Source: Candidatus Aramenus sulfurataquae (lineage in GTDB: Archaea; Thermoproteota; Thermoprotei_A; Sulfolobales; Sulfolobaceae). Taken from it: a DNA stretch of 64,000 nt. The position numbers were made by a program, and so were the translations under genes. Of the stretch, positions 1 to 64,000 are shown piece by piece. The stretch is taken from NCBI GenBank assembly GCA_000565255.1, contig ASRH01000001.1, positions 186,001-250,000 on the forward strand. The letters run 5' to 3'. The notes under the pieces are model-generated. The model did not search any database, was not told where the DNA came from, and saw nothing but the letters and a program-made list of their open reading frames with translations. Numbering within the stretch: position 1 is the stretch's first letter; the number at the start of each line of letters is the position of its first letter.

Positions 1-1
1 C

Positions 2-1339
2 GGAAAGGAAAAGGCTAAGGCATTAATACTAGAGGCGCTCAACGGTAACTTCAAGTTACCGGAAAAGGAGAGGCTAGTTCTATCTAAATTGATCGAGTCC
101 GTTCACTTAGAGAAGGTAAACTTGATCAACGCACTATCCGGGGGCTACGTTGAGCCAGGGCCCTCTGGGTCGTTGAGTAGGGGAAGGTACGACATCCTTC
201 CAACGGGGAGGAACTTCTTCGCTGTAGATCCCTCTAAGATACCCACTTTCTCAGCTTGGCAGATAGGAACGTTAATGGCTGAAAGGCTTATTCAAGAGTA
301 CCTAAAGAAATTCGGAAAGTATCCTAGAGCCATAGGCTTCGTCCTCTGGTCTACGGACGTTTTTAGGTCTGACGGCGAGTTGGTAGCTCAAATCCTGCAC
401 ACTATGGGCGTTAAACCGAAGTGGCACAAGGTAACTAAGAAGGTAATAGGCGTTGAGCCAATAGCTTTGGAGGAGCTCAATAGACCAAGGATAGACGTAG
501 TCGTGACCATAAGCGGAATTGTCAGGGACAACTTAATGGGGATCGTAGAGTTGATAGACGAGGCGATTGAACTAGTGAAAAAGCTACCAGAAGACGAGTC
601 TCAAAACTACGTTAAGGGCGATTTTAATAGGATATTCTCGGCAAAGCCAGGAGCTTACGGCTCTGGTACAGACAAGGCAGTCGAGTCCTCTGCGTGGAAG
701 ACAGAAGAGGAACTGGCTGACGTGTACTTGAACTGGATGGCGTACGCATACGGAAAGGGAAAGAGGGGAATTAGGGCTGTGGATGACTTCGTGAAGGCCA
801 GCGGAAAGGTGGACATGATAGTCCACAAGAGGGAAATAGACGAGATAGACATCCTAGACGACAGCTGTAACTACAGCTACGTAGGAGGGTTCTTCCTAAC
901 TTGTAAGAAGCTCGGAAAGACTCCTGAGCTCATGTTTGAAGATACCTTCAATCCTAGGAACCCAAGAATAAGGATAATGAGGGAAGAAATAGAGAGGGTT
1001 AGCCTAATGAAGCTGTTGAATAACGCTTGGATAGAATCGCAGAAGAAGTTGGGCTATAGAGGAGCAACTGAAATCCTCAAGAAGGTTGAACACCTTTACG
1101 GCTGGGGTGCAACTACTAGGATGGTAAGCGACGAAATCTTTGAGAAAGTGGCTGAGAAGTTCGTCCTCAATAAGGAGATGAGAGAATGGTTCCTGAGAGA
1201 AAACCCGTGGGCCCTGGAGGAGATAACTAGAAGGCTAATAGAGGCAGAGAAAAGGGGCATATGGAAAGCAAAAGAGGAGACCAAGGAGGCCCTTGAGGAG
1301 CTATATGCGCAGATAGAGGGTGAGTCTGAGGAATGGTAG
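2..1339 (+). CDS. cobN: CobN/BchH-family chelatase large subunit, C-terminal part (5' end outside window)
   Basis: The reading frame is open from base 2, so the gene begins upstream and only the last 445 codons are present. The segment PTGRNFFAVDP followed by IPTFSAWQIG is the hallmark of the CobN/ChlH catalytic subunit of class II metal chelatases, which insert Co2+ (cobalamin route) or Mg2+ into a tetrapyrrole in the cytoplasm. Sulfolobales make cobalamin and no chlorophyll, so cobaltochelatase is the likely role. The stop overlaps the start of the ATPase motor gene (ATGGTAG), which indicates one operon. The metal specificity is inferred, not visible in the sequence. Confidence 0.9.
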   Translation, partial: GKEKAKALILEALNGNFKLPEKERLVLSKLIESVHLEKVNLINALSGGYVEPGPSGSLSRGRYDILPTGRNFFAVDPSKIPTFSAWQIGTLMAERLIQEYLKKFGKYPRAIGFVLWSTDVFRSDGELVAQILHTMGVKPKWHKVTKKVIGVEPIALEELNRPRIDVVVTISGIVRDNLMGIVELIDEAIELVKKLPEDESQNYVKGDFNRIFSAKPGAYGSGTDKAVESSAWKTEEELADVYLNWMAYAYGKGKRGIRAVDDFVKASGKVDMIVHKREIDEIDILDDSCNYSYVGGFFLTCKKLGKTPELMFEDTFNPRNPRIRIMREEIERVSLMKLLNNAWIESQKKLGYRGATEILKKVEHLYGWGATTRMVSDEIFEKVAEKFVLNKEMREWFLRENPWALEEITRRLIEAEKRGIWKAKEETKEALEELYAQIEGESEEW

Positions 1340-3165
1340 AGAGGAACGTAATTCCGTTCTCAGCGATAATTGGCCAAGAAAGGCTGAAAAAAGCCTTAAT
1401 GATAGTTGCCGTTAATCCCTCAGTTGGGGGTCTACTCATAATGGGGCCAAAGGGAGTGGCAAAGTCTACTGCAGTCAGAGCTTTGGCCAACCTACTGCCC
1501 GAGATAGAAGTGGTGGCAGACTGTCCCTTTAGTTGCGATCCCCGTTCCCCGGAGTCCATGTGCGACAGTTGCAGAGCAAGGTACGAGAGAGGCGAGAAGC
1601 TTCCCGTTATAAGGAGAAAAATGAGAATAGTCGAATTGCCCGTGAGTGCCACCCTTGACAGGGTAGTGGGTAGCCTCGATATAAAGAAGGCCATAGAGGA
1701 GGGGTTAAGGGCACTTTCACCCGGACTCTTAGCGGAAGCCAACAGGGGGATTTTATACATTGACGAGGTAAACCTCCTCCCTGACGACATAGTTAACGCA
1801 ATCCTCGACTCCGCTGCCTCAAAGGTAAACGTGGTTGAAAGGGAGGGAGTTTCTGTATCCCACCCAGCGAACTTCATACTCATAGGCACTATGAACCCAG
1901 AGGAGGGAGAACTAAGGCCACAATTGCTGGACAGGTTTGGCATCTCTGTAGTAGCGGAGAGTCCAAAGTCTGAGGAGGAGTTAGTCCAAATAGCTAAGGT
2001 GGTAGAGGAATTCGAGGCAAACCCCAAGAAAATCAAGGAGCAGTTCGAGCCAAAGGAAAGGGAGCTCAGAGAGAGGATAACCAGAGCAAGGGAGATCCTA
2101 CGTGAAGTTGAAATTTCCGATGACTTAATGAGGCTTATAGCAAAGGTTATCATAAAGTACTCGCTTAGCAACAGGGCCATGATAGCCACAGTTAGAGTTG
2201 CGAAGACGATTGCTGCCCTTGACGGCAGAAAAGTAGTCAGCGAAGAGGACGTAAAGGAGGCGTTAGAGTACGTGCTACCACATAGACTGAACGTCCAGCA
2301 AATGCAAGAGGAGAAGGTTGACGTGGAGAAGGTAAAGAAGGAACTAGAAGAAATCCTCAAGGACGATGGCGGAAATAACAGGAAAGAAGAGAAAGAGCAA
2401 CGTGAAGAAAAGGAAATAAACGTGGACTTGAAGGTGGATAGCTTAAAGTCGGACAAGAGCGGTAGAGGAGGTATATCAAGGTCTACGGGGAATCTGTCAA
2501 GCTTCCTCGGCAAAGTCGTGGACTTTTACTCCACGATAGTCAACATGGCCTTAAGCGGTAGGAAAAGGATAACGAGGGAAGACGTGTCTCTTAAGGAGTT
2601 AAGGGGGAGGGGATCAGTTCCTATACTCGTTCTCCTCGACACTAGCAGGTCAATGAACTTAGGAAGGAGGATCTCCATAGCTAAGAAGCTTTCTAAGTCG
2701 CTCTTAAATAACGCGTATAAGCTGAGAAGCAAAGTGGGCCTTATCACTTTTTCGGGCTATAGCGCAAACTACGTAGTCCGTTTCTCCAAGAACTTTTCCT
2801 TAATAGATAGGTCGCTCAACTCAGTCAAGCCTCAAGGTAGGACTCCTCTTTCGCATGCCATTTACCTTGCAAACAAAGTCTTAAAGAAGGAGAGCATGTA
2901 CTCCACCCCGATAACCTTTATCATAACTGACGGTAAAGCTAACGTGAGCCTCAATGGCAACATAAGGGAAGAGCTGGAGAGATTAAGTTACGAACTTGGA
3001 AAGATGTCCAAGGTAGTAGTAGTAGACGCAAACACGTCCCAGTTCACGCCAAGCTATAACCAGTTGATAGCTAGGAGCTCGAACGCGCGCATAATTAGCC
3101 TAAACCAGCTCAGCAAGGTCTTAAACGACAGGGCTAAGTTCACCAATTTACTCTTAAGGCTTTGA
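1333..3165 (+). CDS. Fused ChlI-ChlD type chelatase ATPase/VWA subunit
   Basis: This 610-residue protein joins an AAA+ chelatase motor (ChlI/BchI-like) to a C-terminal von Willebrand A domain (ChlD-like). Walker A is GPKGVAKS at residues 38-45 and Walker B is ILYIDEVNLL near 140-149. Cys64, Cys68, Cys77 and Cys80 form a four-cysteine insertion seen in the ChlI relatives that accompany CobN. The middle, near residues 330-370, is acidic and basic linker. The VWA domain carries a MIDAS motif DTSRS starting at Asp436 and a later TDGKAN. The ATG lies inside the end of cobN, so motor and catalytic subunit are translationally coupled. The motor would power metal insertion by CobN. Confidence 0.9.
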   Translation: MVERNVIPFSAIIGQERLKKALMIVAVNPSVGGLLIMGPKGVAKSTAVRALANLLPEIEVVADCPFSCDPRSPESMCDSCRARYERGEKLPVIRRKMRIVELPVSATLDRVVGSLDIKKAIEEGLRALSPGLLAEANRGILYIDEVNLLPDDIVNAILDSAASKVNVVEREGVSVSHPANFILIGTMNPEEGELRPQLLDRFGISVVAESPKSEEELVQIAKVVEEFEANPKKIKEQFEPKERELRERITRAREILREVEISDDLMRLIAKVIIKYSLSNRAMIATVRVAKTIAALDGRKVVSEEDVKEALEYVLPHRLNVQQMQEEKVDVEKVKKELEEILKDDGGNNRKEEKEQREEKEINVDLKVDSLKSDKSGRGGISRSTGNLSSFLGKVVDFYSTIVNMALSGRKRITREDVSLKELRGRGSVPILVLLDTSRSMNLGRRISIAKKLSKSLLNNAYKLRSKVGLITFSGYSANYVVRFSKNFSLIDRSLNSVKPQGRTPLSHAIYLANKVLKKESMYSTPITFIITDGKANVSLNGNIREELERLSYELGKMSKVVVVDANTSQFTPSYNQLIARSSNARIISLNQLSKVLNDRAKFTNLLLRL

Positions 3166-3241
3166 TTGAATTTTTCCATTGTAGAAAGAAATTTAATCAA
3201 ATGTAGCACTTGGGCATTACAGATAACATAAGATTTATTAT

Positions 3242-3250
3242 AGTTTAAAC
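3242..3250 (+). promoter_or_regulatory. TATA box of the acyl-CoA dehydrogenase gene
   Basis: The sequence AGTTTAAAC lies about 25 bp before the ATG at 3271, the distance expected for a leaderless Sulfolobales transcript. The preceding 75 bp is AT-rich and shows no other structure. Confidence 0.5.
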
Positions 3251-3270
3251 AATTTCTCTCTTGAGACGCT

Positions 3271-4407
3271 ATGTCCGAATTACCTAAGGAAGTAGAAGAG
3301 TATAGAGCTAAGGTAAGGGATTACGCACAAAAAGTGGTGAGGGACTACGCGAAGCAAATGGACGAAACCAACGACGGTGGTGACAAGATAGTAAAGGACT
3401 TTGGCGAAATGGGTCTCCTCGGTATGAAGGTTCCCGTAAAGTATGGGGGCCTAGGGTTAGGAGAACTGGCGTTTGCAGTTGCAACTGAGGAGCTTGGGGC
3501 TGAGAGCGGGGGTGCTTCGCACAGCCTCCACACACAACTGAACGCCATTCAGCTTTTGGTCTCAGTTGGAGGAGACGCTGCAGCAGAGTGGATTGAAAAG
3601 GGAGTAAAAGCTAAGGAGATATACGCAGTTGCTCTTACTGAACCAGCAGCGGGCTCAGACCTAGGTGCGTTGCAAACTACCGCGAAGCCGGACGGAAACG
3701 AGCTCGTACTTAACGGGGAGAAGATCTTCACCAGTGCCGCCTCCTTCTCTACAAAGATGGTTGTGCTAGCTAGAACCAGCGGCAACCCAGGGGATAGACA
3801 AGGAATATCGTTACTTTTAGTGGACTCCAAGACTCCCGGAGTAGAGGTCAAAAAGCTGGACTTGATGGGTATCAGAGGGGCAGGTGTATCTTACGTTAAA
3901 TTCAACAACGTTAGAATAAGTAAGGACTCCATTATCGGCAAGGAAGGAGATGCCTTTAGAGGAGCAATAAAGGCTCTCATGGTCAGCAGAAACGGCTACG
4001 CTGGAATAGCAGTTGGAATAGCTAGGGGAGCAGTTGAGGAGGCAATTAACAGGGCAACAGCGAGGAAACAGTTCGGAAAGGCGCTAATAGACCAGGAGTG
4101 GATAGCGTTTAACTTGGCAGACGCATACATAAAAGTGGAGGCAGCGAGGTTGCTAACTTGGAGAGCAGCCAACTTATTTGACAAGGGAGTTGAGGCGTTA
4201 ACGGAGGCCTCGATGGCAAAGTACTACGCAGCTGTGACTGCCGCCGAGGTCACTAGGACTGCACTTCATATATTTGGCGGTCACGGGCTTAACAGGGGAT
4301 CAAAAGTTGAGAGGCTTTACAGAGACGCAAAGATAATGGAGATTGCCGAGGGTACGAACGAAATGCAGCTAATGGCAGTATCAAGGACTTTCCAGCCTAA
4401 GAAATAA
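3271..4407 (+). CDS. Acyl-CoA dehydrogenase
   Basis: A 378-residue flavoprotein of the usual family length. The FAD-contacting segment ALTEPAAGSDL is near residue 118, and the C-terminal YRDAKIMEIAEGTNE carries the Glu-Gly-Thr motif whose glutamate acts as catalytic base in many family members. It would oxidise an acyl-CoA to the 2-enoyl-CoA, passing electrons to ETF. The chain length cannot be read from the sequence. The gene has its own TATA box and ends with a 27-bp overlap with the convergent permease gene. Confidence 0.92.
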   Translation: MSELPKEVEEYRAKVRDYAQKVVRDYAKQMDETNDGGDKIVKDFGEMGLLGMKVPVKYGGLGLGELAFAVATEELGAESGGASHSLHTQLNAIQLLVSVGGDAAAEWIEKGVKAKEIYAVALTEPAAGSDLGALQTTAKPDGNELVLNGEKIFTSAASFSTKMVVLARTSGNPGDRQGISLLLVDSKTPGVEVKKLDLMGIRGAGVSYVKFNNVRISKDSIIGKEGDAFRGAIKALMVSRNGYAGIAVGIARGAVEEAINRATARKQFGKALIDQEWIAFNLADAYIKVEAARLLTWRAANLFDKGVEALTEASMAKYYAAVTAAEVTRTALHIFGGHGLNRGSKVERLYRDAKIMEIAEGTNEMQLMAVSRTFQPKK

Positions 4408-5610
4408 GTAGATAACCAAGAAGTTCTCCAAAAGGACGGGCAAAGAATACTTTATAAACTCGAAGAAACCAAACCCTTTTCCTCCCCTACTTTCTGAGGC
4501 TTCAGAAATTATTACGTTACTTGCTGCTCCTATCAACGTCAAATTCCCAGCTATCGTACTACCTGCCGCTAACGCGAGCCAGTCTATTGCCGAAGTAGCG
4601 TTGTAAGAGTACATTATAGGTATGTAGATAGCTACCATGGGCACGTTGCTGAGTATTTGACTCAATGCTACGCTAACCAACATAATAATTAGAACGCTAG
4701 AGGGTGGTGGCAACGCCATGGAGATAGCGCTCAAGACGCCCCCGTTATCTAGTCCCGCTGTAAAGAGGAATAGCCCCACGAAGAAGACTATTACAGTCCA
4801 ATCCATTCTCCTTACAATCTCCCTCCTCGGCTTCACTATTAGCAAAAGCAATGACGAAGTTATCAGGGAGCCAAGCAATATGTCCACCTTCAGAAAGCTC
4901 AAGGCAAAGAACAAGACCACAGTTATGGCTAGAAGAACTAAGGCTACTACCGCGGTAGCCTTGTCCTCAATTTTTACCTCTTGTAGTTGTATTTCCGATT
5001 CAGGATTAGCTAATGACTTCTTAAACATTAAAAAGGTTATATATGCAGTAGCCAGCAGGTTAACCGCGGTAGGAATACCCAAGTAGGCTAGGAATAGCAC
5101 GAAGGGCTGTGCCAAGTTCCCTTCAAGAGCTATCAACAAGTTCTGAGGGTTGCCAGTGGGCAAAAGCACGCTCCCTACTGTTACTCCGAAAGCCAGGGAA
5201 TAAAGAAGAGGCTTCTCGTCGATCCGCATTTGCTTACTCACTTCTAACATGACGGGAGTCCAACTAGACGAGATCCCGTCGTTTGTGACAAAATTTGAAA
5301 GAACGCCGGAGAAAACAACTACCGCCATTACTATTCTCTTTGGTGTCTTGAACTTCTTGACGATATAATACGCTAAGTACTTCAAGAATCCCGATACCTC
5401 AAGAGCCGAGGCGAACACGAAAATGGTAACCAGAAACAGTATGACGTCTAGGTTTACGCTCTTCAAGGCAAGGCCTACTGGAATCACACCAGCTGCCACC
5501 ATCAGTACCCCTCCGAAGAACATGGAGGACCACGGTGGTATCTTCGTAATACCTCTAGTCGCTATCAAGCCGTAAGTTAAAAGCGCTATTATCAACGCTA
5601 TGTAATTCAC
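4381..5610 (-). CDS. ArsB/NhaD-superfamily ion permease
   Basis: A 409-residue, strongly hydrophobic protein with roughly ten to eleven membrane segments. Two pseudo-symmetric signature loops are visible: LLPTGNPQNLLIA in the first half and NLTLIGAASNVIISEA in the second. Such GNPQNL and GAASNV loops are typical of the ion transporter superfamily holding ArsB arsenite pumps, NhaD Na+/H+ antiporters and SLC13-like carriers. The substrate cannot be decided. No arsR or arsenate reductase gene is adjacent, which weakens an arsenic-resistance reading. It is divergent from the MFS gene. Confidence 0.8.
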   Translation of the reverse strand: MNYIALIIALLTYGLIATRGITKIPPWSSMFFGGVLMVAAGVIPVGLALKSVNLDVILFLVTIFVFASALEVSGFLKYLAYYIVKKFKTPKRIVMAVVVFSGVLSNFVTNDGISSSWTPVMLEVSKQMRIDEKPLLYSLAFGVTVGSVLLPTGNPQNLLIALEGNLAQPFVLFLAYLGIPTAVNLLATAYITFLMFKKSLANPESEIQLQEVKIEDKATAVVALVLLAITVVLFFALSFLKVDILLGSLITSSLLLLIVKPRREIVRRMDWTVIVFFVGLFLFTAGLDNGGVLSAISMALPPPSSVLIIMLVSVALSQILSNVPMVAIYIPIMYSYNATSAIDWLALAAGSTIAGNLTLIGAASNVIISEASESRGGKGFGFFEFIKYSLPVLLENFLVIYLFLRLESP

Positions 5611-5667
5611 AAAATGGTCTTGGGGTATTCGCTTTAAAGATTATCCTAGTTTTAGGGATACAAATGA

Positions 5668-6777
5668 ATGAAGATCTTCGTAGGCCAAGCCCTAGTCACT
5701 ACAGTAGTAACAGAGTTGACGTTACTTTACCCAGTGGAGATTTACAACGAGACAAAGTCCGTGTTTTTATTGGGGATAGTCTCAATGCTATTCAACGCCA
5801 CCAACGCCTTAGGCTCCTACGTCTGGGGAAACGTGATAGACAGTGTAAGACGTAGGAAAGAGTTCTTTATACTTTTGCCTCTATCTATTATACCCTGCGT
5901 CTTCCTATTATCCTCCGGGTCGATAGTCCTCGGCTTCCTCGGCTACTCCCTTCTAGGATTTATTTACGCCATAGACTCACCCTTGTACTCTATCCTATTG
6001 CTAGAGAACTTCACGTTTGAGCAGTTGCCCAAGGTGAACATTAGGCTTTCGCAGTTCACGCTTGCAGGAAACATAACTGGAAGCCTCTTGGCTATAGTAA
6101 GATTGCCTCCAACTTACATTATCTCAATGCTTGTGGCATCGCTGGTAAGCAACGCAATATTTCTAAGGAGAGTGGCAGGCTCAAGTAATAGGGATAAGAA
6201 GGAGGAGAAAAGGGAGATTAGGAATAGGTTTCAAGCCATCCTGTCCTTCTTTACCTTCAACTTCGCCGCTGAGATTTTTTACACAGTCTATGTTCCGTTC
6301 AACTACGCCATGGGAAATCCAGAATACCTCATTTTCGTTTCCTACACTCTGCTATACATCTTGGACGAGTTCCTCTACTACGTATCCTCTAGAATTATTG
6401 AAAACAGAGAGGTGTTCTTCATTTACCTAGTCACTTTCACGAGGGCAATTCTGTCCCTTTCAGCGTCCTTGGTCGTTGCCTCTAAGCTTAGGCTGGGACC
6501 TCTTAGCGTGCCCATATTTCTCTCCTTTGGCTCGATATACCCTATATTCAGTTCTTCCTTCTTCTCCATTATGTTCAGGAACTTAAAGAAAAATAGGGGA
6601 ACTATAATAGGAGTATTCAACGCCGTAGAGGACGTTGCTAACATAATGGGGAGTCTAGTTGCTGGAATAATAGGGGGAACTTTGGCCAACGCCTATGCAG
6701 TAGTGCTTTACTCATTTCTACTGTCCTCTTTCCTTTTCGCTGATTACGTAAGGAGAGCCCCTGTGCCTTCTAGCTAA
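5668..6777 (+). CDS. Major facilitator superfamily transporter
   Basis: The 369-residue protein has about ten to twelve hydrophobic helices. A short basic cytoplasmic loop, DSVRRRKEF, follows the second helix where the MFS A motif sits, and a charged linker (RDKKEEKREIRN) near residue 175 separates the two halves. Substrate unknown. Two ATGs are close together at 5664 and 5668; only the latter opens the long frame. Its last 60 bp overlap the convergent thioesterase gene. Confidence 0.75.
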   Translation: MKIFVGQALVTTVVTELTLLYPVEIYNETKSVFLLGIVSMLFNATNALGSYVWGNVIDSVRRRKEFFILLPLSIIPCVFLLSSGSIVLGFLGYSLLGFIYAIDSPLYSILLLENFTFEQLPKVNIRLSQFTLAGNITGSLLAIVRLPPTYIISMLVASLVSNAIFLRRVAGSSNRDKKEEKREIRNRFQAILSFFTFNFAAEIFYTVYVPFNYAMGNPEYLIFVSYTLLYILDEFLYYVSSRIIENREVFFIYLVTFTRAILSLSASLVVASKLRLGPLSVPIFLSFGSIYPIFSSSFFSIMFRNLKKNRGTIIGVFNAVEDVANIMGSLVAGIIGGTLANAYAVVLYSFLLSSFLFADYVRRAPVPSS

Positions 6778-7659
6778 GGCACTTTCAAACATCTTTTTCT
6801 CGTACTCGTTTTTAGGATAATATGGCGGAAACTCCTTTGGTCTGCCGTCGCCACCTATTCTTACGTAGTTGAAAAACGCCGTGGTTACTATCCTGCTAGT
6901 GCCGTCCTTGGGATTTCTCGTCTTTACCGTTATCAAAACCTCGATGGAAGTCTTGCCCACATACGACAATCCAGCAGTCATTTCAACTACGTCTCCTAGC
7001 TTAATCGGGGAAAGGAACGCAGTGTCAGAGACGGAAACCGTTACCACTGTGTCGCTGCCGTCCTTAAAGCCCTTGTAGTTTATAAGACTTAGTCCTAACA
7101 TTCCCCCTAGGTCATCCATGAGCTTAACTATCTTTCCAGCCGAGATTAGCCTTCCGTCATAGGTCATCTCAGGAGTCACGTATATTACATTGTGCAGTTT
7201 AACTGTGAGCTTCTCCGTAGGATCTTCTAGGGGCACGCTCTCCTTGAGCTTCTTTAGTCTGAGCTCCCTCCTCTTTCTTGCCTCCTCAACTATTAAACGC
7301 TCCTCATCCTTAACGGGAATAATCTTTTCCCCAACAGCCAATGGCCTAACGTTGTCGTCTACCTTTACGTATACTCCAGTGGCGGTAACTATTGGCTCGT
7401 CTCCCCTAAACGCCTTCATCTCTACTTCCATTGACGAGTTGCCTATGTAGTCTACTTGGGACACAATCCTTATTACGTCACCTAGATATATCGGCTTCTT
7501 GAACACCACGTTGTCTAAAGAAGCTAAAACTACTGGTCCCTTAGCAACTTTAATTGAGGACAACATTCCAGTGTCTATTAACATCTTCAGCATGTCTCCG
7601 CCGTGGAGCCTCCCCATGTAGTTGCATTGTTCATAATGCACTAGGTTTACTGTCTCCAC
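6718..7659 (-). CDS. Tandem hotdog-domain acyl-CoA thioesterase
   Basis: A 313-residue protein with two hotdog folds in tandem, as in the ACOT7/BFIT type acyl-CoA hydrolases. The first repeat has GRLHGGDMLKMLIDTG near residue 16. The second repeat has DGRLISAGKIVKLMDDLGG, where the HGG is changed, so the halves are probably not equivalent. The start is GTG at 7659. It follows the 125-codon gene by only 7 bp and appears to be the last gene of the NurA-HerA operon, or is read through from it. It would release free fatty acid from acyl-CoA. Confidence 0.85.
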   Translation of the reverse strand: METVNLVHYEQCNYMGRLHGGDMLKMLIDTGMLSSIKVAKGPVVLASLDNVVFKKPIYLGDVIRIVSQVDYIGNSSMEVEMKAFRGDEPIVTATGVYVKVDDNVRPLAVGEKIIPVKDEERLIVEEARKRRELRLKKLKESVPLEDPTEKLTVKLHNVIYVTPEMTYDGRLISAGKIVKLMDDLGGMLGLSLINYKGFKDGSDTVVTVSVSDTAFLSPIKLGDVVEMTAGLSYVGKTSIEVLITVKTRNPKDGTSRIVTTAFFNYVRIGGDGRPKEFPPYYPKNEYEKKMFESALARRHRGSPYVISEKERGQ

Positions 7660-7666
7660 TACGGTT

Positions 7667-8044
7667 TCACTGATTAACGACTTCCTTCACCTCGTTTAGC
7701 TTTGCGGACAAGCTTGGGTACTTTTTAACGTATTCCTCTAGGAGCTTTACTAGTTCTACCAATATATCCTTCCACGAACTGATTATCTTATCCATCACGT
7801 CTTTCGGGACTGAGGTGACTCTCTTCTCGCTTGCCGACATGAAGGGCAAGTACTCGTCTTGAGATATGGAAACTACGAACATACCCCTTCTGTCAATGAC
7901 GTACTCGTGGTTTCCCTTCTTGAGGACAGTTATGGAGACGTCGTCTGAGGGCGGGAAGTAGTTAGTGAGAGAGGACACGAACTTCTCCACCGACTCCTTG
8001 TCCTTTTTCTCCAACATCTTGCTTAGAGTTTCCTTCAAGCTCAT
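7667..8044 (-). CDS. Uncharacterised 125-residue protein of the NurA-HerA 1 operon
   Basis: I do not recognise a family. The N-terminal 25 residues and C-terminal 45 residues look helical and charged, flanking a beta-rich centre (DVSITVLKKG, EYVIDRRGMFVVSIS). There is no cysteine, signal peptide or membrane segment. It starts 10 bp after the herA-like stop and ends 7 bp before the thioesterase start, so it is cotranscribed with both. A role as an accessory subunit of the NurA-HerA pair is only a guess from position. Confidence 0.7.
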   Translation of the reverse strand: MSLKETLSKMLEKKDKESVEKFVSSLTNYFPPSDDVSITVLKKGNHEYVIDRRGMFVVSISQDEYLPFMSASEKRVTSVPKDVMDKIISSWKDILVELVKLLEEYVKKYPSLSAKLNEVKEVVNQ

Positions 8045-8054
8045 CTTCTCACCT

Positions 8055-9872
8055 TCACGTCCTCGAGAGGTCGTAATGACCTACTGGAGGAGGTACAGGG
8101 ACGCGAATTTTTACCCTACCTTCTCTTAACCAAGGAGAGATAATAAACGCGACTCCATTCCCTTCCCAGCTCAGAACCTTGGCTTCATTCCTTGAAAGTC
8201 CAAACAACTCAGCGATTTCTTGCCTTATTCTGAAGATAACCTTGGTGTTTGAAAGTTGTACAACTATGTCGTTTAGGTCGTTTGGGTTGTGGGTGGCGAA
8301 GATAAAACCTATTTTCCTCCTCCTTCCTAACCTCATCATTAACGAGATCTTGCTCGCTACTCTCCTGACGTAGTAGTTATCCTCTTCTCCACCCCTCATC
8401 GAGGGAAAGAACTTGTGGGCCTCGTCTATAACTATCAAATACCTGCCCTTGGCCTCCCCTTTCCTCAGCCTAGCCTCCCTTAAAGCAAATATCCTGTCAA
8501 GAATATAGTAGACGAAGATCTTCTGGGCTAGGTCATCCACTTCGCTATTATACAAGTCAAATACTACTATTTTCGCCCCTTTGTCCACGACTTTCCTTAT
8601 ACTACTCCTCTTCAGTTTGAGGTCGAACATCCCCGTTTCGAGGAGCAAGTAAAGTCCCCTTAGGATGTTTTCCCTGGTGCTCCTGTGCAATTTCATCTTC
8701 TCAAACACGTTGTCGTCCAACGCGTCCACGAACTCCCTTAACGTGTTAAGCTTGGCTAGCTCGCTCTTGGTAGTGATGATCTTCAGAAAGTGAGACCCTT
8801 GCTCGCTGAAGTAAGGGTTCAATTTGTACAAGATTCTCTTGACCGAACTGAACTTGAAAAAGAACGGGTGGACTGTTATTTTGGAACTCCAAGAACTACT
8901 CGAGATATTTATTGTATTGTCTACAATAGAGGTGTATAATTTTACTCCTTTTCTCTCCAAGTATGTTACCAACGGTTTTACGTAGAGATCATAGTACGTG
9001 CTCGTTATCTTATTTATAGAGTAATCTCCGCTAAGGTACTTCCTCAACCACCCCCTAGTCACTGGATAGACTACGTCCAGCTCTATTCCACTTAACTTGC
9101 CGTAGAGTTCCTCAAACGCCCTCACTCCTTCCATCACTTTCTTACTAGTAAAGTCAGGGGGCAGGAACATGTGATAGTAGTCTCCTGTGGTATCGAATAT
9201 GAATGCCTTGCTGCCTTCCTCGTCTAGCTTGTAAAGGCCTGACAACAAGTCCTTTATAAAAGACGTCTTTCCAGCCCCTGTTGTGCCCAGGATGAGGAAG
9301 TGGTAATTGAGTTCGTCTAGGCTCGTGCTCACCTTTACCCTTTCGCCTTCGATATCGAGGAACCCCAGCTTTAAACTCCCTGCGTTTATTCCTAGGGCCC
9401 TCTCAATCACCTCTGCCCTTGGTATTATGACCGGTGACTGGGGCTCAACTATTACGTCTGCGGGTTGAATTTCAGACGAAGAGAGGACGTCTAGCTTAGT
9501 GAGCATCTCGCATTTTATTACCACGTTGTTTATTAGAGTGCCAGGATTTTCCTCGTCCACTGAGGAAACTACTGGGGAGCCATCAAAGAGGTAGTTAGTG
9601 ACGTCGCTTCTCTCGTAACCTATTACCTTTAATAGGATGAAGTAGAGCGTCCTTATGTCTACTACTCCCAAGAAGATGCCTATCTTTCCCAGGAAGCTGT
9701 ACTTATAGTACACCTCTGGACTTACGACTACGTTTACTACGAACTGGTTCTCCTCCACCTTGTTAGGTATGTTTCGGGCTACGCTCCCTATAACGTCGCC
9801 TAATGTTACAGCAAGCGCTCTTGCCTTTTCCATCCTGTCCTTTATGCTGTTATAGAGCTCATCACTGCTCAT
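8055..9872 (-). CDS. HerA-family hexameric DNA translocase (pair 1)
   Basis: A 605-residue FtsK/HerA-superfamily ATPase. Walker A is GTTGAGKT at residues 196-203, and a Walker B of the form YLIVIDEAHKFFPS lies near residue 475, followed by the motif FIFATHNPNDL. The 190 residues before the P-loop are beta-rich and match the position of the HerA HAS-barrel. HerA hexamers pump dsDNA into the bound NurA nuclease. Its start overlaps the nurA stop by 4 bp, as expected for a stoichiometric complex. No mre11 or rad50 lies next to it, so it is probably not the canonical end-resection HerA. Confidence 0.85.
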   Translation of the reverse strand: MSSDELYNSIKDRMEKARALAVTLGDVIGSVARNIPNKVEENQFVVNVVVSPEVYYKYSFLGKIGIFLGVVDIRTLYFILLKVIGYERSDVTNYLFDGSPVVSSVDEENPGTLINNVVIKCEMLTKLDVLSSSEIQPADVIVEPQSPVIIPRAEVIERALGINAGSLKLGFLDIEGERVKVSTSLDELNYHFLILGTTGAGKTSFIKDLLSGLYKLDEEGSKAFIFDTTGDYYHMFLPPDFTSKKVMEGVRAFEELYGKLSGIELDVVYPVTRGWLRKYLSGDYSINKITSTYYDLYVKPLVTYLERKGVKLYTSIVDNTINISSSSWSSKITVHPFFFKFSSVKRILYKLNPYFSEQGSHFLKIITTKSELAKLNTLREFVDALDDNVFEKMKLHRSTRENILRGLYLLLETGMFDLKLKRSSIRKVVDKGAKIVVFDLYNSEVDDLAQKIFVYYILDRIFALREARLRKGEAKGRYLIVIDEAHKFFPSMRGGEEDNYYVRRVASKISLMMRLGRRRKIGFIFATHNPNDLNDIVVQLSNTKVIFRIRQEIAELFGLSRNEAKVLSWEGNGVAFIISPWLREGRVKIRVPVPPPVGHYDLSRT

Positions 9873-10981
9873 GTTCCCAGCTCCTCTATCCTACTGTAGT
9901 AACTGGACTGTAGCCCTACCTTCTGTAAACCGCTTATCACCAGCTTGTATAGGCCCTGTGACACCCTCTTTGCTACGGCGTCTGCTAGAGCGAGGAGGTA
10001 AGGTACCCCTTCCCTCGTTATCTTTATCGCCAGAAGGTTTCTAACCACGTCTTCAGAGTTGACCAAGCTCTCTACCCTAAGGATTGAGAACTTGGGTACA
10101 TAAGGATTAAACGGGATAACCAAGTAATTCACAAATATCCGAGTGTCTTTCTCCTCGCTCATGAAGGGGCCTATTACAGTAGGTGAGTAAGGTATGTTCT
10201 CGTTAAACCTGGTTAAGCTTAAGAGAAAGGCCTCGTCCGAGACAAACGACTTTGGGTCTACCTTGTATCTCTGTATAAAGAGATCTCGGTACTCGCCATT
10301 TAACGAGTTAACCAGGTATTGGGACTTGTCTATCCTTTTGACCACACCTACAAAGTTCTGGTCTAACGCCTTCCTTCTCTCCTCAATTATCTTGTCCTTA
10401 ACTTTGGCGCTTAAGTACAAGTAAGAAGGAAACAAAGGGCCGTCAATTATTACTGCCCCTTTCCCCTTGAGGAAGCTTAAAGCTCTCGTCTCCAGTAAAG
10501 CTCGTAACTCCGTCTCCACTTGCTCTACCCCCCTTATGGAGCTAAAGGGCCTCCCATCTAGCGAGACAAACGAAACGTAGTTGGAGGCGTAGATGTAGGG
10601 GTCAAGCCTAGATCGTTCCACCGTTGAAGAGGCTACAGCTATGAACGGCTCTTGTAGTGCCAGACCTCCTTTGCCATCCAGGGAGGGATAAACGCCGTAG
10701 ATCCCCCTCGTTATGGAGGCCACGGCCAAGCTAGCCATGCTTATTGAGCCCTTACCGGAAACGAAGCTCCTACTACTTCCGTCTAAAGCCAATACCTCGT
10801 CCCATGACCTCTTTGGTACCTCCTCCCTCACCAGTTCCTGTGGTTTTACAAGTGGTATCGCCACAGTATTTGGGCTTGGACTAACATAATCCTCGCTTAT
10901 GGAGGAGGAGTTAAGGTAACTGGAAATGAAGTTTATAACGTCATACCTAAGTACCTCGTAAATCCCGTGAATATGGGCCAT
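9869..10981 (-). CDS. NurA-domain nuclease (pair 1)
   Basis: A 370-residue protein with the NurA motif ALDGSSRSF, whose Asp67 would be a metal ligand, and a second acidic segment GAVIIDGPLF near residue 197. NurA is a dimeric RNase H-fold nuclease that works with HerA in DNA-end resection. The arrangement nurA-herA with a 4-bp overlap supports the pairing. The first 60 residues are less conserved-looking. Transcription probably starts from the AT-rich block just upstream. Whether this pair serves repair or defence cannot be told here. Confidence 0.82.
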   Translation of the reverse strand: MAHIHGIYEVLRYDVINFISSYLNSSSISEDYVSPSPNTVAIPLVKPQELVREEVPKRSWDEVLALDGSSRSFVSGKGSISMASLAVASITRGIYGVYPSLDGKGGLALQEPFIAVASSTVERSRLDPYIYASNYVSFVSLDGRPFSSIRGVEQVETELRALLETRALSFLKGKGAVIIDGPLFPSYLYLSAKVKDKIIEERRKALDQNFVGVVKRIDKSQYLVNSLNGEYRDLFIQRYKVDPKSFVSDEAFLLSLTRFNENIPYSPTVIGPFMSEEKDTRIFVNYLVIPFNPYVPKFSILRVESLVNSEDVVRNLLAIKITREGVPYLLALADAVAKRVSQGLYKLVISGLQKVGLQSSYYSRIEELGT

Positions 10982-10998
10982 TATTATCTATGTCATTA

Positions 10999-11020
10999 TT
11001 TATAGAAATATTTAAATATA
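10999..11020 (-). promoter_or_regulatory. Promoter region of NurA-HerA operon 1
   Basis: A 22-bp run of A and T with a single G, containing TTTATAG and ATATTTAAATATA, sits 20-40 bp upstream of the nurA ATG at 10981. It fits a TATA element with BRE-like purines on the minus strand. The rest of the 80-bp gap shows nothing else. Confidence 0.45.
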
Positions 11021-11061
11021 GCGTAATACTATCGGTTTTTCGAGCCTAAAGTTTCGGAAAG

Positions 11062-12357
11062 TCAATCCTTCATTAGTTGCCTTACTGCAATAATAACCGG
11101 GTCCCATACCTCAGAGATTGCAGGCAGGTAGCCCATGTCCGTGAAGAACATGTCCTCTACCGTGAATCCCTTCATCACTTGGGCTGCTATCATGTCAATC
11201 CTTCCGAGCACTTCTTCCCCTCCTATTATCTGTCCTCCTAGGATTCTCTTAGTACCCTCTTCCGCTACAAGCTTTACGTAAATCTCCTTAGCCCCTGGAT
11301 AGTACCTGGCCCTCGTTTTCGTCTTTATCATTGCGGAAAAGGTCTTTATGCCAATGCTCTTTGCCTCGCTTTCTAGGATGCCAGTCTTCGCTATAAACAA
11401 GTCCTTGTACTTCGTGATCATTGTGCCAACACTTCCTGGAAATTCCATTTCCTTACCAGCTATGTTGCTCCCTGCCACGTATCCCATCTTATTGGCAACT
11501 GGGGCAAAGGGCATGTAAAACTCCTTCCCAGTTACTATGTTCTTAGTCTCCACTGCGTCCCCAACTGCATAGACGCCCTTAACGTTAGTCTCCATGTGGG
11601 AATCAGTCCATATAGCGCCAGTCCTTCCCAGTTTAACTTGACCTCTTACTAGGTCAATGTTGGGCTCAACTCCTATAGCTATGATGGTCCCATCTACTTC
11701 GTATTTTCCTTTATCCGTTACTACAACAGCTCCATCCTCCTCAACTCTTTCAAAGGTCTCGCCTAAGTGGAGCTCCACGTCTTTGGCCATCCTCTCTGTT
11801 ATTACCTTCCCCATGTCCTCGTCGAGCATTTTGTTGAGAACGTAACCAGACCTATGGAAGAGCATAACCTTGACTCCCCTCTCTACTAGTGCCTCAGCCA
11901 TTTCCACTCCCAATATACCCCCTCCCACTATCGCAACCTTGTTTAAGGACCAGAGTTTTTTCCTAAGTTCCACTGCCTCAGCAGGGTGGTGTACGTAGAA
12001 GACCCTCTTACCTTCTGCCACTTTCTTTGGCCTTGCTCCCAAAGAGATGACGAGGTAATCAAATTCGAACTTGCTACCGTTTGCTTTCACAATCCTAGAG
12101 CTTAAGTCCACTTCCTTAACCTCCACGTTAGTGAGGACATTAATCTTCCTCTTTTCGCGGAAGAAGTCAGGGGTGTACGTCATGAAGAGATTCTCGTCGT
12201 TAAAAAGTCCCTCCACAAAGTACGGTATACCGCAAGGGGCATGACTTACCATCTTAGTCCTCTCAATGACGGTTATTTCCGCGTCTGGTCTTAGCCTCCT
12301 TACCCTAGAAGAAGAGCTCATCCCAGAGGCTCCGCCACCTAAAACTAGGACTTTCAT
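11062..12357 (-). CDS. CoA-disulfide reductase / NADH oxidase-like flavoprotein
   Basis: A 431-residue pyridine nucleotide-disulfide oxidoreductase. FAD binding is shown by LVLGGGASGMSSS at the N-terminus, NAD(P)H binding by VAIVGGGILGVEMAEAL near residue 148, and a second FAD contact by YAVGDAVE near 265. The single redox cysteine, Cys42 in SHAPCGIPY, places it with CoA-disulfide reductases, NADH oxidases and persulfide reductases rather than two-cysteine enzymes. I chose the ATG at 12357; a TTG four codons earlier is possible. It may recycle CoA or reduce polysulfide in this sulfur-metabolising cell. Confidence 0.85.
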   Translation of the reverse strand: MKVLVLGGGASGMSSSSRVRRLRPDAEITVIERTKMVSHAPCGIPYFVEGLFNDENLFMTYTPDFFREKRKINVLTNVEVKEVDLSSRIVKANGSKFEFDYLVISLGARPKKVAEGKRVFYVHHPAEAVELRKKLWSLNKVAIVGGGILGVEMAEALVERGVKVMLFHRSGYVLNKMLDEDMGKVITERMAKDVELHLGETFERVEEDGAVVVTDKGKYEVDGTIIAIGVEPNIDLVRGQVKLGRTGAIWTDSHMETNVKGVYAVGDAVETKNIVTGKEFYMPFAPVANKMGYVAGSNIAGKEMEFPGSVGTMITKYKDLFIAKTGILESEAKSIGIKTFSAMIKTKTRARYYPGAKEIYVKLVAEEGTKRILGGQIIGGEEVLGRIDMIAAQVMKGFTVEDMFFTDMGYLPAISEVWDPVIIAVRQLMKD

Positions 12358-12371
12358 AGGGAATAACAATT

Positions 12372-12384
12372 AATGCTTTATATT
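12372..12384 (+). promoter_or_regulatory. TATA box before the 145-codon gene
   Basis: The element TAATGCTTTATAT is centred about 28 bp before the ATG at 12406, so the mRNA is probably leaderless. It lies in the 48-bp divergent gap shared with the flavoprotein gene, whose own promoter must overlap it. Confidence 0.45.
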
Positions 12385-12405
12385 TAGTTTTTCTCTAAAT
12401 GAACT

Positions 12406-12843
12406 ATGATAGCTAAAAATAGAATGGCAAAACTCTATGAAGAGATAGAGAAAGTGCAAAAGGGTAACTTGAGCATTACGGAACAGGGTATCTTGAACTT
12501 CCTTAAGGATCAAATAAAAATGGAAGAGGACGTGCTATCCCAGTTCGAGAAGAACTACTCAGAGAACAAGTCAAGTGAAGCAATAACCTCCTTCATGACC
12601 CTTGTACAGAGGGCAAACGTAATGTTCTATTACTTGGTGCAACCCACCGTCCTCTCGTCTTTTACCTCGGGCAAAATGGAGGGACTTGTTCAAGAGTTAA
12701 TAGACGCGCTCACTTTTGCTGTTTCAGAAGCAACTATGATGATAAAGTCCATGTCAAAAGGGCTAGGGATAGACAGCTTGACCGTGTCCCTTAACTCTAA
12801 CCCACCATCCATAAGTGTCTCAATGGTGTTCAAGAGTGCTTGA
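12406..12843 (+). CDS. Uncharacterised 145-residue helical protein
   Basis: No family recognised. The protein is mostly alpha-helical, has no cysteine, and closes with a short Ser/Val-rich tail (LTVSLNSNPPSISVSMVF) that looks beta. Some amphipathic stretches could mediate oligomerisation. It has a TATA box at the right distance and overlaps the sugar-phosphate isomerase gene by 8 bp, so the two are one transcript and coupled in translation. A role linked to the isomerase is possible but unsupported by any motif. Confidence 0.75.
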   Translation: MIAKNRMAKLYEEIEKVQKGNLSITEQGILNFLKDQIKMEEDVLSQFEKNYSENKSSEAITSFMTLVQRANVMFYYLVQPTVLSSFTSGKMEGLVQELIDALTFAVSEATMMIKSMSKGLGIDSLTVSLNSNPPSISVSMVFKSA

Positions 12844-13741
12844 GAACTACTTGAAATGGCCCGAGCTGTTTGAGGAAGCAAAGGGAATTGAAGTACCAGA
12901 AGTAAGGGGAGAGAGAGTAGTTTATACAGGGATGGGCGGAAGCTACATTCCCGGGAAAGTAGCAGAAATCCTTGACTTCCCCGTAGACTACGCGTCGGTG
13001 CCAGGAATACCTAGGAGAGTTGACGAAAAGACCGTCGTAATAGCAGTAAGCTACTCTGGGACTACTGGAGAGACAATAGAAGCGGTAAAGATGGCGTTAA
13101 AAAAAGGCTCCAAGGTTATCGTTATCACATCGGGAGGCAACTTGGAGAAACTGGCGAGGGAAAACAACGTCCCCGTGGTTAAAGTTAAGGGACTCTCGCA
13201 GACTAGGTATTCCTTCCCTGTACTATTTACGCCAGTGCTCAAATTACTCTCTTACTTGTCTGGAGCGAAACTAAACCTAGACCTCCTCAAGGAGGGAGTC
13301 GTGCAGGGAAAGGAGAGGATGATGAAACTGGCGGAGGAACTAGCAACCTCTATTAATGACGTTATCCCCGTCTTTTACGCCTCAAAGTACTTTCCTATCG
13401 CCATAAGGTTTAAACAGGAAGTAAATGAGAACGCCAAGTACCCCGCCTTTTACGGGGAAATCCCTGAAGTCAACCACAACGAAATAGAAAGCTACGCTAA
13501 CGGGAAGTACCTCCTCCCCGTTGTAATAGGAAACGAGGACCTAGATAAGGTCACTTCCCAAGTGCTTAACGCTAGGCAAATACAACCTATCTTCAGCGAC
13601 GTTCTGATGAACATCTCGTCCCTGATGTTCCTGGCTGGAGTGATGTCAATAAAGCTGGCAGAGAGAATGGGCGTAAACCCAGAAAAGCTCTCGATTATCC
13701 CTAAGGCAAGGAGTTTAACAAGCAATCTATTTAAGTTGTAG
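12836..13741 (+). CDS. Bifunctional phosphoglucose/phosphomannose isomerase
   Basis: The protein matches the crenarchaeal PGI/PMI family in length (about 300 residues) and motifs: TGMGGSYIPG for the sugar-phosphate site, SYSGTTGETIE for phosphate binding, and PEVNHNEIES with the catalytic His. It interconverts glucose-6-, fructose-6- and mannose-6-phosphate, feeding gluconeogenesis and glycan synthesis. I prefer the GTG at 12836 because it aligns with the start of characterised relatives and overlaps the upstream stop. A GTG at 12815 would add seven residues. Confidence 0.88.
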   Translation: MLENYLKWPELFEEAKGIEVPEVRGERVVYTGMGGSYIPGKVAEILDFPVDYASVPGIPRRVDEKTVVIAVSYSGTTGETIEAVKMALKKGSKVIVITSGGNLEKLARENNVPVVKVKGLSQTRYSFPVLFTPVLKLLSYLSGAKLNLDLLKEGVVQGKERMMKLAEELATSINDVIPVFYASKYFPIAIRFKQEVNENAKYPAFYGEIPEVNHNEIESYANGKYLLPVVIGNEDLDKVTSQVLNARQIQPIFSDVLMNISSLMFLAGVMSIKLAERMGVNPEKLSIIPKARSLTSNLFKL

Positions 13742-13759
13742 AAGCTCTTTTTCCACTAA

Positions 13760-15160
13760 ATGATAAGGATATACAACACCCTTGGGAGGAAGCTAGAGGA
13801 GTTTAAAGCCGACGGAAACACCGTCAGGATGTACGTCTGCGGGCCCACTGTTTACGATTACGTACACATAGGGCATGGCAGGACCTTTGTTGCGTTTGAC
13901 GCGATTTCTCGTTACCTAAGGTTGAGGGGATACAACGTAATAAGGGTACAGAACATCACTGACATCGACGATAAGATCATAAATAAGGCGAACGAAACTG
14001 GGAAGGACTGGAGGGAGATAGTTGAGACCTATTCTAAGGACTACTTAGAAAACCTTAACTCGCTGAAGGTCAAGGTAGATCTCCACCCTAGGGTGACCTC
14101 CCACATCAACGAGATAGTAGACTTTGTCCAAAAGCTAATAGACAAGGGACACGCCTATGCAACGCCGAGCGGAAACGTCTACTTTGACGTAGATACTTAC
14201 CCAGCTTACGGTGAGTTATCAAACACTAGGAAGGAGGAGTGGAACCAAGGCGAGGAATTCCTAAAGGAGAAAAGACATCCTTATGACTTTGCCTTATGGA
14301 AGGCTAGAAAACCGGGGGAACCATATTGGGACTCTCCTTGGGGAAAGGGAAGGCCGGGCTGGCACATAGAGTGCTCTACCATGTCAACTAGGTACTTGGG
14401 TGAGCAGTTTGAGATCCACGGAGGCGGGATGGACTTGATCTTCCCCCATCACGAGAACGAGAGGGCCCAGACAGAATCCTACACAGGAAAGCATTGGGTA
14501 AAGTACTGGGTACACGTGTCATTCTTAACGATAAACAAGACAAAGATGAGTAAGTCGCTGGGCAACATAATACCCCTTAACGAGGCGCTCAAAAAATACG
14601 GCCCGTCAGTTCTACGTTACTGGTACTTATCCTCCCACTATCGGTCCACGGTAGACTACAGCGAGGATGCGCTGGAGCAAAGCAAAACTTCCCTAAATAG
14701 GCTAAAGGACGCCCTATCCATAGTAAGGGATATTCTCAGGGAGGGGCCTAAGAGCTACGCTAAGGACGAGGACGTAAAAGTTCAGAGGCAGATCATATCG
14801 GAGATTGAATATTTCCACGAGGCCATGAGCAACGACTTCGACACGGCCAAAGCGCTGTCCCACGTGCACAACATAGCCTCAATTGTCTTCTTAAAGCTCT
14901 CCAACAGCAGGGACTTTATGGGTGCATCTATAGCGTTGGACGCCTTTAGGCAGTTCAACGAGGTTTTCGCCGTGATGGATGAGGAGTTTGGGGCTATTTA
15001 CGAGAACGTGTCGAGGATAATAGACTCGGTAATAGAAGTCAGGAACTTGTTGAGAGCGAGGAAAATGTACGACCTTTCCGATCAGATAAGGAGCATATTA
15101 GAGAGCAACGGAATAAAGGTGTTGGACAGCAAGGACAAATCTACTTGGAGATTTCAGTAA
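13760..15160 (+). CDS. cysS: Cysteinyl-tRNA synthetase
   Basis: A class I aminoacyl-tRNA synthetase of 466 residues, the normal length. It shows the zinc-binding start [20 protein letters not shown] containing the HIGH motif, WHIECSTMS and [10 protein letters not shown] for the other zinc ligands, and TKMSKSLGN as the KMSKS loop. It charges tRNA-Cys in the cytoplasm. It starts 18 bp after the isomerase stop, in the same direction, so may be cotranscribed. Its last 20 bp overlap the convergent Nudix gene. Confidence 0.96.
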
Positions 15161-15575
15161 TAAACATGGGTGTCCTTTCTCCCTTAAAGTACCTTAGCAA
15201 CATTTCCCTCGTCGTAGGGGAAGTTGCTATCTTTTCTATTTCGTTTCTCGAGAAGAACCGTGCGTCTTCAGCGTCTGAGCTTGGACTAAGCTCGCCACCC
15301 GTAACTTCGCAAACAAAGTCGAGAATCACGTAATGGAAACCTTCCTTTATTAGCTGAACGACAGCCATTAGCTCTGAGACCTTTACCTCAAGCCCGGTCT
15401 CTTCCTTGATCTCCCTCTTTACCGCTTCCTCAAGAGTTTCCCCGAACTCGACTTTCCCTCCAGGGATTGCCCAGAGCCCCTTGTTAGGAGGATGTGCCCT
15501 CTTTACCAAAAGTACTTGTCCTTTGCTGACTACCACTCCACCTACCGCAACCAATGGTCTGGCCTGGGTGCTCAC
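15141..15575 (-). CDS. Nudix hydrolase
   Basis: The Nudix box G-x5-E-x7-REUxEExGU is complete at residues 40-62 ([20 protein letters not shown] and onward). It would hydrolyse a nucleoside diphosphate linked to another moiety, such as ADP-ribose. The open frame reaches back to an ATG at 15680, but that start would overlap the 5' end and TATA box of the divergent gene. I chose GTG at 15575 because the family usually begins just before [10 protein letters not shown]. This start gives 144 residues. Confidence 0.8.
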
Positions 15576-15670
15576 ACAGTCATTGGGTAAAGCGTCGTAA
15601 AATACATTTTGTCTGTAGAACTGATCAAGCTTCTGGATAAAAGTTATTAAATAGCTCTTTACGGTGTTAT

Positions 15671-17029
15671 ATGATGTCATCTCGCAAAGTATTCCTAGCG
15701 TTCATAGCCTTATCCTTATGCTTGGCAACTCTTATAACTGGCGTGCAGTCGTTCTCAATTCCCCAATTCCCCACAACTACAACGCACTATTACAGTACCT
15801 TGAGCTTTCCTAATAACCTCACCTACTATATCGTAGTCTCGAACACAACAAAGGTGACCAGTACTACTACTAGTAGTAGTTCCGCTGTCAACACTTCTAC
15901 ATCCAATGTCTCCTCCTTGCGAGTAGTCAATTACACTTACGTTGCACACTACCAAGTCGTCAAGTATAGCCCTGAGGGAGAACTAACGGTTAACTTAACT
16001 GTGGAAAACACTTCTCAAGTACCTAAGGGGTTTAACTTCACGTTACTGAAGATTGGCTTGCACAACGTTAGCCTTGAAGAGGACCCGCTTAACTTGAATT
16101 ACCCTTACGTGTTTCCCGGATACCTTTTCAATAACACCTATACGCTATCTATACCTTCTACCTCCCTCACGTTAGTGTACGACGGGGTAGCAAACGAGAC
16201 AATCTTAGGCACAAAATACGTGGTAATAAAGTACTTCTTTGGGGACTCCCAAGCTTCCGGCGTTGCCTATATAACGGAAAATGGAACCGTTGCTTACATC
16301 AACACAACCTATAACGGACTTGAAGTTCAATTATTTTTAAAGTCCTCTCAAGGTACCACAACGGTGGATATCCCTAACACCGTGACTCTGCCCAGCTACT
16401 TCCTCAATAGGTCGTATTTATACGCTATTTACGAGTACTCCAACTACTCAGACTCTTTACAGAGCGTAGGAGATGAGGAGATCGTGTACCCATTCGTCTT
16501 CCCTAATGGCATAATTGGAGAGACCGCGTATCAAGTGAACACAGTAAGTGGTTCGCCTTTGGTCAACTTCAACGACTTCACGATTCACATCGGGAATTAC
16601 ACCGGCTTAGAGACCTCCTTTTACCCATCTCTGGCTCAGAAGATAGAGTGGAATTCTGCGAGCCTCACAATGGTAGGCAAAGATAACGTAACCATATTTG
16701 GAGTAAACTATCCCAACGCTTACGTATACGAGAGTAACCAGAGCGTGAATAATAGCACTATAGTTCGCGAGGTTACGTTTAACTCCTCTGGCGTATTAAT
16801 CGATCAAGTCGTTACTGTAGTCCACAACGGATTGAGTACCCCAGAGTTTGAGGCAAAGTACATTGGCAATATATTCTATAATAATAGCGAAACGTATCCG
16901 AATTTCCAGACGTTTTCGGATACTAACCTCCCGTTTAGCGTGGTGTCCCCCTCCACCTCCCTAGCTGTGGCTATAATAATTACGATAGCTATAGCTGCCA
17001 TTTTAGTCCTTTTACACAGAAGAGACTAG
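15671..17029 (+). CDS. Secreted, membrane-anchored glycoprotein of unknown function
   Basis: The protein has a signal peptide (VFLAFIALSLCLATLITGV), a Ser/Thr-rich stretch near residues 58-80, a long beta-rich exterior with many Asn-X-Ser/Thr sequons, and a C-terminal membrane helix (AVAIIITIAIAAILVLL) ending in a basic HRRD stop-transfer. This is the layout of S-layer-associated surface proteins in Sulfolobales. I see no protease or binding motif. A TATA-like TTATTAAATAG at 15645-15655 lies 20 bp before the ATG pair at 15671/15674. Confidence 0.75.
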   Translation: MMSSRKVFLAFIALSLCLATLITGVQSFSIPQFPTTTTHYYSTLSFPNNLTYYIVVSNTTKVTSTTTSSSSAVNTSTSNVSSLRVVNYTYVAHYQVVKYSPEGELTVNLTVENTSQVPKGFNFTLLKIGLHNVSLEEDPLNLNYPYVFPGYLFNNTYTLSIPSTSLTLVYDGVANETILGTKYVVIKYFFGDSQASGVAYITENGTVAYINTTYNGLEVQLFLKSSQGTTTVDIPNTVTLPSYFLNRSYLYAIYEYSNYSDSLQSVGDEEIVYPFVFPNGIIGETAYQVNTVSGSPLVNFNDFTIHIGNYTGLETSFYPSLAQKIEWNSASLTMVGKDNVTIFGVNYPNAYVYESNQSVNNSTIVREVTFNSSGVLIDQVVTVVHNGLSTPEFEAKYIGNIFYNNSETYPNFQTFSDTNLPFSVVSPSTSLAVAIIITIAIAAILVLLHRRD

Positions 17030-17065
17030 CCTCGCTTATACAATTTAAAACGGAAAGAAGTAAAA

Positions 17066-17076
17066 TTTTTTTATGC
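17066..17076 (+). promoter_or_regulatory. TATA box of gdhA
   Basis: A run of TTTTTTTATG centred about 25 bp upstream of the ATG at 17095, preceded by purine-rich GGAAAGAAGTAAAA that can act as BRE. It predicts a leaderless gdhA mRNA. Confidence 0.5.
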
Positions 17077-17094
17077 GGATTCTATGATTAGTTT

Positions 17095-18360
17095 ATGACA
17101 TCCGTCGAAGAAGTTCTAAGTTCGAATCTTTATACACAACAAGTGAAGAAACTCTATAAAATTGGTGGCATATTGAGTTTACACGACGACGAACTGCAGG
17201 CTTTAGCCATACCTGAGCGCGTAATCCAAGTTAAGGTCCAAATACCGGGGGCCGACGGAAAAATTAAGACGTTCATAGGCTGGAGGTCACAGCACAATAG
17301 CGCTCTAGGGCCTTACAAGGGGGGAGTAAGGTACCATCCTAACGTTAGCCAAGATGAAGTGATCGCACTCTCAATGATAATGACGTGGAAGAACTCCCTT
17401 TTACAGCTGCCCTACGGTGGAGGAAAGGCAGGCATAAGGGTTGATCCAAAGTCCCTAACCAGAGCGGAGCTCGAGCTCCTCTCTAGGAACTTCATAGATG
17501 CTATATATAAGTATATAGGAAGCGACATAGATATACCTGCTCCTGACGTTAATACGGACTCTCAGGTGATGTCGTGGTTTATAGACGAGTACATAAAGAT
17601 AACCGGGAAAGTCGACCTGGGAGCTGTGACCGGAAAGCCCGTAGAGCTAGGAGGAATCTCCGTGAGGGAGTACAGCACTGGGCTAGGGCTGGCTCACATA
17701 GCTAAACTAGCTGCGGATAAGTTCTTGGATGGAATTGAAGGCAGGAGCGTAATTATACAGGGGTTCGGAAACCTAGGTTCCTTTGCGGCCAAATACCTTT
17801 CGGAACTTGGAGCTAAGATCGTGGGAATAAGCGACTCCAAAGGAGGGGTTCTCAACTACGATGGTATAGACGTGAACAAGGCATTAGAGGTAAAGCATAG
17901 AACTGGATCCGTGATCAATTACCCAGAGGGTAAAAAGGTAACTAACGACGAGCTACTGGTCAGTCAATGCGACATACTAGTACCAGCTGCCCTAGAGAAC
18001 GTGATACATAAGTACAACGCTCCTAAAATACAAGCTAAGCTGATAGTAGAGGGAGCCAACGGTCCACTAACTGCAGACGCGGACGAGATATTAGCTCACA
18101 GACAGATACCAGTAGTCCCCGACATACTGGCAAACTCTGGAGGAGTAGTCGGAAGTTACGTCGAGTGGGCAAACAACAAGATGGGAGAGATAATAGAGGA
18201 AGAGGAGGCAAAGAAGTTGATCTTAAGTAGGATGGAGAAGGCCTTCAGCGAGATCTACAAGAAATACAACGATCTAGGAGACCAGGACTTACGGACGGCC
18301 GCAATGGTGGTGGCAGTAGAGAGAGTAGTTAAGGCAATGAGAGCTAGGGGAATGATCTGA
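17095..18360 (+). CDS. gdhA: Glutamate dehydrogenase
   Basis: A 421-residue GDH of the hexameric archaeal type. [13 protein letters not shown] carries the catalytic lysine region, [15 protein letters not shown] the active-site aspartate, and [13 protein letters not shown] the dinucleotide-binding fold. It interconverts 2-oxoglutarate plus ammonia and glutamate. It stands alone with its own promoter and is followed 7 bp later by a convergent gene. Confidence 0.96.
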
Positions 18361-18367
18361 ATTAACC

Positions 18368-18625
18368 TTAAAGGTAAGCGAGGACATATAGTGCCACTAG
18401 TATAACCGTTATTATTATGGCAACTACTATCATCCACTTTGCAACTTCCTTGTTGCTACCAAATACTATAGGTATGGGGCCGATCAATATAATTCCTCCA
18501 GCCTTAGTTTCGCGTTTTTCTTCGTTACCTTCACTGTTCTTGACAGCCTCGTAAATTACCGAGAGAAACACTATCAAAAAGCCGAGGAAAATCAGAAGTA
18601 TGCCAAGCTCAATTAGCCCTTCCAT
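18368..18625 (-). CDS. DUF131-type small membrane protein
   Basis: An 85-residue protein with a membrane helix at each end and the central signature GGIILIGPIPIVFGS, which defines the archaeal DUF131 (TIGR00304) family. Function unknown. A second member lies at 44531-44812 in this window. It starts 3 bp after the ATPase gene stop in the same direction, so the two are cotranscribed. Confidence 0.8.
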   Translation of the reverse strand: MEGLIELGILLIFLGFLIVFLSVIYEAVKNSEGNEEKRETKAGGIILIGPIPIVFGSNKEVAKWMIVVAIIITVILVALYVLAYL

Positions 18626-18628
18626 ATA

Positions 18629-20116
18629 TTACTGAATTACCTGAAAAGATTTAATCTTATTTGCCAACAACTCAACCTCTTTTGGAATCTCAATGCTGTC
18701 TATTCTCGTCACAATATCGCTAAGCGACGACCTGATTAGCGAGTAATCTAGTCCTCTTTTTCTTAGAACGTTTATCAGCCACCTCAAATTGTCCTCCTTT
18801 CCCAGGTCCTTTAGCTCCTTGTCGTCAGGGTATATACCAAAGGTTTTTAGGGCCTCAAGTATCCCGGTCTTGCTATAGAACGACTCTACCTCCCTCCCTA
18901 AAGGGATGCACCGATCTCCTACCGAGGGATCTAACTTGTCGCAGAGACCTAGGAATATGACGTCCAGTTTGAGTATGTCCCTCAACTTCAGCCACGACTG
19001 TAGCTCTAGGTCCGTCTTGACGCTATAAATCGATATCCCGTTGTACTCTGGGTTTACGTTTAGCCTCTTCAACCAGTTGGAGATAGCGTTGGGGTCTGCG
19101 TATTCGTTGCACAGTATAATGGTCTTACTGAAAAGGAGGTCGCTTATGCGCACCTTCAGTATACTCAACAAGCTCCTTAAGCTTTCTGATGGAAGAACGG
19201 ATATAGCCTTAGAATAGGAGGAGTTCCTCCTCAACACAATGTAATTATCAACGTCGCTAGACACTATAAAAGGAGAATGGGTAGTTAAGAAGACTTGTAA
19301 TGTCTTTGCATCCGTCCAGCTCTTTAGTAGTTTCACTACCTTGTACTGAAGGGTAGGGTGCATGTTGACTTCCGGTTCCTCTATTAGGAGGATCTTGTTA
19401 CCGCTTAGCCAAATAACAAATAGAATTAGGATAACCCTCTGGAAACCGCTGGCCGCCAGATCTATGTATATTGGAAGGTTATACACGTTCAGGACGAGCT
19501 TTCTTGAGTCCCATATCTCCATTCCCTTTATCTCTGGTATCGTAACGCTAACCAAGTTTACGAAATCGTACCAGTACTTCCTCAAGTTTATGGGAGACCT
19601 GCTTATCTCCACTAGCCTTTTCATTATGTTATCAAAATACTCCTGGTCGAATATGGGCACGTACTCTATCTGCCCAGAGGCGTAGCTCAACAGTTTCCGC
19701 ACGTCGTCTAGTCCCTCTTTAGAGGGTACCGTCCCATTTACCTTTAGGGTATCCAGATCCCACTCTACGTAACCGTTTACGTACCTCAGCTTGTTGACTA
19801 TTTCAATGGTCATTGGTTGGATCTTTCCGGTTACCTTCTCCACTTCCTGCTCCGAAAACTGTAATTTGCCTCCAAGAAATATCGGCTTAGACGTGTCGTA
19901 ACTCTGCCAGAGCAACACAAACTCTTGGTTCCTGTCCTCGGCTGACCTCTTCTCTATCCCTGCGGTCAAATTCTTCACGAAGACGTAAACGGCAGTCAAC
20001 AGGTTAGTCTTTCCGTAACCGTTGAAACCAAGGATGACGTTAAACCCGCCCAGGGACGAAAGATTGACGTCAGAGAGGCTACGGAAGTTATTGGTGTAAA
20101 ATTCCAGTAATCTCAA
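18629..20116 (-). CDS. OLD/RecF-like ABC-type ATPase with degenerate C-terminal domain
   Basis: The 495-residue protein begins with NNFRSL and Walker A GFNGYGKT (about residues 29-36). A signature-like GFQRVILILFV and Walker B LLIEEPEVNMHPTLQ are followed by the switch LTTHSPFIVSSD. This is the ATPase half of OLD or RecF-like proteins. The last 170 residues sit where OLD proteins carry a TOPRIM nuclease, but the expected Glu and Asp-x-Asp motifs are replaced (IILCNEYADPNAI), so nuclease activity is doubtful. TTG start. Related ATPases act in phage defence or repair; the role here is unknown. Confidence 0.75.
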   Translation of the reverse strand: MRLLEFYTNNFRSLSDVNLSSLGGFNVILGFNGYGKTNLLTAVYVFVKNLTAGIEKRSAEDRNQEFVLLWQSYDTSKPIFLGGKLQFSEQEVEKVTGKIQPMTIEIVNKLRYVNGYVEWDLDTLKVNGTVPSKEGLDDVRKLLSYASGQIEYVPIFDQEYFDNIMKRLVEISRSPINLRKYWYDFVNLVSVTIPEIKGMEIWDSRKLVLNVYNLPIYIDLAASGFQRVILILFVIWLSGNKILLIEEPEVNMHPTLQYKVVKLLKSWTDAKTLQVFLTTHSPFIVSSDVDNYIVLRRNSSYSKAISVLPSESLRSLLSILKVRISDLLFSKTIILCNEYADPNAISNWLKRLNVNPEYNGISIYSVKTDLELQSWLKLRDILKLDVIFLGLCDKLDPSVGDRCIPLGREVESFYSKTGILEALKTFGIYPDDKELKDLGKEDNLRWLINVLRKRGLDYSLIRSSLSDIVTRIDSIEIPKEVELLANKIKSFQVIQ

Positions 20117-20131
20117 TATTACTCACTACCG

Positions 20132-20166
20132 AAGACTCTTCTCGGTGATATAATATAACCATTGGC
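20132..20166 (-). promoter_or_regulatory. Probable promoter of the ABC-type ATPase gene
   Basis: The minus strand reads GGTTATATTATATC at 20149-20162, about 35-45 bp before the TTG at 20116, giving a TATA candidate with a short leader. A direct half-palindrome GAAGACTCTTC (20134-20144) between the TATA box and the start could be an operator. Confidence 0.35.
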
Positions 20167-20227
20167 ACGCTAAGATACGTTGTTTCTCTATAATAGAAAA
20201 AAAGACAGTATTATCAGTCCAAAATCT

Positions 20228-21007
20228 TTAAAAAGTACACCTAGTTATGCCTCCATCTACTGGAATGATCGCACCAGTAACGTAGGTGGACAGGCTAGAG
20301 GCCAAGAAGAGTATAACGTTAGCTACTTCCTCAGGCTGTGCCATCCTGGCCATAGGTATCTCCTTTGTTATCTCAGCAATCACTTCCTCTTCCTTCTTCC
20401 CTTGCCTCCTGGCCCTGTCCTTCACAAGTTGGTCAACGCGTTCCGTTAACGTCCAACCAGGCATTATCCCGTTGACTAGTATTCCGCGTGGAGCCAACAA
20501 CTTGGAGGCGGATTTTATCAGCCCCGCCAAGGAAAGTCTAATAACGTTTGAGAGATCCAAGTTGTCGATGGGCTGTCTTAACGTCATGGAGGTGGAAAGT
20601 ATTATCCTTCCTCCGCTCCTCATGTACTTAACAGATTCCCTAATTGCCACAACGGCGCTCATGAGAAGTAACTTGAAACCCTCTTCCCAGTCATTGTCAG
20701 AGAGCTCTAGAAAATTTCCAGGCTTAGGGCTGCCGGTAACGTATGCAAGTACGTCTATTCCTCCAAGAATATCATTGGACTTCCGCACCAAGTTGATTAC
20801 TTCATCCACTGAAGTGAGGTCTGCCTTGACGTAATGAACCTCTCCTATTTCCCTTAACTTGGAGTAGGCCTCCTTTAGTTTATTTTCATCATGTGAAGAA
20901 ATGACGACCCTAGCCCCTTCCTCTAGAAACCTCTTTGCGGTTGCATAGCCTATTCCCCTACTTGCTGCTGTTACTATTACCCTCTTGTTCCTTATTCCCA
21001 AGTCCAT
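20228..21007 (-). CDS. Short-chain dehydrogenase/reductase
   Basis: A 259-residue classical SDR. The N-terminus has VIVTAASRGIGYAT for cofactor binding and the C-terminus has the usual IPVDGGIT ending. The catalytic region is atypical: STSMTLRQPIDNLDLSN replaces the Ser-Tyr-x3-Lys order, with no Tyr-x-x-x-Lys visible. It may therefore be a divergent or inactive SDR. ATG at 21007 is preferred over TTG at 21016. It overlaps the end of the uracil-DNA glycosylase gene by 50 bp, in the same direction. Confidence 0.8.
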   Translation of the reverse strand: MDLGIRNKRVIVTAASRGIGYATAKRFLEEGARVVISSHDENKLKEAYSKLREIGEVHYVKADLTSVDEVINLVRKSNDILGGIDVLAYVTGSPKPGNFLELSDNDWEEGFKLLLMSAVVAIRESVKYMRSGGRIILSTSMTLRQPIDNLDLSNVIRLSLAGLIKSASKLLAPRGILVNGIMPGWTLTERVDQLVKDRARRQGKKEEEVIAEITKEIPMARMAQPEEVANVILFLASSLSTYVTGAIIPVDGGITRCTF

Positions 21008-21602
21008 TTTTATCAAAGAAACTATCGATGGTAACTCTTTTTGAGCTTATCCGCCTGCCCAAGGTATCAAAGTCCTCCTCAAGTACCCTTTTCAGCCTAG
21101 GATTGTAAAGCGCGGCAGCTGGATGATACGTAGGGAAGACTAAGACATTGAGGTCCCTCCAGTCGTAAAACCTTCCCCTTACTCTCGAGATCTTTACGTC
21201 CTTGACACCGATCTTTCCTAAAATGTAAGAGGTAGAATGGTTTCCCAAAGTAACTATTACCTTTGGTTTTATGAGAGCTATTTGAAGGTCTAGATAGGGG
21301 GAACAAGCAGTGATCTCTTCCTCGTCAGGATCGCGGTTGTTTGGAGGCCTACACTTTACGAGATTTGTAATGTAGACCTTGTCCCTGTCTAACCCTATTC
21401 TCTTAAGCAACTGGTCTAGAAGTTTTCCCGCTGATCCCACAAAGGGCCTCCCAGTCTCGTCTTCAGTTGCACCAGGGGCTTCCCCAATTATCATAACGTC
21501 AGAGTGCGGGTTCCCCTCTCCTGGGACAGCGTTTCTCCTAGTTAACGAGAGCTTACATTTCTTACAAGCTCGTATAGTTTTAGCCAGCTGGTCTATATCC
21601 AT
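20958..21602 (-). CDS. Family 4 uracil-DNA glycosylase (4Fe-4S)
   Basis: The 214-residue protein has all family-4 marks: CKKCKL near the N-terminus plus two later cysteines (VKCRPPNNRDP and ITACSPYL) to bind a 4Fe-4S cluster, the catalytic GEAPGATEDETGRPFVGSAG, and FPTYHPAA near the C-terminus. It removes uracil arising from cytosine deamination, which is fast at high temperature. Its 3' end runs 50 bp into the SDR gene. Confidence 0.93.
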   Translation of the reverse strand: MDIDQLAKTIRACKKCKLSLTRRNAVPGEGNPHSDVMIIGEAPGATEDETGRPFVGSAGKLLDQLLKRIGLDRDKVYITNLVKCRPPNNRDPDEEEITACSPYLDLQIALIKPKVIVTLGNHSTSYILGKIGVKDVKISRVRGRFYDWRDLNVLVFPTYHPAAALYNPRLKRVLEEDFDTLGRRISSKRVTIDSFFDKNGLGNKEQEGNSNSSK

Positions 21603-21619
21603 GCTCTTTCCCCCAAGAA

Positions 21620-21680
21620 TGCAGTCAGCCTATCGACCCTGTCTTCACACTATTCGGTCTATGTCGGCTTCATCACTTGT
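21620..21680 (-). ncRNA. Candidate box C/D guide sRNA in the 89-bp gap before the UDG gene
   Basis: On the minus strand the core 21675-21624 reads: box C GTGATGA, then AGCCGACATAGA, D'-like CCGA, C'-like GTGTGAA, then a guide ending GGTCGATAGG, then box D CTGA. The 52-nt core matches the compact size of archaeal C/D sRNAs. The first guide is complementary over nine bases to ATGTCGGCT, a universally conserved 23S rRNA segment next to the peptidyl-transferase centre. The second guide would pair with CCTATCGACCCTGT, whose presence in this organism's rRNA I cannot check. It sits between two coding genes of the same strand. Confidence 0.65.
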
Positions 21681-21691
21681 ACCCCGCCCGG

Positions 21692-22213
21692 CTAGGATCC
21701 TTCATTCCCGCGTATATGCGTGTCAGGACCAGGTAGGGAGCGGGGCACTCTAGATTTTTTGTACAATCTATAAAATCTATAAAGTAGGAGAATTAAGACT
21801 ATCTGCCCCAGATCGAGTTGCATTGACGTAGCTCCGTCGTATTTTATCTCCATAAAGAAGGGAATAAGGGTGATCGTCGGTTTCCACACGTACCATATGA
21901 GGTAATAGTTTATGTAATTCAGAATCACAAAGGATATCCCTGAAGCGTCGACTATGACATTGTAGAAGACGTTTTCAGCCCCCCAAAACAGTATAGCTGA
22001 TACCAAGAATACCATGAGGCTTATGAATGCGGAGAACGAGAAACCAACTGGGATTCCCAAGTCATAGTATCCTCCGTCGTATGGGTAGACCTTAGGTTCA
22101 TCTAGTGGGACAAGTGGGGCTAACATTACCGAAAATAGGAATACTATAATGCTGGCAACAGTAACGTAGATGTAGTAAGTTCCTAGACTCACTTTGCTTT
22201 CTCTTCCGTCCAT
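21692..22213 (-). CDS. Uncharacterised four-helix membrane protein
   Basis: A 173-residue protein with about four hydrophobic helices (residues 12-34, 55-80, 85-112 and 128-147) and a short basic cytoplasmic tail. A tyrosine-rich outside loop (YPYDGGYYDLG) joins the first two helices. No family recognised. It ends 12 bp before the candidate C/D RNA and is divergent from the 97-codon gene at 22254. Confidence 0.6.
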   Translation of the reverse strand: MDGRESKVSLGTYYIYVTVASIIVFLFSVMLAPLVPLDEPKVYPYDGGYYDLGIPVGFSFSAFISLMVFLVSAILFWGAENVFYNVIVDASGISFVILNYINYYLIWYVWKPTITLIPFFMEIKYDGATSMQLDLGQIVLILLLYRFYRLYKKSRVPRSLPGPDTHIRGNEGS

Positions 22214-22253
22214 GACAACACTTTATACATTGATTGTATAAAGAGTTTTTCAA

Positions 22254-22547
22254 ATGTCCAATACAGAGTTCTTTAAGCTCCAAGACCTCATACTTAAGAG
22301 AACCTCACTAGAAAAGGTAAAGATACACTTGGAGAGCAGAAAGGAGAGGACTGTATATAGCTGGATTGCTTCGGAGCTAAAGGAGTTCGTGAAGACGAAG
22401 GACGATATCTTTAGACCTTACATTGACAAAATCCTCGAAGGGATAAGGACTGAAGACTACGAGAAAGTGCTCGAGGGAGTAAACGCTAGCATAGCGTTGC
22501 TGGACAAAAAAATTGACGAAATGTATAAGAGAATGGCTAACTCATAG
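22254..22547 (+). CDS. Uncharacterised 97-residue helical protein
   Basis: A charged, all-helical small protein with no cysteine, no membrane segment and no recognised family. It ends in a heptad-like segment (ASIALLDKKIDEMYKRM) that could form a coiled coil. Good start at ATG 22254, 40 bp from the divergent gene. It overlaps the convergent TSUP gene by 6 bp. Confidence 0.65.
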   Translation: MSNTEFFKLQDLILKRTSLEKVKIHLESRKERTVYSWIASELKEFVKTKDDIFRPYIDKILEGIRTEDYEKVLEGVNASIALLDKKIDEMYKRMANS

Positions 22548-23420
22548 GTGGTTTATTAACTGGAAAAGCCCTCCGATACTATTATACATCATGTAGAGGG
22601 CTACTGCGACAATAATTACCGCAAATATCTTCCTTAGTAACCCTCTTGGCATCTTAGAAGCTACAGATGCCCCAGCGTAACCGCCAATAATCCCTCCGAC
22701 AAGGTACAGTACACTAATTACTGGGTAAACGTAACCGGAGAAGCTATACGAAATTGCAGACGTGACCCCAAAAGTTCCCACTGCTATAAGAGAGGTTCCT
22801 ACAGCCTTTACCATACACATTCCAGTGCTGAAAAGCAACCCTGGAACTACTAGGAACCCACCACCTATACCGAAATAGCCTGAAGCAAACCCCACTAAGA
22901 ACCCTGCAGGTATAACTTTCTTGAGAGATACAGAGGACATGAGAGAGGAGAAGTTAAGTCCCTTGTTCAGCTGCTGATCCTCCGTCCGGCTTACGATCTT
23001 CCCTTCTCTCTTCTGCCTAAGCATCATATAAGCGACCACTATCATGAGGATACTGAAAAAGAACAGCAAAGACTGCCCTGGCGTGATCTTGTCTAGTTCA
23101 GTCCCCACAAAAGCCCCAACTATACCTGGTATGGTGAATACGATCCCTGGTCCCACTCTTACGTTTCCTCTCTTAAAGTGCATGTAACTGTTAATGTAAG
23201 CGTTTAAACCCACTGCAAGGGCCGTGGTTCCTATTGCAACGTGATCAACGTAGCCGGTCTCACTGGAAGGCACGGAGTAATAGAGACCTACAAAGTAGAG
23301 GAGTAAAGGTATGGCGAGTATAGAACCGCCTCCTCCAATAAGGCCTAGACTGAAACCGACTAGAATTCCTGATATAATAGATAATACGTACTGTATTGGA
23401 GTTAGCTCTAAGACTACCAT
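22542..23420 (-). CDS. TSUP (TauE/SafE) family anion permease
   Basis: A 292-residue membrane protein made of two homologous halves. Each half has the family glycine-rich motif: GLIGGGGSILAIPLLLYFVG in the first and GIGGGFLVVPGLLF in the second. About eight helices are seen. Members export sulfite, sulfoacetate or thiosulfate-like anions, or take up sulfur compounds, which would suit a sulfur oxidiser. An inverted repeat just upstream of the ATG may regulate it. Confidence 0.88.
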   Translation of the reverse strand: MVVLELTPIQYVLSIISGILVGFSLGLIGGGGSILAIPLLLYFVGLYYSVPSSETGYVDHVAIGTTALAVGLNAYINSYMHFKRGNVRVGPGIVFTIPGIVGAFVGTELDKITPGQSLLFFFSILMIVVAYMMLRQKREGKIVSRTEDQQLNKGLNFSSLMSSVSLKKVIPAGFLVGFASGYFGIGGGFLVVPGLLFSTGMCMVKAVGTSLIAVGTFGVTSAISYSFSGYVYPVISVLYLVGGIIGGYAGASVASKMPRGLLRKIFAVIIVAVALYMMYNSIGGLFQLINHL

Positions 23421-23428
23421 GTGACGTA

Positions 23429-23450
23429 TTTTTAATTTAAAAATTAAAAA
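23429..23450. repeat. Perfect inverted repeat upstream of the TSUP gene
   Basis: Two 10-bp arms (TTTTTAATTT and AAATTAAAAA) separated by AA lie 9 bp before the TSUP start codon. All bases are A or T, so it may be both the TATA region and an operator. Confidence 0.6.
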
Positions 23451-23570
23451 GTTTCTGTATAATAAAAACTTCCCCTATTGCCCTATAATCTCCTCATCTC
23501 TTCTCTTTGGAGAACCTCCTTGTTTAGCAAAATCTTTTACAGTAGATGTAAATATACGTACTCATGTTTA

Positions 23571-23593
23571 ATTGACGAAAAAGCTACGTCAAT
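23571..23593. promoter_or_regulatory. Inverted repeat upstream of the DtxR-like gene, candidate operator
   Basis: Perfect arms ATTGACG (23571-23577) and CGTCAAT (23587-23593) flank a 9-bp spacer, 15 bp before the TATA box of the regulator gene. The 23-bp dyad fits a dimeric winged-helix regulator, so autoregulation is plausible. The remainder of the 219-bp divergent gap is AT-rich with no gene. Confidence 0.5.
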
Positions 23594-23607
23594 CCTTTGC
23601 AGGTTAA

Positions 23608-23615
23608 GTTTAAAT
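23608..23615 (+). promoter_or_regulatory. TATA box of the DtxR-like regulator
   Basis: GTTTAAAT is centred 28 bp before the ATG at 23640, predicting a leaderless mRNA and supporting that start. Confidence 0.5.
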
Positions 23616-23639
23616 CGAATCCAGACTAATTTATTCACA

Positions 23640-24038
23640 ATGAAAATATCCCATAGAGAGCTACAGTACCTCCTTGTAATCAAAAAGTACAACGATCAGG
23701 GTATGCCAGCCCGTCTAAGTAACATAGCGAAGGACGTAGAGGTCAGCCCAGCCAGTGCTTATGAGGAACTCAACCACCTTAGCGAAAAGGGTATGATAAC
23801 AAAGAAGAGCAGAAGTGAAATCTGGATTACCAAGGAAGGATTAGATTACATACTTAGGGCGATCAAGGCTCATAGAGTCATAGAGTCCTTCTTAGTAAAG
23901 TTGGGAATGGACAAGGACGAGGCATGCAAGTACTCCAAGCAGTTTGACCTTATGGTTCCGGAGGAAATAGTAGAGAGGCTTTACGAGTTCTTGGGGAAAC
24001 CAAAGAACTGTCCTCACGGTGACGCAATACCGCAGTGA
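23640..24038 (+). CDS. DtxR/MntR-type metal-dependent transcription regulator
   Basis: A 132-residue protein with an N-terminal winged helix (LSNIAKDVEVSPASAYEELNHLSEKGMI) followed by a helical dimerisation and metal-binding part with HRVIESFL, the DxxC-like DEACKYSKQFD and CPHGD near the C-terminus. These match the DtxR/MntR core, which senses Mn2+ or Fe2+. The open frame continues upstream to 23478, but the TATA box fixes the start at 23640. Confidence 0.85.
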   Translation: MKISHRELQYLLVIKKYNDQGMPARLSNIAKDVEVSPASAYEELNHLSEKGMITKKSRSEIWITKEGLDYILRAIKAHRVIESFLVKLGMDKDEACKYSKQFDLMVPEEIVERLYEFLGKPKNCPHGDAIPQ

Positions 24039-24088
24039 GTGTTTTAGACTTCGTTTAAACTTATAATAAGCGCGTACTGTCTTAGATT

Positions 24089-24955
24089 ATGGATAACGCA
24101 ATTACAGCCCTAGTAACCCCATTCGACGACAAGGAGAACGTAAATCTCGACTCCCTCAGGAACGTTATAGAGTTTAACGAGAAGAGGGGAATTTCGTCTT
24201 TTTGGGTTCTCGGCACAACAGGAGAGTTTAACATGCTCTCCCAGCAAGAAAAGATCTCAGTAGTGAGGGCGGCCAGGGAATTCACAAAGGGTAAAATATA
24301 CGCTGGTGTGAACGAGAATTCCCTTTCAAACTCATACGTCCTCCTAAAAGAGTACGTTAACATCGGCGTGGATGCTGTGTTCTCAGTGCCTCCGATTTAC
24401 CATAAACCAGGGAAAAAAGGGCTAATTGACTACTACGAAGCTTTGTCGAAGCCAGGTATCCCGGTCTACGTTTATAATATCCCATCTTACGTGGGCTACT
24501 CTATAGATCTAGAGACCTTGGAAAAGCTCGTCTCAGAAGGAATTATCAGCGGAATGAAGTACACAACGTCGGACTTAGACTCATTAATAACCTATACCTT
24601 GAAGTTAAAGGAAGTGGACAAGAACTTCAAGGTGTTCATAGGAAGCGATACCCTAATACTCCCTGCATTAATGTACGGCGGAGACGGTGCGGTTTCGGGG
24701 ATAGCGAACTTCGCCCCTGAAATAATCTCCAACATTTTCTCAAAGTACAATGAAGGTAACTACAAGGAGGCGCTTAAGTATCAACTGATGGCAGTTAAAC
24801 TTAACGAGGCTATAAAGCTTTCCGACTATCCCTCTGGGATAAAGATAGCGTTGAGGTATAGGGGTCTCTTCGTAGGCAGAACAAGGGCTCCACTGGAAGA
24901 GAATATAACTGCGGAATCTGCCATATATAACGTCTTAAAGGAACTAAACTTGTGA
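24089..24955 (+). CDS. DHDPS/KDG-aldolase superfamily lyase
   Basis: A 288-residue (beta/alpha)8 class I aldolase. GTTGEF is the substrate-carboxylate motif, YNIPSYVG carries the catalytic tyrosine, and the lysine in GMKYTTSD forms the Schiff base. Relatives are 2-keto-3-deoxy(phospho)gluconate aldolase, dihydrodipicolinate synthase and N-acetylneuraminate lyase. Nearby genes give no pathway, so substrate stays open; a sugar-acid aldolase is the likeliest in this lineage. A TATA element (CTTATAATAAG, 24060-24070) precedes the ATG by about 24 bp. Confidence 0.85.
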   Translation: MDNAITALVTPFDDKENVNLDSLRNVIEFNEKRGISSFWVLGTTGEFNMLSQQEKISVVRAAREFTKGKIYAGVNENSLSNSYVLLKEYVNIGVDAVFSVPPIYHKPGKKGLIDYYEALSKPGIPVYVYNIPSYVGYSIDLETLEKLVSEGIISGMKYTTSDLDSLITYTLKLKEVDKNFKVFIGSDTLILPALMYGGDGAVSGIANFAPEIISNIFSKYNEGNYKEALKYQLMAVKLNEAIKLSDYPSGIKIALRYRGLFVGRTRAPLEENITAESAIYNVLKELNL

Positions 24956-25000
24956 TGATATCGATGTAGGTTGAGCGGTGAGATCAGTATCCCCGGCTGA
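24952..25000 (+). ncRNA. Candidate box C/D guide sRNA overlapping two convergent gene ends
   Basis: The plus strand has box C GTGATGA (24952-24958), a 12-nt spacer, D'-like TTGA, C'-like GTGAGAT, a 12-13 nt guide and box D CTGA (24997-25000). Total 49 nt, a typical archaeal size. The guide next to box D can pair with CCGGGGATA, part of a universally conserved 23S rRNA stretch beside the peptidyl-transferase centre. The RNA begins on the stop codon of the aldolase gene and ends inside the 3' end of the opposite gene, so it probably comes from processing of the aldolase mRNA. Confidence 0.6.
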
Positions 25001-25607
25001 TAGGAATAGCAATAAAAGTTACACTCTCTCCGAACTTCCCTGTTGTCCATACAGGGATTAGGAGCATAGAGCCGGAAGGGATGTTCTTGGAAATCTGTAG
25101 TTCTAGTTCTATCACAGTCGAGTTATTTAACAGATACTCGTGGATGGAGAGGATTTGATACAGAGAAGAGTTATAACCTATGTAGACGTCCCGTATACCC
25201 CTTGCGTAGACGTCTACATAAGCCAGTAGTGAGGAATTTTCCCAGCTTAACTTGTCCAGCTTGGCATAAAGCAAGGGGAAAATCACCGTATTGCTTGAAC
25301 CTAACCACTCTCCTTCATCATCTGGACCCATGTAAACATATGCAGAAAAGTATACCGTGTTATTCCCGTAATATAAGGTAACGTTAGTATAATTTACTGA
25401 GTAATAAGTATAAATAAAGTCATCTTGTCCGTAAATGCCACTATACTCTTTCTCAACTACGGGCTCGTGCTCCGTGCTTAAATATACTGAGGGCATTGAA
25501 ATGTATTGGGTAGGGCGCTTAGAAAAGATAGCGCTAGAAGTAAGGGAGACGTAGGCAAGCCCTATAGCCAATAGAACACCAGCAGCCACCATTAGGAGAG
25601 TCTTCAC
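24984..25607 (-). CDS. Secreted or membrane-anchored protein of unknown function
   Basis: A 207-residue protein with an N-terminal hydrophobic helix (LLMVAAGVLLAIGLAYV) that is either signal peptide or anchor. The rest is beta-rich with tyrosines and several Asn-X-Ser/Thr sequons, as expected outside the cell. No family recognised. GTG start at 25607. It shares a promoter region with the divergent membrane regulator, and that regulator plus the small membrane protein after it may form one functional group. Confidence 0.65.
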   Translation of the reverse strand: MKTLLMVAAGVLLAIGLAYVSLTSSAIFSKRPTQYISMPSVYLSTEHEPVVEKEYSGIYGQDDFIYTYYSVNYTNVTLYYGNNTVYFSAYVYMGPDDEGEWLGSSNTVIFPLLYAKLDKLSWENSSLLAYVDVYARGIRDVYIGYNSSLYQILSIHEYLLNNSTVIELELQISKNIPSGSMLLIPVWTTGKFGESVTFIAIPISRGY

Positions 25608-25629
25608 ATAATACCCTTTCGATATTACG

Positions 25630-25640
25630 TTTATATATAT
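25630..25640. promoter_or_regulatory. Divergent TATA region
   Basis: TTTATATATAT lies 28 bp from the GTG of the minus-strand gene and about 32 bp from the ATG of the plus-strand gene, and is nearly symmetric, so it can serve either direction. Confidence 0.45.
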
Positions 25641-25669
25641 TTATTCCGTATACTATATTCTAGATCTTA

Positions 25670-26086
25670 ATGACGCCCGCTGAATACGAGGGACTTTACG
25701 GAACTAGGAAGAAGATCTACTATTACATTCTAAGGCAAAGGAAGCCTGTCCCGCTTAAAAAGATACAAAGGGACCTAAATTTGAGTTCCCCATCGTTGGT
25801 GCAATATCACTTGAAAAAATTACTGGAAGAGGGACTGGTGAAAGAAACGCAAGAGGGCTACGTGGTGTCTAAGGTAGTTCTATCAGATTACGTTAGAATA
25901 TCGAACCACTTGATACCAGTTTCCGCTTTCTTCGCCTCCTTTTTTATCACGGCGTTGATGCTCCTTTTGACCTTCCTCTACAAGTACCCGCTGGCTTCGG
26001 AAATCTTTTCTGCGATAGTTATTTCAATATCTGCCGTCCTGTTTGCCCAAGACGTGATAAGAAAATACAAAGAAATTAAACTCTAG
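25670..26086 (+). CDS. Membrane-bound winged-helix regulator
   Basis: A 138-residue protein with an N-terminal ArsR-like winged helix (residues 12-65; LKKIQRDLNLSSPSLVQYHL is the recognition unit) and two C-terminal membrane helices (AFFASFFITALMLLLTFLY and FSAIVISISAVLFA). Sulfolobales use such one-component membrane regulators, for example ArnR of the archaellum. The target is unknown; the divergent secreted-protein gene is the obvious candidate. Confidence 0.75.
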   Translation: MTPAEYEGLYGTRKKIYYYILRQRKPVPLKKIQRDLNLSSPSLVQYHLKKLLEEGLVKETQEGYVVSKVVLSDYVRISNHLIPVSAFFASFFITALMLLLTFLYKYPLASEIFSAIVISISAVLFAQDVIRKYKEIKL

Positions 26087-26363
26087 TAACGTAATAATAG
26101 AGGAGAATTACCACTGAAGCGGTAAGTATAGCCATACCCAATGAAGGGTACACGTAGATAGGATTTCTATCACTGCTCCACAAGCTGAAGGCCACAGTGT
26201 CTGTCACGCTCACTAAAACTAGAAGTACGGATATCACTACTAACACGAGGGAAATCTTTCCTTTAAGTTCCCTCCTTAGGCGGCTAAACTCCACCAAAAT
26301 GAGGGAAGCGAAAATCGCAGATATCACTGAAAGAGCAATGTGAATGTACCATAGTTCAAACAT
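26076..26363 (-). CDS. Uncharacterised three-helix membrane protein
   Basis: A 95-residue protein consisting of about three membrane helices joined by short basic loops (EFSRLRRELKGK). No family recognised. ATG at 26363 is preferred to TTG at 26372 because a TATA-like CTTAAAAG lies 26 bp upstream. It overlaps the convergent regulator gene by 11 bp. Confidence 0.6.
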   Translation of the reverse strand: MFELWYIHIALSVISAIFASLILVEFSRLRRELKGKISLVLVVISVLLVLVSVTDTVAFSLWSSDRNPIYVYPSLGMAILTASVVILLYYYVTRV

Positions 26364-26683
26364 AAAAGTCAATAAACTTGAGGAACTTTTAAGTGTTTAC
26401 CCAAATCGATAGCAATTTGCTTTTTCATTACTTTCAAGTATTTATAGATTATGAAAATTTAACATGTCTATTTTATATTATCTCTGTGCACTAATTATAT
26501 CAGATTTAATATCTTTCCTTTAAGCCTAAGCTCTTATGCCCAGCACTAGTCCTATCAAGGACATTCCAACTACTGGTCTAGTTGCATCTTTTTATATGTT
26601 AGCGATAACATATTTCTTTGCGAGATTAGACAAAATCAAAGTAAAGTTTAAACATTTTAAGCAACAATACTCTATGGGAAGAC
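26364..26683. other. 320-bp intergenic region with two promoters and a doubtful small frame
   Basis: The left 150 bp is AT-rich and shows nothing coding. A TATA-like GATTTAATATC near 26502-26512 lies 26-30 bp before an ATG at 26536 that opens a frame reading SPIKDIPTTGLVASFYML. This frame runs on, out of register, over the mutase start to 26736. It could encode a small membrane peptide but is probably spurious. The mutase has its own element, TTTAAACATTTTAA, near 26648-26661. Confidence 0.4.
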
Positions 26684-27103
26684 ATGGAAAAGAGGATAAA
26701 GGTAATTGTGGCCAAGCTTGGACTAGACGGGCATGATAGGGGGGCAAAGGTAATTGCAAGGGCACTAAAAGACGCAGGAATGGAAGTAGTTTATACAGGT
26801 CTTAGACAAACGCCAGAGCAGATAGTAAAGACGGCAGTACAAGAAGACGCTGACGTGATAGGTATTAGTATCTTGAGCGGGGCTCACTTGGAGCTTGTTC
26901 CTAGGGTAGTTGAATTCATGAAGAAGTACGGCTTAAACGACGTGGGATTAGTAGTGGGAGGAGTTATACCACCGCAGGATATAGAGAGGCTTAAGGAGAT
27001 GGGAGTGGACGAAGTGTTTTTGCCAGGATCTAGCTTAAAGGAAGTCGTCGAAAAAGTAAAGTCGGTTGCCTCCAGAAAGAGAGGTATTAAAGTTGAATCG
27101 TGA
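26684..27103 (+). CDS. mcmA2: Methylmalonyl-CoA mutase, B12-binding (small) subunit
   Basis: A 139-residue stand-alone cobalamin-binding domain. DGHDRG at residues 15-20 is the DxHxxG motif whose histidine ligates cobalt, and [13 protein letters not shown] and [11 protein letters not shown] are the other nucleotide-tail contacts. With the separately encoded catalytic subunit it converts methylmalonyl-CoA to succinyl-CoA, a step of the 3-hydroxypropionate/4-hydroxybutyrate CO2-fixation cycle of Sulfolobales. The catalytic subunit gene is not in this window. It overlaps the meaB gene by 11 bp. Confidence 0.93.
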
Positions 27104-28040
27104 GCTCCTCAAAAAGGCAATAGAAGGAGACGAGCTCTCCGTATCAAGGATCTTGACTAAGATAGAGTATTTTTCAGAGGAGGGAATGGAGTACCTAGAA
27201 GAGCTGAGCGCCAGGGCAGGAAGAGCGTACACTATAGGGATCACGGGATCCCCTGGGGCTGGCAAGAGCACTCTAATATCGACTCTGATTGACCACTACA
27301 CCAAGGAGGGGTTAAAGGTTGGAGTAGTCATGGTAGACCCCTCAAGTCCCTTCTCTAAGGGCTCCTTCATGGGAAACAGAATAAGGATGCAGGACAAGAC
27401 CATGAACAAAAACGTGTTCATAAGGAGTCTAGCGTCAAGGGGGTTCCTAGGTGGAGTCTCGGCGGAGGCAATTATGTTAATAGAGGCGTTAGATGGCCTA
27501 GGCTTCGACAAAATAATCCTTGAAACTGTAGGTTCTGGGCAGACGGACACAGACGTTGTTTCGGTAGTTCACTCAATTCTAGTGTTGGCCATACCGGGCA
27601 GCGGGGACGAGATCCAGGCCCTTAAGGCGGGTATCATGGAAATAGGCGATTTCTACGTGGTCAACAAAGCTGACAAACCGGAGGCTGAGGCACTCTACGA
27701 CTCCATTAAGTTCGCCATAGAGAGCGGCGAGACGTTCTGGAGAGATGGATGGAAGCCTCAAGTAGTTAAGGTGAGCGCGCTTAAGGGAATGGGAATAGAG
27801 GAACTCACTAAACGGCTTAGGGAACACGAGGAGTTCGTCAGAGGCGGAGGCCTCTTTGAAAAGAGGATTGTTGAAAGGAGGCACAAGCTAATTGAGCTTT
27901 ACTTAAGGAGGAAGTTAGAGGCTGTCCTAGAGGAAACACTCAAGGAAAACAAGACCACGCTCTCGGAGTACGAAAGTAAGGGGATAAATTTGAATAAGGC
28001 CATTAGAGAAGTATACGAGAGGTTTAAACAGAGGATTTAG
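27093..28040 (+). CDS. meaB: MeaB/ArgK G3E-family GTPase, methylmalonyl-CoA mutase chaperone
   Basis: A 315-residue GTPase with Walker A GSPGAGKS at residues 52-59, [19 protein letters not shown] typical of MeaB, a switch region [13 protein letters not shown] and VNKADKPEA for guanine specificity. MeaB gates cofactor loading and protects the mutase from inactivation. I chose TTG at 27093 because GAGAGGT stands 7 bp upstream and the overlap with mcmA2 is short; TTG at 27066 is also in frame. The 3' end abuts the next, convergent gene. Confidence 0.92.
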
Positions 28041-28679
28041 TTACTTACCCAATAATCCTTTCCTTTTCATTTCCCTTATAACCAACTCCCCTATCCTAGA
28101 TAAACCGTAGTATTTGTGATGCGTCCTTGTCTCCTTCTTTGGCTTAGACTTTCTGTCTCCGAACTTTATTATCTTAGCTTTGGCCTCCTCTATGAGCCCT
28201 ATTCTTTCGAGCTCCTCTAGTTTGGGCATTATTTCCTCAAGAGTCCTATGCGTTAACTTGGCATAGGTTAACGCATGATCAGCGTTAAGCTCGTCTGCTA
28301 GCTTAAGTATGTTTTTAGCTAGGTCGTCTCCCTTCACTAGCTCTATGTATCCGTTTATCAGTTCCTTCTCGTCTAGGTTTCTGAGTAAATGGTCCCCTTC
28401 TCTTGTCAACTTGAAGTAAGTATGGTGCTTATGGACTTCCGAGCTCAACTTGAACTTGGCCTCAGTGTTCTTTAAGGTAGCTCCGTGAACCCTTTCTATG
28501 AGGCCCAATTTCTCCAGATTATCAAGGATCTCCACGACCTGATCTATGGGTATCTTAGTATTGAGCATTATCGACTTTCCATAATCTACGTTGGCCTTCT
28601 TCAAATGCCTCAGTACCTCTAAGTACCTCTTGTCCTTGAGCACTTCTAGGAGTTTAGATTTGAGTTCCTCTTCCATCAT
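28041..28679 (-). CDS. Two-domain winged-helix protein (DUF2250-like)
   Basis: A 212-residue protein built of two similar halves of about 100 residues, each ending in a histidine-containing turn: KHHTYFKLTREGDHLL in the first and THHKYYGLSRIGELVI in the second. Each half looks like a winged helix, so it may bind DNA or RNA as an internal dimer. It resembles the archaeal DUF2250 family; that assignment is from memory of the pattern. Its ATG overlaps the hydrolase stop. Confidence 0.65.
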   Translation of the reverse strand: MMEEELKSKLLEVLKDKRYLEVLRHLKKANVDYGKSIMLNTKIPIDQVVEILDNLEKLGLIERVHGATLKNTEAKFKLSSEVHKHHTYFKLTREGDHLLRNLDEKELINGYIELVKGDDLAKNILKLADELNADHALTYAKLTHRTLEEIMPKLEELERIGLIEEAKAKIIKFGDRKSKPKKETRTHHKYYGLSRIGELVIREMKRKGLLGK

Positions 28680-29263
28680 AAGCCCTTCAGAAATTCCTTA
28701 ATTTTTTCGTTAAACCCTTTCGGGTCATCAAGGTAGCAAGCGTGTTGATTACCAACGATCTCTAGGCGAGCTGTCTTAACGTGTCTCAGAATAGCCTCGT
28801 AGTTTCTCTTGGGCGATACTGTGTCGTTTTTACCCCATATTAAGAGCACGGGCAATCTATCTAAGTTTGAGAGCTTACTTTCGTAATTTGTGACTCCTAC
28901 CGCTCCAACTAGAATTAGACCTCCTACCTTTTCCCGGTTATCTACGGCGTATGCTAGGACAGCCTCGCCTCCCATAGAGGCCCCTAAAAGTATTGGCCTA
29001 TCGAGCCTTAACGCCTTCACGAATTCTCCTATGAACTCGCTAAGGTTACTAAAGTTCCCTCTTTCCGACCTTCCAAACCCTGGAAAGTCGACAGAGATCG
29101 CCCTAAAGCCAACTTCGGCTATTCCGGATACGGTTCCGGTCTCTTCCCACGTCCTTGCATTGAACCTGGCCCCGTGGTGTAAGATAACAGGCCTGCCATT
29201 TCCCCTCTCTATATAGTGTATCTTAGCACCCCCTACTTCCACGTAGTTCTCGAGAAGTTCCAT
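28676..29263 (-). CDS. Alpha/beta-hydrolase
   Basis: A short (195-residue) alpha/beta-hydrolase. The nucleophile elbow is GASMGG, the acid is in WGKNDTVSP and the histidine in VGNQHACYL. The oxyanion segment LHHGARFNARTW is near residue 30. It lacks much of the usual cap domain. Substrate unknown. It is the first gene of a two-gene unit with the winged-helix protein. Confidence 0.85.
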   Translation of the reverse strand: MELLENYVEVGGAKIHYIERGNGRPVILHHGARFNARTWEETGTVSGIAEVGFRAISVDFPGFGRSERGNFSNLSEFIGEFVKALRLDRPILLGASMGGEAVLAYAVDNREKVGGLILVGAVGVTNYESKLSNLDRLPVLLIWGKNDTVSPKRNYEAILRHVKTARLEIVGNQHACYLDDPKGFNEKIKEFLKGL

Positions 29264-29378
29264 AAGGAAATGTATATTTTAGCAGTTAAAAAGTTTCTGA
29301 ATATTATTGCAAATATATAATTTTTTAAGAAATAAAGGTAATTTAAGGCTTAAATTATATAAAAATTTTCGAAACAAA

Positions 29379-29403
29379 GTTTTTTAAATATGTCCGCAGA
29401 CAT
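29379..29403 (+). promoter_or_regulatory. sqr promoter with small dyad
   Basis: A TATA element, GTTTTTTAAATATG, is centred about 32 bp before the ATG at 29418. It is immediately followed by the inverted repeat ATGTC-CGCA-GACAT (29390-29403), between TATA box and start, where a repressor would block transcription. The upstream 115 bp is AT-rich and otherwise empty. Confidence 0.5.
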
Positions 29404-29411
29404 CTTTATGA

Positions 29412-31483
<2,072 letters not shown>

Positions 31484-31539
31484 AACCTTTTTACCCTTTA
31501 CCTCCAATTTTCAATTAAACTCGTACTAGTGTGTTCTAA

Positions 31540-31557
31540 TCTTTCTTGAGAGAAAGA
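31540..31557. repeat. Short hairpin between DUF1641 and psmB
   Basis: Arms TCTTTCT and AGAAAGA around a TGAG loop, 57 bp after the DUF1641 stop and before the psmB promoter. It could act in 3'-end formation of the sqr transcript or as an operator for psmB. Confidence 0.35.
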
Positions 31558-31573
31558 GTCCTCTTAAGAAAGT

Positions 31574-31584
31574 TTCATATATCT
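31574..31584 (+). promoter_or_regulatory. Probable TATA box of psmB
   Basis: TTCATATATCT is centred 33 bp before the ATG at 31612. A downstream open frame begins at 31546 but has no promoter at the right spacing and precedes the conserved proteasome start. Confidence 0.4.
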
Positions 31585-31611
31585 TCTACTAATTATTATA
31601 GACGGGTAATT

Positions 31612-32226
31612 ATGGAAACTAAGATTAAAGTCCTCAAGGGCACTACAACGGTTGGCATAGTGGCAAGGGATTCAGTAGTTCTAGCAGCTGACAGGAGAGC
31701 AAGCGCGGGTTTCTTTGTTGCAAACAAGATGGTAAGGAAAATACTTTACATTACAGACAAAATAGGAGTAACTACAGCTGGGAGCGTTGCAGATCTTCAA
31801 TTTATCTACAATATATTAAAGAACTTGTACCACTATAACTACGTTGCCGGGAATAGACCTACTACGGTAAAAGCGCTAGCAACCTATTTGGCTAACCTTC
31901 TTTCCCAGAACAAGTATTTTCCTTACGTTGTCCAAATCCTTTTAGGTGGTTTCGACAATGCGCCCCGGCTGTTTAACCTAGATTATTTCGGCGACATGAC
32001 GGAGGAGAAGTACGTAGCTACTGGATCTGGGTCTCCAGTAGCAATGGGCGTCTTAGAAGACGGGTATAGCGAAAACATAAGCGGTGACGAGGCTATGGAT
32101 CTGGCAGCCAGAGCGGTTCTAGCCGCGATTAAAAGGGACTCGTATACCGGAACCGGGGTCATAGTCACCAAGATAGACCCTACAGGACATGTAGAGAAAG
32201 AAGTTTACCCAAACAAGAAGATTTAA
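31612..32226 (+). CDS. psmB: 20S proteasome beta subunit (catalytic type)
   Basis: A 204-residue beta subunit with a ten-residue propeptide ending in Gly10; autocleavage would expose Thr11 (mature Thr1, TTTVGIV). Mature Asp17 (in LAADRRAS) and Lys33 (VRKILY) are present, so the subunit should be active. Sulfolobales have two beta paralogues; this one keeps all catalytic residues. It degrades unfolded and, in division, ESCRT-III proteins such as the CdvB relative encoded at 59502. Confidence 0.94.
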
Positions 32227-32251
32227 GGTAGTTTTTATTATATTCCTAATT

Positions 32252-32692
32252 ATGGAAGTAAGGTCGGTTTTCAAGAACGGAGAGCCTATCCCCGCAAAGT
32301 ACACATGTGATGGAGATAACGTTTCACCTCCCCTACAATGGGACAAAGTGGAGAAGGCCAAAACTTACGCTGTTATTGTAGAGGATCCTGATGCCCCTGG
32401 AGGGACTTTCTATCACTGGGTTATTTATAACTTGAAGGTAAATTCCCTGCCGGAGGGGGTTAAGAGAGAGTCTGAGCTCGGAATTCAGGGTCTAAATGAC
32501 TTCGGAGAAGTGGGGTATGGAGGGCCTTGTCCCCCAAGAACTCATGGAGCTCACAGATACTACTTTAACGTCTATGCGTTGGACGTAGAACTTCCTGCAA
32601 AGCATAACATGACTGCCGAGAAGTTAAAGGAGATGATGAGTGACCACATCATAGACAAGGGCTCAATAATGGGAACTTATAAGAGGAAGTGA
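32252..32692 (+). CDS. PEBP/YbhB-family protein
   Basis: A 146-residue phosphatidylethanolamine-binding-protein fold. EDPDAPGGTFYHWVIYN and GPCPPRTHGAHRYYFNVYAL are the two ligand-pocket signatures of bacterial and archaeal Raf-kinase-inhibitor-like proteins. Molecular role in archaea is unknown. It follows psmB by 25 bp and may share its transcript. Confidence 0.9.
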   Translation: MEVRSVFKNGEPIPAKYTCDGDNVSPPLQWDKVEKAKTYAVIVEDPDAPGGTFYHWVIYNLKVNSLPEGVKRESELGIQGLNDFGEVGYGGPCPPRTHGAHRYYFNVYALDVELPAKHNMTAEKLKEMMSDHIIDKGSIMGTYKRK

Positions 32693-32732
32693 GGAAGTAT
32701 CGCTTTTATTTTTAGTTTATCATTATTTTAGT

Positions 32733-33725
32733 ATGGTAGAAGCTAGCGAGGAGGTTTTGTGGGCTGAGAAGTACAGACCTAGGACACTTGACGACATAGT
32801 TAACCAGACCGATATAGTGAATAGGCTGAAGAAGTTCGTCCAAGAGAAGAACATGCCTCACCTTCTCTTCGCAGGGCCTCCAGGTACTGGAAAGACCACT
32901 GCTGCTCTAGCTTTAGTGCACGACCTCTACGGCGAGAACTACGAGCAGTTCTTCCTTGAACTGAACGCCAGTGATGAAAGGGGAATAGACGTGATCAGAA
33001 ACAAGGTAAAGGAGTTCGCCAGAACAATGATACCTTCTAACGTACCATTCAAGGTAATTCTGCTGGACGAGGCGGATAACATGACGGCAGATGCTCAACA
33101 AGCGCTCAGGAGAACTATGGAGATGTACACAGAAACTACTAGATTCATCCTAGCATGTAACTACTTAAGCAAGATAATTGACCCAATACAGTCAAGGACA
33201 GCTCTATTTAGGTTTTACCCCCTGAAGAAGGAGGACGTAGTTGGGAGACTGGAATACATAGCTAAGAATGAGAAAGTGTCCTACGATCCAAAAGCCCTTG
33301 AGACGATATACGAGGTTACAATGGGGGACATGAGAAAGTCCATCAATATACTTCAGGCAGCATCGTCGTACGGTAAAGTCACAGTGGAGACAGTATATAA
33401 AGTATTGGGATTCGCCCAGCCTAAGGAAGTAAGGGACATGTTAAACCTCGCACTTAAGGGAAAATTCCTAGATGCTAGAGAAAAACTCAGGTCACTCATT
33501 GTGACCTACGGACTCTCCGGGGAGGACATAGTCAAGCAAGTGCACAGGGAACTTACCTCTAACGAGATCCAGATCCCAGAGGAACTAAGGGTACTTCTGA
33601 TGGACTACGTAGGCGAAGTTGAGTTTAGAATTATTGAAGGTGCAGACGACGAAATACAGCTATCTAGCCTACTTGCGAAAATAGCAATTTACGGCAACAA
33701 GTACCTAGGTAATAGCAATGAGTAG
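32733..33725 (+). CDS. rfcS: Replication factor C small subunit
   Basis: A 330-residue AAA+ clamp-loader subunit with Walker [10 protein letters not shown], Walker [10 protein letters not shown] and the arginine finger in SRTALFRF. Four copies join one large subunit to load PCNA on primed DNA. The stop overlaps the rfcL start (ATGAGTAG). Order rfcS-rfcL is the standard Sulfolobales arrangement. Confidence 0.97.
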
Positions 33726-35022
33726 GGTTCCTTGGATAATAAAGTACAGACCTAAAAGTTTGAACGAAATTGAGAACCAGGACGACGTAAAGGAGCAAGT
33801 AAAACAGTGGATGGACTCGTGGCTAAAGGGAAAACCTGAGGCAAAGGCAATATTACTTTACGGCCCTCCAGGCTCAGGCAAGACGACGCTTGCACTAGCC
33901 TTGGCACGCGATTACAAAATGGAACTCCTTGAGATGAATGCCAGTGACAGCAGAAACTTAACTGCAATAAAGAACATTGCTGAAAGGGCAGCTACTAGTG
34001 GTTCCTTGTTCGGGACTAGGGGAAAGATTATATTCTTGGACGAGGTCGATGGAATTAACACAAAGGAGGACACGGGAGCCATACCTGCTATCCTTGAGCT
34101 AATACAGAAGACAAAATACCCAGTGATAATGGCCGCTAACGACCCTTGGGATCCCTCGCTGAGAGAACTGAGGAACTCTGCCAAGATGATAGAAGTGAAG
34201 AAACTTGGAAAGTACGCCTTAAAGAGGATACTAACTAAAATATGTCAAAACGAAAAAATAGAGTGCGAAGACGAAGCGCTTAGCTCAATCATAGACCTAA
34301 GTGATGGGGACGCTAGATACGCAATAAATATCCTTCAATCGGTGGCGGAAGGATACAAAAAGGTAACGAAAAAACTAGTAGAGGAAATATCCAGAAGGAA
34401 GGAAAGCGAGCTTGACCCCTTCGAAACACTGAGGAGCGTCTTCTGGGCCAAGTACGCTTGGCAGGCAAAGAACGCCGTGACTAGTTCGCAAGTCGATTAC
34501 GACCTACTCATTAAGTGGTTCTCGGAAAACATACCCCTCCAGTACAGCAACATGGAGGACGTATGGAGGGCGTACGACGCACTCTCTAGGGCTTCGATCT
34601 TCTTAACTAGGGCAAAGCTCTCCGACTGGGGGCTATTAAGCTATGTATTTGACCTCATGGGCCCCGGGGTGGCGCTGGCGGAGAAGGGGAAGGGAAAGCC
34701 AGGGTGGAAAGCCAAATGGGTAAAATATCAGTTCCCTCAAACAATACAACTTCTCTCTAAAACGAAAGAAACAAGGGAAATGATGAACTCAATTCTGGAA
34801 AAAATCGGAAAAAAGATGCATTCATCAACACAGAAGGTACTCAATGACGTATATCCCTTCTTTACGCAATACTACAACGAGAAAATGGGAGAAAAACTCG
34901 ACTTCTCGCCTCGAGAGAGGGAATATGTCATAAACTTAAGAGGAAGAAGAGAAGAAACAGGAGAACAACCAGAAGAGAAGCGCACAAAGAGATACTATAA
35001 GAGGAACACTAGAAGGACTTAA
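33718..35022 (+). CDS. rfcL: Replication factor C large subunit
   Basis: A 434-residue clamp-loader large subunit: Walker [10 protein letters not shown], Walker [11 protein letters not shown] and a C-terminal collar domain. The extreme C-terminus is highly charged ([20 protein letters not shown]) and no clear PIP box is visible there. It is coupled to rfcS and overlaps moaC by 14 bp at the 3' ends. Confidence 0.96.
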
Positions 35023-35449
35023 CCTTGCTCACTACCTTTATCCCTTCTATAGACGTTGAAGGATATTGCCCGTTTTCGTCCTTTTCATATTGCTTCGTCA
35101 TATCCCATACTGTGAGCAAAGCAACTGAGACTGAAGTTAAGGCTTCCATCTCCACGCCTGTCTTATAGTGGGCCCTTATTGTAGATCTGACTTTAACTTT
35201 GTCTTCCTCTAGCTCTACCTCAACGTTAACGTACTCTAGGGGAATTGGGTGACACATTGGTAACAATTCGGGGGTCTTCTTTGCAGCCATGATTCCGGCG
35301 ACCTTTGCTACCGCTATAACATCGCCCTTCTCTATCTCCCCCTTCCTTATCCTTTCAATAGTGCTGGGCTTAAGCTTTATATACCCCTCAGCTACTGCCT
35401 CCCTTAAAACTACGTCCTTAGACGATATGTCAACCATCCTAGCGCTCAT
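35009..35449 (-). CDS. moaC: Cyclic pyranopterin monophosphate synthase
   Basis: A 146-residue MoaC, full length for the family. [37 protein letters not shown] and an N-terminal [12 protein letters not shown] are the conserved elements. It makes cPMP in molybdopterin synthesis. ATG overlaps the stop of the small winged-helix gene, so moaC belongs to the cdc6-2 transcript. Confidence 0.95.
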
Positions 35450-35652
35450 ATTTCCTCAATTTCTTCAAGAAGGTTTCTAAGAATTATAACTTTATGGTTA
35501 GAATAGTTAAGTTTAACGACCTTAACTCTTCCAACTTCAATCACTTCTATGTATTCCTTCCCCTTCAAGTACTCCAGTTCCTCTTTCAATATCGAGAATC
35601 GAACTCCAGATAGCTTGGCCAACTTTGAAACGCTCAACTCCCCATACTTCAT
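35446..35652 (-). CDS. Small winged-helix protein between cdc6-2 and moaC
   Basis: A 68-residue winged helix (VSKLAKLSGVRFSILKEELEYL is the HTH). The frame is open 23 codons upstream of the ATG, to GGA after a stop, and its last 14 codons (RAYQRLKVLLALMKYGEL across the ATG) read like the usual first helix of this fold, yet no ATG, GTG or TTG exists there. Either the domain is truncated or a rare start is used. It lies 46 bp after cdc6-2. Confidence 0.65.
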   Translation of the reverse strand: MKYGELSVSKLAKLSGVRFSILKEELEYLKGKEYIEVIEVGRVKVVKLNYSNHKVIILRNLLEEIEEI

Positions 35653-35698
35653 GAGGGCTAATAGGACCTTTAGCCTCTGATAAGCCCTAGAGTTAAGT

Positions 35699-36937
35699 CT
35701 ACTCTTCTCTTGTATTAATCCTCACCCTAATCTGTTTGTTCACGTAATCCTCTAGGTCTTGCGTGACCGGAAAAGCGAGAGATATCAACGTTGTCCTCCC
35801 CCTAAGTCCCTTACCGCTCTGACGCGTATTGAGAACGCCCATTAGCCTCAACCTCCTCACGTATTCATAAACCTGGGTGTGCCTCCTTGGCTCCTCTCCA
35901 AGGTCCCTGCACACTTGTTGGTACTCCTCTTCTACCCTTCCCATCGGAAACTCGTCGTCCTTATACCTCTTAGTGAGGTTCATGACAGCCTTTATGAGGA
36001 GGAGGTTGTGGAGCTCTAGGTCGCCTATCTCGTCGAGGATAATGCTAGCCTCTTGGTTCAGTTTCGAGTTAGCGAGTTTAGCGTGTTCTACCGTGACAAT
36101 TGGAGACCTCTCCCTATCTGCTATTTCGCCCGCTAGCTCCAAGGTTTCTATGGACAACCTTGCGTTACCACTACCCCCTTTGTCGAAACCGTTCACGTCA
36201 GCTATGTACCTAATGGTCTCGTCCATTACAGCGTTCTCCTGAAAAGCCTCTGTCACCCTATCGCGCAATATGTCGTAAAGCTCCGAAGAGCTATAGGGCT
36301 TGAACTCTATTATGTTTCTGAGTATGTGATCCTTCACGCTCTTATCCAATGAGTTTATGTACGACAGGTCCCTCGCTATGAAGATGTAACTGATCCTCTT
36401 CACTGCAGCAGACAGCTCGTCGTAAAGCCTTACCAAGAAGTATACGTCCTCTTGAGGGGAGGTGTTGACGAAATAGTCAAACTCGTCTAGGGCAACAATA
36501 ACGTATATGTTTCTTCTATCCAAGTAGTCGTGGATGACCTTAAAGACCTCCTGGGAGGACAGTCCCCTGACGGGTATGGGAAGCTTTAGTGTGTTGGCAA
36601 CTTCGAGGGTTAAGAGGTAAAGAGTCCTCTGTCTGTGACAGTTGATATGAACGTATTCTACCTTAATTCCCTTCTTATTGACGACTTCCTTAAAGCTCCT
36701 TCCAAATAACTTTACGGTGGCTGTCTTTCCAGTCCCCGTCCTCCCCCAGATGACTGCCCTAACTGAGGTGTTCCCTGGGTCATTTATCACTTCCTTAAAA
36801 GCTGTTGTGAGCTCCCTTATCTTGTCCTCCCTGTGTAGAAGCCTCTTGGGTAGGTAGTCTGGGGAGAGCACAGCCTTTTCTCTAAACACAGAAGGAGCGT
36901 TAAGTTCCGAGCTTATAATATCCATAGGGTCAGACAT
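35699..36937 (-). CDS. cdc6-2: Orc1/Cdc6 initiator paralogue (Cdc6-2 type)
   Basis: A 412-residue AAA+ protein with Walker A GRTGTGKTATVK, Walker B VIVALDEFDYF, sensor IARDLSYI and a C-terminal winged helix. Position next to rfc, moaC, gins23 and mcm is that of the Sulfolobus Cdc6-2 gene, which is thought to act as a regulator rather than origin activator. The 43-bp upstream gap has no ORB-like repeats, in line with absence of an origin here. Confidence 0.92.
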   Translation of the reverse strand: MSDPMDIISSELNAPSVFREKAVLSPDYLPKRLLHREDKIRELTTAFKEVINDPGNTSVRAVIWGRTGTGKTATVKLFGRSFKEVVNKKGIKVEYVHINCHRQRTLYLLTLEVANTLKLPIPVRGLSSQEVFKVIHDYLDRRNIYVIVALDEFDYFVNTSPQEDVYFLVRLYDELSAAVKRISYIFIARDLSYINSLDKSVKDHILRNIIEFKPYSSSELYDILRDRVTEAFQENAVMDETIRYIADVNGFDKGGSGNARLSIETLELAGEIADRERSPIVTVEHAKLANSKLNQEASIILDEIGDLELHNLLLIKAVMNLTKRYKDDEFPMGRVEEEYQQVCRDLGEEPRRHTQVYEYVRRLRLMGVLNTRQSGKGLRGRTTLISLAFPVTQDLEDYVNKQIRVRINTREE

Positions 36938-36980
36938 AACTTTCGCCTATACGTAATTGTTCGTGGTATTACTATTTATT

Positions 36981-37487
36981 TTAACTTAGACTCTTAACCG
37001 AAACTTTTTCCTGATCCTTTCCCATGAGGGAGACATACGCAGTGTCGTTAATTACGTTTACGTGAACGACCTTCTCTGGGTTCTTGTAATCTACCTCGGC
37101 TATTCCCTTAAGCCTTAAGCCTATCCCTATCTCTAGGACTTTACAGTCGAAATCGCTTGCCCTTACGTAGCAGTTCACAAAGAACTTAGCAACCTTTGAC
37201 TTAAGTAAGAGCTCAGATATCTCGTCAATTATTGCTCTAACGTCGCTAGAAGGAAAGGATCCGAGCACAGGAAAGATCTTCCTCGCGCACGAGGGAGGGG
37301 CTGATATAACGAGACCGTATGCCTCAAAAGAAGGCAAGGAGGTCTTAACCAGCACTACGTTTTGGACGACCTCTTCAGCCTGGGCTGTCTCGTCTTTCAA
37401 TATAATCCTGTTTAAGACCTCCGAGACGCACTTTTTCCCCTTGCTTGGAGCAGTAGTAATCACAAGCTTAACTTCCTTTGAAGTCAT
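36981..37487 (-). CDS. THUMP-domain RNA-binding protein
   Basis: A 168-residue protein whose first half (PSKGKKCVSEVLNRI ... AEEVVQNVVLVKTSLPS) and second half (LGLRLKGIAEVDYKNPEKVVHVNVINDTAYVSLMG) fit the THUMP domain of tRNA-modifying enzymes, without a methyltransferase or deaminase domain. Stand-alone THUMP proteins, like yeast Tan1, assist tRNA acetylation at C12. ATG at 37487 is preferred over TTG at 37493. Divergent from gins23. Confidence 0.78.
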   Translation of the reverse strand: MTSKEVKLVITTAPSKGKKCVSEVLNRIILKDETAQAEEVVQNVVLVKTSLPSFEAYGLVISAPPSCARKIFPVLGSFPSSDVRAIIDEISELLLKSKVAKFFVNCYVRASDFDCKVLEIGIGLRLKGIAEVDYKNPEKVVHVNVINDTAYVSLMGKDQEKVSVKSLS

Positions 37488-37529
37488 TAGCAAAATAACT
37501 CTAAAGCCATGCCATATAATTAATTTTCT

Positions 37530-38069
37530 GTGTTCAAAACTAAGTTAAGGGCTTTGAAAAGACTTTCGCTTACTCAGAAACAGAAAGTATTAGTTCTGGA
37601 CGACAGTGGACAAATTGACCTGGGATTTTGCCAGATCTCCTTATACAAGGGGAGCGAGAACGAGGTACCCCTTTGGCTGGCCAAAGAGCTAGAGAGGTTA
37701 GGTAAGGCAAAAGTGAATAGGCCAAGCCTAGAGGACTTAGGCAGGTTACTTTTTCAGGAGAAGCAAAACGTCAACATCCCCGCGTCCATCCTCAAGCTGG
37801 ACAAGGACTTCTATCTCCTTAGCAAGTTCCTAGAGAGAGAATTAAAGGGCTCAAATAGCCTAGAGGACCTAGAAAAGCTAAAGAGGTACTATTCGGTTAT
37901 GAAGGAGCTATCGACCATAAGGCTCAGGAAGATTATACAGTTAGCCCTCTTGAATATAAATGAACAAAACCTTATAAGTAGAATGAGCAGAGAAGAATAT
38001 TTGGTATATCAGACTGTGAGCGAGATTATAAAGAATTACTACGGTGAGATAGTTGGAAACTCAAGTTGA
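37530..38069 (+). CDS. gins23: GINS complex subunit Gins23
   Basis: A 179-residue GINS subunit with the B domain first (VLVLDDSGQIDLGFCQISLYKG) and helical A domain after, the Psf2/Psf3 order. It binds MCM and the Cdc45/RecJ-like protein in the CMG helicase. GTG start. The gene overlaps mcm by 17 bp, as in Sulfolobus, confirming the pairing. Confidence 0.88.
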   Translation: MFKTKLRALKRLSLTQKQKVLVLDDSGQIDLGFCQISLYKGSENEVPLWLAKELERLGKAKVNRPSLEDLGRLLFQEKQNVNIPASILKLDKDFYLLSKFLERELKGSNSLEDLEKLKRYYSVMKELSTIRLRKIIQLALLNINEQNLISRMSREEYLVYQTVSEIIKNYYGEIVGNSS

Positions 38070-40110
38070 CGTAGGAAGCTTGTTTGAAGACTTCTTAAAG
38101 AACTTCCAGAACCCGCCAGGGAAGTTCAAATACGTTGAACAGCTAAACGAGATGGTTGCCTTCAGAAGGAGGAGCCTAATTGTAGACTTCAACGACTTGT
38201 TCTCGTTTAACGAGAGCTTGGCCAACGCGTTAATAAGTAATCCATTACAAACCTTCTCCGCCTTTGAGGATAGGCTATTCAAAATTCTCGAGGAAATAGA
38301 TAACACCTATCCACTAGAAGTGGAGAGAGTACACGTAAGGGTAATAAACGTACCTAGGGTCGTGGAGCTCAGGAAGATTAGGAGCACTGAAATAAACAAG
38401 ATAATTGTAGTTGAGGGAATACTAACAAAGCAGACTCCTATCAAGGAAAGGATATATAAGGCCACATTTAAACACGTCCATCCCGAGTGTAACCAGGAGT
38501 TCGAGTGGCCAGAGGAAGGAGAAATGGGAGAAGTCATTAACATGCCCACAGTTTGTCCTAGATGTGGTAAGGTAGGACAGTTTGAAATAATTCCCGAGAA
38601 GACCAAGTTAATAGACTGGCAAAAGGCTATTGTTCAAGAGAGGCCAGAGGAAGTGCCTCCAGGACAGTTACCTAGACAACTGGAGGCAATACTTGAGGAC
38701 GACTTAGTTGACTCAGCTAGGCCAGGCGATAGAGTAAGGCTCACCGGAATACTAATGCTAAAACAGGACACCTTGGTCAAGAGAGGAAGTAGGACTGTAT
38801 TTGACGTATACTTGAAGGTAATAAGCGTAGAGGTGTCTCAGAAAGTCCTAGACGAGGTTGAAATAACAGAGGAGGATAAGAAAAAGATCCTTGAGGTAGC
38901 CAGGGATCCTTGGATAAAGGAAAGAGTGATAGCGTCAATAGCCCCTTCAATTTACGATCACTGGGAGATAAAGGAAGCAATAGCGCTAGCGCTCTTCGGC
39001 GGAGTACCTAAGTTGATGCCAGACGGGACTAGGATAAGGGGGGACATACACGTGCTCATTATAGGCGACCCAGGTACTGCAAAATCTCAGCTACTACAGT
39101 TTGCCTCTAGGGTTGCACCTAGATCTGTCTACACCACAGGAAAGGGGGCCACGGCAGCTGGTCTTACAGCGGCTGTGGTAAGGGAGAAGAACACTGGGGA
39201 CTACTACTTAGAGGCAGGAGCGCTAGTACTAGCTGACGGGGGTATAGCTGTTATTGACGAAATAGACAAGATGAGGGAGGAGGACAGGGTCGCAATACAC
39301 GAGGCCATGGAACAGCAAACTGTATCAATAGCTAAAGCCGGAATAGTAGCTAAGCTAAACGCGAGGGCCACGATTATCGCAGCAGGCAACCCAAAGTTTG
39401 GAAGGTATATTCAGGAGAGGGGCGTGTCGGAAAACATCGACCTCCCACCCACCATACTTTCCAGGTTTGACTTAATCTTCATATTAATAGACAAACCGGG
39501 GTCAGAGGACCAGCTGTTGGCCAATCATATATTGAACATGCACTCGACTAGGTCTATGAAGAGCTCCATCCTAGACATAGACTTCCTCAAAAAGTACATA
39601 GCCTTTGCCAGGAAATACGTAAACCCGCAACTGGACGAAGAGGCGAAGAAGCTGTTGGCTGACTTTTACGTAGAAATGAGAAAAAAGAGCGCAGACACTC
39701 CCGAATCGCCTATCCTCATAACGCCAAGACAGCTAGAAGCGCTCATTAGGCTAACCGAGGCATACGCCAGGATGGGGCTAAAACAGTTGGCCACAAAGGA
39801 GGACGCTGAGAGGGCAATAAACATTATGAGGATATTCTTGGAGAAGGTAGGGCTTGACGTTGAGTCTGGCACCATTGACATAGATACCATAATGATAGGC
39901 AAACCCAAGAGCACCAGGGAAAAGATGGTAAAGATCTTGGAAATAATTGACACTCTAGCTCAATCTGAGGGTTGTGCGAAGGTACGAGAGGTGATAAAGG
40001 AGTCGGAAAGGGAGGGAATAGAGAAACAGAACGTTGAGAAAATTATCGCAGACATGAGGAAAAGCGGGCTTATTTACGAAGTTAAACCGGAGTGCTACAA
40101 AAAGGTCTAA
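38053..40110 (+). CDS. mcm: Replicative helicase MCM
   Basis: A 685-residue MCM, one residue shorter than the S. solfataricus protein as I recall it. A zinc motif (HPEC ... CPRCGK, residues 139-177), the N-terminal hairpin, Walker A GDPGTAKS at 338-345, Walker B LADGGIAVIDEIDKM and arginine finger LSRFDLIF are all present; the C-terminal winged helix ends in PECYKKV. TTG start within gins23. The hexamer unwinds DNA 3' to 5' at forks. The stop abuts the next convergent gene with no spacer. Confidence 0.98.
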   Translation: METQVDVGSLFEDFLKNFQNPPGKFKYVEQLNEMVAFRRRSLIVDFNDLFSFNESLANALISNPLQTFSAFEDRLFKILEEIDNTYPLEVERVHVRVINVPRVVELRKIRSTEINKIIVVEGILTKQTPIKERIYKATFKHVHPECNQEFEWPEEGEMGEVINMPTVCPRCGKVGQFEIIPEKTKLIDWQKAIVQERPEEVPPGQLPRQLEAILEDDLVDSARPGDRVRLTGILMLKQDTLVKRGSRTVFDVYLKVISVEVSQKVLDEVEITEEDKKKILEVARDPWIKERVIASIAPSIYDHWEIKEAIALALFGGVPKLMPDGTRIRGDIHVLIIGDPGTAKSQLLQFASRVAPRSVYTTGKGATAAGLTAAVVREKNTGDYYLEAGALVLADGGIAVIDEIDKMREEDRVAIHEAMEQQTVSIAKAGIVAKLNARATIIAAGNPKFGRYIQERGVSENIDLPPTILSRFDLIFILIDKPGSEDQLLANHILNMHSTRSMKSSILDIDFLKKYIAFARKYVNPQLDEEAKKLLADFYVEMRKKSADTPESPILITPRQLEALIRLTEAYARMGLKQLATKEDAERAINIMRIFLEKVGLDVESGTIDIDTIMIGKPKSTREKMVKILEIIDTLAQSEGCAKVREVIKESEREGIEKQNVEKIIADMRKSGLIYEVKPECYKKV

Positions 40111-40329
40111 TTAGCTCAACCTTTTGTACATCGGCAAAGGAGTCCACATTACCCAAGAAGGTACTTCCTTTATCAGCTCATAAGCCTCTTCCCAACCGGA
40201 AAGTCCCAGATCCCTTGCCAACTGCTCAAGGGTTATCTGCGTTCTTACGTACTTGTTAAGAACTGCTACCACGTCGTCGTTTATCTCAACTTCTTTTCCA
40301 GTTGAAAGCTTGATCTTTAGGTTTTCCAT
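40111..40329 (-). CDS. Small conserved-looking protein convergent with mcm
   Basis: A 72-residue protein with a beta-rich start (KIKLSTGKEVEINDDVV), a helix-turn-helix-like middle (TLEQLARDLGLSGWEEAYELI) and a proline- and tryptophan-rich tail. Family not recognised; the middle could contact nucleic acid. It has TATA-like TTTTTAAG 25 bp upstream and ends exactly where mcm ends. Confidence 0.65.
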   Translation of the reverse strand: MENLKIKLSTGKEVEINDDVVAVLNKYVRTQITLEQLARDLGLSGWEEAYELIKEVPSWVMWTPLPMYKRLS

Positions 40330-40368
40330 AAACTAAAGATTTGCGAGCCGTTTTTAAGTTTTGTCCTC

Positions 40369-40704
40369 TCATATATTGTGAACTATATTATTTGCCGCGG
40401 AGTAACCGTACTGGCTCCACACTAGGATTGTAAGTATAATGATAGCGAACAGAAGAAGGAAGGAACCCATCTCTATTTGCTTCCTCTCTATCAAGTAGAT
40501 CCCAGACAACAACAAAACTATAAGTATACTACCTAAGACGAGGAGACCCGTGGCTTGAGGGGACCCCCCGTTAGAATAAGTTATAGGGGAAACATAATAC
40601 GGGACCGCCAGAACCCCAGCTATGGCTATCATGATAATTATAATCAGCACAATCAAAACATAGGTATTAAGGATCTGCGAGTAAGTCCTCTTGGAGTTAG
40701 CCAT
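40369..40704 (-). CDS. Uncharacterised three-helix membrane protein
   Basis: A 111-residue protein with hydrophobic helices at about 13-33, 50-68 and 78-97. No family recognised. It begins 9 bp after carS, so it is likely cotranscribed with it. Confidence 0.6.
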   Translation of the reverse strand: MANSKRTYSQILNTYVLIVLIIIIMIAIAGVLAVPYYVSPITYSNGGSPQATGLLVLGSILIVLLLSGIYLIERKQIEMGSFLLLFAIIILTILVWSQYGYSAANNIVHNI

Positions 40705-40713
40705 GTTATATAC

Positions 40714-41217
40714 TTACCACGGCACGCTTTTTATTTTTAATCGATAGGCGACGTTATTCGTGAAGACGTGCATGGCAAAGGCAACTCCAGCGACGAAGAG
40801 GAACTGGAAGAGGTTAATAGAGACGCCCAGGAGAAGTAATCCTATAGTGGCTCCAAACACGAAGTCCAATTGGTCGAGACCTAGCGCCCTCCCCCCTCTG
40901 GGTATGTTTAGCCTTCTCTTTACGAAAGCTCCCGCCATATCCCCAAGCATCGCGAATACGGACTCCACTAGGGATACCAACACCCATTCTACCCCAAAAA
41001 ACCTTGAGATTACTATGCCAATTGTGGTCCCAAAGGTAATTGCAACCATTAGTCCCTCGAAGGTTTTACCGTCCCCAAGTATTCTCCTTCCGTCCAAGAA
41101 GTTTCTGCCCATATCGATTGGGGTACCCTTCTTCACGAATGGACCGCTTCCGTTGGCCACAAAGGCAGGAACATAGTATAATAGGCCTAAAAGTAAGTTC
41201 GCTATTACTCCAAGCAT
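40714..41217 (-). CDS. carS: CDP-archaeol synthase
   Basis: A 167-residue integral membrane enzyme with the CarS (formerly DUF46) motifs [14 protein letters not shown] and [22 protein letters not shown]. It activates unsaturated archaeol phosphate with CTP in membrane-lipid synthesis. The ATG overlaps the 3' end of the RecA-like gene by 13 bp. Confidence 0.93.
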
Positions 41218-41741
41218 CCAACTACCCCTTCATCTGTTATCCTAAACTTACATTTCCTTAAATTTCCTATCACGTAGCTTTTCGTAACTCTCAGAACGTC
41301 TCCTGAGAAGTACCTCATTAGCTTCTCGCCACTGACCTTATTATTCATCGAGACCTCCCAAATTAAAAGGACTTTTCCGTACTTGGAGAACCTTTTAAGT
41401 AGGATTAAGGGGTGCAGAAGGTCTTCCAGCCTTCTGCTCATCCTGAAGAACTTGTTAATAGTGTCTACTACTAAGACTTTGGGCTCGAGAGAAATGGCCT
41501 TGAAGATAGCATTCAAGAGTTCTAGCTCGCTCATAGCATCGGCGAAGTACGCGTTCTTAAAGGATCCCCTTACCCTGCTCTTATATGCAGAGCCCTCCGT
41601 TGAGATGAACACGGAGCTTTCGAATTCCTTCAAAACTTGGAGGCCAATAAGAGTTTTTCCACTACCTGAGGTACCATAAATTGAGACAAGACTGCTATTC
41701 TTAAATATGAACTCTCCTATTGTACAACGCTTATATTCCAC
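41205..41741 (-). CDS. RadA-paralogue (RadB-like/KaiC-type) ATPase
   Basis: A 178-residue minimal RecA-fold ATPase: Walker [13 protein letters not shown], Walker [14 protein letters not shown], no helix-hairpin-helix or large C-terminal domain. It resembles the short RadA paralogues of crenarchaea that modulate recombination. GTG start, 18 bp from a divergent gene. Exact subgroup uncertain. Confidence 0.75.
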
Positions 41742-41759
41742 TAAAAAGAAATTCAGATC

Positions 41760-42323
41760 GTGGGTAATAAAAAACCTCTATTGCGCGTAGAGGACCCCAG
41801 GTTATTTTCGATAGTGATCAAGGAGATCAGGAAAAAGGAAGAGTTCTTGGGTAAGCTTTCCTGGATAGGCATATCAGACAGCGAAGGAGATATACCCGTG
41901 AACAACGAAGACCATGTCAGATTGGCCATAAACAGTGCTATATGTAAGTCTAAAGGTAAGGAGAAGTTTAACGAGCTTTTGATAGGAATAGACACAAACT
42001 CATATAGGCTAACCATTGTGGCCTTAGGAGACGGAGACCTAATAGACGTAAGGCAAACAACCATAGACAACGTGGAAGAAAGCGTAGAAGACGTGATTAG
42101 ATCTGTTCCCCACGATAGGCTTTACATAGGCGTTGGAACGGGAAACAGACTCGGAGAGCTAGTTTACAAGATGCTATCAATGAAGTTCGGAGGAGTTAGA
42201 AGGGTAAACGAGAACAGGACTAGCTCTAGAAACCCATACGCTAGGATCAAGGACAAGGACGTTAGGGCCGCGTACTTAATAGCACTAAGGGCAGCCAGCG
42301 ACAGCACGAGCACATCGGCTTAA
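41760..42323 (+). CDS. Putative RNase H-like fold protein of unknown function
   Basis: A 187-residue protein. From residue 78 the order LIGIDTNSYRLTIVALGDG, DRLYIGVGTGNRLGELVY and KDKDVRAAYLIAL resembles an RNase H/RuvC fold: strand-Asp-strand, later strand, and a final helix with Asp. The first 75 residues form a separate helical part. GTG start. The placement between recombination and nucleotide-synthesis genes fits DNA metabolism. This reading is structural pattern matching only. Confidence 0.55.
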   Translation: MGNKKPLLRVEDPRLFSIVIKEIRKKEEFLGKLSWIGISDSEGDIPVNNEDHVRLAINSAICKSKGKEKFNELLIGIDTNSYRLTIVALGDGDLIDVRQTTIDNVEESVEDVIRSVPHDRLYIGVGTGNRLGELVYKMLSMKFGGVRRVNENRTSSRNPYARIKDKDVRAAYLIALRAASDSTSTSA

Positions 42324-42354
42324 ATGAATTGGACACAAAAGATATTTAGGCGTA

Positions 42355-42927
42355 ATGATACTCGTAGCCTTTGAAGGTATAGATGGAGCTGGAAAGACCA
42401 CCCTTTCGCAGATTCTCTTCTCCTACTTAACCAGCAAGGGAATTAACGCCTTGCTAACCCAAGAGCCCTTCACTAAGGAAATAACCCAACTAATAGAAAG
42501 CCAGGGGTGGAAGGACCCGATTACGCTTACGCTACTGTTTGCTGCTGATAGGTCAATACATCTAGACTGGATAAGATCAAAGCGCGCAGAAGTGGTTATT
42601 ACGGATAGGTACCTTTATTCTTCCGTAGCTTACCAATCTGCCATGGGAGCTGAGGAGGAATGGATATTTGAGGTCAACTCTAAGTTTCCAAAGCCCGATA
42701 TGACCATTCTGATCGACGTTAAAGTGGAAACTGCCATGAAGAGATTGAGCAAAAAGAAGGATATATTTAACTTCGAGGAGAAGCTTAAGTTGCTAAGCAA
42801 GGTAAGGAAAAAATACTTGGAACTGGCCAAGAAGGAGGGATTCAAGGTAATTAACGGGGAGAGGGAGCTTGAGGAGGTGTCCAAGGAAGTTATTTATTCT
42901 GTTGAGAAGTTCCTAGGATACGCCTAA
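42355..42927 (+). CDS. tmk: Thymidylate kinase
   Basis: A 190-residue dTMP kinase with P-loop [25 protein letters not shown] and a lid region [16 protein letters not shown]. It makes dTDP for DNA synthesis. It starts 31 bp after the preceding gene and overlaps the convergent SSSCA1-like gene by 38 bp. Confidence 0.93.
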
Positions 42928-43246
42928 TCCTTTCGATCGCGTCTAGGTACCTTATAACTTGTAGTAGAGCCTCAGAGTCCTTTGGATCTTCCTTGAGCTT
43001 CTTCAGCATTTGGTTTAGCCCCTCTATTAGCTCGTCCTCCGTATTAGTCAAGACTAGGTCCTTCTTTACCTTCTTTTCCTCTTCGTCGCTCTTCACAATG
43101 TATACCTTACCGTGTAGCGGACACACAACGTCGCCGTTCTTTAACCTAAACAGAGGTGAGTGACAGATAGGGCAAGACTCGCTCAACATGGTAGCTCCTT
43201 GTCTTAATAGCTCGGCCCCCTTCTTTGCAAGATGATCGCTACTCAT
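42890..43246 (-). CDS. SSSCA1/autoantigen p27-type zinc-ribbon protein
   Basis: A 118-residue protein beginning with a helix ([16 protein letters not shown]) and a compact zinc ribbon [20 protein letters not shown], followed by a helical tail. This layout is the archaeal relative of Sjogren-syndrome/scleroderma autoantigen 1. Function unknown. Confidence 0.82.
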
Positions 43247-43304
43247 TTTAGTTCTAAAGTAAACCTAAATCCTAGTAAATTAAAAAATAACTGGTGATGA
43301 AGTT

Positions 43305-43574
43305 ATGGCTACATTGTACGATAACGAGGCAAAAATCAAGCAGGCAATCATACTCCTTCAGAAAATAGTCAACGACACCAGCGTCCCGAGGAACATTAGG
43401 AGGGCGGCCACTGACGCCATAAGGAACCTAAAGGACGAAAGCTCTAGCCCCGCCGTGAGGGCCGCCAACGCAATAGGGATATTAGAGGAAATAAGCCAGG
43501 ACCCCAACATGCCTACACACACTAGGATCTCCATCTGGAACGTGGTCTCCGTGTTAGAGACCGTAAAGGACTAA
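43305..43574 (+). CDS. UPF0147 family protein
   Basis: An 89-residue helical protein with the family segments [16 protein letters not shown] and [16 protein letters not shown]. Present throughout archaea, function unknown. GGTGATGAAG just before the ATG contains a Shine-Dalgarno-like GGTGA. Confidence 0.88.
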
Positions 43575-43583
43575 AGTTTTTTC

Positions 43584-43609
43584 CTCGACGCTTTTGCCTA
43601 GGCGTTGAG
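43584..43609. terminator. Hairpin after the UPF0147 gene
   Basis: An 8-bp stem (CTCGACGC with GCGTTGAG, one G-U pair) around a 10-nt loop follows a T-run TTTTTT at 43577-43582, 10 bp after the stop. Archaeal terminators rely on the T-run; the hairpin may protect the 3' end. Confidence 0.35.
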
Positions 43610-43639
43610 TTTATTAAGTAACAAGAAATATTTTAAGGT

Positions 43640-44524
<885 letters not shown>

Positions 44525-44530
44525 ACGTCG

Positions 44531-44812
44531 TTATCTGTTTTCCGCCATCTTCCTCATCACGTAAATATTAATGAGATAGAAAGCCAAGACTATTAGCGTA
44601 AAGACTACCCCAAGGGCGATCAAGGGCGTTATCTGGACTGAGTTGCCGTAGCCGAAGATTATGGGGAATGGGCCTATCAGCACTACCCCACCCACACTGG
44701 GCTGAGATGACGCTGTTTGTGGCACAGATGTAGGCATAGAGGAGAGACTGCCTATTATCACCATCGTTATCCCCAAGAGGATTACTAGAATGCCTATGAT
44801 GGTTAATCTCAT
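44531..44812 (-). CDS. DUF131-type small membrane protein, second copy
   Basis: A 93-residue protein with two membrane helices and central GGVVLIGPFPIIFGYG, the DUF131 signature also seen at 18368. Here the loop before the signature is Ser/Pro/Thr-rich. It is 6 bp upstream of the nucleotidyltransferase gene and probably cotranscribed with it. Confidence 0.78.
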   Translation of the reverse strand: MRLTIIGILVILLGITMVIIGSLSSMPTSVPQTASSQPSVGGVVLIGPFPIIFGYGNSVQITPLIALGVVFTLIVLAFYLINIYVMRKMAENR

Positions 44813-44854
44813 AACTATCTTTCCTCAACTAATACTTATAACGGTGACGCTTAT

Positions 44855-45754
44855 TTGTATTACGGTGGAATAATATCAATATTATCTTCGCAAAAGGAAG
44901 AAACCGGAAAAATGGCGGAAAAGCTCGGAAAACTACATGAGGACGGCAAGATCAGGATATACTACAGGAGAAACAGCGACTACATAAGGTCAGTGCTTGT
45001 GCCCACAGAGTACCCAGAGAGAATACTAACTGCAGCAGAAGCCCTAAGTCTCTCCTCCTATTCGTTTATCCACGTTCCCCTAGAAGTGAAGTGGGCTGAA
45101 GGGGAGTTAGCCTTGCTGGTCGACTCCCTTGGAGTAAGGGGGGCGTTAATTACCCCTCTGCCAGAGGCAAACGTGAAGAAGCTCTTTAAAGGGACAAGCC
45201 TTGAGGACTTTGAAGTACGCCAAGAAGTGAGGGAAGTAGAAGTAAAGGAAGAGGACAGGGGTTTCGTCTATATTGACAGGGTCTTTGTAGTGAAGGGAGT
45301 AGGCGTGGTAGTGACCGGGTTTTCATATACCCCCGTTAAAGTCCACGACAAATTAAAAGTTCTACCCCAGGGAAAGGAGGTCGAGGTCAAGAGCATCCAA
45401 GTGCTTGACGAGGATCAGCAAGAAGTAGGCGTAGGCGTTAGAATAGGGTTTGCACTAAGAAACGTAAAGGAGGAGGAGCTAAAGGATTCGTTTGCGCTAG
45501 TTAAACCTGGGGCTAAGACTCTTAAGGAGTTCACGGCAAACATAAAGGTGTACCCCTGGTCGAAGGTAGAGGAGAAGAAGTACCACGTAGTAGGTAACGG
45601 GGTATCCGCAGTGGCTGAGCTCAAGGTTGACGGAGAAAAAGCGACAGTTAAGCTTCCATTTGACGTCCCCGCTTCGAGGAGGTTTGTAGTCATCGACGTC
45701 AATGCAAGGCAGGGAAAGCCAAGAGTTGTAGGTTACCTCGAAGTAGGTAGTTAA
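44855..45754 (+). CDS. SelB/EF-Tu-like protein lacking GTPase motifs
   Basis: The 299-residue protein keeps an EF-Tu domain II (IDRVFVVKGVGVVVTGFSY ... VHDKLKVLPQGKEVEVKSIQV) and a domain III-like end, but the first 125 residues, where the G domain should be, have no P-loop, no DxxG and no NKxD. Archaea are known to carry such degenerate SelB-type paralogues of unknown role. TTG start at 44855, with a TATA (ACTTATAA, 44833-44840) at leaderless spacing. No selenocysteine machinery is visible. Confidence 0.75.
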   Translation: MYYGGIISILSSQKEETGKMAEKLGKLHEDGKIRIYYRRNSDYIRSVLVPTEYPERILTAAEALSLSSYSFIHVPLEVKWAEGELALLVDSLGVRGALITPLPEANVKKLFKGTSLEDFEVRQEVREVEVKEEDRGFVYIDRVFVVKGVGVVVTGFSYTPVKVHDKLKVLPQGKEVEVKSIQVLDEDQQEVGVGVRIGFALRNVKEEELKDSFALVKPGAKTLKEFTANIKVYPWSKVEEKKYHVVGNGVSAVAELKVDGEKATVKLPFDVPASRRFVVIDVNARQGKPRVVGYLEVGS

Positions 45755-45785
45755 AAATATATTCCCTGTTTAGCGAATTTTAATT

Positions 45786-45860
<75 letters not shown>

Positions 45861-46009
45861 TAATTGACACTCCTTGCTGCTATTTTCGATTTAATGTACG
45901 TTTCGATCACGTATAGTCTGCCATGTGTTGATAATAGCACTACTTTAGATCGTTTAGGCCCTTTCCTCTGTCCTGCGACTAATTTTTAACTCGTAAATCG
46001 TAAAAAACT

Positions 46010-46198
46010 GTTCAAGAACTCCCGAAGCCTTGGATTGACCTTAAAAATTACAAGCAGATAAGGCTAGATGAGGCCAAGTTTAAGACTAATTTGGCTGAGA
46101 ACTTCCTAGAAGAGGGACTTGTTAGTAACGCTGCAGGGAAGGCTTTTCAAGCATGGAAGGCGTTGACTCTCTTTTCGCCTTTTACTAAAGCGTTTTAA
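46010..46198 (+). pseudogene. Truncated PaREP1/HEPN-type gene without start codon
   Basis: Frame 46010-46198 reads VQELPKPWIDLKNYKQIRL, EAKFKTNLAENFLEEGLV and AAGKAFQAWKAL before a divergent end and stop. LPKPW-x-DL, the RLxEA helix and AGKAFQAWKAL are the start of PaREP1-family proteins, which are multicopy in hyperthermophilic crenarchaea. The family begins about here, but the codon is GTT and the frame is closed by TAA six bases upstream; the C-terminal two thirds are missing. The 150 bp between tRNA-Gly and this remnant show nothing else. Confidence 0.75.
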
Positions 46199-46222
46199 CT
46201 TACCAGTATAAAAGGCTACTCA

Positions 46223-46275
46223 ATGATGAGCAGTGGGTAAATTAGCAGAGGGATGAAGACGGTCTTGAGTGCTGA
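46223..46275 (+). ncRNA. Candidate box C/D guide sRNA beside the herA-like gene end
   Basis: Box C ATGATGA (46223-46229), 16-nt spacer, D'-like CAGA (46246-46249), C'-like GATGAAG (46252-46258), 13-nt guide ACGGTCTTGAGTG and box D CTGA (46272-46275), 53 nt in all. Two TATA-like elements precede it: TTTTAACTT at 46193-46201, whose spacing predicts a start near 46221, and TATAAAA at 46208-46214. Target not identified. It ends 3 bp before the stop of the opposite herA-like gene. Confidence 0.6.
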
Positions 46276-46278
46276 GTT

Positions 46279-48030
46279 TCAGCTTCCGTTTAATCCCCTT
46301 CTGAGCTCCTCTAAGTTGTTGTCGGCAGTGAAGAAGACAGGCACGTCATGAGGAAGAGCCGCCTTAAAGCTAACTAAAAGCCATTGCCCCACCTCTAGGT
46401 CAAGGGTCCTGTCCATTAGGGCGTCGTTTATTCCAAAGGTTTCCGCCACTAACTGCCTATCGTAGGGCCTAGGTAGCGTACTAATAAAGTAGGTGTGAAG
46501 TTGTTGTAACACGTTGGTATTTAAGTATGCTAGTCTCTGGGTGCTTATCAAGGCGTGGAGGTGGTACTTCCTGCCGTGCCTCAAGAGCTTCTCAATGGCG
46601 TTACTAGAGGACTCGCTCTTGTCCTTCTGCCTAGTGTCGAAGGGTATGAACTCCTGGGCCTCGTCTATGACGAAGAGCACTGGGGTAGCGGAGTAGAGCC
46701 TTTTCCTCCTACTCATCACCTCGTTGATCAGTGAGGCCACTATTCCCCTAGCCTCATCTATGTTGGGCAATTCGAGGACAAACAGCCTAGATGAAGAAGG
46801 AGACGAGTCAAGGACCTCTATTGCGAGCTTCTCTATGTCGTAGTCCTCTGTCTCTTGAATGGGCTCATTGAAATAAGCCTTCAGCCCCGACAAAAAGGAA
46901 AAGATGGTTGCGCTCTCCTTCAGGCCGCTAGACCTTGCCTCTTCCTCCACTTGGTCCAGTATCTGCGAGATCGAATCGTCTACTATGTCCTCTTTGCTTA
47001 GCTTCTTCTCCCTCATGAAGGAGTCCAACTTCTTCAGGAGTAACCCGAACAGGGGTTTCTGCGCGAAGGAAGTGTACTTATCGCTTATCTGGGCACTCAC
47101 CATGGCTAACAGATCCCCGTAAGTCAAGTACTGGAACTCTTCAGGGGGCACATAGAGGTGCCTCATCTTCGGATAAACGTCGACGGACGCTTGCCTAATC
47201 CTGTCCCTTAGGTCTGCCACCTCCTCAGGTATAACATGAGTTCTCAGGAACCTTCTAGCCCCTTCCTCTGGGGTGAGGGCTAGCCTTTCTGTGGTAACCA
47301 GCCTCGATTCGTGCTTCAGTAGTTGGTCCAACAATAGGACGGCATACTCCATCGAGATGTCCACCACGACGATCTTTACGTCCAAACTGCTCAAAGCCCT
47401 TCTTATCAGCAGAGACGTTAAATTGGACTTACCTGACCCAGTGAACGCGAACACTCCTATGTGGTAATTTATGGCTCTCCTTAGGTCGACTGTCAGTGGG
47501 ATGCCCTCACCTATTATCTCACCTATTTTTACTCCCTTCTCCTCGCAGACGAACTTCTTGAAGACCTCCTGGTTTAACACATGTACTGTAGAAGCAATCA
47601 ATGGAGGCACGTAACCCTTCTTGAACTTTACACCACCGTTAACCTCAAGTAAATAACCTATAGGATAAGCGTGCACTTCAATCCAAGCATTTGGGTCTTC
47701 GCTCCCCCAGTTCTCCTCCACCCTCCTCATCACCTCTTCCCTGATCTCCCTAGGTACTGACTGGTCTAGCTCTAGCATGCCATAGTGCATTGGCAGGAAG
47801 TCCACTACTTCGAGTAGTAAATAGGAGTTCTCCTCCATCGTCTTCACAGCCAAGAGCTTTCCTATGCTAAGCGCCTTCCCTGCTGTGAACGGCATCTCAA
47901 CCAAAAAACTCCTGAAGCTCACGAAACCCCTTCCATCAGCGGTCTGCCTAGTTAGTACCTTTACCTCCCTGAGTCTGCCCCTTATTTCCTCAAAAACGCC
48001 ATCCACTGTTCTTCGCCCTATGCTGTTCAA
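46279..48030 (-). CDS. HerA-family DNA translocase (pair 2)
   Basis: A 583-residue HerA/DUF87 ATPase: N-terminal beta-barrel, Walker A FTGSGKS at 196-202, Walker [15 protein letters not shown] near 470, then [12 protein letters not shown] and an arginine-finger-like [12 protein letters not shown]. It differs strongly from the HerA at 8055 in sequence and barrel. TTG at 48030 is supported by AGGAG five bases upstream; it lies 41 bp inside the nurA-like gene. Expected to form a hexamer driving DNA into its NurA partner. Confidence 0.85.
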
Positions 48031-48679
48031 TTAAACTCCTAAATTCCCTATATTTTAACGTCTTCCCCACGCCCAGCTCTACGGCCCTTTGCATCCTGTT
48101 CCTAAACAGCTTGACTACCTTGTCGGCCACGAAGAGTGGGTAGTTATAGCCCAACGCCTCTGGTATGGGATAGTTGCCACAAACGTAGAGGAGCGAGAGC
48201 ACTTCCTCGGAATTCTTGAAGTTTGTCTCTACCCTGAAGACCCAGCTAACCCTGTTGAGCTTGAAATAGCCTGTGGTCAGTTCCCCTTCCTTTTCCACCA
48301 GGAGCCAAGGGTACTCGTTAAACGTATCGTCAAGCTGTGCCCTTACCTTTGGGTCGAAGTCCTTCACTATCCCTATGGCGCGCTTAGGGACTGAGTACCC
48401 CTTCTCCGCGTCCATGGTCAGCTTCCTGTCCATGAGGACTACTTCAGCGTTAGAGGAATTAGCTAGCTCGTACTCAAGCCTCCGCATAGCTTCATCTCCT
48501 TGCCCCTCAACGAGATCGTCCTTAACGTCGTAAGAAGAGAACTTGAGTCTCTCCCCCTCCAGCGTAAAGTCTACCCTGGCCCCAACGACGTAGGAGAGGA
48601 CCCCCTCCCTCGTGTAAACCTCGTGGAGACTACCGTCCACGGCAGCTAGAGATAATTTAAAAGAGTGAACGGAGTTCAT
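47990..48679 (-). CDS. NurA-like nuclease (pair 2)
   Basis: A 229-residue protein with the NurA catalytic start [12 protein letters not shown] (Asp15), second acidic site [11 protein letters not shown] and the C-terminal motif [19 protein letters not shown] found in NurA dimers. It is shorter than the NurA at 9869. The frame continues upstream, but the ATG at 48679 leaves 7 bp to the divergent gene and puts the DGS motif near the N-terminus, where NurA has it. Coupled to the herA-like gene by overlap. Confidence 0.8.
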
Positions 48680-48686
48680 ATTCAAT

Positions 48687-49631
48687 TTGATAAAATTGGA
48701 AACCCCCATATCTCTGATTACTAATGTTCTCCTGCCGAATATAAGGGCTTTGGAGGCGAAGAGGCTAAGAACCATGAACATAAGCCAGACTAAGATAGCC
48801 TCCCTCCTAGGAGTCACTCAACCTGCAGTAAAGCAGTACTTAGACGTGAAGGAGGAGATATACTCGGAAAAGCTCAGGGAACTTGGCCTCAGCGACAAGG
48901 AAATCCAGGAGTTCCTAGACGAGCTTACCGAAATACTGCTAAAGAACAACGTCAAGGACACCATGTACTTTATGACCATGCAGGGCTTGAAGATGCTGAG
49001 CGAGCTTAAGTTCTGTAATTACCATAGGCGCGTCAACCCAACAATACCCCTGGACTGCAACATATGCGAGTCGTTTTACAGGGAGGACGAAGAGGAGGAG
49101 ATCTCATTAGCTATATCCATGTTGCAGAACGAAACAATTGGGCTTCTAATTCCAGAGGTACTTAGTAACATAGCTTTCTCCAAGAGGAACCCCCATGACG
49201 TGGCTGACGTGATAGCTGTACCCGGCAGGATAGCAAAGGTCAGGGGGTTACCTACTCCAGTATCTAAGCCGATGTGGGGAGGGAGTAGGCACTTGGCAAT
49301 CATACTCATTCACGTGAACAAGAGGTTCCCCAAGGTTAGGTCAGTCATGAATATAAAGTTCGATAAAAATGTGTTAGAGGCCATAAAGAGCGTAGGGCTG
49401 ACATACGTCGAAGTGGGACCAAGAGACTACGCTAGCGACGAGGAGATAGCTGAGGAAATAGCAAAAACCTACAACGGAGAAGACGCCGTTATACACTTGG
49501 GAGGTAAGGGAATCGAGCCGATAACCTACGTCTTTGGCTCAGGCCCATTAGAGGTAGCGAGAAAGGTAATAAACGTTTCCAGAAGGTATAGGGAGATATT
49601 AGAAGGGGAGGTTCAGCCAAAGAACACGTGA
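48687..49631 (+). CDS. ThiN-domain transcription regulator (ThiR-like)
   Basis: A 314-residue protein with an N-terminal helix-turn-helix (MNISQTKIASLLGVTQPAVK), a CxxH/CxxC-like cluster (CNYHRR ... DCNICESFY) and a C-terminal ThiN domain from about residue 150 (WGGSRHLAIILIHV, EPITYVFGSGPLEVARK). Archaeal HTH-ThiN proteins repress thiamine genes in response to thiamine phosphate. TTG start, 7 bp from the divergent NurA start. No thiamine genes lie here. Confidence 0.82.
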   Translation: MIKLETPISLITNVLLPNIRALEAKRLRTMNISQTKIASLLGVTQPAVKQYLDVKEEIYSEKLRELGLSDKEIQEFLDELTEILLKNNVKDTMYFMTMQGLKMLSELKFCNYHRRVNPTIPLDCNICESFYREDEEEEISLAISMLQNETIGLLIPEVLSNIAFSKRNPHDVADVIAVPGRIAKVRGLPTPVSKPMWGGSRHLAIILIHVNKRFPKVRSVMNIKFDKNVLEAIKSVGLTYVEVGPRDYASDEEIAEEIAKTYNGEDAVIHLGGKGIEPITYVFGSGPLEVARKVINVSRRYREILEGEVQPKNT

Positions 49632-49636
49632 GCTAT

Positions 49637-52111
49637 TTAGCTGGATAAAAGCCTCCTAACCCTAGGCCACCAGTTGTACTTCTTGAGCACTGCCATGATT
49701 GCCGGTACAAAGATGGGTCTCACCACGAACGTGTCGAAGAGCACTGAGAAGCCCACGGCAAAGCCTATCTCCTGCAGGAACTTCATGTTAGTGAACACGA
49801 GGGAGAAGAAGGCACCCGAGAGTATAAGGCCCGCTGCAGTTACCACTAAGCCAGTGTTCTTTACCCCCGAGACTATCCTTTCCTCTTCCTCTCCCCTTTC
49901 CTCCACTATCCTCAAGATAATGAACATGTCGTAGTCTATTCCAAGGCTAAAGAGCAGGGCGAACACTATTAAGGGCGACAGCCAATAGGGACTATGGAAC
50001 ACCGCATCCATTACGGCCACCCCTACTAGGGAGCTGACCAGGAGGGTCAAGCTTAGCCTTATTGGGACTATCGCAGAGCCTAGTACCAGGAAGAGGTACA
50101 AGGTTATGAGACCTATTGTGAGAGGCAAGACCTCGGAGTAGTAAATGGAGACGGTGTTGTCTACTATGTCTATCCTTTGGGCGTTGCTTCCCCCCACCAT
50201 GTAGCCTTGGTTTATGAGCTCCCTTGTCAAGTTTATTGCCCCTTGGCTAAACACTGGGTAAGGTATGTAAACCTCAACTAGAGTGTAGTTATGACTGTAG
50301 AAGCCCTCCACGTATTCGCTCTTGTTAAGGACTTTCTTGCCTATAGAGAAGGGACTGTAGACTAGTCCTCCCTCGGAGATTACCTTCTTGGCCAGAGCTA
50401 CGACCTCTCCGTAGGTAGAGTTAGGATTCCCCTTTATTATCACATAGTCAACGCTGTAGTTGAAGAGCGACCCCAGTTGTCCTAGACCCCTAACTGAAGA
50501 CGAGTAGCTTGGGACGATCTCGTTCACGTCCACGTTGCTGGGATGAGTAGCGAAGATAAAGTAAGAGAACAGGGCTAAGGCTAGCATCGCTGATACAACT
50601 ACCGCCTTCTTGGATATGGCGTGCCTAGCCGCGCTCTCCAAGTACTTTTGCCTAGTATCAGTGGGGTTGGGCACCTCCCTCCTAGGGAAGCCCAACACCC
50701 TCTGGGGGATTACCATCAACGCGGTATAGTTGAACATGACTGCGGGAACTATGGAGGACACTGACGCTACTATTAACGCCTCCCCTATGTTCCTTAATAG
50801 AGGGGATGATGAGATTACAAAGGAGGCAAAGCCTATTGTTATGCTTATCCCGCTAAAGATCGCACCTCTACCCGCTGTCCTAAACGCGGTCTTCAGCGGG
50901 TCTTTCGCTCCTTTCCTTATCTCCTCAAAGTAACGGTAGACGAAGAGGATGGAGTAGTCAACGGTTATTCCAAATACAATGGGAGGGATTACCAGCCCAG
51001 AGATGTAGTAAACTTGGTAGCCGAAGAGCGTCATGATGTGCAGAATTCCGTAAGCTAAAACCACCCCGATTACTGCAGAAGTGATGAGCAATAGTATGGG
51101 CACTAGGGAGCGCAACAAGGCTATGAGGAGAGCCCCCACCAGCAGAACTGTCACTACGTCTATAATCTCCAAGTTACCTTGAGTGTAATAGGCAGACTGG
51201 GCGTAGATGGCCAAGTGGCCAGTTACAGACCCGTTAACGTGCTGTATGAACTCCTCTACTGAAGTCAAGCTCTCGTTTTTCGGAACCTCAACTATGAAGA
51301 GCCACTGGTTGCCCCTGTGGAAGTTGGATATCGAAATTGGCGGAGGGGGTAACTCCTTCTCTACCTCGCTTACCGCAAACTGCTCCGGGTCTATTAACGC
51401 CTCGTTTGGGACGAGCTTACCAGTGAGCAGGTAGACTAGGTAAGAGTAGTTGTTGAAGGACGATAACGCATTGTAAGCATGGGAAAAATTACTATAGTTA
51501 CTAAAGGAGAAGAGCAATAGGTATGGGTCCTTGAACACGAAGAGCCCAGCTTTCCTAGAAGCGTTGAGCTGTGAGTATCCCTCATCCAGTAACCTTTGGT
51601 ATACCAGGCTGAAGGTTTGTGCATCTGCGGAATTAGAGTGGAAACTCCCTGTAGGTATGCCGTAGGTAACGTTGAGCTGATACTCGAAGTAAGTGAAGTT
51701 GTCTAGGAGGAGCTGTCTCTCCCCGCTCAAGTTCAAGTAAAGTTGATGAAGAGGCTCCAGAGACGAGGTGATGTTCTCTACTTCATGGGAGACATCTTTT
51801 AGATAGGTCTTGTTTGCCTGTTCCACGTACTCGTAAGGCGTTATTAGAACGTAGTTCTGGAGGTACTTCAAGTTTGACTTAATCTCTTCGTAGCTCTGGT
51901 TGTACGTTCCGTTTACTATTACGTAGATGCTTGAGTTTTCCCCTAGCTTAAAGTACTGTGAGACGATGTAGTCTACCACGACGCTCTGGTACTCCTTTCC
52001 TAGAAATGGTGAGTCGCTGTACACGAAGTCCTTCTGTATGTTAAGCGCGAAAGGGACTAGGACAACTAGAAGGACTATCCAAGGGACGAGTAAAAGTGGT
52101 TTGGAGCTCAC
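49637..52111 (-). CDS. MMPL/RND-family exporter
   Basis: An 824-residue protein of the MMPL type: two halves, each with one helix, a large extracytoplasmic domain rich in Asn-X-Ser/Thr sites and a five-helix bundle. The proton-relay aspartates are in FGITVDYSILFVYRYFEE and FSLGIDYDMFIILRIVEE. Relatives export lipids or small hydrophobic molecules. GTG start. It ends 5 bp after the convergent ThiN gene. Confidence 0.9.
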   Translation of the reverse strand: MSSKPLLLVPWIVLLVVLVPFALNIQKDFVYSDSPFLGKEYQSVVVDYIVSQYFKLGENSSIYVIVNGTYNQSYEEIKSNLKYLQNYVLITPYEYVEQANKTYLKDVSHEVENITSSLEPLHQLYLNLSGERQLLLDNFTYFEYQLNVTYGIPTGSFHSNSADAQTFSLVYQRLLDEGYSQLNASRKAGLFVFKDPYLLLFSFSNYSNFSHAYNALSSFNNYSYLVYLLTGKLVPNEALIDPEQFAVSEVEKELPPPPISISNFHRGNQWLFIVEVPKNESLTSVEEFIQHVNGSVTGHLAIYAQSAYYTQGNLEIIDVVTVLLVGALLIALLRSLVPILLLITSAVIGVVLAYGILHIMTLFGYQVYYISGLVIPPIVFGITVDYSILFVYRYFEEIRKGAKDPLKTAFRTAGRGAIFSGISITIGFASFVISSSPLLRNIGEALIVASVSSIVPAVMFNYTALMVIPQRVLGFPRREVPNPTDTRQKYLESAARHAISKKAVVVSAMLALALFSYFIFATHPSNVDVNEIVPSYSSSVRGLGQLGSLFNYSVDYVIIKGNPNSTYGEVVALAKKVISEGGLVYSPFSIGKKVLNKSEYVEGFYSHNYTLVEVYIPYPVFSQGAINLTRELINQGYMVGGSNAQRIDIVDNTVSIYYSEVLPLTIGLITLYLFLVLGSAIVPIRLSLTLLVSSLVGVAVMDAVFHSPYWLSPLIVFALLFSLGIDYDMFIILRIVEERGEEEERIVSGVKNTGLVVTAAGLILSGAFFSLVFTNMKFLQEIGFAVGFSVLFDTFVVRPIFVPAIMAVLKKYNWWPRVRRLLSS

Positions 52112-52203
52112 GAGTATAATTGATAATAGCTTTGCTAAAATCGTTTGGGAAATACCAATTTTACGACTGGAACCTATTTATCTCATGAAGGAGGAAATTA
52201 CTT

Positions 52204-52362
52204 ATGTCGTCTCTAAAAGATGCCCTTAAACTACTTGAGGAAGTGGAGAAGATCGTAAGCTCCACCAAACCTACGGCGGAGGACAAGAGGGTAATTAACG
52301 AGATCATTGCTAAAAACATGAAAATAGAGGCAGAGATATACTCCATGTACTTGAAAATGTAA
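52204..52362 (+). CDS. 52-residue helical mini-protein
   Basis: A short gene with strong translation signals: AAGGAGG at 52188-52194 stands nine bases before the ATG, and CCTATTTAT near 52173 is a TATA candidate. The product is amphipathic and helical (LKLLEEVEKIVSS and INEIIAKNMKIEAEIYSMYL), probably forming a small coiled-coil or helical pair. No family recognised. It precedes the 205-codon gene by 60 bp. Confidence 0.65.
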   Translation: MSSLKDALKLLEEVEKIVSSTKPTAEDKRVINEIIAKNMKIEAEIYSMYLKM

Positions 52363-52388
52363 AGTCTTTTTCTTCATTATAGAAAATG

Positions 52389-52397
52389 CTTATAAAC
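52389..52397 (+). promoter_or_regulatory. TATA box of the 205-codon gene
   Basis: CTTATAAAC is centred 30 bp before the ATG at 52423, in the gap after the mini-protein gene. Confidence 0.45.
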
Positions 52398-52422
52398 GTC
52401 TGTTTGAAACTTTTCTTTTAGA

Positions 52423-53040
52423 ATGTTTGAGATATTCGTAGATATGATAGTCAACTCAGAAGAAAAGGTAATAACTGACGATGGACACCTAGTTGTGTTC
52501 TCCAAGGGTATGGCCGAGGAACTGAGGAACTTGGGAATAGGGAGCAGGGCTTTCGCAAACTGGGTCGCTGCACACTTCGAGGAGAAGGTCACTAGCTACT
52601 CAGTGTATTATAAGAGGTTGAACGTTCCGGAGGGACCAGAGGTGTTCTCTAGGGTGTTCGAATTTTGGGTCGACTTCCCCAATTATCAAACTAGGCTCTT
52701 CGCGGTCATAAGCAACTTCAAGGACGTCAGCAAGGTGACCCTAATAGACTCGAAATTGATAAACGTGGAGGTGGAGAACGTCATGAACGACGTCCATAAG
52801 TATAAGGACGCTCTGATAACTATGCCATTCCTCTACAAGTTCCTGGTTTTCGAGGCATTCAACGCCTTTAGAAAGATGAAGGAACTGAGGTTTGAGGGGT
52901 TGGTTAGAGCAAAGCAGAGTGACTACCTGCTTGCGGTCAACAAAGACCTTAACGCGGTCATATGGAAAGTGGACTCCACCAGCTTGAAGTACGTGAACGA
53001 CTTTGAGAACGAAAACTTGGGCGTGGGTAGTATTTTATAG
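52423..53040 (+). CDS. Uncharacterised 205-residue protein
   Basis: A soluble mixed alpha/beta protein without cysteine, signal peptide or membrane helix. No family recognised. It has a good TATA box. The following M50 gene starts 28 bp later, so it may head the membrane-protease operon. Confidence 0.7.
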   Translation: MFEIFVDMIVNSEEKVITDDGHLVVFSKGMAEELRNLGIGSRAFANWVAAHFEEKVTSYSVYYKRLNVPEGPEVFSRVFEFWVDFPNYQTRLFAVISNFKDVSKVTLIDSKLINVEVENVMNDVHKYKDALITMPFLYKFLVFEAFNAFRKMKELRFEGLVRAKQSDYLLAVNKDLNAVIWKVDSTSLKYVNDFENENLGVGSIL

Positions 53041-53068
53041 CTGAGAATCCATACATTTATGACCAATT

Positions 53069-53683
53069 TTGGCTACTTTGGACGAGTTAGAGTGGAGGTT
53101 TAGGAACCTAAGTGAGCCGACATCCTTCCTGCTGGCTATATTTTCGATATCTGTGAAAGCAATACCGCTATATTTCACCATCTCACGACAGCTAGTTCCG
53201 TTTGTCATACCTGTAGTAATAACTGCGGCAGTTATCGCAGTGATCCCACATGAGCTGGCGCACAGACAAATGGCTAGAAGATACGGTTGCTTTTCCAGGT
53301 TTACCGTTAGCTTCACCGGGTTTCTGGCCACCACCGTAATCAACATATTACCCCTCTTTGGGTTGGTCTTCTTCTCGGGGTACACGTTACTTTCGTGTAG
53401 GTTTTTCTCTACAAATAGAGAGATAGAGGGTAAGTCCGCTGCTGTAGGCCCTGCGACTAACTTGGTTATCTCCATTATCACGTACATACTAGCTTTGGCT
53501 ACCTCTGGCCTAGCGTATTTCTTTCTATCCTATATATCGGCATTCAACGCCGTAGTGGCCTTCTTCAACTTGTTACCCTTCTGGATACTGGACGGGCTTA
53601 AGGTGTTTAGGTGGAACGTAAGTGTCTGGATAGCAATGATTATAGTGGCTGTGGCTATGATGTTCCTCACTGGTCAGATATGA
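53069..53683 (+). CDS. M50 (site-2-protease-like) membrane metalloprotease
   Basis: A 204-residue protein with about five to six membrane helices. HELAH at residues 61-65 is the zinc motif, and NLLPFWILDGLKVF near the C-terminus supplies the aspartate ligand as in the NPxPxxxLDG motif of S2P. It should cleave membrane proteins inside the bilayer. TTG start at 53069. The stop overlaps the rhomboid start (ATGA), which couples two different intramembrane proteases. Confidence 0.88.
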   Translation: MATLDELEWRFRNLSEPTSFLLAIFSISVKAIPLYFTISRQLVPFVIPVVITAAVIAVIPHELAHRQMARRYGCFSRFTVSFTGFLATTVINILPLFGLVFFSGYTLLSCRFFSTNREIEGKSAAVGPATNLVISIITYILALATSGLAYFFLSYISAFNAVVAFFNLLPFWILDGLKVFRWNVSVWIAMIIVAVAMMFLTGQI

Positions 53684-54228
53684 AAACTACGATAGTCCTG
53701 ATGATAACTGTCCTCCTGGGCTTTTTAGTAGGAGAGTTCCTCTACCTCACTGGGAACCCTACCTTCTACTACCTAATACAAGTAAACTACTTGGTACTCA
53801 GAGGGGATTACCTCAGCTTGCTTACCTCAATATTCGTGACAAACAGCTTCCCGGACTTCTTCTTCAACTTCTTCTCGTTAGGCGTTATCTACTACTTGTT
53901 TGGATCGAGGGCAGGGAAGTTCGAGTACTTAGTGTTCCTACTCTCTGGGCTAGTAGGGAACGTCTTTACCCTTTTCTTCTTCCCTCCTTTCACTGCAAGT
54001 GAGGGAGCTTCTGGGGGGATATTCGGCGTCTTTGCCTTTTACGTGATAGAAGACATGGTAGAGATGCACAGGGTCGACTACAACGGCTTAGGCATTCTGG
54101 TTTTCGTATTTATCTTGAGCGACGTCATACCCCACGTCAATTTCGTCGCCCATCTGGGTGGAATTTTCACAGGGGTACTACTGGCTTTAGCGACCCCTCA
54201 TCTTTTAAAGAGAGGCGGAAAAGCTTAG
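53680..54228 (+). CDS. Rhomboid-family intramembrane serine protease
   Basis: A 182-residue protein with six membrane helices. The dyad is Ser111 in GASGGIFG and His158 in FVAHLGG, the rhomboid catalytic pair. ATG at 53680 overlaps the M50 stop; the frame extends upstream without better start. It is followed 5 bp later by a small membrane protein gene. Confidence 0.9.
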   Translation: MKTTIVLMITVLLGFLVGEFLYLTGNPTFYYLIQVNYLVLRGDYLSLLTSIFVTNSFPDFFFNFFSLGVIYYLFGSRAGKFEYLVFLLSGLVGNVFTLFFFPPFTASEGASGGIFGVFAFYVIEDMVEMHRVDYNGLGILVFVFILSDVIPHVNFVAHLGGIFTGVLLALATPHLLKRGGKA

Positions 54229-54233
54229 ACCTC

Positions 54234-54395
54234 ATGAACTTAATAGAAGAGGCTTTACTAATCATAGGCTTAGCGATGATGCCCTATGGACTTTACGAGA
54301 TAGTCAGGGGAGAAGGAGACAGGCAAGTGAAAGTGCTCCTCATAGGCACCTCGTTAGCGTTATTTATTATTGAGTTCATCCTAGCTTATAGATGA
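54234..54395 (+). CDS. 53-residue two-helix membrane mini-protein
   Basis: The frame MNLIEEALLIIGLAMMPYGL, a charged turn EIVRGEGDRQVK and VLLIGTSLALFIIEFIL gives two membrane helices. It begins 5 bp after the rhomboid stop and its stop overlaps the next ATG (ATGA), so it is tightly embedded in the operon. Not similar to a family I know. It could be a protease cofactor or substrate. Confidence 0.72.
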   Translation: MNLIEEALLIIGLAMMPYGLYEIVRGEGDRQVKVLLIGTSLALFIIEFILAYR

Positions 54396-54964
54396 TAATC
54401 CTAGTCTCTGGCACTCCAGGGGTAGGCAAGACAACTGTGGCCATGGAAATAGCGAAGAGGTACAACTTGAGCTATTTTTCGGTTTCCCAGTTTATTATAG
54501 AAAACAAACTCTACGTTAGCTACGACGAGGAAAGACAGACGTACAACATAGACGACAGCGTAATAGAGAAGGTCAACATGGAAGTGGAACGCCTACGCAA
54601 CGTTGTCGTAGAAACTATATACCCTTCGCTCTTGGACAGAGCGGACAAGGTAATTGTTCTAAGGAAGAACCCACTAAAGCTATACGAAGAGCTCAAGAGG
54701 AGGAAATGGAACGACCTAAAGGTAGCGGAGAACGTGGAGGCGGAGATCTTAGGGGTGGTAAGCCAGGAGGCTAAGGACTGGTTCCAAAGCGTCTGTGAGA
54801 TCGACGTAAGCGAGAAGACGATAGATGAGGTAATTTCCATGGTTGAGAAAGGCGAGTGCGACAAGGACGTAGACTGGCTTTCGTCCCCTGAGGTCGAAGA
54901 TCTCCTGCTCAAATTAGATAAAATTATTACCTCTCACGATAACGTATATCATAATGAGCAGTAA
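54392..54964 (+). CDS. AK6/Fap7-type adenylate kinase
   Basis: A 190-residue P-loop kinase with VSGTPGVGKTTVAMEIA, a short NMP-binding part and VVETIYPSLL in place of the HC-box seen in Fap7 relatives. Fap7 is an ATPase in small-subunit ribosome maturation that binds uS11; the archaeal protein shares this. LRKNPLKLYEELKRRKW is the lid. It overlaps neighbours on both sides by 4 and 11 bp. Confidence 0.85.
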   Translation: MIILVSGTPGVGKTTVAMEIAKRYNLSYFSVSQFIIENKLYVSYDEERQTYNIDDSVIEKVNMEVERLRNVVVETIYPSLLDRADKVIVLRKNPLKLYEELKRRKWNDLKVAENVEAEILGVVSQEAKDWFQSVCEIDVSEKTIDEVISMVEKGECDKDVDWLSSPEVEDLLLKLDKIITSHDNVYHNEQ

Positions 54965-55847
54965 TCCGTTTAGGATCCAGTCCCCACAGCAACCACAAAG
55001 GCAACCAAGGGACCTTAGGAAGGCACAGCCGCAAGTCGCAGCCGCCGACATGAAGATACAGATGAGAATGAAAAACGTGAAGTACAAGATAATTGTGCTC
55101 AGCGGAAAAGGAGGCGTTGGCAAGTCCTTCGTCTCATCGAATCTGGCTATGGCTTTGGCTGCTTCTGGAAAAACCGTAGGTATAGTAGACGTGGATTTCC
55201 ACGGGCCCTCTGTCCCCAAAATGTTAGGAGTAAGGGGGCAAATGCTCACCGCAGACGACAAGGGAATAAACCCCGTGCAGGGGCCCTTCGGAATAAAGGT
55301 AGTCTCAATAGACTTCCTCCTCCCAAGGGACGACACCCCAGTGGTATGGAGGGGTTCGATAAAGCACACCGCAATAAAGCAGTTCTTAGGCGACGTAAAC
55401 TGGGGTACGTTAGACTACCTAGTGGTGGATATGCCTCCTGGCACAGGAGACGAGGCGTTATCTGTGGCTCAACTACTCCCGGACATAACAGGAGCTGTCA
55501 TAGTCACAATACCCTCTGAGGTGTCTACCCTCGCCGTTAAGAAGTCGATCAATTTTGTAAAGACAGTAAGCACCAGGATACTTGGAATAGTAGAGAACAT
55601 GAGCTACTTCGTATGTCCATCTGACGGAAAGCCGTACTACATCTTTGGAGAGAACAAGGGAAAGAAGATGGCGGAGGAAATGGGAGTTCCCCTCTTAGGA
55701 CAAGTGCCATTAGATCCGAGGATAGCTGAGGCAAACGACGCGGGGGAGCCGTTCTTCCTGAAGTACGTAGACTCTCCTACCTCCAAGGAGTTCCTTAACA
55801 TAGCTGACAGGGTAATCAACATAGTAGAAAAAGGCACTACCTCTTAA
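54954..55847 (+). CDS. Mrp/NBP35-type Fe-S cluster carrier ATPase
   Basis: A 297-residue P-loop ATPase: GKGGVGKSFVSSNLA (deviant Walker A), VDVDFHGPSVPKMLG and DMPPGTGDEAL. The usual CPxC that bridges a cluster between subunits is reduced to a single cysteine in ENMSYFVCPSDGKP. The N-terminus has a Gln/Pro/Arg-rich tail. It would deliver Fe-S clusters, if one cysteine per subunit suffices. Overlaps the convergent winged-helix gene by 11 bp. Confidence 0.9.
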   Translation: MSSNPFRIQSPQQPQRQPRDLRKAQPQVAAADMKIQMRMKNVKYKIIVLSGKGGVGKSFVSSNLAMALAASGKTVGIVDVDFHGPSVPKMLGVRGQMLTADDKGINPVQGPFGIKVVSIDFLLPRDDTPVVWRGSIKHTAIKQFLGDVNWGTLDYLVVDMPPGTGDEALSVAQLLPDITGAVIVTIPSEVSTLAVKKSINFVKTVSTRILGIVENMSYFVCPSDGKPYYIFGENKGKKMAEEMGVPLLGQVPLDPRIAEANDAGEPFFLKYVDSPTSKEFLNIADRVINIVEKGTTS

Positions 55848-56046
55848 CGCGGAAGTAAAACTTTTTGGTCTCGTAGACTGGATACTTCTCCACTATACCC
55901 TCTCTTACCATTTGAGCCAAGGTCTCCCTGAATTCAACTGCGTTAAAGTTAATGTCCTTTTTGAGGAGCTCCCTCATGATCTCCGTAGAGGTTCTGTCCC
56001 CTGTCTTGAGCACCTCAATGATTTTTTCCTTCAGCTCTTGGTTCAT
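55837..56046 (-). CDS. Small winged-helix protein
   Basis: A 69-residue winged helix (LKTGDRTSTEIMRELLKK, FRETLAQMVREGIVEKYPVYETKKFYF). ATG at 56046 is favoured over TTG at 56070 because an AT-rich TATA region lies 25-35 bp upstream. Targets unknown. Confidence 0.7.
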   Translation of the reverse strand: MNQELKEKIIEVLKTGDRTSTEIMRELLKKDINFNAVEFRETLAQMVREGIVEKYPVYETKKFYFRVKR

Positions 56047-56145
56047 CGGTATTATTTCCCGATACACCAATAAAAAATTAAGGTTACGCTTATGGAAATA
56101 ACTTTAAAAACAATAAAAACTAAAATCTTTATGGTGAAAAGTTAA

Positions 56146-56493
56146 ATGAGTATTGAAATTACTGAAAAAAGCGTCATATTAAAGAGATTCTTGATGGTGG
56201 GATACGGTCTTTCTGAGGCAGACGTAGAGGCATTCATGAAAATAGTAAAGAGCAACGAAGGAAAAGACGTGGACTTCATTTCCTCCGAGCTGGGGATAAG
56301 CAAGAGCAGGGCGAGCTTGATCTTAAAACGCCTCTCCGACGCTGGTCTCGTGGAGAAACAGAAGAGCTCCGGCTCTAAGGGCGGAAGGCCAAAGTACATA
56401 TACTACATAAACAAGGACGAAGTGATCTCCAAGATGATCAGCAGAGCAAAGGAGCTCTGCAAGGACCTCGAAAACATAATCCGCTCACTATAA
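56146..56493 (+). CDS. TrmB/Lrs14-like winged-helix regulator
   Basis: A 115-residue protein: LMVGYGLSEADVEAFMKIV, then the HTH FISSELGISKSRASLILKRL and wing KGGRPKYIYYI, with a C-terminal dimerisation helix. Such single-domain TrmB/Lrs14-type regulators are common in Sulfolobales. It overlaps the convergent LysE gene by 6 bp. Confidence 0.78.
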   Translation: MSIEITEKSVILKRFLMVGYGLSEADVEAFMKIVKSNEGKDVDFISSELGISKSRASLILKRLSDAGLVEKQKSSGSKGGRPKYIYYINKDEVISKMISRAKELCKDLENIIRSL

Positions 56494-57042
56494 AAGCCTT
56501 ATACCTTGAATTAAGATGTAAGCTCCGAAGGAAGCCAGGATAACAAAGGACACGAAGTTTACGTATTTGACATATCTTTTTACGTATAAGTTGGAGAAGT
56601 AGGGAAATGCGAGGACCCAGAGCGCTATCCCAGAAAAGAAGCCCAAGGCGCTCAATGCGCCCAAGCTGTCTATCATGTAAATCCCTATCGTCACCCACCA
56701 ACTGATCTGGTATGGGTTGGTCAAGCCCATAATAAGCCCGGTAAAGTAGTTCCCGCTGACCGACGTTTTGAGAGAGGGACTAGACTTGAGGGTAAGGTAA
56801 GCTAAAAACAGCAGGAGTAATCCACCAACCAAGTAAAGGAACCTCAACACCAGCGGCGGTATGTCTCCCCTTATGAAGTAAACTATCAGGAAGAATATGA
56901 AGTCTGCGGTCATGGCTCCAAATCCCACGCTACTGCCGTGGAGTTTGGACTTCATGGACTCCTTCAAGATCATGGCGTTAACTGGGCCTGGCGGGGCCGC
57001 CATGGACAGACCGAGTAAAACACCTAGCGCGAAGGATATCAT
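56488..57042 (-). CDS. LysE/RhtB-family exporter
   Basis: A 184-residue six-helix membrane protein beginning with the family motif LGVLLGLSMAAPPGPVNAMI and GLTNPYQISWW in the middle. Members export amino acids or related metabolites. ATG overlaps the DUF72 stop (ATGA). Confidence 0.87.
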   Translation of the reverse strand: MISFALGVLLGLSMAAPPGPVNAMILKESMKSKLHGSSVGFGAMTADFIFFLIVYFIRGDIPPLVLRFLYLVGGLLLLFLAYLTLKSSPSLKTSVSGNYFTGLIMGLTNPYQISWWVTIGIYMIDSLGALSALGFFSGIALWVLAFPYFSNLYVKRYVKYVNFVSFVILASFGAYILIQGIRLL

Positions 57043-57734
57043 GACGTGATCTCCTTGAACCTAAGAGCGTTTTTGACAGAGTATACGTTATTGAAGAGAA
57101 CATAAGATTTTTCGTCCACCTTTTCCTTAAGCTTGTACAAGTCCTCATCCGTGTAGTCGTACTTGTAGTTAACCTCTCCTCTTCCTATGCCGTGTAGTCT
57201 GAAGTACTTTACCTCCCCGTAGATAGGGTTATGTCTAAACGGGTCAACCACATGTATAACCTTAATGTCCCTTAATACTTCGAGAAGTAGATCCACATTA
57301 GCGTACCATTCCCCCCTCGGCTCCCAACCATAAATGAAGTTCCTGTCTATTACCGAAAAGAACTGTCTTATGTTCTCCACGTTCTCCCTAGTGGGGGCAA
57401 AGGAGGGCGGGGTCTGAAAAACGATTATCCTTGAGCCTAGAACCTTAGCTTCCTCTAAGGTGACCTCTAACGCCCTTTCCGTGTCTTTGTTTAACTTAAA
57501 GCCTCCGGCGTTTGCCTTGTCCTCTAGTTTAAACCTCTTCATCTTGGCGAAATTGGAGTTGTAGGTATGGGTTATGACTTGCAACGCCTTAATGGTGTAC
57601 TCAACCTTATCGCTGTACCCCCTCCACCTCTTGAGCTCCTCTTGGCTCACCTCGTCGTAGAAGGTCTTCTGGACCTCTAGCACGTCGAAAATCTGCGCGT
57701 ACTTTCTACTCACTGAGCAAACTCCAACCTTCAT
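57039..57734 (-). CDS. DUF72 TIM-barrel-like protein
   Basis: A 231-residue DUF72 protein: FYDEVSQEELKRWRGY, FKMKRFKLEDK-like substrate segment, VFQTPPSFAPT, WEPRGEWY and YFRLHGIGRGEVNYKYDYTD are family landmarks. The fold is a TIM barrel related to Nfo-type enzymes; activity unknown. It heads a two-gene unit with the LysE exporter. Confidence 0.88.
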   Translation of the reverse strand: MKVGVCSVSRKYAQIFDVLEVQKTFYDEVSQEELKRWRGYSDKVEYTIKALQVITHTYNSNFAKMKRFKLEDKANAGGFKLNKDTERALEVTLEEAKVLGSRIIVFQTPPSFAPTRENVENIRQFFSVIDRNFIYGWEPRGEWYANVDLLLEVLRDIKVIHVVDPFRHNPIYGEVKYFRLHGIGRGEVNYKYDYTDEDLYKLKEKVDEKSYVLFNNVYSVKNALRFKEITS

Positions 57735-57895
57735 TACATTGGCATCCCTAACTCTGCTTAAAAGCTTTCAAAATTATCCAATAACATAAAAAATTCGTCA
57801 TTAAGAATTTTTATTTTGTATGAGACGAGAAAATGCGTCATGTATTAAAAAAGATCTTGGAAAAAATTTAAAGATAATTGTGGAGAGGCATAATT
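57735..57895. promoter_or_regulatory. Divergent control region with repeated CGTCAT
   Basis: TTCGTCATTAAGAA (57793-57806) and TGCGTCATGTATT (57833-57845) repeat the core CGTCAT at 40-bp spacing, upstream of a TATA box AATTTAAAG (57866-57874) that fits a leaderless start at 57896. The repeats may be operator half-sites for the triple-HTH protein. Confidence 0.35.
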
Positions 57896-58348
57896 ATGCA
57901 AGAGGAGGAAATGATTAGGAAAGCTAAGGAGCTATACGAGGCGGGGATGAGCATAAGGAAGATAGCCCAACAGCTAAACCTCAGCTACTCTAGGGCTAGG
58001 AAACTGCTCAAGGACGCAGGGGTCCAGTTCAGGGGGAAACTACCAAAGGAGACCGAGGAAAAGATAGTAGAGCTGGGAAAGAAGGGCTACAGCGCAAACA
58101 GGATAAGCAAGGAGCTTGGAGTGAACTCCAACACTGTGCTCAGGGTACTGAGGAGGTACAGCCTCGTAAAGAGAAAGAGGAAGTTGAGCGAGGCCAATAT
58201 TAAGGTAATAGAGGAAATGTACAAGAGCGGAGCGTCCATCTACAAGATAGCTAAACAGCTAAAGATTTCCACAAATCTTGTAGTGTATTACTTAAAGAAA
58301 CTAAACATTTACAAGCCTACTCATGAATCTTACTCCACATCTCAGTAG
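57896..58348 (+). CDS. Triple helix-turn-helix protein
   Basis: A 150-residue basic protein with three consecutive Hin/resolvase-type HTH units: AGMSIRKIAQQLNLSYSRAR, KGYSANRISKELGVNSNTVL and SGASIYKIAKQLKISTNLVV. No catalytic domain is present. Three modules in a row suggest recognition of a long asymmetric DNA site, or chromosome organisation. ATG at 57896 is placed 26 bp from a TATA box; the TTG at 57878 is not. It overlaps trpS by 32 bp at the 3' ends. Confidence 0.78.
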   Translation: MQEEEMIRKAKELYEAGMSIRKIAQQLNLSYSRARKLLKDAGVQFRGKLPKETEEKIVELGKKGYSANRISKELGVNSNTVLRVLRRYSLVKRKRKLSEANIKVIEEMYKSGASIYKIAKQLKISTNLVVYYLKKLNIYKPTHESYSTSQ

Positions 58349-59465
58349 CCAACTTGCCTTCATACTTGAACAGCCTTACCTTGTCCTTAGCTTCCTCCCT
58401 ATTCTGCCTATGTTTCTCCAGGAACTCGTTTAGCCTCTCTATTAGGATCTGCTTCAGTTCGCCAGTGAGCATCTTCCCAGACCTATACTCCTCCTCTATC
58501 TCCTTTATCTTGTTGTCGTCGGGTTCAAAGAAATAGTAAAGCCACTGGAAAGGCACGTCGATGTCTGGGTTACCGCCGTATTTCCTGTGGAGCTCAATTG
58601 TTGGCTGGCCACCGGAGAAGGCGTACTTCATGATTTTCCTCTCGACAGTCTTTGGGTCGTCTGTCAAGTAAATTGCGGACTCCGGGTTTGAAGAGCTCAT
58701 CTTTCCCTCTGGTCCAGTGAGCGGTGGAAGGAACTTGCTATGTATCTGTGCAGCCTTGTAATAACCAAGGCTCTCCGCTATGTCCCTCTGGAGCCTCCAG
58801 TAGGGGTCTTGATCAATGCCTGCAGGGATTAAGCACCTCCTCTTCTCGAACATTGTAGGGGCTATCTGGAGAGCAGGGTAGAAGATTATACCGATGTTAG
58901 ACGAGGTGTCTAGCCCAAAAGTCGCCTTTACCTCGTTGAAGGTCAGTTTCTTTGCTACCTTAACAGCTATGGGATACATGTTCTTTATGTACTCCGTGTC
59001 TTGGAAGATGAAAGTTCTGTCTGGGTCGAAGCCTACAGCTATTATGTCCAAGATGTTCTCGTATGCCCACTGCCTCGTCTGATCCAACGTGTAATCAACG
59101 TTCCTCATGAACTTTTCGTCGTCTGTGATCTCTATATAGAGATTCACCTTAAACTTCTCCTGAAGCCACTTGGTAAATATAAAGGGGATGAGGTGGCCTA
59201 TATGCATCCCTAGTGAGGGCGCCCTCCCTGTGTAGAGGAAGAACCCGCGCCCCTCCTCGTAGTCCTTTAGGACTAGGTCAAGGTCCCTGTGGGAGAAGAA
59301 CACGTTCCTCCTCAACATTACGTGGAGGTCTCCTCCAACCAGCCTCGATATCTTTTGCTTCAGCTCCTCGGTGACCTTCTGTGTACCAAACTGAATTATG
59401 AGCTTGTCGTAATCCACCTTGCCCTTAACTTCCCAAGGAGTAACAGTGTAATTTTCGCCTTCCAC
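58317..59465 (-). CDS. trpS: Tryptophanyl-tRNA synthetase
   Basis: A 382-residue class I synthetase of the archaeal/eukaryotic TrpRS type. SLGMHIGHLIPF is the HIGH region, EGKMSSSNP the KMSKS variant and IPAGIDQDPYWRLQRDIAE the conserved centre. GTG start at 59465, with TATA TTTTTATT on the minus strand 26 bp upstream, just before the ESCRT-III gene stop. Confidence 0.95.
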   Translation of the reverse strand: MEGENYTVTPWEVKGKVDYDKLIIQFGTQKVTEELKQKISRLVGGDLHVMLRRNVFFSHRDLDLVLKDYEEGRGFFLYTGRAPSLGMHIGHLIPFIFTKWLQEKFKVNLYIEITDDEKFMRNVDYTLDQTRQWAYENILDIIAVGFDPDRTFIFQDTEYIKNMYPIAVKVAKKLTFNEVKATFGLDTSSNIGIIFYPALQIAPTMFEKRRCLIPAGIDQDPYWRLQRDIAESLGYYKAAQIHSKFLPPLTGPEGKMSSSNPESAIYLTDDPKTVERKIMKYAFSGGQPTIELHRKYGGNPDIDVPFQWLYYFFEPDDNKIKEIEEEYRSGKMLTGELKQILIERLNEFLEKHRQNREEAKDKVRLFKYEGKLATEMWSKIHE

Positions 59466-59501
59466 AAAAATGAGGATATCAAATAGAATAAAAAAGCGTT
59501 T

Positions 59502-60137
59502 TTATGCCTTTTGGGTTAGGGTAGCTGCAGGAAGGTCGGGGAACTTCTCCTTCATCTTCTGCTCAGCAATAGCAGATGCCTCCTCTAGTATCTTCCTCGC
59601 CTCCGCAGTTGGTGCCGAGGAGTACGAGTAGGCTCCCGCGAAGTCTCCGGCTTCCACTACTACCTCTTGTAGCCCTTCTCCTAAGGCCCCCAACTCCACA
59701 GATAGCTCCGGCATAACTCCTTTCAACGCTCCTCTCAGCTCGTTAATCACCCCCACTACTGGTACTAGGTTCACAAAGACGTCGCCTATCTCGCTAACGG
59801 TCTCGAGTCTTAGCTCAACCTGCTCAAGGGCTATCTGCGTCATCAATAGTTGCTTGCTTATCTTCCTTATTTCAGCCACCTCGTTTGCGTACATAGCTGC
59901 CCTTGCTGTGTCCTTAGTCATCTGCGCCTCAACGACCCTCTCAAAGAGTATCTTGTCCCTCTCTTGCATCCTCCCTATGTAAGCGTCGAGCCTGCTTATC
60001 ATGGAGCGCAACTGGTAGTGAGCTTGAACAAGCCTGTACTTAAGGGGCTGCCTCCCCCTAAATACGCCCTTTACTCCTCCCCAAATATCCTTCTCTTCTG
60101 ATCCAGCCCAATACTTTTGGAAGTTTTTACCGAGCAT
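59502..60137 (-). CDS. ESCRT-III (CdvB paralogue, CdvB1/B2 type) division protein
   Basis: A 211-residue, mostly helical Snf7-fold protein: basic helix 1 ([21 protein letters not shown]), long helix 2 with [20 protein letters not shown], and an acidic C-terminal region with FPDLPA close to the end, where an MIM-like motif would bind the Vps4 ATPase CdvC. It lacks the extra C-terminal winged helix of CdvB itself, so it is one of the shorter paralogues that constrict the division ring or act in vesicle budding. cdvA and cdvC are not adjacent. Confidence 0.88.
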
Positions 60138-60367
60138 CTTAACTACAATATTGTTCTGTTTGGCTTTTAAGAGTCAAGAAATGTAATATGGCGCCCTTGC
60201 CAACTGGCTTTTTCCAAGGACGTTTTCACCCTCTCCCGGAAGTTGGAGAATGGAGGGTAATGAAAAGGTATTTTCGCGTTTAATGGGGATGGGAAACGGG
60301 CAAAGGCTTTTATGGGAATACAAAAAGGACAAAACCCCTTAAATTCCCAGAGAATAAACAGTTAACA
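60138..60367. promoter_or_regulatory. Divergent region between the ESCRT-III and AlaX genes
   Basis: Minus strand: TCTTAAAAGCC (60162-60172) is a TATA box 30 bp before the ESCRT-III ATG. Plus strand: CCTTAAATTC (60338-60347) is 26 bp before the AlaX ATG. Between them is a GC-richer block with nested dyads: GCCA-AC-TGGC near 60200, and ACCC-TCTCC ... GGAGA ... GGGT between 60224 and 60261. No gene is seen. The dyads may be cell-cycle control sites of the division gene. Confidence 0.4.
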
Positions 60368-61075
60368 ATGACGGAGGAACTGTTCTTAAAGGACTCGTAC
60401 GTGAGGGAGTTCGAGGCTATAGCAGTAAAGTCAACAGAGGAAGGGGTAGTGTTGGACAAGACTGCTTTCTACCCGGGCGGGGGAGGGCTAGAAAACGACG
60501 TGGGAAAGCTGATCTTTGAGGGAAAGGAGTACAAGGTAACTGAGGTCAAGAGGAAAGACGGGGAAATAGTCCACAAGGTCGAGGAAAAGGTGCCGGAGGG
60601 GGCGGTAATAAAGGGAGTCATAGACTGGGAGAGAAGGTACGCGATGATGAGGTTGCACACCGCCTCCCACATAATTTCGGCCATAGCCTTCAACAAGTAC
60701 AACGCCATGGTTACTGGAGGCAGCATTACGCCAGAGTACGCTAAGGACGACTTCAACGTGGAGGACAAGAGCATCCTAGCTGAGATAATAAGGGAGGCCA
60801 ACGAGATCGCCAAGAAGGGGATAGAGGTAAAGGTATACTTCCTCCCAAGGGAGGAAGCAATGATGATACCCGGAATAGTGAAGCTTATGGGCAGGAACCC
60901 ACCAGAGGTACCCGTCTGGAGGATAGTGGAAATTCCCGGCGTGGACATTCAAGCAGACGGGGGGCCACATGTGAAGAACACGAAGGAGATAGGAGAGATC
61001 CAGCTCCTAAAGGTGGAGAACAGGGGAAAGGGGAGGAAGAGGATCTACTATACAGTCAAGACCAAACAAACTTAA
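60368..61075 (+). CDS. AlaX-type alanyl-tRNA editing protein, variant metal site
   Basis: A 235-residue AlaX-M-like protein. The glycine-rich FYPGGGGLENDVG region and HTASH (His97, His101) are present. The second zinc pair, normally Cys-x3-His, reads DGGPH (Asp197, His201), so aspartate replaces cysteine. It deacylates mischarged Ser- or Gly-tRNA-Ala in trans. Own promoter; 20-bp overlap with the convergent GtrA gene. Confidence 0.88.
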   Translation: MTEELFLKDSYVREFEAIAVKSTEEGVVLDKTAFYPGGGGLENDVGKLIFEGKEYKVTEVKRKDGEIVHKVEEKVPEGAVIKGVIDWERRYAMMRLHTASHIISAIAFNKYNAMVTGGSITPEYAKDDFNVEDKSILAEIIREANEIAKKGIEVKVYFLPREEAMMIPGIVKLMGRNPPEVPVWRIVEIPGVDIQADGGPHVKNTKEIGEIQLLKVENRGKGRKRIYYTVKTKQT

Positions 61076-61487
61076 CGCTCGTGAGGAACCTGACCAAAAA
61101 CCCCGACGCTATGCCAACGAAGTTGATAACGCCAAGCAAGATGGACTGCAACTTCACAAGAGAGGAGAAGAAGAGGACGCTCAAGATCTCCGTTAAGTTG
61201 CCGAAGTGTAGCACCGCAACTAGGAGTGCCACCACAACAATGTACTGCACCACTCCGCCGGAGAGGGAGGAGAGGTGGAACTTGCCCAACCTCCTCCATA
61301 CGCTCCCAGTCCTCTTGTCATTGAAGGTCCATAAGTCGTTCAAGATGAAGTTAAAGAGGATTGACACCTCTATAGCGAGGGCGAGGGAAACTGAAATGGG
61401 GAGCAAATTTGCCGTAAAGAGGACAACGCCCTCGTTCACCAATGTGCCTAGTCCGCCGACTACCGCGTACTTAAGCAGTCTGATCAT
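61056..61487 (-). CDS. GtrA-like membrane protein
   Basis: A 143-residue four-helix protein with the GtrA signature start YAVVGGLGTLVNEGVV and FNFILNDLWTF. GtrA proteins help move lipid-linked sugars for surface glycosylation. Its ATG overlaps the CobD-like stop, giving an operon HTH-cobD-gtrA. Confidence 0.85.
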   Translation of the reverse strand: MIRLLKYAVVGGLGTLVNEGVVLFTANLLPISVSLALAIEVSILFNFILNDLWTFNDKRTGSVWRRLGKFHLSSLSGGVVQYIVVVALLVAVLHFGNLTEILSVLFFSSLVKLQSILLGVINFVGIASGFLVRFLTSVKFVWS

Positions 61488-62485
61488 CTATATAAAACTT
61501 TGAAACTTCCCTTTAAAACCCTTTGGTAATTTTCGCAGAGATTTAATACAAATTGTATTACATCTTCGAACCCGTCCTTTAGGGCTACCCTGATGTAGTG
61601 AGAGTCCAGACCAATGAAGTTGCTGGCATCCCTCACTAGGTACCCCTTTCCTAATAAGTACCGGACGACATCCCTAGAGGTGCAAGGGGTCCTCCACAAG
61701 AAGAAAGGGGCCCTACTGCGGTATGCCTTACCCGGTAATTTCTTGGAGGAGTAGATAGCCAAAAGCTCCTCCACCTTCCTCCTACTCTCTGCGAAGAACC
61801 TCCTGACCTCCTTGGGGTCCACGTTTGAGAACACATAATAGGCGATTGAGTTCACCCTCCATGGGATGGCCTTTACCTCCAGCTCCCTTGACTTAGCCCC
61901 CAGGGTAAACCCAATCCTTAGACCGGGAACGGAAAGCGACTTGGTAAAAGTAGAGATTACGAGGAGGTTGGGGAACTCCTCCACGTACTTAGCGAAGCTC
62001 TTGACTAGGCCTATGTCAGCAAAGGACTCGTCCACCACTACTTCCTTCCCCAGCTGGAGGGCGGAGAGAACCTCGTTAAAGGAAGCCTCTGCCCCTGTGG
62101 GGTTATTGGGGTTGGAAATTATTACCTTCTCTCCCCTGATGGGAAAGCGGAAGGAATCGCCTACCTCCTCCGCTAAGTATATTGACGACCTCGGGTACTC
62201 TACGAAGTTGGGCTCCGGCACCGAAAAGCCCTTCCCCAGGAGCCTTATGGCCTCTGTGGCCCCGTTGAACACGCCCACTAGCCCTGGGTCGACGCCATAC
62301 ACCTCTGCAATTACTTGTTTAAGGGAGGAGTAGTCGTCAGGGTAGAACTTGTGAACGCCTCTCTTCACCGCCTCCTCGATTAGCTCCTCAAGGAAAGCAG
62401 GAGTGCCTAAGGGGTTCAAATTAACGCTGAAGTCCTTGACCTCTGGTGGCCTTCCCCTTTCCCACAAGGCCCCTCCGTGGATCAA
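61484..62485 (-). CDS. CobD-like threonine-phosphate decarboxylase / HisC-type aminotransferase
   Basis: A 333-residue fold-type I PLP enzyme. The start IHGGALWERGRPPEVKDFSV followed by NLNPLG is the hallmark of CobD, which makes aminopropanol phosphate for the cobalamin nucleotide loop. ISNPNNPTGA, DESFADI and TKSLSVPGLRIGF (PLP lysine) complete the site. HisC is the alternative but its start differs. TTG start overlapping the regulator stop. Fits with cobN at the window left edge. Confidence 0.85.
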   Translation of the reverse strand: MIHGGALWERGRPPEVKDFSVNLNPLGTPAFLEELIEEAVKRGVHKFYPDDYSSLKQVIAEVYGVDPGLVGVFNGATEAIRLLGKGFSVPEPNFVEYPRSSIYLAEEVGDSFRFPIRGEKVIISNPNNPTGAEASFNEVLSALQLGKEVVVDESFADIGLVKSFAKYVEEFPNLLVISTFTKSLSVPGLRIGFTLGAKSRELEVKAIPWRVNSIAYYVFSNVDPKEVRRFFAESRRKVEELLAIYSSKKLPGKAYRSRAPFFLWRTPCTSRDVVRYLLGKGYLVRDASNFIGLDSHYIRVALKDGFEDVIQFVLNLCENYQRVLKGSFKVLYR

Positions 62486-63066
62486 AGCCCTTTTCCCCTC
62501 AAGTAATTGCTTATGACGTTCTTCTCCGCCCTCCTGAGGATCTCGGACAAGTTGGAGACGCTCATGTTGAGCTTCTCAGCTAACTCTTGTATCTTTATCT
62601 TCCTTGGGTAGTCAAAGAAACCAGCTTCAAAGGCTATCTTCAAGATCTGCTCCTGCCTTGCTGTCAACACGTCCTGCGACTTCGCCTTCACAACCCGGGT
62701 AATCTTTACTTCAATCTTCCTGTCCACGAACTCCCTAAGGAGTCTCTTCAGCTCAGCGTAGTCGCTCAGTATAACCGTCCATCTGACCTCCTCTGGCCAC
62801 ACCACTCCGTTAAGGATTATGTAACCGGAGAGTATCGTCTCGACGGGGGCGTCTAGCTCTATGGTGCCTAGGTACTTGAATCTAGAGACCTTCGTAAACT
62901 TGCCGTTGAGCCTTTGGAGAGCTCCCTCGTCGCCCTTAAACTCCGCGAGGAGCCTCGCTAATCCATTGGACTCCTTTACGTCAAGCACGATCAAGGAGTT
63001 CTTAGTCCAGTCGATCCCCCTTGTCCAGTCCTCTTGTGGAGACCTCAAGGTTACGTATAAAACCAT
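62482..63066 (-). CDS. Bacterio-opsin-activator-type (HTH_10) regulator
   Basis: A 194-residue protein with a sensor-like beta domain (residues 1-125) and C-terminal HTH_10: LTARQEQILKIAFEAGFFDY, PRKIKIQELAEKLNMSVSNL and SEILRRAEKNVI. First gene of the unit with the CobD-like enzyme and GtrA, so it may control them, for example in response to a corrinoid; this is inference. Confidence 0.83.
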   Translation of the reverse strand: MVLYVTLRSPQEDWTRGIDWTKNSLIVLDVKESNGLARLLAEFKGDEGALQRLNGKFTKVSRFKYLGTIELDAPVETILSGYIILNGVVWPEEVRWTVILSDYAELKRLLREFVDRKIEVKITRVVKAKSQDVLTARQEQILKIAFEAGFFDYPRKIKIQELAEKLNMSVSNLSEILRRAEKNVISNYLRGKGL

Positions 63067-63196
63067 CGAAAAAATAAGTGGAAATGGGGAAATTTAAGCG
63101 TGACACAAGCCCGATGTCAGCACGTCACAGTAGGACGAAGCCTAGATCGTTGTTACAAGAAAACTTTAAATCTAAGTTCTCAATTATTATCACAGT

Positions 63197-63299
<103 letters not shown>

Positions 63300-63300
63300 T

Positions 63301-63339
63301 GTGGCGGGGTATTCCCCCGCACCACATCTCCTTGATGTG
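63301..63339 (+). repeat. Two adjacent hairpins directly after tRNA-Glu
   Basis: GCGGGG-TATTC-CCCCGC (63304-63320) and CACATC-TCCTT-GATGTG (63323-63339) are perfect stems three bases apart, beginning 5 bp after the tRNA. ACCAC at 63321-63325 can also pair with GTGGT at 63353-63357. GC content is higher than in ordinary spacers here, suggesting a structured RNA or the end of a mobile element. Confidence 0.6.
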
Positions 63340-63362
63340 TCAGCGAACTCAAGTGGTGAGGT

Positions 63363-63675
63363 ATGGGTAGGCTCTCTCTTTCCCTCTCTACTCCTCGGGG
63401 ACAGCTCTCCCAGCTGTTACAACGGGTCCTTCAGCTTCTTCAGCAATCAACTACTTTTTGGGTATATGGGAACTCCTCCACGTCTTACGTTGCGAGCTTG
63501 TTAGTCCTATCGACGCTATGGATGCTGAGGGCGAGAGGCGGTAGGGTGTAAGGTAATCACGTACGTCCACCCACTCTACGTTACCCCGAAGCGTCGTTCC
63601 TATGTTACTGTCTTTGGTCCTAGGCTAACTCAGCGTGTTCAATCTATCGAATCGCTTGCCTCAAACGGAAAGTAA
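63363..63675 (+). pseudogene. Frameshifted small gene between tRNA-Glu and tRNA-Gln
   Basis: Frame one (63363-63551) gives 62 codons including LSLSTPRGQLSQLLQRVLQ and FWVYGNSSTSYVASLLVLST. After its stop, the frame one base further on reads VITYVHPLYVTPKRRSYVTV, FGPRLTQRVQSIESLASNGK and a stop at 63673. Together they make a coherent protein of about 105 residues broken by a one-base shift near 63549-63553. Family not recognised; serine-rich and basic, it looks plasmid- or virus-derived. Decay or a programmed shift are both possible. Confidence 0.5.
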
Positions 63676-63707
63676 GCTTTTTAGTTACTACCGCTGTATC
63701 TTTCTGT

Positions 63708-63780
<73 letters not shown>

Positions 63781-64000
63781 CTGTTGATGGCTCCCTTGTT
63801 TCCCTACTTTACCTAGAGCATCGCAATCTCGTTCAAATGGTTGATGCAAGGTTCCTTGATTCTGCCCCCTTGATCTTCTACATTAAAAAACGAGCACCTC
63901 TAGCGACTATTTCCTGTCCTTTTAAGAAAGTCTTATGTCTCTTGTACGCTTTTGGAGGGCATACAGCTAAAAGCCTTGATTGCCATCAAGGTCTATGTAA
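63781..64000 (+). other. Open frame of unclear meaning reaching the window end
   Basis: One forward frame has no stop from tRNA-Gln to the end of the window. From ATG 63837 it reads VDARFLDSAPLIFYIKKRAP and continues with CPFKKVLCLLYAFGGH. No promoter at the right distance, and no family recognised. A perfect 7-bp hairpin (CCTTGAT-TGCC-ATCAAGG, 63974-63991) lies near the edge. Could be the start of an accessory gene or chance. Confidence 0.25.

Follow-up and report, generated by a model that had tools for sequence, protein, structure and literature searches.

In a stretch of 64,000 nucleotides of the Candidatus Aramenus sulfurataquae genome (the window), genes for a NurA-family nuclease and a HerA-family ATPase are followed on the same strand by a 125-codon gene and a thioesterase gene (Table 1). 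The locus raises the question of what a NurA-HerA pair does away from mre11 and rad50, and whether the small gene behind it encodes a part of the same machine. A preliminary description had suggested that the run may be a specialised repair or anti-plasmid module with a new third component. The tightly packed layout that it gave was borne out by the ORF coordinates and the junction sequences, with a 4-bp overlap between nurA1 and herA1 and gaps of 10 bp between herA1 and the small gene and 7 bp between the small gene and the thioesterase gene. Gene order was taken from ORF calls with the longest start; thus, ORF overlaps given here are upper bounds. Judging from its base composition, the gap preceding nurA1 is probably the promoter of the four-gene run. 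The thioesterase also matched the profile of the acyl-CoA thioester hydrolase YciA, although below the cut-off. The 125-codon frame was considered to be a real gene because homologous open frames were present in all 31 Sulfolobaceae genomes and because a comparison with the sister species indicated purifying selection (dN 0.029, dS 0.199). The same comparison indicated purifying selection on the tested part of HerA1 (dN 0.022, dS 0.275) and on the thioesterase (dN 0.013, dS 0.204).

Table 1. Features of the nurA1-herA1 run and its upstream neighbour, with positions counted from the first nucleotide of the window.
Feature	Position	Strand	Description
FAD/NAD disulphide-reductase-type gene	11062..12369	-	PF07992, 169 bits; upstream neighbour of nurA1, in the same position in most relatives
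Gap 5' of nurA1	10982..11061	-	80 bp, strongly A+T-rich (TATATTTAAATAT)
nurA1	9869..10981	-	NurA-family nuclease of 370 aa, paralogous to the canonical NurA; PF09376, 75.1 bits (cut-off 21)
herA1	8055..9872	-	HerA-family hexameric-type ATPase, 605 aa; PF01935 (central domain), 68.3 bits (cut-off 23.2)
125-residue small gene	7667..8044	-	125 codons; order-wide family without a named domain
Thioesterase gene	6718..7659	-	Acyl-CoA thioesterase of the double hot-dog type, 313 aa; PF03061 matched over its cut-off in two stretches (76.9 bits); terminal gene of the run

A search of the genome for a second, canonical cluster identified one on contig C3, where nurA lies together with rad50, mre11 and the canonical herA. 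HerA (838.5 bits, equivalog cut-off 800) and Mre11 (570.5 bits, cut-off 500) exceeded their thresholds, whereas Rad50, which has the zinc hook (859.1 bits, cut-off 1000), and NurA (388.2 bits, cut-off 400) were slightly under the strict equivalog thresholds, yet unmistakable. HerA1 reached 42.3 bits against the canonical HerA equivalog (NF040937, cut-off 800). The absence of mre11 and rad50 remarked on previously therefore holds for the neighbourhood of the run, which is linked to neither gene, but not for the genome. Since the canonical cluster is on another contig, the window pair is a paralogue, which supports the earlier suggestion of a specialised copy. This genome gave six NurA-domain matches, which represent five loci because two of the matches are halves of one gene. 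Each of the 31 Sulfolobaceae genomes had 2 to 7 NurA matches, and multiple loci are the rule in the family.

Some of the other pairs have arrangements of their own, described here with our labels for genomes (G), loci (L), contigs (C) and families of the order (f). Another pair at 46279-48817 of the window, in which nurA (47990-48817) overlaps herA (46279-48030), is a paralogue distinct from nurA1-herA1; it is also found in G005 (L125) and has relatives in family f15 (L123, L128). On contig C6 of the same genome (G000), a run of herA (541 aa), a gene for a 1017-aa protein, a gene for a 223-aa probable coiled-coil protein and nurA (351 aa) was observed (L045:6829-13205), and a related arrangement occurs in G017 (L115). 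This run resembles the herA-mre11-rad50-nurA layout, but the large protein is unrelated and had no Pfam or PADLOC match. On contig C2 (L036:6483-9432), nurA and herA of a further type (C2-type) are convergent with their 3' ends overlapping by 20 bp, in contrast to the usual co-directional arrangement; the convergent order is repeated in G005 (L116). A C2-type pair in G044 of family f5 (L126:3323-11898) lies near cas3- and cas5-like genes, which is an archaeal CRISPR neighbourhood outside Pyrobaculum.

Both products of the window pair have kept their catalytic residues. The acidic active-site residues D67, E164 and D180 of NurA were invariant among 18 aligned NurAs, including those of all five loci of the genome, and the Walker A (GTTGAGKTS) and Walker B (IDEAH) motifs of HerA1 were retained in 14 orthologues sharing 53-60% identity with the window protein. 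In an AlphaFold2 model of HerA1 made from five sequences, pLDDT was below 50 across residues 1-190, where a NurA-docking N-terminal barrel would be expected; strands were predicted there but not placed. A HerA1 profile gave a single strong match in every one of the 31 Sulfolobaceae genomes (829-1092 bits); with a looser threshold, applied to 11 genomes, the second-best HerA scored at most 122 bits. Beyond the family, the comparison covered a sample of genomes from other families of the order, none of which passed E 1e-100. In a maximum-likelihood tree, HerA1 was monophyletic (100/99 support), separate from canonical HerA and nested in a broader group of crenarchaeal HerAs that are linked to NurA; the row own_C6 in this tree is distant, with a long branch and an unsure placement. 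The surroundings are conserved in the family as well, with housekeeping genes upstream of nurA1 (the CoA-disulphide-reductase-type gene, an isomerase-like gene and CysRS) and the thioesterase and transporters downstream, and nurA1 accompanies herA1 even after the relocation of the pair in G006. These patterns suggested that nurA1-herA1 was most likely inherited vertically and is core to the Sulfolobaceae examined. As synteny extends over the entire block, the 31 genomes represent approximately one evolutionary observation.

On balance, we favour the explanation that nurA1-herA1 encodes a core, second NurA-HerA DNA-end-processing machine of the Sulfolobaceae and is followed by a passenger gene. 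Family membership suggests that HerA1 and NurA1 form an active complex, and its cellular role is inferred as well. If the pair works like the archaeal complexes of known structure, six HerA1 subunits would form a ring and pass double-stranded DNA through it to a NurA1 dimer, which would trim the DNA delivered to it. Such processing of DNA ends might operate in a setting without the need of co-transcribed Mre11-Rad50, and the small gene and the thioesterase gene would be genes of other function downstream in the nurA1-herA1 transcription unit.

The small gene had been described as unique, which proved to be wrong. In addition to the 31 Sulfolobaceae genomes, homologues were found in families f5, f6 and f8 of the order, where the HerA1 search found nothing. 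Comparison of profiles between the most distant set and the Sulfolobaceae set supported their homology, with a probability of 96.7 (E 4.5e-10). A scan of genome contigs with a narrower alignment of the family yielded five loci, of which one, in a gammaproteobacterial record, was a false match. Scans of the family against Pfam, NCBIfam, PADLOC and PHROG returned nothing convincing. Six members had a marginal PHROG match (best 0.0011), for which a phage search gave no backing. The AlphaFold2 model of the 125-residue protein (pLDDT 84.6, pTM 0.75) has two helices, then a sheet of four strands and finally three further helices. When this model was compared with PDB folds, no clear relative was found; the best hit, a PUR repeat with a Z-score of 3.0 over 40 residues, was tied with unrelated folds, and such a weak or missing match is not proof of a new fold. 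A PDB sequence-profile match to a designed helical repeat protein (3.7e-5) covered helical residues only and was discarded.

Linkage between the small gene and herA in relatives, which the preliminary description had asked for, was observed. The small gene comes immediately after herA1, in the same orientation, in 29 of the 31 Sulfolobaceae genomes, with gaps mostly of -32 to +25 bp, and directly precedes the thioesterase gene in 28. However, since the block is syntenic, the adjacency to herA1 in most genomes is a single inherited state rather than many independent observations. The exceptions are few. In G006, nurA1-herA1 (L113) lies approximately 120 kb from the small gene, which still adjoins the thioesterase gene (L056). 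In G016, a transposase-like remnant stretch intervenes between herA1 and the small gene (L058:11357-13134). The locus lacks the thioesterase gene in G002 (L059; genome 79% complete), G008 and G016, and the latter two have a gene for a metallo-beta-lactamase-fold hydrolase in its place. The proposal of a new third component was not sustained, given that the family predates the range of HerA1 and that the two genes are far apart in G006. As the family is older and lives without HerA1 elsewhere, the small gene is probably a neighbour of the machine and not a new part of it. We therefore consider the 125-residue protein to be probably a member of an independent, older family that came to be co-transcribed with the pair by chance. 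The fixed gene order within one family suggests a complex, but the wider comparison gives no support to it.

Two other readings of the small protein were weighed against that of a passenger. The one that survives better, although we consider it doubtful, is that the protein has a role in the metabolism of acyl-CoA or CoA-thioesters, for instance by partnering the thioesterase, with HerA1-NurA1 merely upstream. In most genomes, the longest ORF of the small gene overlaps that of the thioesterase by 14-41 bp, and the pairing of the two in G006 also agrees with this function. Neighbourhoods in family f6 hint at CoA-thioester metabolism: the small homologue adjoins an acyl-CoA dehydrogenase gene at seven loci (L063, L069, L070, L071, L073, L075 and L076), and in some f6 genomes it is near HMG-CoA synthase-like, thiolase and HMG-CoA reductase genes. 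However, the acyl-CoA dehydrogenase genes are mostly convergent with the small gene and hence not co-transcribed with it. Homologues in f5 and f8 have other neighbours (in f5, often an adenylate-kinase-like gene), the thioesterase homologues of f5 and f6 do not adjoin the small gene, and the loci in G002, G008 and G016 retain the small gene without a thioesterase.

The second reading is that the small protein belongs to HerA1-NurA1 as a genuine third subunit or regulates it, having been recruited from the older family in the ancestor of Sulfolobaceae. This could account for the close, same-strand adjacency to herA1 and for its persistence in G002 and G008 after the loss or replacement of the thioesterase gene. 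Nevertheless, we regard it as unlikely in view of the separation in G006, the occurrence of the family without HerA1 in three other families and the divergence in G002, where the small protein is truncated (112 aa) and only 24% identical to the window protein, compared with 54% for HerA1. Distance correlations with the small protein over 10 genomes also failed to single out HerA1 (0.70, against 0.85 for NurA1 and 0.72 for the thioesterase) and had no discriminating value. The more specific proposal that such a dedicated subunit, recruited in the same ancestor, targets this second machine to a specific DNA substrate appears quite unlikely. If the small protein does have a partner within the run, HerA1 and the thioesterase are roughly equal candidates.

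For the pair itself, the preferred reading of a second DNA-end-processing machine was set against DNA exchange and defence. HerA1-NurA1 might process DNA for the Ced DNA-exchange pathway, as NurA-HerA has been hypothesised to have a general part in producing the strand that is transferred (PMC9905601); however, no ced genes were recognised nearby, and this role seems very unlikely. HerA1 was rejected as CedB (23.6 bits, cut-off 700) and as CedD (40.9 bits, cut-off 600). A module for defence against phages or plasmids, made up of a HerA pump and a nuclease, as had been considered in the preliminary description, is highly improbable: HerA1 (1.1e-44) and NurA1 (2.6e-16) do match PADLOC HerA and NurA profiles labelled 'Type III coevolved', and there is a distant CRISPR link in the wider HerA set, through the C2-type pair of G044 beside cas3 and cas5 and the CRISPR-linked nurA-csm6-herA of Pyrobaculum (PMC3396285), but the window pair is universal, single-copy and syntenic among housekeeping genes in the family, neither patchy nor mobile, and HerA1 branches away from the C2-type clade and scored 34.9 bits against the anti-phage HerA equivalog NF042943 (cut-off 800). 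HerA1-NurA1 had no match in phage and plasmid collections, and the idea of a mobile or phage-borne pair was rejected. Among the ten neighbouring genes (window 4381-18360), no cas genes were recognised, and none matched a defence profile except for a NUDIX-like gene (15141-15680), which matched the PADLOC candidate profile PDC-S07 at 2.3e-21 and probably encodes a housekeeping hydrolase.

Genetic and biochemical work on Sulfolobus NurA-HerA has concentrated on the copy adjoining mre11 and rad50, and our literature searches found no studies on the nurA1-herA1 paralogue specifically. That the second pair was never lost in the sampled Sulfolobaceae implies a separate task in genome maintenance, and this bears on how knock-outs of the canonical genes are read. 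Gene-deletion systems are available in model species in which nurA1-herA1 could be tested.

One of the closest known counterparts is the canonical Mre11-Rad50-HerA-NurA end-resection system of Sulfolobus (PMC4351679). Both loci encode a NurA nuclease and a HerA ATPase together with their catalytic motifs kept, whereas the window run has no mre11 or rad50 and its HerA1, far below the equivalog cut-off, forms a separate branch. Three or more NurA-HerA pairs per genome have been reported in Pyrobaculum (PMC3396285), and the paralogue pairs of Pyrobaculum and other Thermoproteales are likewise several co-inherited, vertically inherited pairs in one crenarchaeal genome. One of those pairs is tied to CRISPR arrays (PMC3396285), whereas in the window nurA1 and herA1 overlap with no csm6 between them and no cas gene recognised beside them, and HerA1 forms a clade found in Sulfolobaceae only. 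The C2-type pair on contig C2 (L036) is the nearest paralogue of the window pair in the genome and belongs to the same larger HerA clade, but its genes are convergent rather than co-directional, it has no small gene, and its relatives extend to other families, one of them beside cas genes. HerA-nuclease anti-phage complexes (e.g. PMC11291478) share with the window pair a HerA-type ATPase and a nuclease partner; in the window, the partner is a NurA-family nuclease, and the gene set is core and syntenic instead of patchy.

Follow-up and report, generated by a model that had tools for sequence, protein, structure and literature searches.

Two NurA-HerA gene pairs lie within the window, by which is meant the whole 64-kb stretch of DNA that was analyzed (G000:C1:186001-250000, from a 1.8-Mb Sulfolobaceae genome). 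In archaeal recombination, DNA ends are resected by the HerA-NurA machine, and the second pair (NurA2-HerA2, or pair 2) raises the question of whether it is a copy of the first, part of a defense or DNA-exchange system, or a machine with a history of its own. Pair 2 is a real, family-wide, uncharacterized variant of the known machine and not a new kind of system. Its family, fold, catalytic residues, fixed pairing, clade and distribution were established by computation.

HerA2, a HerA/DUF87-family ATPase, is encoded on the reverse strand at 46279-48030 (583 aa from TTG 48030). The compact nuclease NurA2 was first read from ATG 48679 (47990-48679, reverse strand, 229 aa) in an open frame of at most 275 aa, and its divergent neighbor, an HTH-ThiN regulator (ThiR-like; 48687-49631, forward strand, from TTG 48687), matched Pfam ThiN at 2.3e-45 and featured weak N-terminal HTH-type matches. 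The sequence-only reading had described both ORFs, a 41-bp overlap between them and a 7-bp gap to the ThiN gene; these values are correct for starts at ATG 48679 and TTG 48030. The exact start sites of both genes are uncertain. That of NurA2 is most plausibly ATG 48709 (47990-48709, reverse strand, 239 aa), as judged from the alignment of the resulting “MGVSN” with the family's “GVSS/GVSN”; this start would overlap that of the ThiN gene instead of leaving the 7-bp gap. For HerA2, the alternative start GTG 48006 (575 aa) would suit the homologues better, and the overlap would then be 17 bp. Around 48679-48709 and in relatives of this locus, the 5′ ends of the ThiN and NurA2 genes divergently abut or overlap in most Sulfolobaceae, so either one of the starts is misplaced or the promoters are located within the adjacent coding region.

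The Walker motifs of HerA2, a HerA-family ATPase, are intact. Its DUF87 domain was recognized by Pfam with an E-value of 1.6e-21 (77.9 bits vs. a cut-off of 23.2), and phmmer matched it to S. solfataricus HerA at 7.9e-14. In an alignment of 29 HerA2 sequences, the GxGKSN of Walker A (GSGKSN; 47425-47442, reverse strand) was invariant and its first Ser nearly so; in the 10-residue Walker B stretch (46651-46680, reverse strand), D455 E456 A Q E F were invariant. An AlphaFold2 model (pLDDT 82) was compared to known structures using Foldseek, and T. kodakarensis HerA, anti-phage HerA and S. solfataricus HerA were all matched with E-values of ca. 3e-20. The protein scored below the curated cut-offs of the canonical HerA equivalogs (69 vs. 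800 and 56 vs. 970 bits for NCBIfam NF040937 and NF040819).

NurA2 carries a NurA domain (PF09376; E-value 4.4e-15, 56.3 bits vs. a gathering score of 21), and its phmmer match to SsoNurA reached an E-value of 0.16 only. The sequence-only reading had asked whether so short a protein folds as NurA at all. An AlphaFold2 model computed from 30 homologues (pLDDT 88, pTM 0.85) had S. solfataricus NurA (2ygk) as its top PDB match in Foldseek (E-value 4.1e-10); T. kodakarensis NurA chains came next, then endonuclease V. The protein therefore does fold as NurA, although with a TM-score of 0.54 over the query the match is partial, which its much smaller length would lead one to expect. Pair 2 resembles canonical HerA-NurA (4d2i, 2ygk; T. 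kodakarensis 9x1l-9x1n) in its two-protein architecture, in a DUF87 ATPase with Walker A and B motifs, and in the RNase H-like nuclease fold and acidic catalytic residues of NurA2.

The relationship of pair 2 to other pairs was examined phylogenetically. A tree was built from 98 HerA sequences. HerA2 from Sulfolobaceae and from TACK and Asgard archaea grouped in a single clade with an SH-aLRT of 100 and a stem of 1.5, separate from HerA1 plus HerA3 (SH-aLRT 100), from canonical HerA and from HerA6. The NurA tree (49 rows) mirrored this arrangement, with long and short NurA2 together (SH-aLRT 98) and NurA1, unlike NurA2, with NurA3 (98). Recent duplication of pair 1 to give pair 2, which the sequence-only reading had listed as a point to check, was rejected on the basis of these deep, separate clades. 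The diversification proposed in that reading is ancient, as the pair 2 clade spans TACK and Asgard archaea. Partners were also found to be fixed, another point raised there: across 14 Sulfolobaceae genomes, HerA1-NurA1 and HerA2-NurA2 always paired. HerA3, HerA6 and canonical HerA sat with their own NurA class apart from two gaps (HerA6 of G009 and one HerA3 of G017, neither of which had a partner of its own class in the stretch). The NurA-HerA pairs are co-inherited units. This principle was already reported for Pyrobaculum (Thermoproteales), where the phylogenies of several nurA-herA paralogue pairs run in parallel (PMC3396285); pair 2 is set beside those pairs by their published description, and is like them in that several co-inherited pairs occur per genome.

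Pair 1 of the window (HerA1, 8055-9872; NurA1, 9869-10981, 370 aa) has its HerA in all 31 Sulfolobaceae genomes. It lies 35 kb from pair 2 here, ca. 75-85 kb away in genus g10 and ca. 0.6-1.3 Mb away in G003-G005; because the spacing varies, the closeness in the window is incidental. The two non-canonical pairs noticed in 64 kb are real and different from each other, but they are not a local feature. The genome encodes five NurA proteins, four of them non-canonical, and a canonical HerA-NurA set with mre11/rad50 is found on another contig (C3, L086). Pair 1 matches the PADLOC “Type III coevolved” HerA and NurA models (1.1e-44 and, for PDLC01056, 2.6e-16). Pair 2 shares with pair 1 a fixed, overlapping nurA-herA arrangement, core status in Sulfolobaceae and an Asp where canonical NurA has its C-terminal His.

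Further sets were observed elsewhere in the same genome. A third non-canonical set on contig C6 (L087:6329-12705) comprises HerA6 (541 aa), NurA6 (351 aa), a 1017-aa protein that weakly matches P-loop NTPases and a 223-aa protein; this run is conserved in G003, G004, G005 and G017 and resembles a Rad50-like/HerA/NurA cassette. On contig C2 (L088:8483-11432), HerA3 and NurA3 are encoded on opposite strands, and their 3′ ends overlap by 20 bp. G004 and G005 show this arrangement too; the usual order is on the same strand.

HerA2 and NurA2 occur in one copy each in 30 of the 31 Sulfolobaceae genomes, and the single genome lacking them is 71% complete. Identities to the window proteins range from 53 to 98% for HerA2 and from 29 to 94% for NurA2. 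The nurA2 gene adjoined herA2, directly upstream, at 13/13 Sulfolobaceae loci (gap of −41 to +45 bp). Given its presence once per genome and this constant adjacency, NurA2-HerA2 is not a chance pair. Relative to the canonical mre11-rad50-herA-nurA cluster, pair 2 differs in that nurA lies directly upstream of and overlaps herA, in its separate deep clade, and in its lack of linkage to mre11/rad50, no such arrangement having been found in 13 genomes. The divergent order of ThiN, NurA2 and HerA2 genes was constant in these 13 genomes, even where the outer flanks were rearranged (G003, G006, G008). The genes around pair 2 are of the housekeeping kind; the neighborhood includes the ThiN regulator and genes for an MMPL transporter, a peptidase M50, a rhomboid and a NUBPL-type ATPase, with PCMT downstream in the one genome tested. 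The divergent ThiN link pointed out in the sequence-only reading holds within Sulfolobaceae (13/13 loci), but no ThiN gene was found next to the long NurA2 at loci outside the family. The adjacency is consequently weak evidence of shared function, which was not upheld; the regulator is treated as a conserved divergent neighbor and is probably not part of the NurA2-HerA2 machine. The literature searched yielded nothing useful on ThiR, nothing specific on a pair 2 paralogue in Sulfolobus or its essentiality, and no experimental work on the pair. A nucleotidyltransferase-like protein is encoded at 43706-44524, 2 kb from HerA2, and a relative of it matches NTP_transf_5. Its homologues lie divergently just upstream of the long NurA2 at four Nitrososphaeria loci (L167, L170, L174, L175); none was found within the 20-kb stretches read in other Sulfolobaceae genera.

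Relatives beyond the family were sought among 84,980 species genomes using a HerA2 alignment as the query; a contig scan with a single protein as the query had given no match. They were found in Nitrososphaeria, Methanosuratincola (Methanomethylicia), Marsarchaeota, Bathyarchaeota and Geothermarchaeota and, among Asgard archaea, in Heimdallarchaeota, Jordarchaeum and Sigynarchaeota. NurA2 was located directly upstream of HerA2 at 66 of 74 non-Sulfolobaceae loci, commonly overlapping it by 29 bp. At five of the other eight, less than 430 bp of DNA is available upstream; in the remainder, NurA2 was 2.1 kb upstream (L212), HerA was broken (L182) or no partner was recognized (L180). The nuclease at these loci is typically 590-680 aa (ca. 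600 aa) long. Its N-terminal motifs (D69, E154, D174) are followed by a large insert, by K367-D368 and by a C-terminal region that matches the last ca. 65 residues of the Sulfolobaceae protein, and this layout identifies the latter as a compact version. The distribution of HerA2 is patchy: it was present in 83 of the 398 genomes sampled from the phylum, absent from all 29 other genomes of the order, and found in no same-order or same-class genome of that sample outside Sulfolobaceae. This absence suggested horizontal transfer into Sulfolobaceae; neither transfer nor vertical descent with losses was established, and a careful tree of the HerA2 clade left the root unresolved (support 69/100).

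Taken as a whole, NurA2-HerA2 represents a distinct, anciently separated HerA-NurA subfamily, probably a translocase-nuclease for double-stranded DNA, with housekeeping processing of chromosomal DNA ends or intermediates as its most likely role. A stronger version would make it a second ancient TACK/Asgard helicase-nuclease machine with an essential DNA-processing job of its own, replacing canonical HerA-NurA where that is missing and using a minimal nuclease in Sulfolobaceae. Some of the MAGs with HerA2 lacked a PF09376 match (three of 16) and matched canonical HerA only weakly; this would fit replacement of the canonical pair, but the genomes are incomplete. This version is considered tentative and rather doubtful.

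A role in defense, in which HerA2 and a NurA2 nuclease effector degrade viral or plasmid DNA like HerA-effector anti-phage systems or type III CRISPR-linked NurA-HerA, is unlikely. HerA2 does score on PADLOC HerA models (best with PDLC01055, “Type III coevolved”, 2.9e-33), its fold is about as close to the HerA-DUF4297 and SIR2-HerA complexes as to canonical HerA, and a nurA-csm6-herA cluster of Pyrobaculum is CRISPR-linked (PMC3396285). However, such HerA-level matches are generic to the superfamily, and NurA2, unlike NurA1, matches no PADLOC model. Neither a CRISPR array in the window nor recognized defense genes around pair 2 were found; with NurA2 unmatched and no array, pair 2 falls outside the “Type III coevolved” type. 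A mobile or viral origin was likewise rejected, as no viral contig carried pair 2 and the scan returned two weak partial HerA matches only. Core status across the family, a single copy, a stable neighborhood and the lack of arrays in the window favor chromosomal DNA processing over defense.

That NurA2 is degenerate and inactive, and partners HerA2 only in a structural or regulatory capacity, is quite improbable. It is the smallest NurA in the analysis (ca. 240 aa vs. ca. 300-340 for canonical NurA) and lacks the N-terminal part. Nonetheless, the acidic set is retained. Profile alignment (hhalign) paired AVDGS with canonical AIDGG, the Glu of EYE with the canonical Glu, and LMDRKL with LMDGS. 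Asp25 (AVDGS; 48635-48637, reverse strand), which corresponds to the first catalytic Asp of the RNase H-like site, was invariant in 30 short forms and kept in 58 of 59 long forms; Glu79 (RRLEYE; 48473-48475, reverse strand) and Asp94 (LMDRKL; 48428-48430, reverse strand) were invariant in both. The comparison follows the residue-by-residue roles in SsoNurA. The D49A variant of T. kodakarensis NurA is dead, which lends experimental support to the role of the first Asp (PMC12977600). An 11-residue stretch of NurA2 was aligned with canonical GYPYPLLKVHF; Tyr190 is retained in Sulfolobaceae, and Asp196 (FVADK; 48122-48124, reverse strand) occupies the site of the C-terminal His (KVHFD). This position was Asp in 30/30 short and 59/59 long forms; His264 is invariant in the canonical class, and NurA1 and NurA3 also have Asp. 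The C-terminal Tyr and His are features of the canonical class, not of PF09376. Lys116-Asp117 and Asp196-Lys197 were invariant as well in the 30 NurA2 sequences. The three acidic residues and the K-D pair have thus remained near-invariant in a family that has diverged to about 30-40% identity, long forms included. What is non-canonical in NurA2 is its compact size and its signatures (DR where canonical motif III has DGS, and Asp for His), with the acidic D/E/D set intact. The invariant Asp and the missing N-terminal helices could still mean altered or lost activity, or a different stoichiometry.

Preparation of single-stranded DNA for the Ced/Ups system, or processing of the DNA it imports, is very unlikely: the HerA-like ATPases of Sulfolobales include CedB and CedD (PMC11868833) and NurA-HerA has been proposed to make single-stranded DNA for Ced transfer (PMC9905601), but the match of HerA2 to the CedD model NF053655 is weak (7.6e-14; 51 vs. 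a cut-off of 600 bits), no ced/ups genes were recognized near the family-wide locus, and pair 2 occurs in many lineages far from Sulfolobales.

For the preferred reading, a separate subfamily acting on chromosomal DNA, a mechanism may be drawn by analogy with the T. kodakarensis HerA-NurA cryo-EM structures (PMC12977600) and with S. solfataricus HerA-NurA (PMC5715905), in which double-stranded DNA passes through the HerA ring into the NurA dimer. HerA2 would form a ring that uses ATP to feed double-stranded DNA into NurA2; the nuclease would then cut this DNA at a metal-dependent RNase H-like site (Asp25, Glu79, Asp94). The N-terminal helices of the canonical NurA dimer intertwine (PMC5715905); NurA2 starts ca. 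24 residues ahead of the first catalytic Asp and so lacks them. As the Sulfolobaceae protein is also without the large central insert of the ca. 600-residue forms, dimer formation and strand separation would have to rely on the remaining C-terminal helices and HerA2. The mode of dimerization is the sharpest mechanistic question on NurA2. Together, the two genes most likely constitute a fixed housekeeping unit for repair-related processing of chromosomal DNA ends or intermediates.

Nearly every Sulfolobaceae genome thus has one more core HerA-NurA type, which has its own ancestry and is shared with Nitrososphaeria, Bathyarchaeota and Asgard archaea, with a nuclease less than half the size of that in those other archaea. 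A “HerA-NurA” match in Thaumarchaeota is therefore not automatically the canonical repair pair. The natural size series of NurA2 may reveal which parts of NurA are needed for dimerization and unwinding, and pair 2 in Sulfolobus/Saccharolobus offers a genetically tractable test of HerA-NurA outside the mre11-rad50 cluster.
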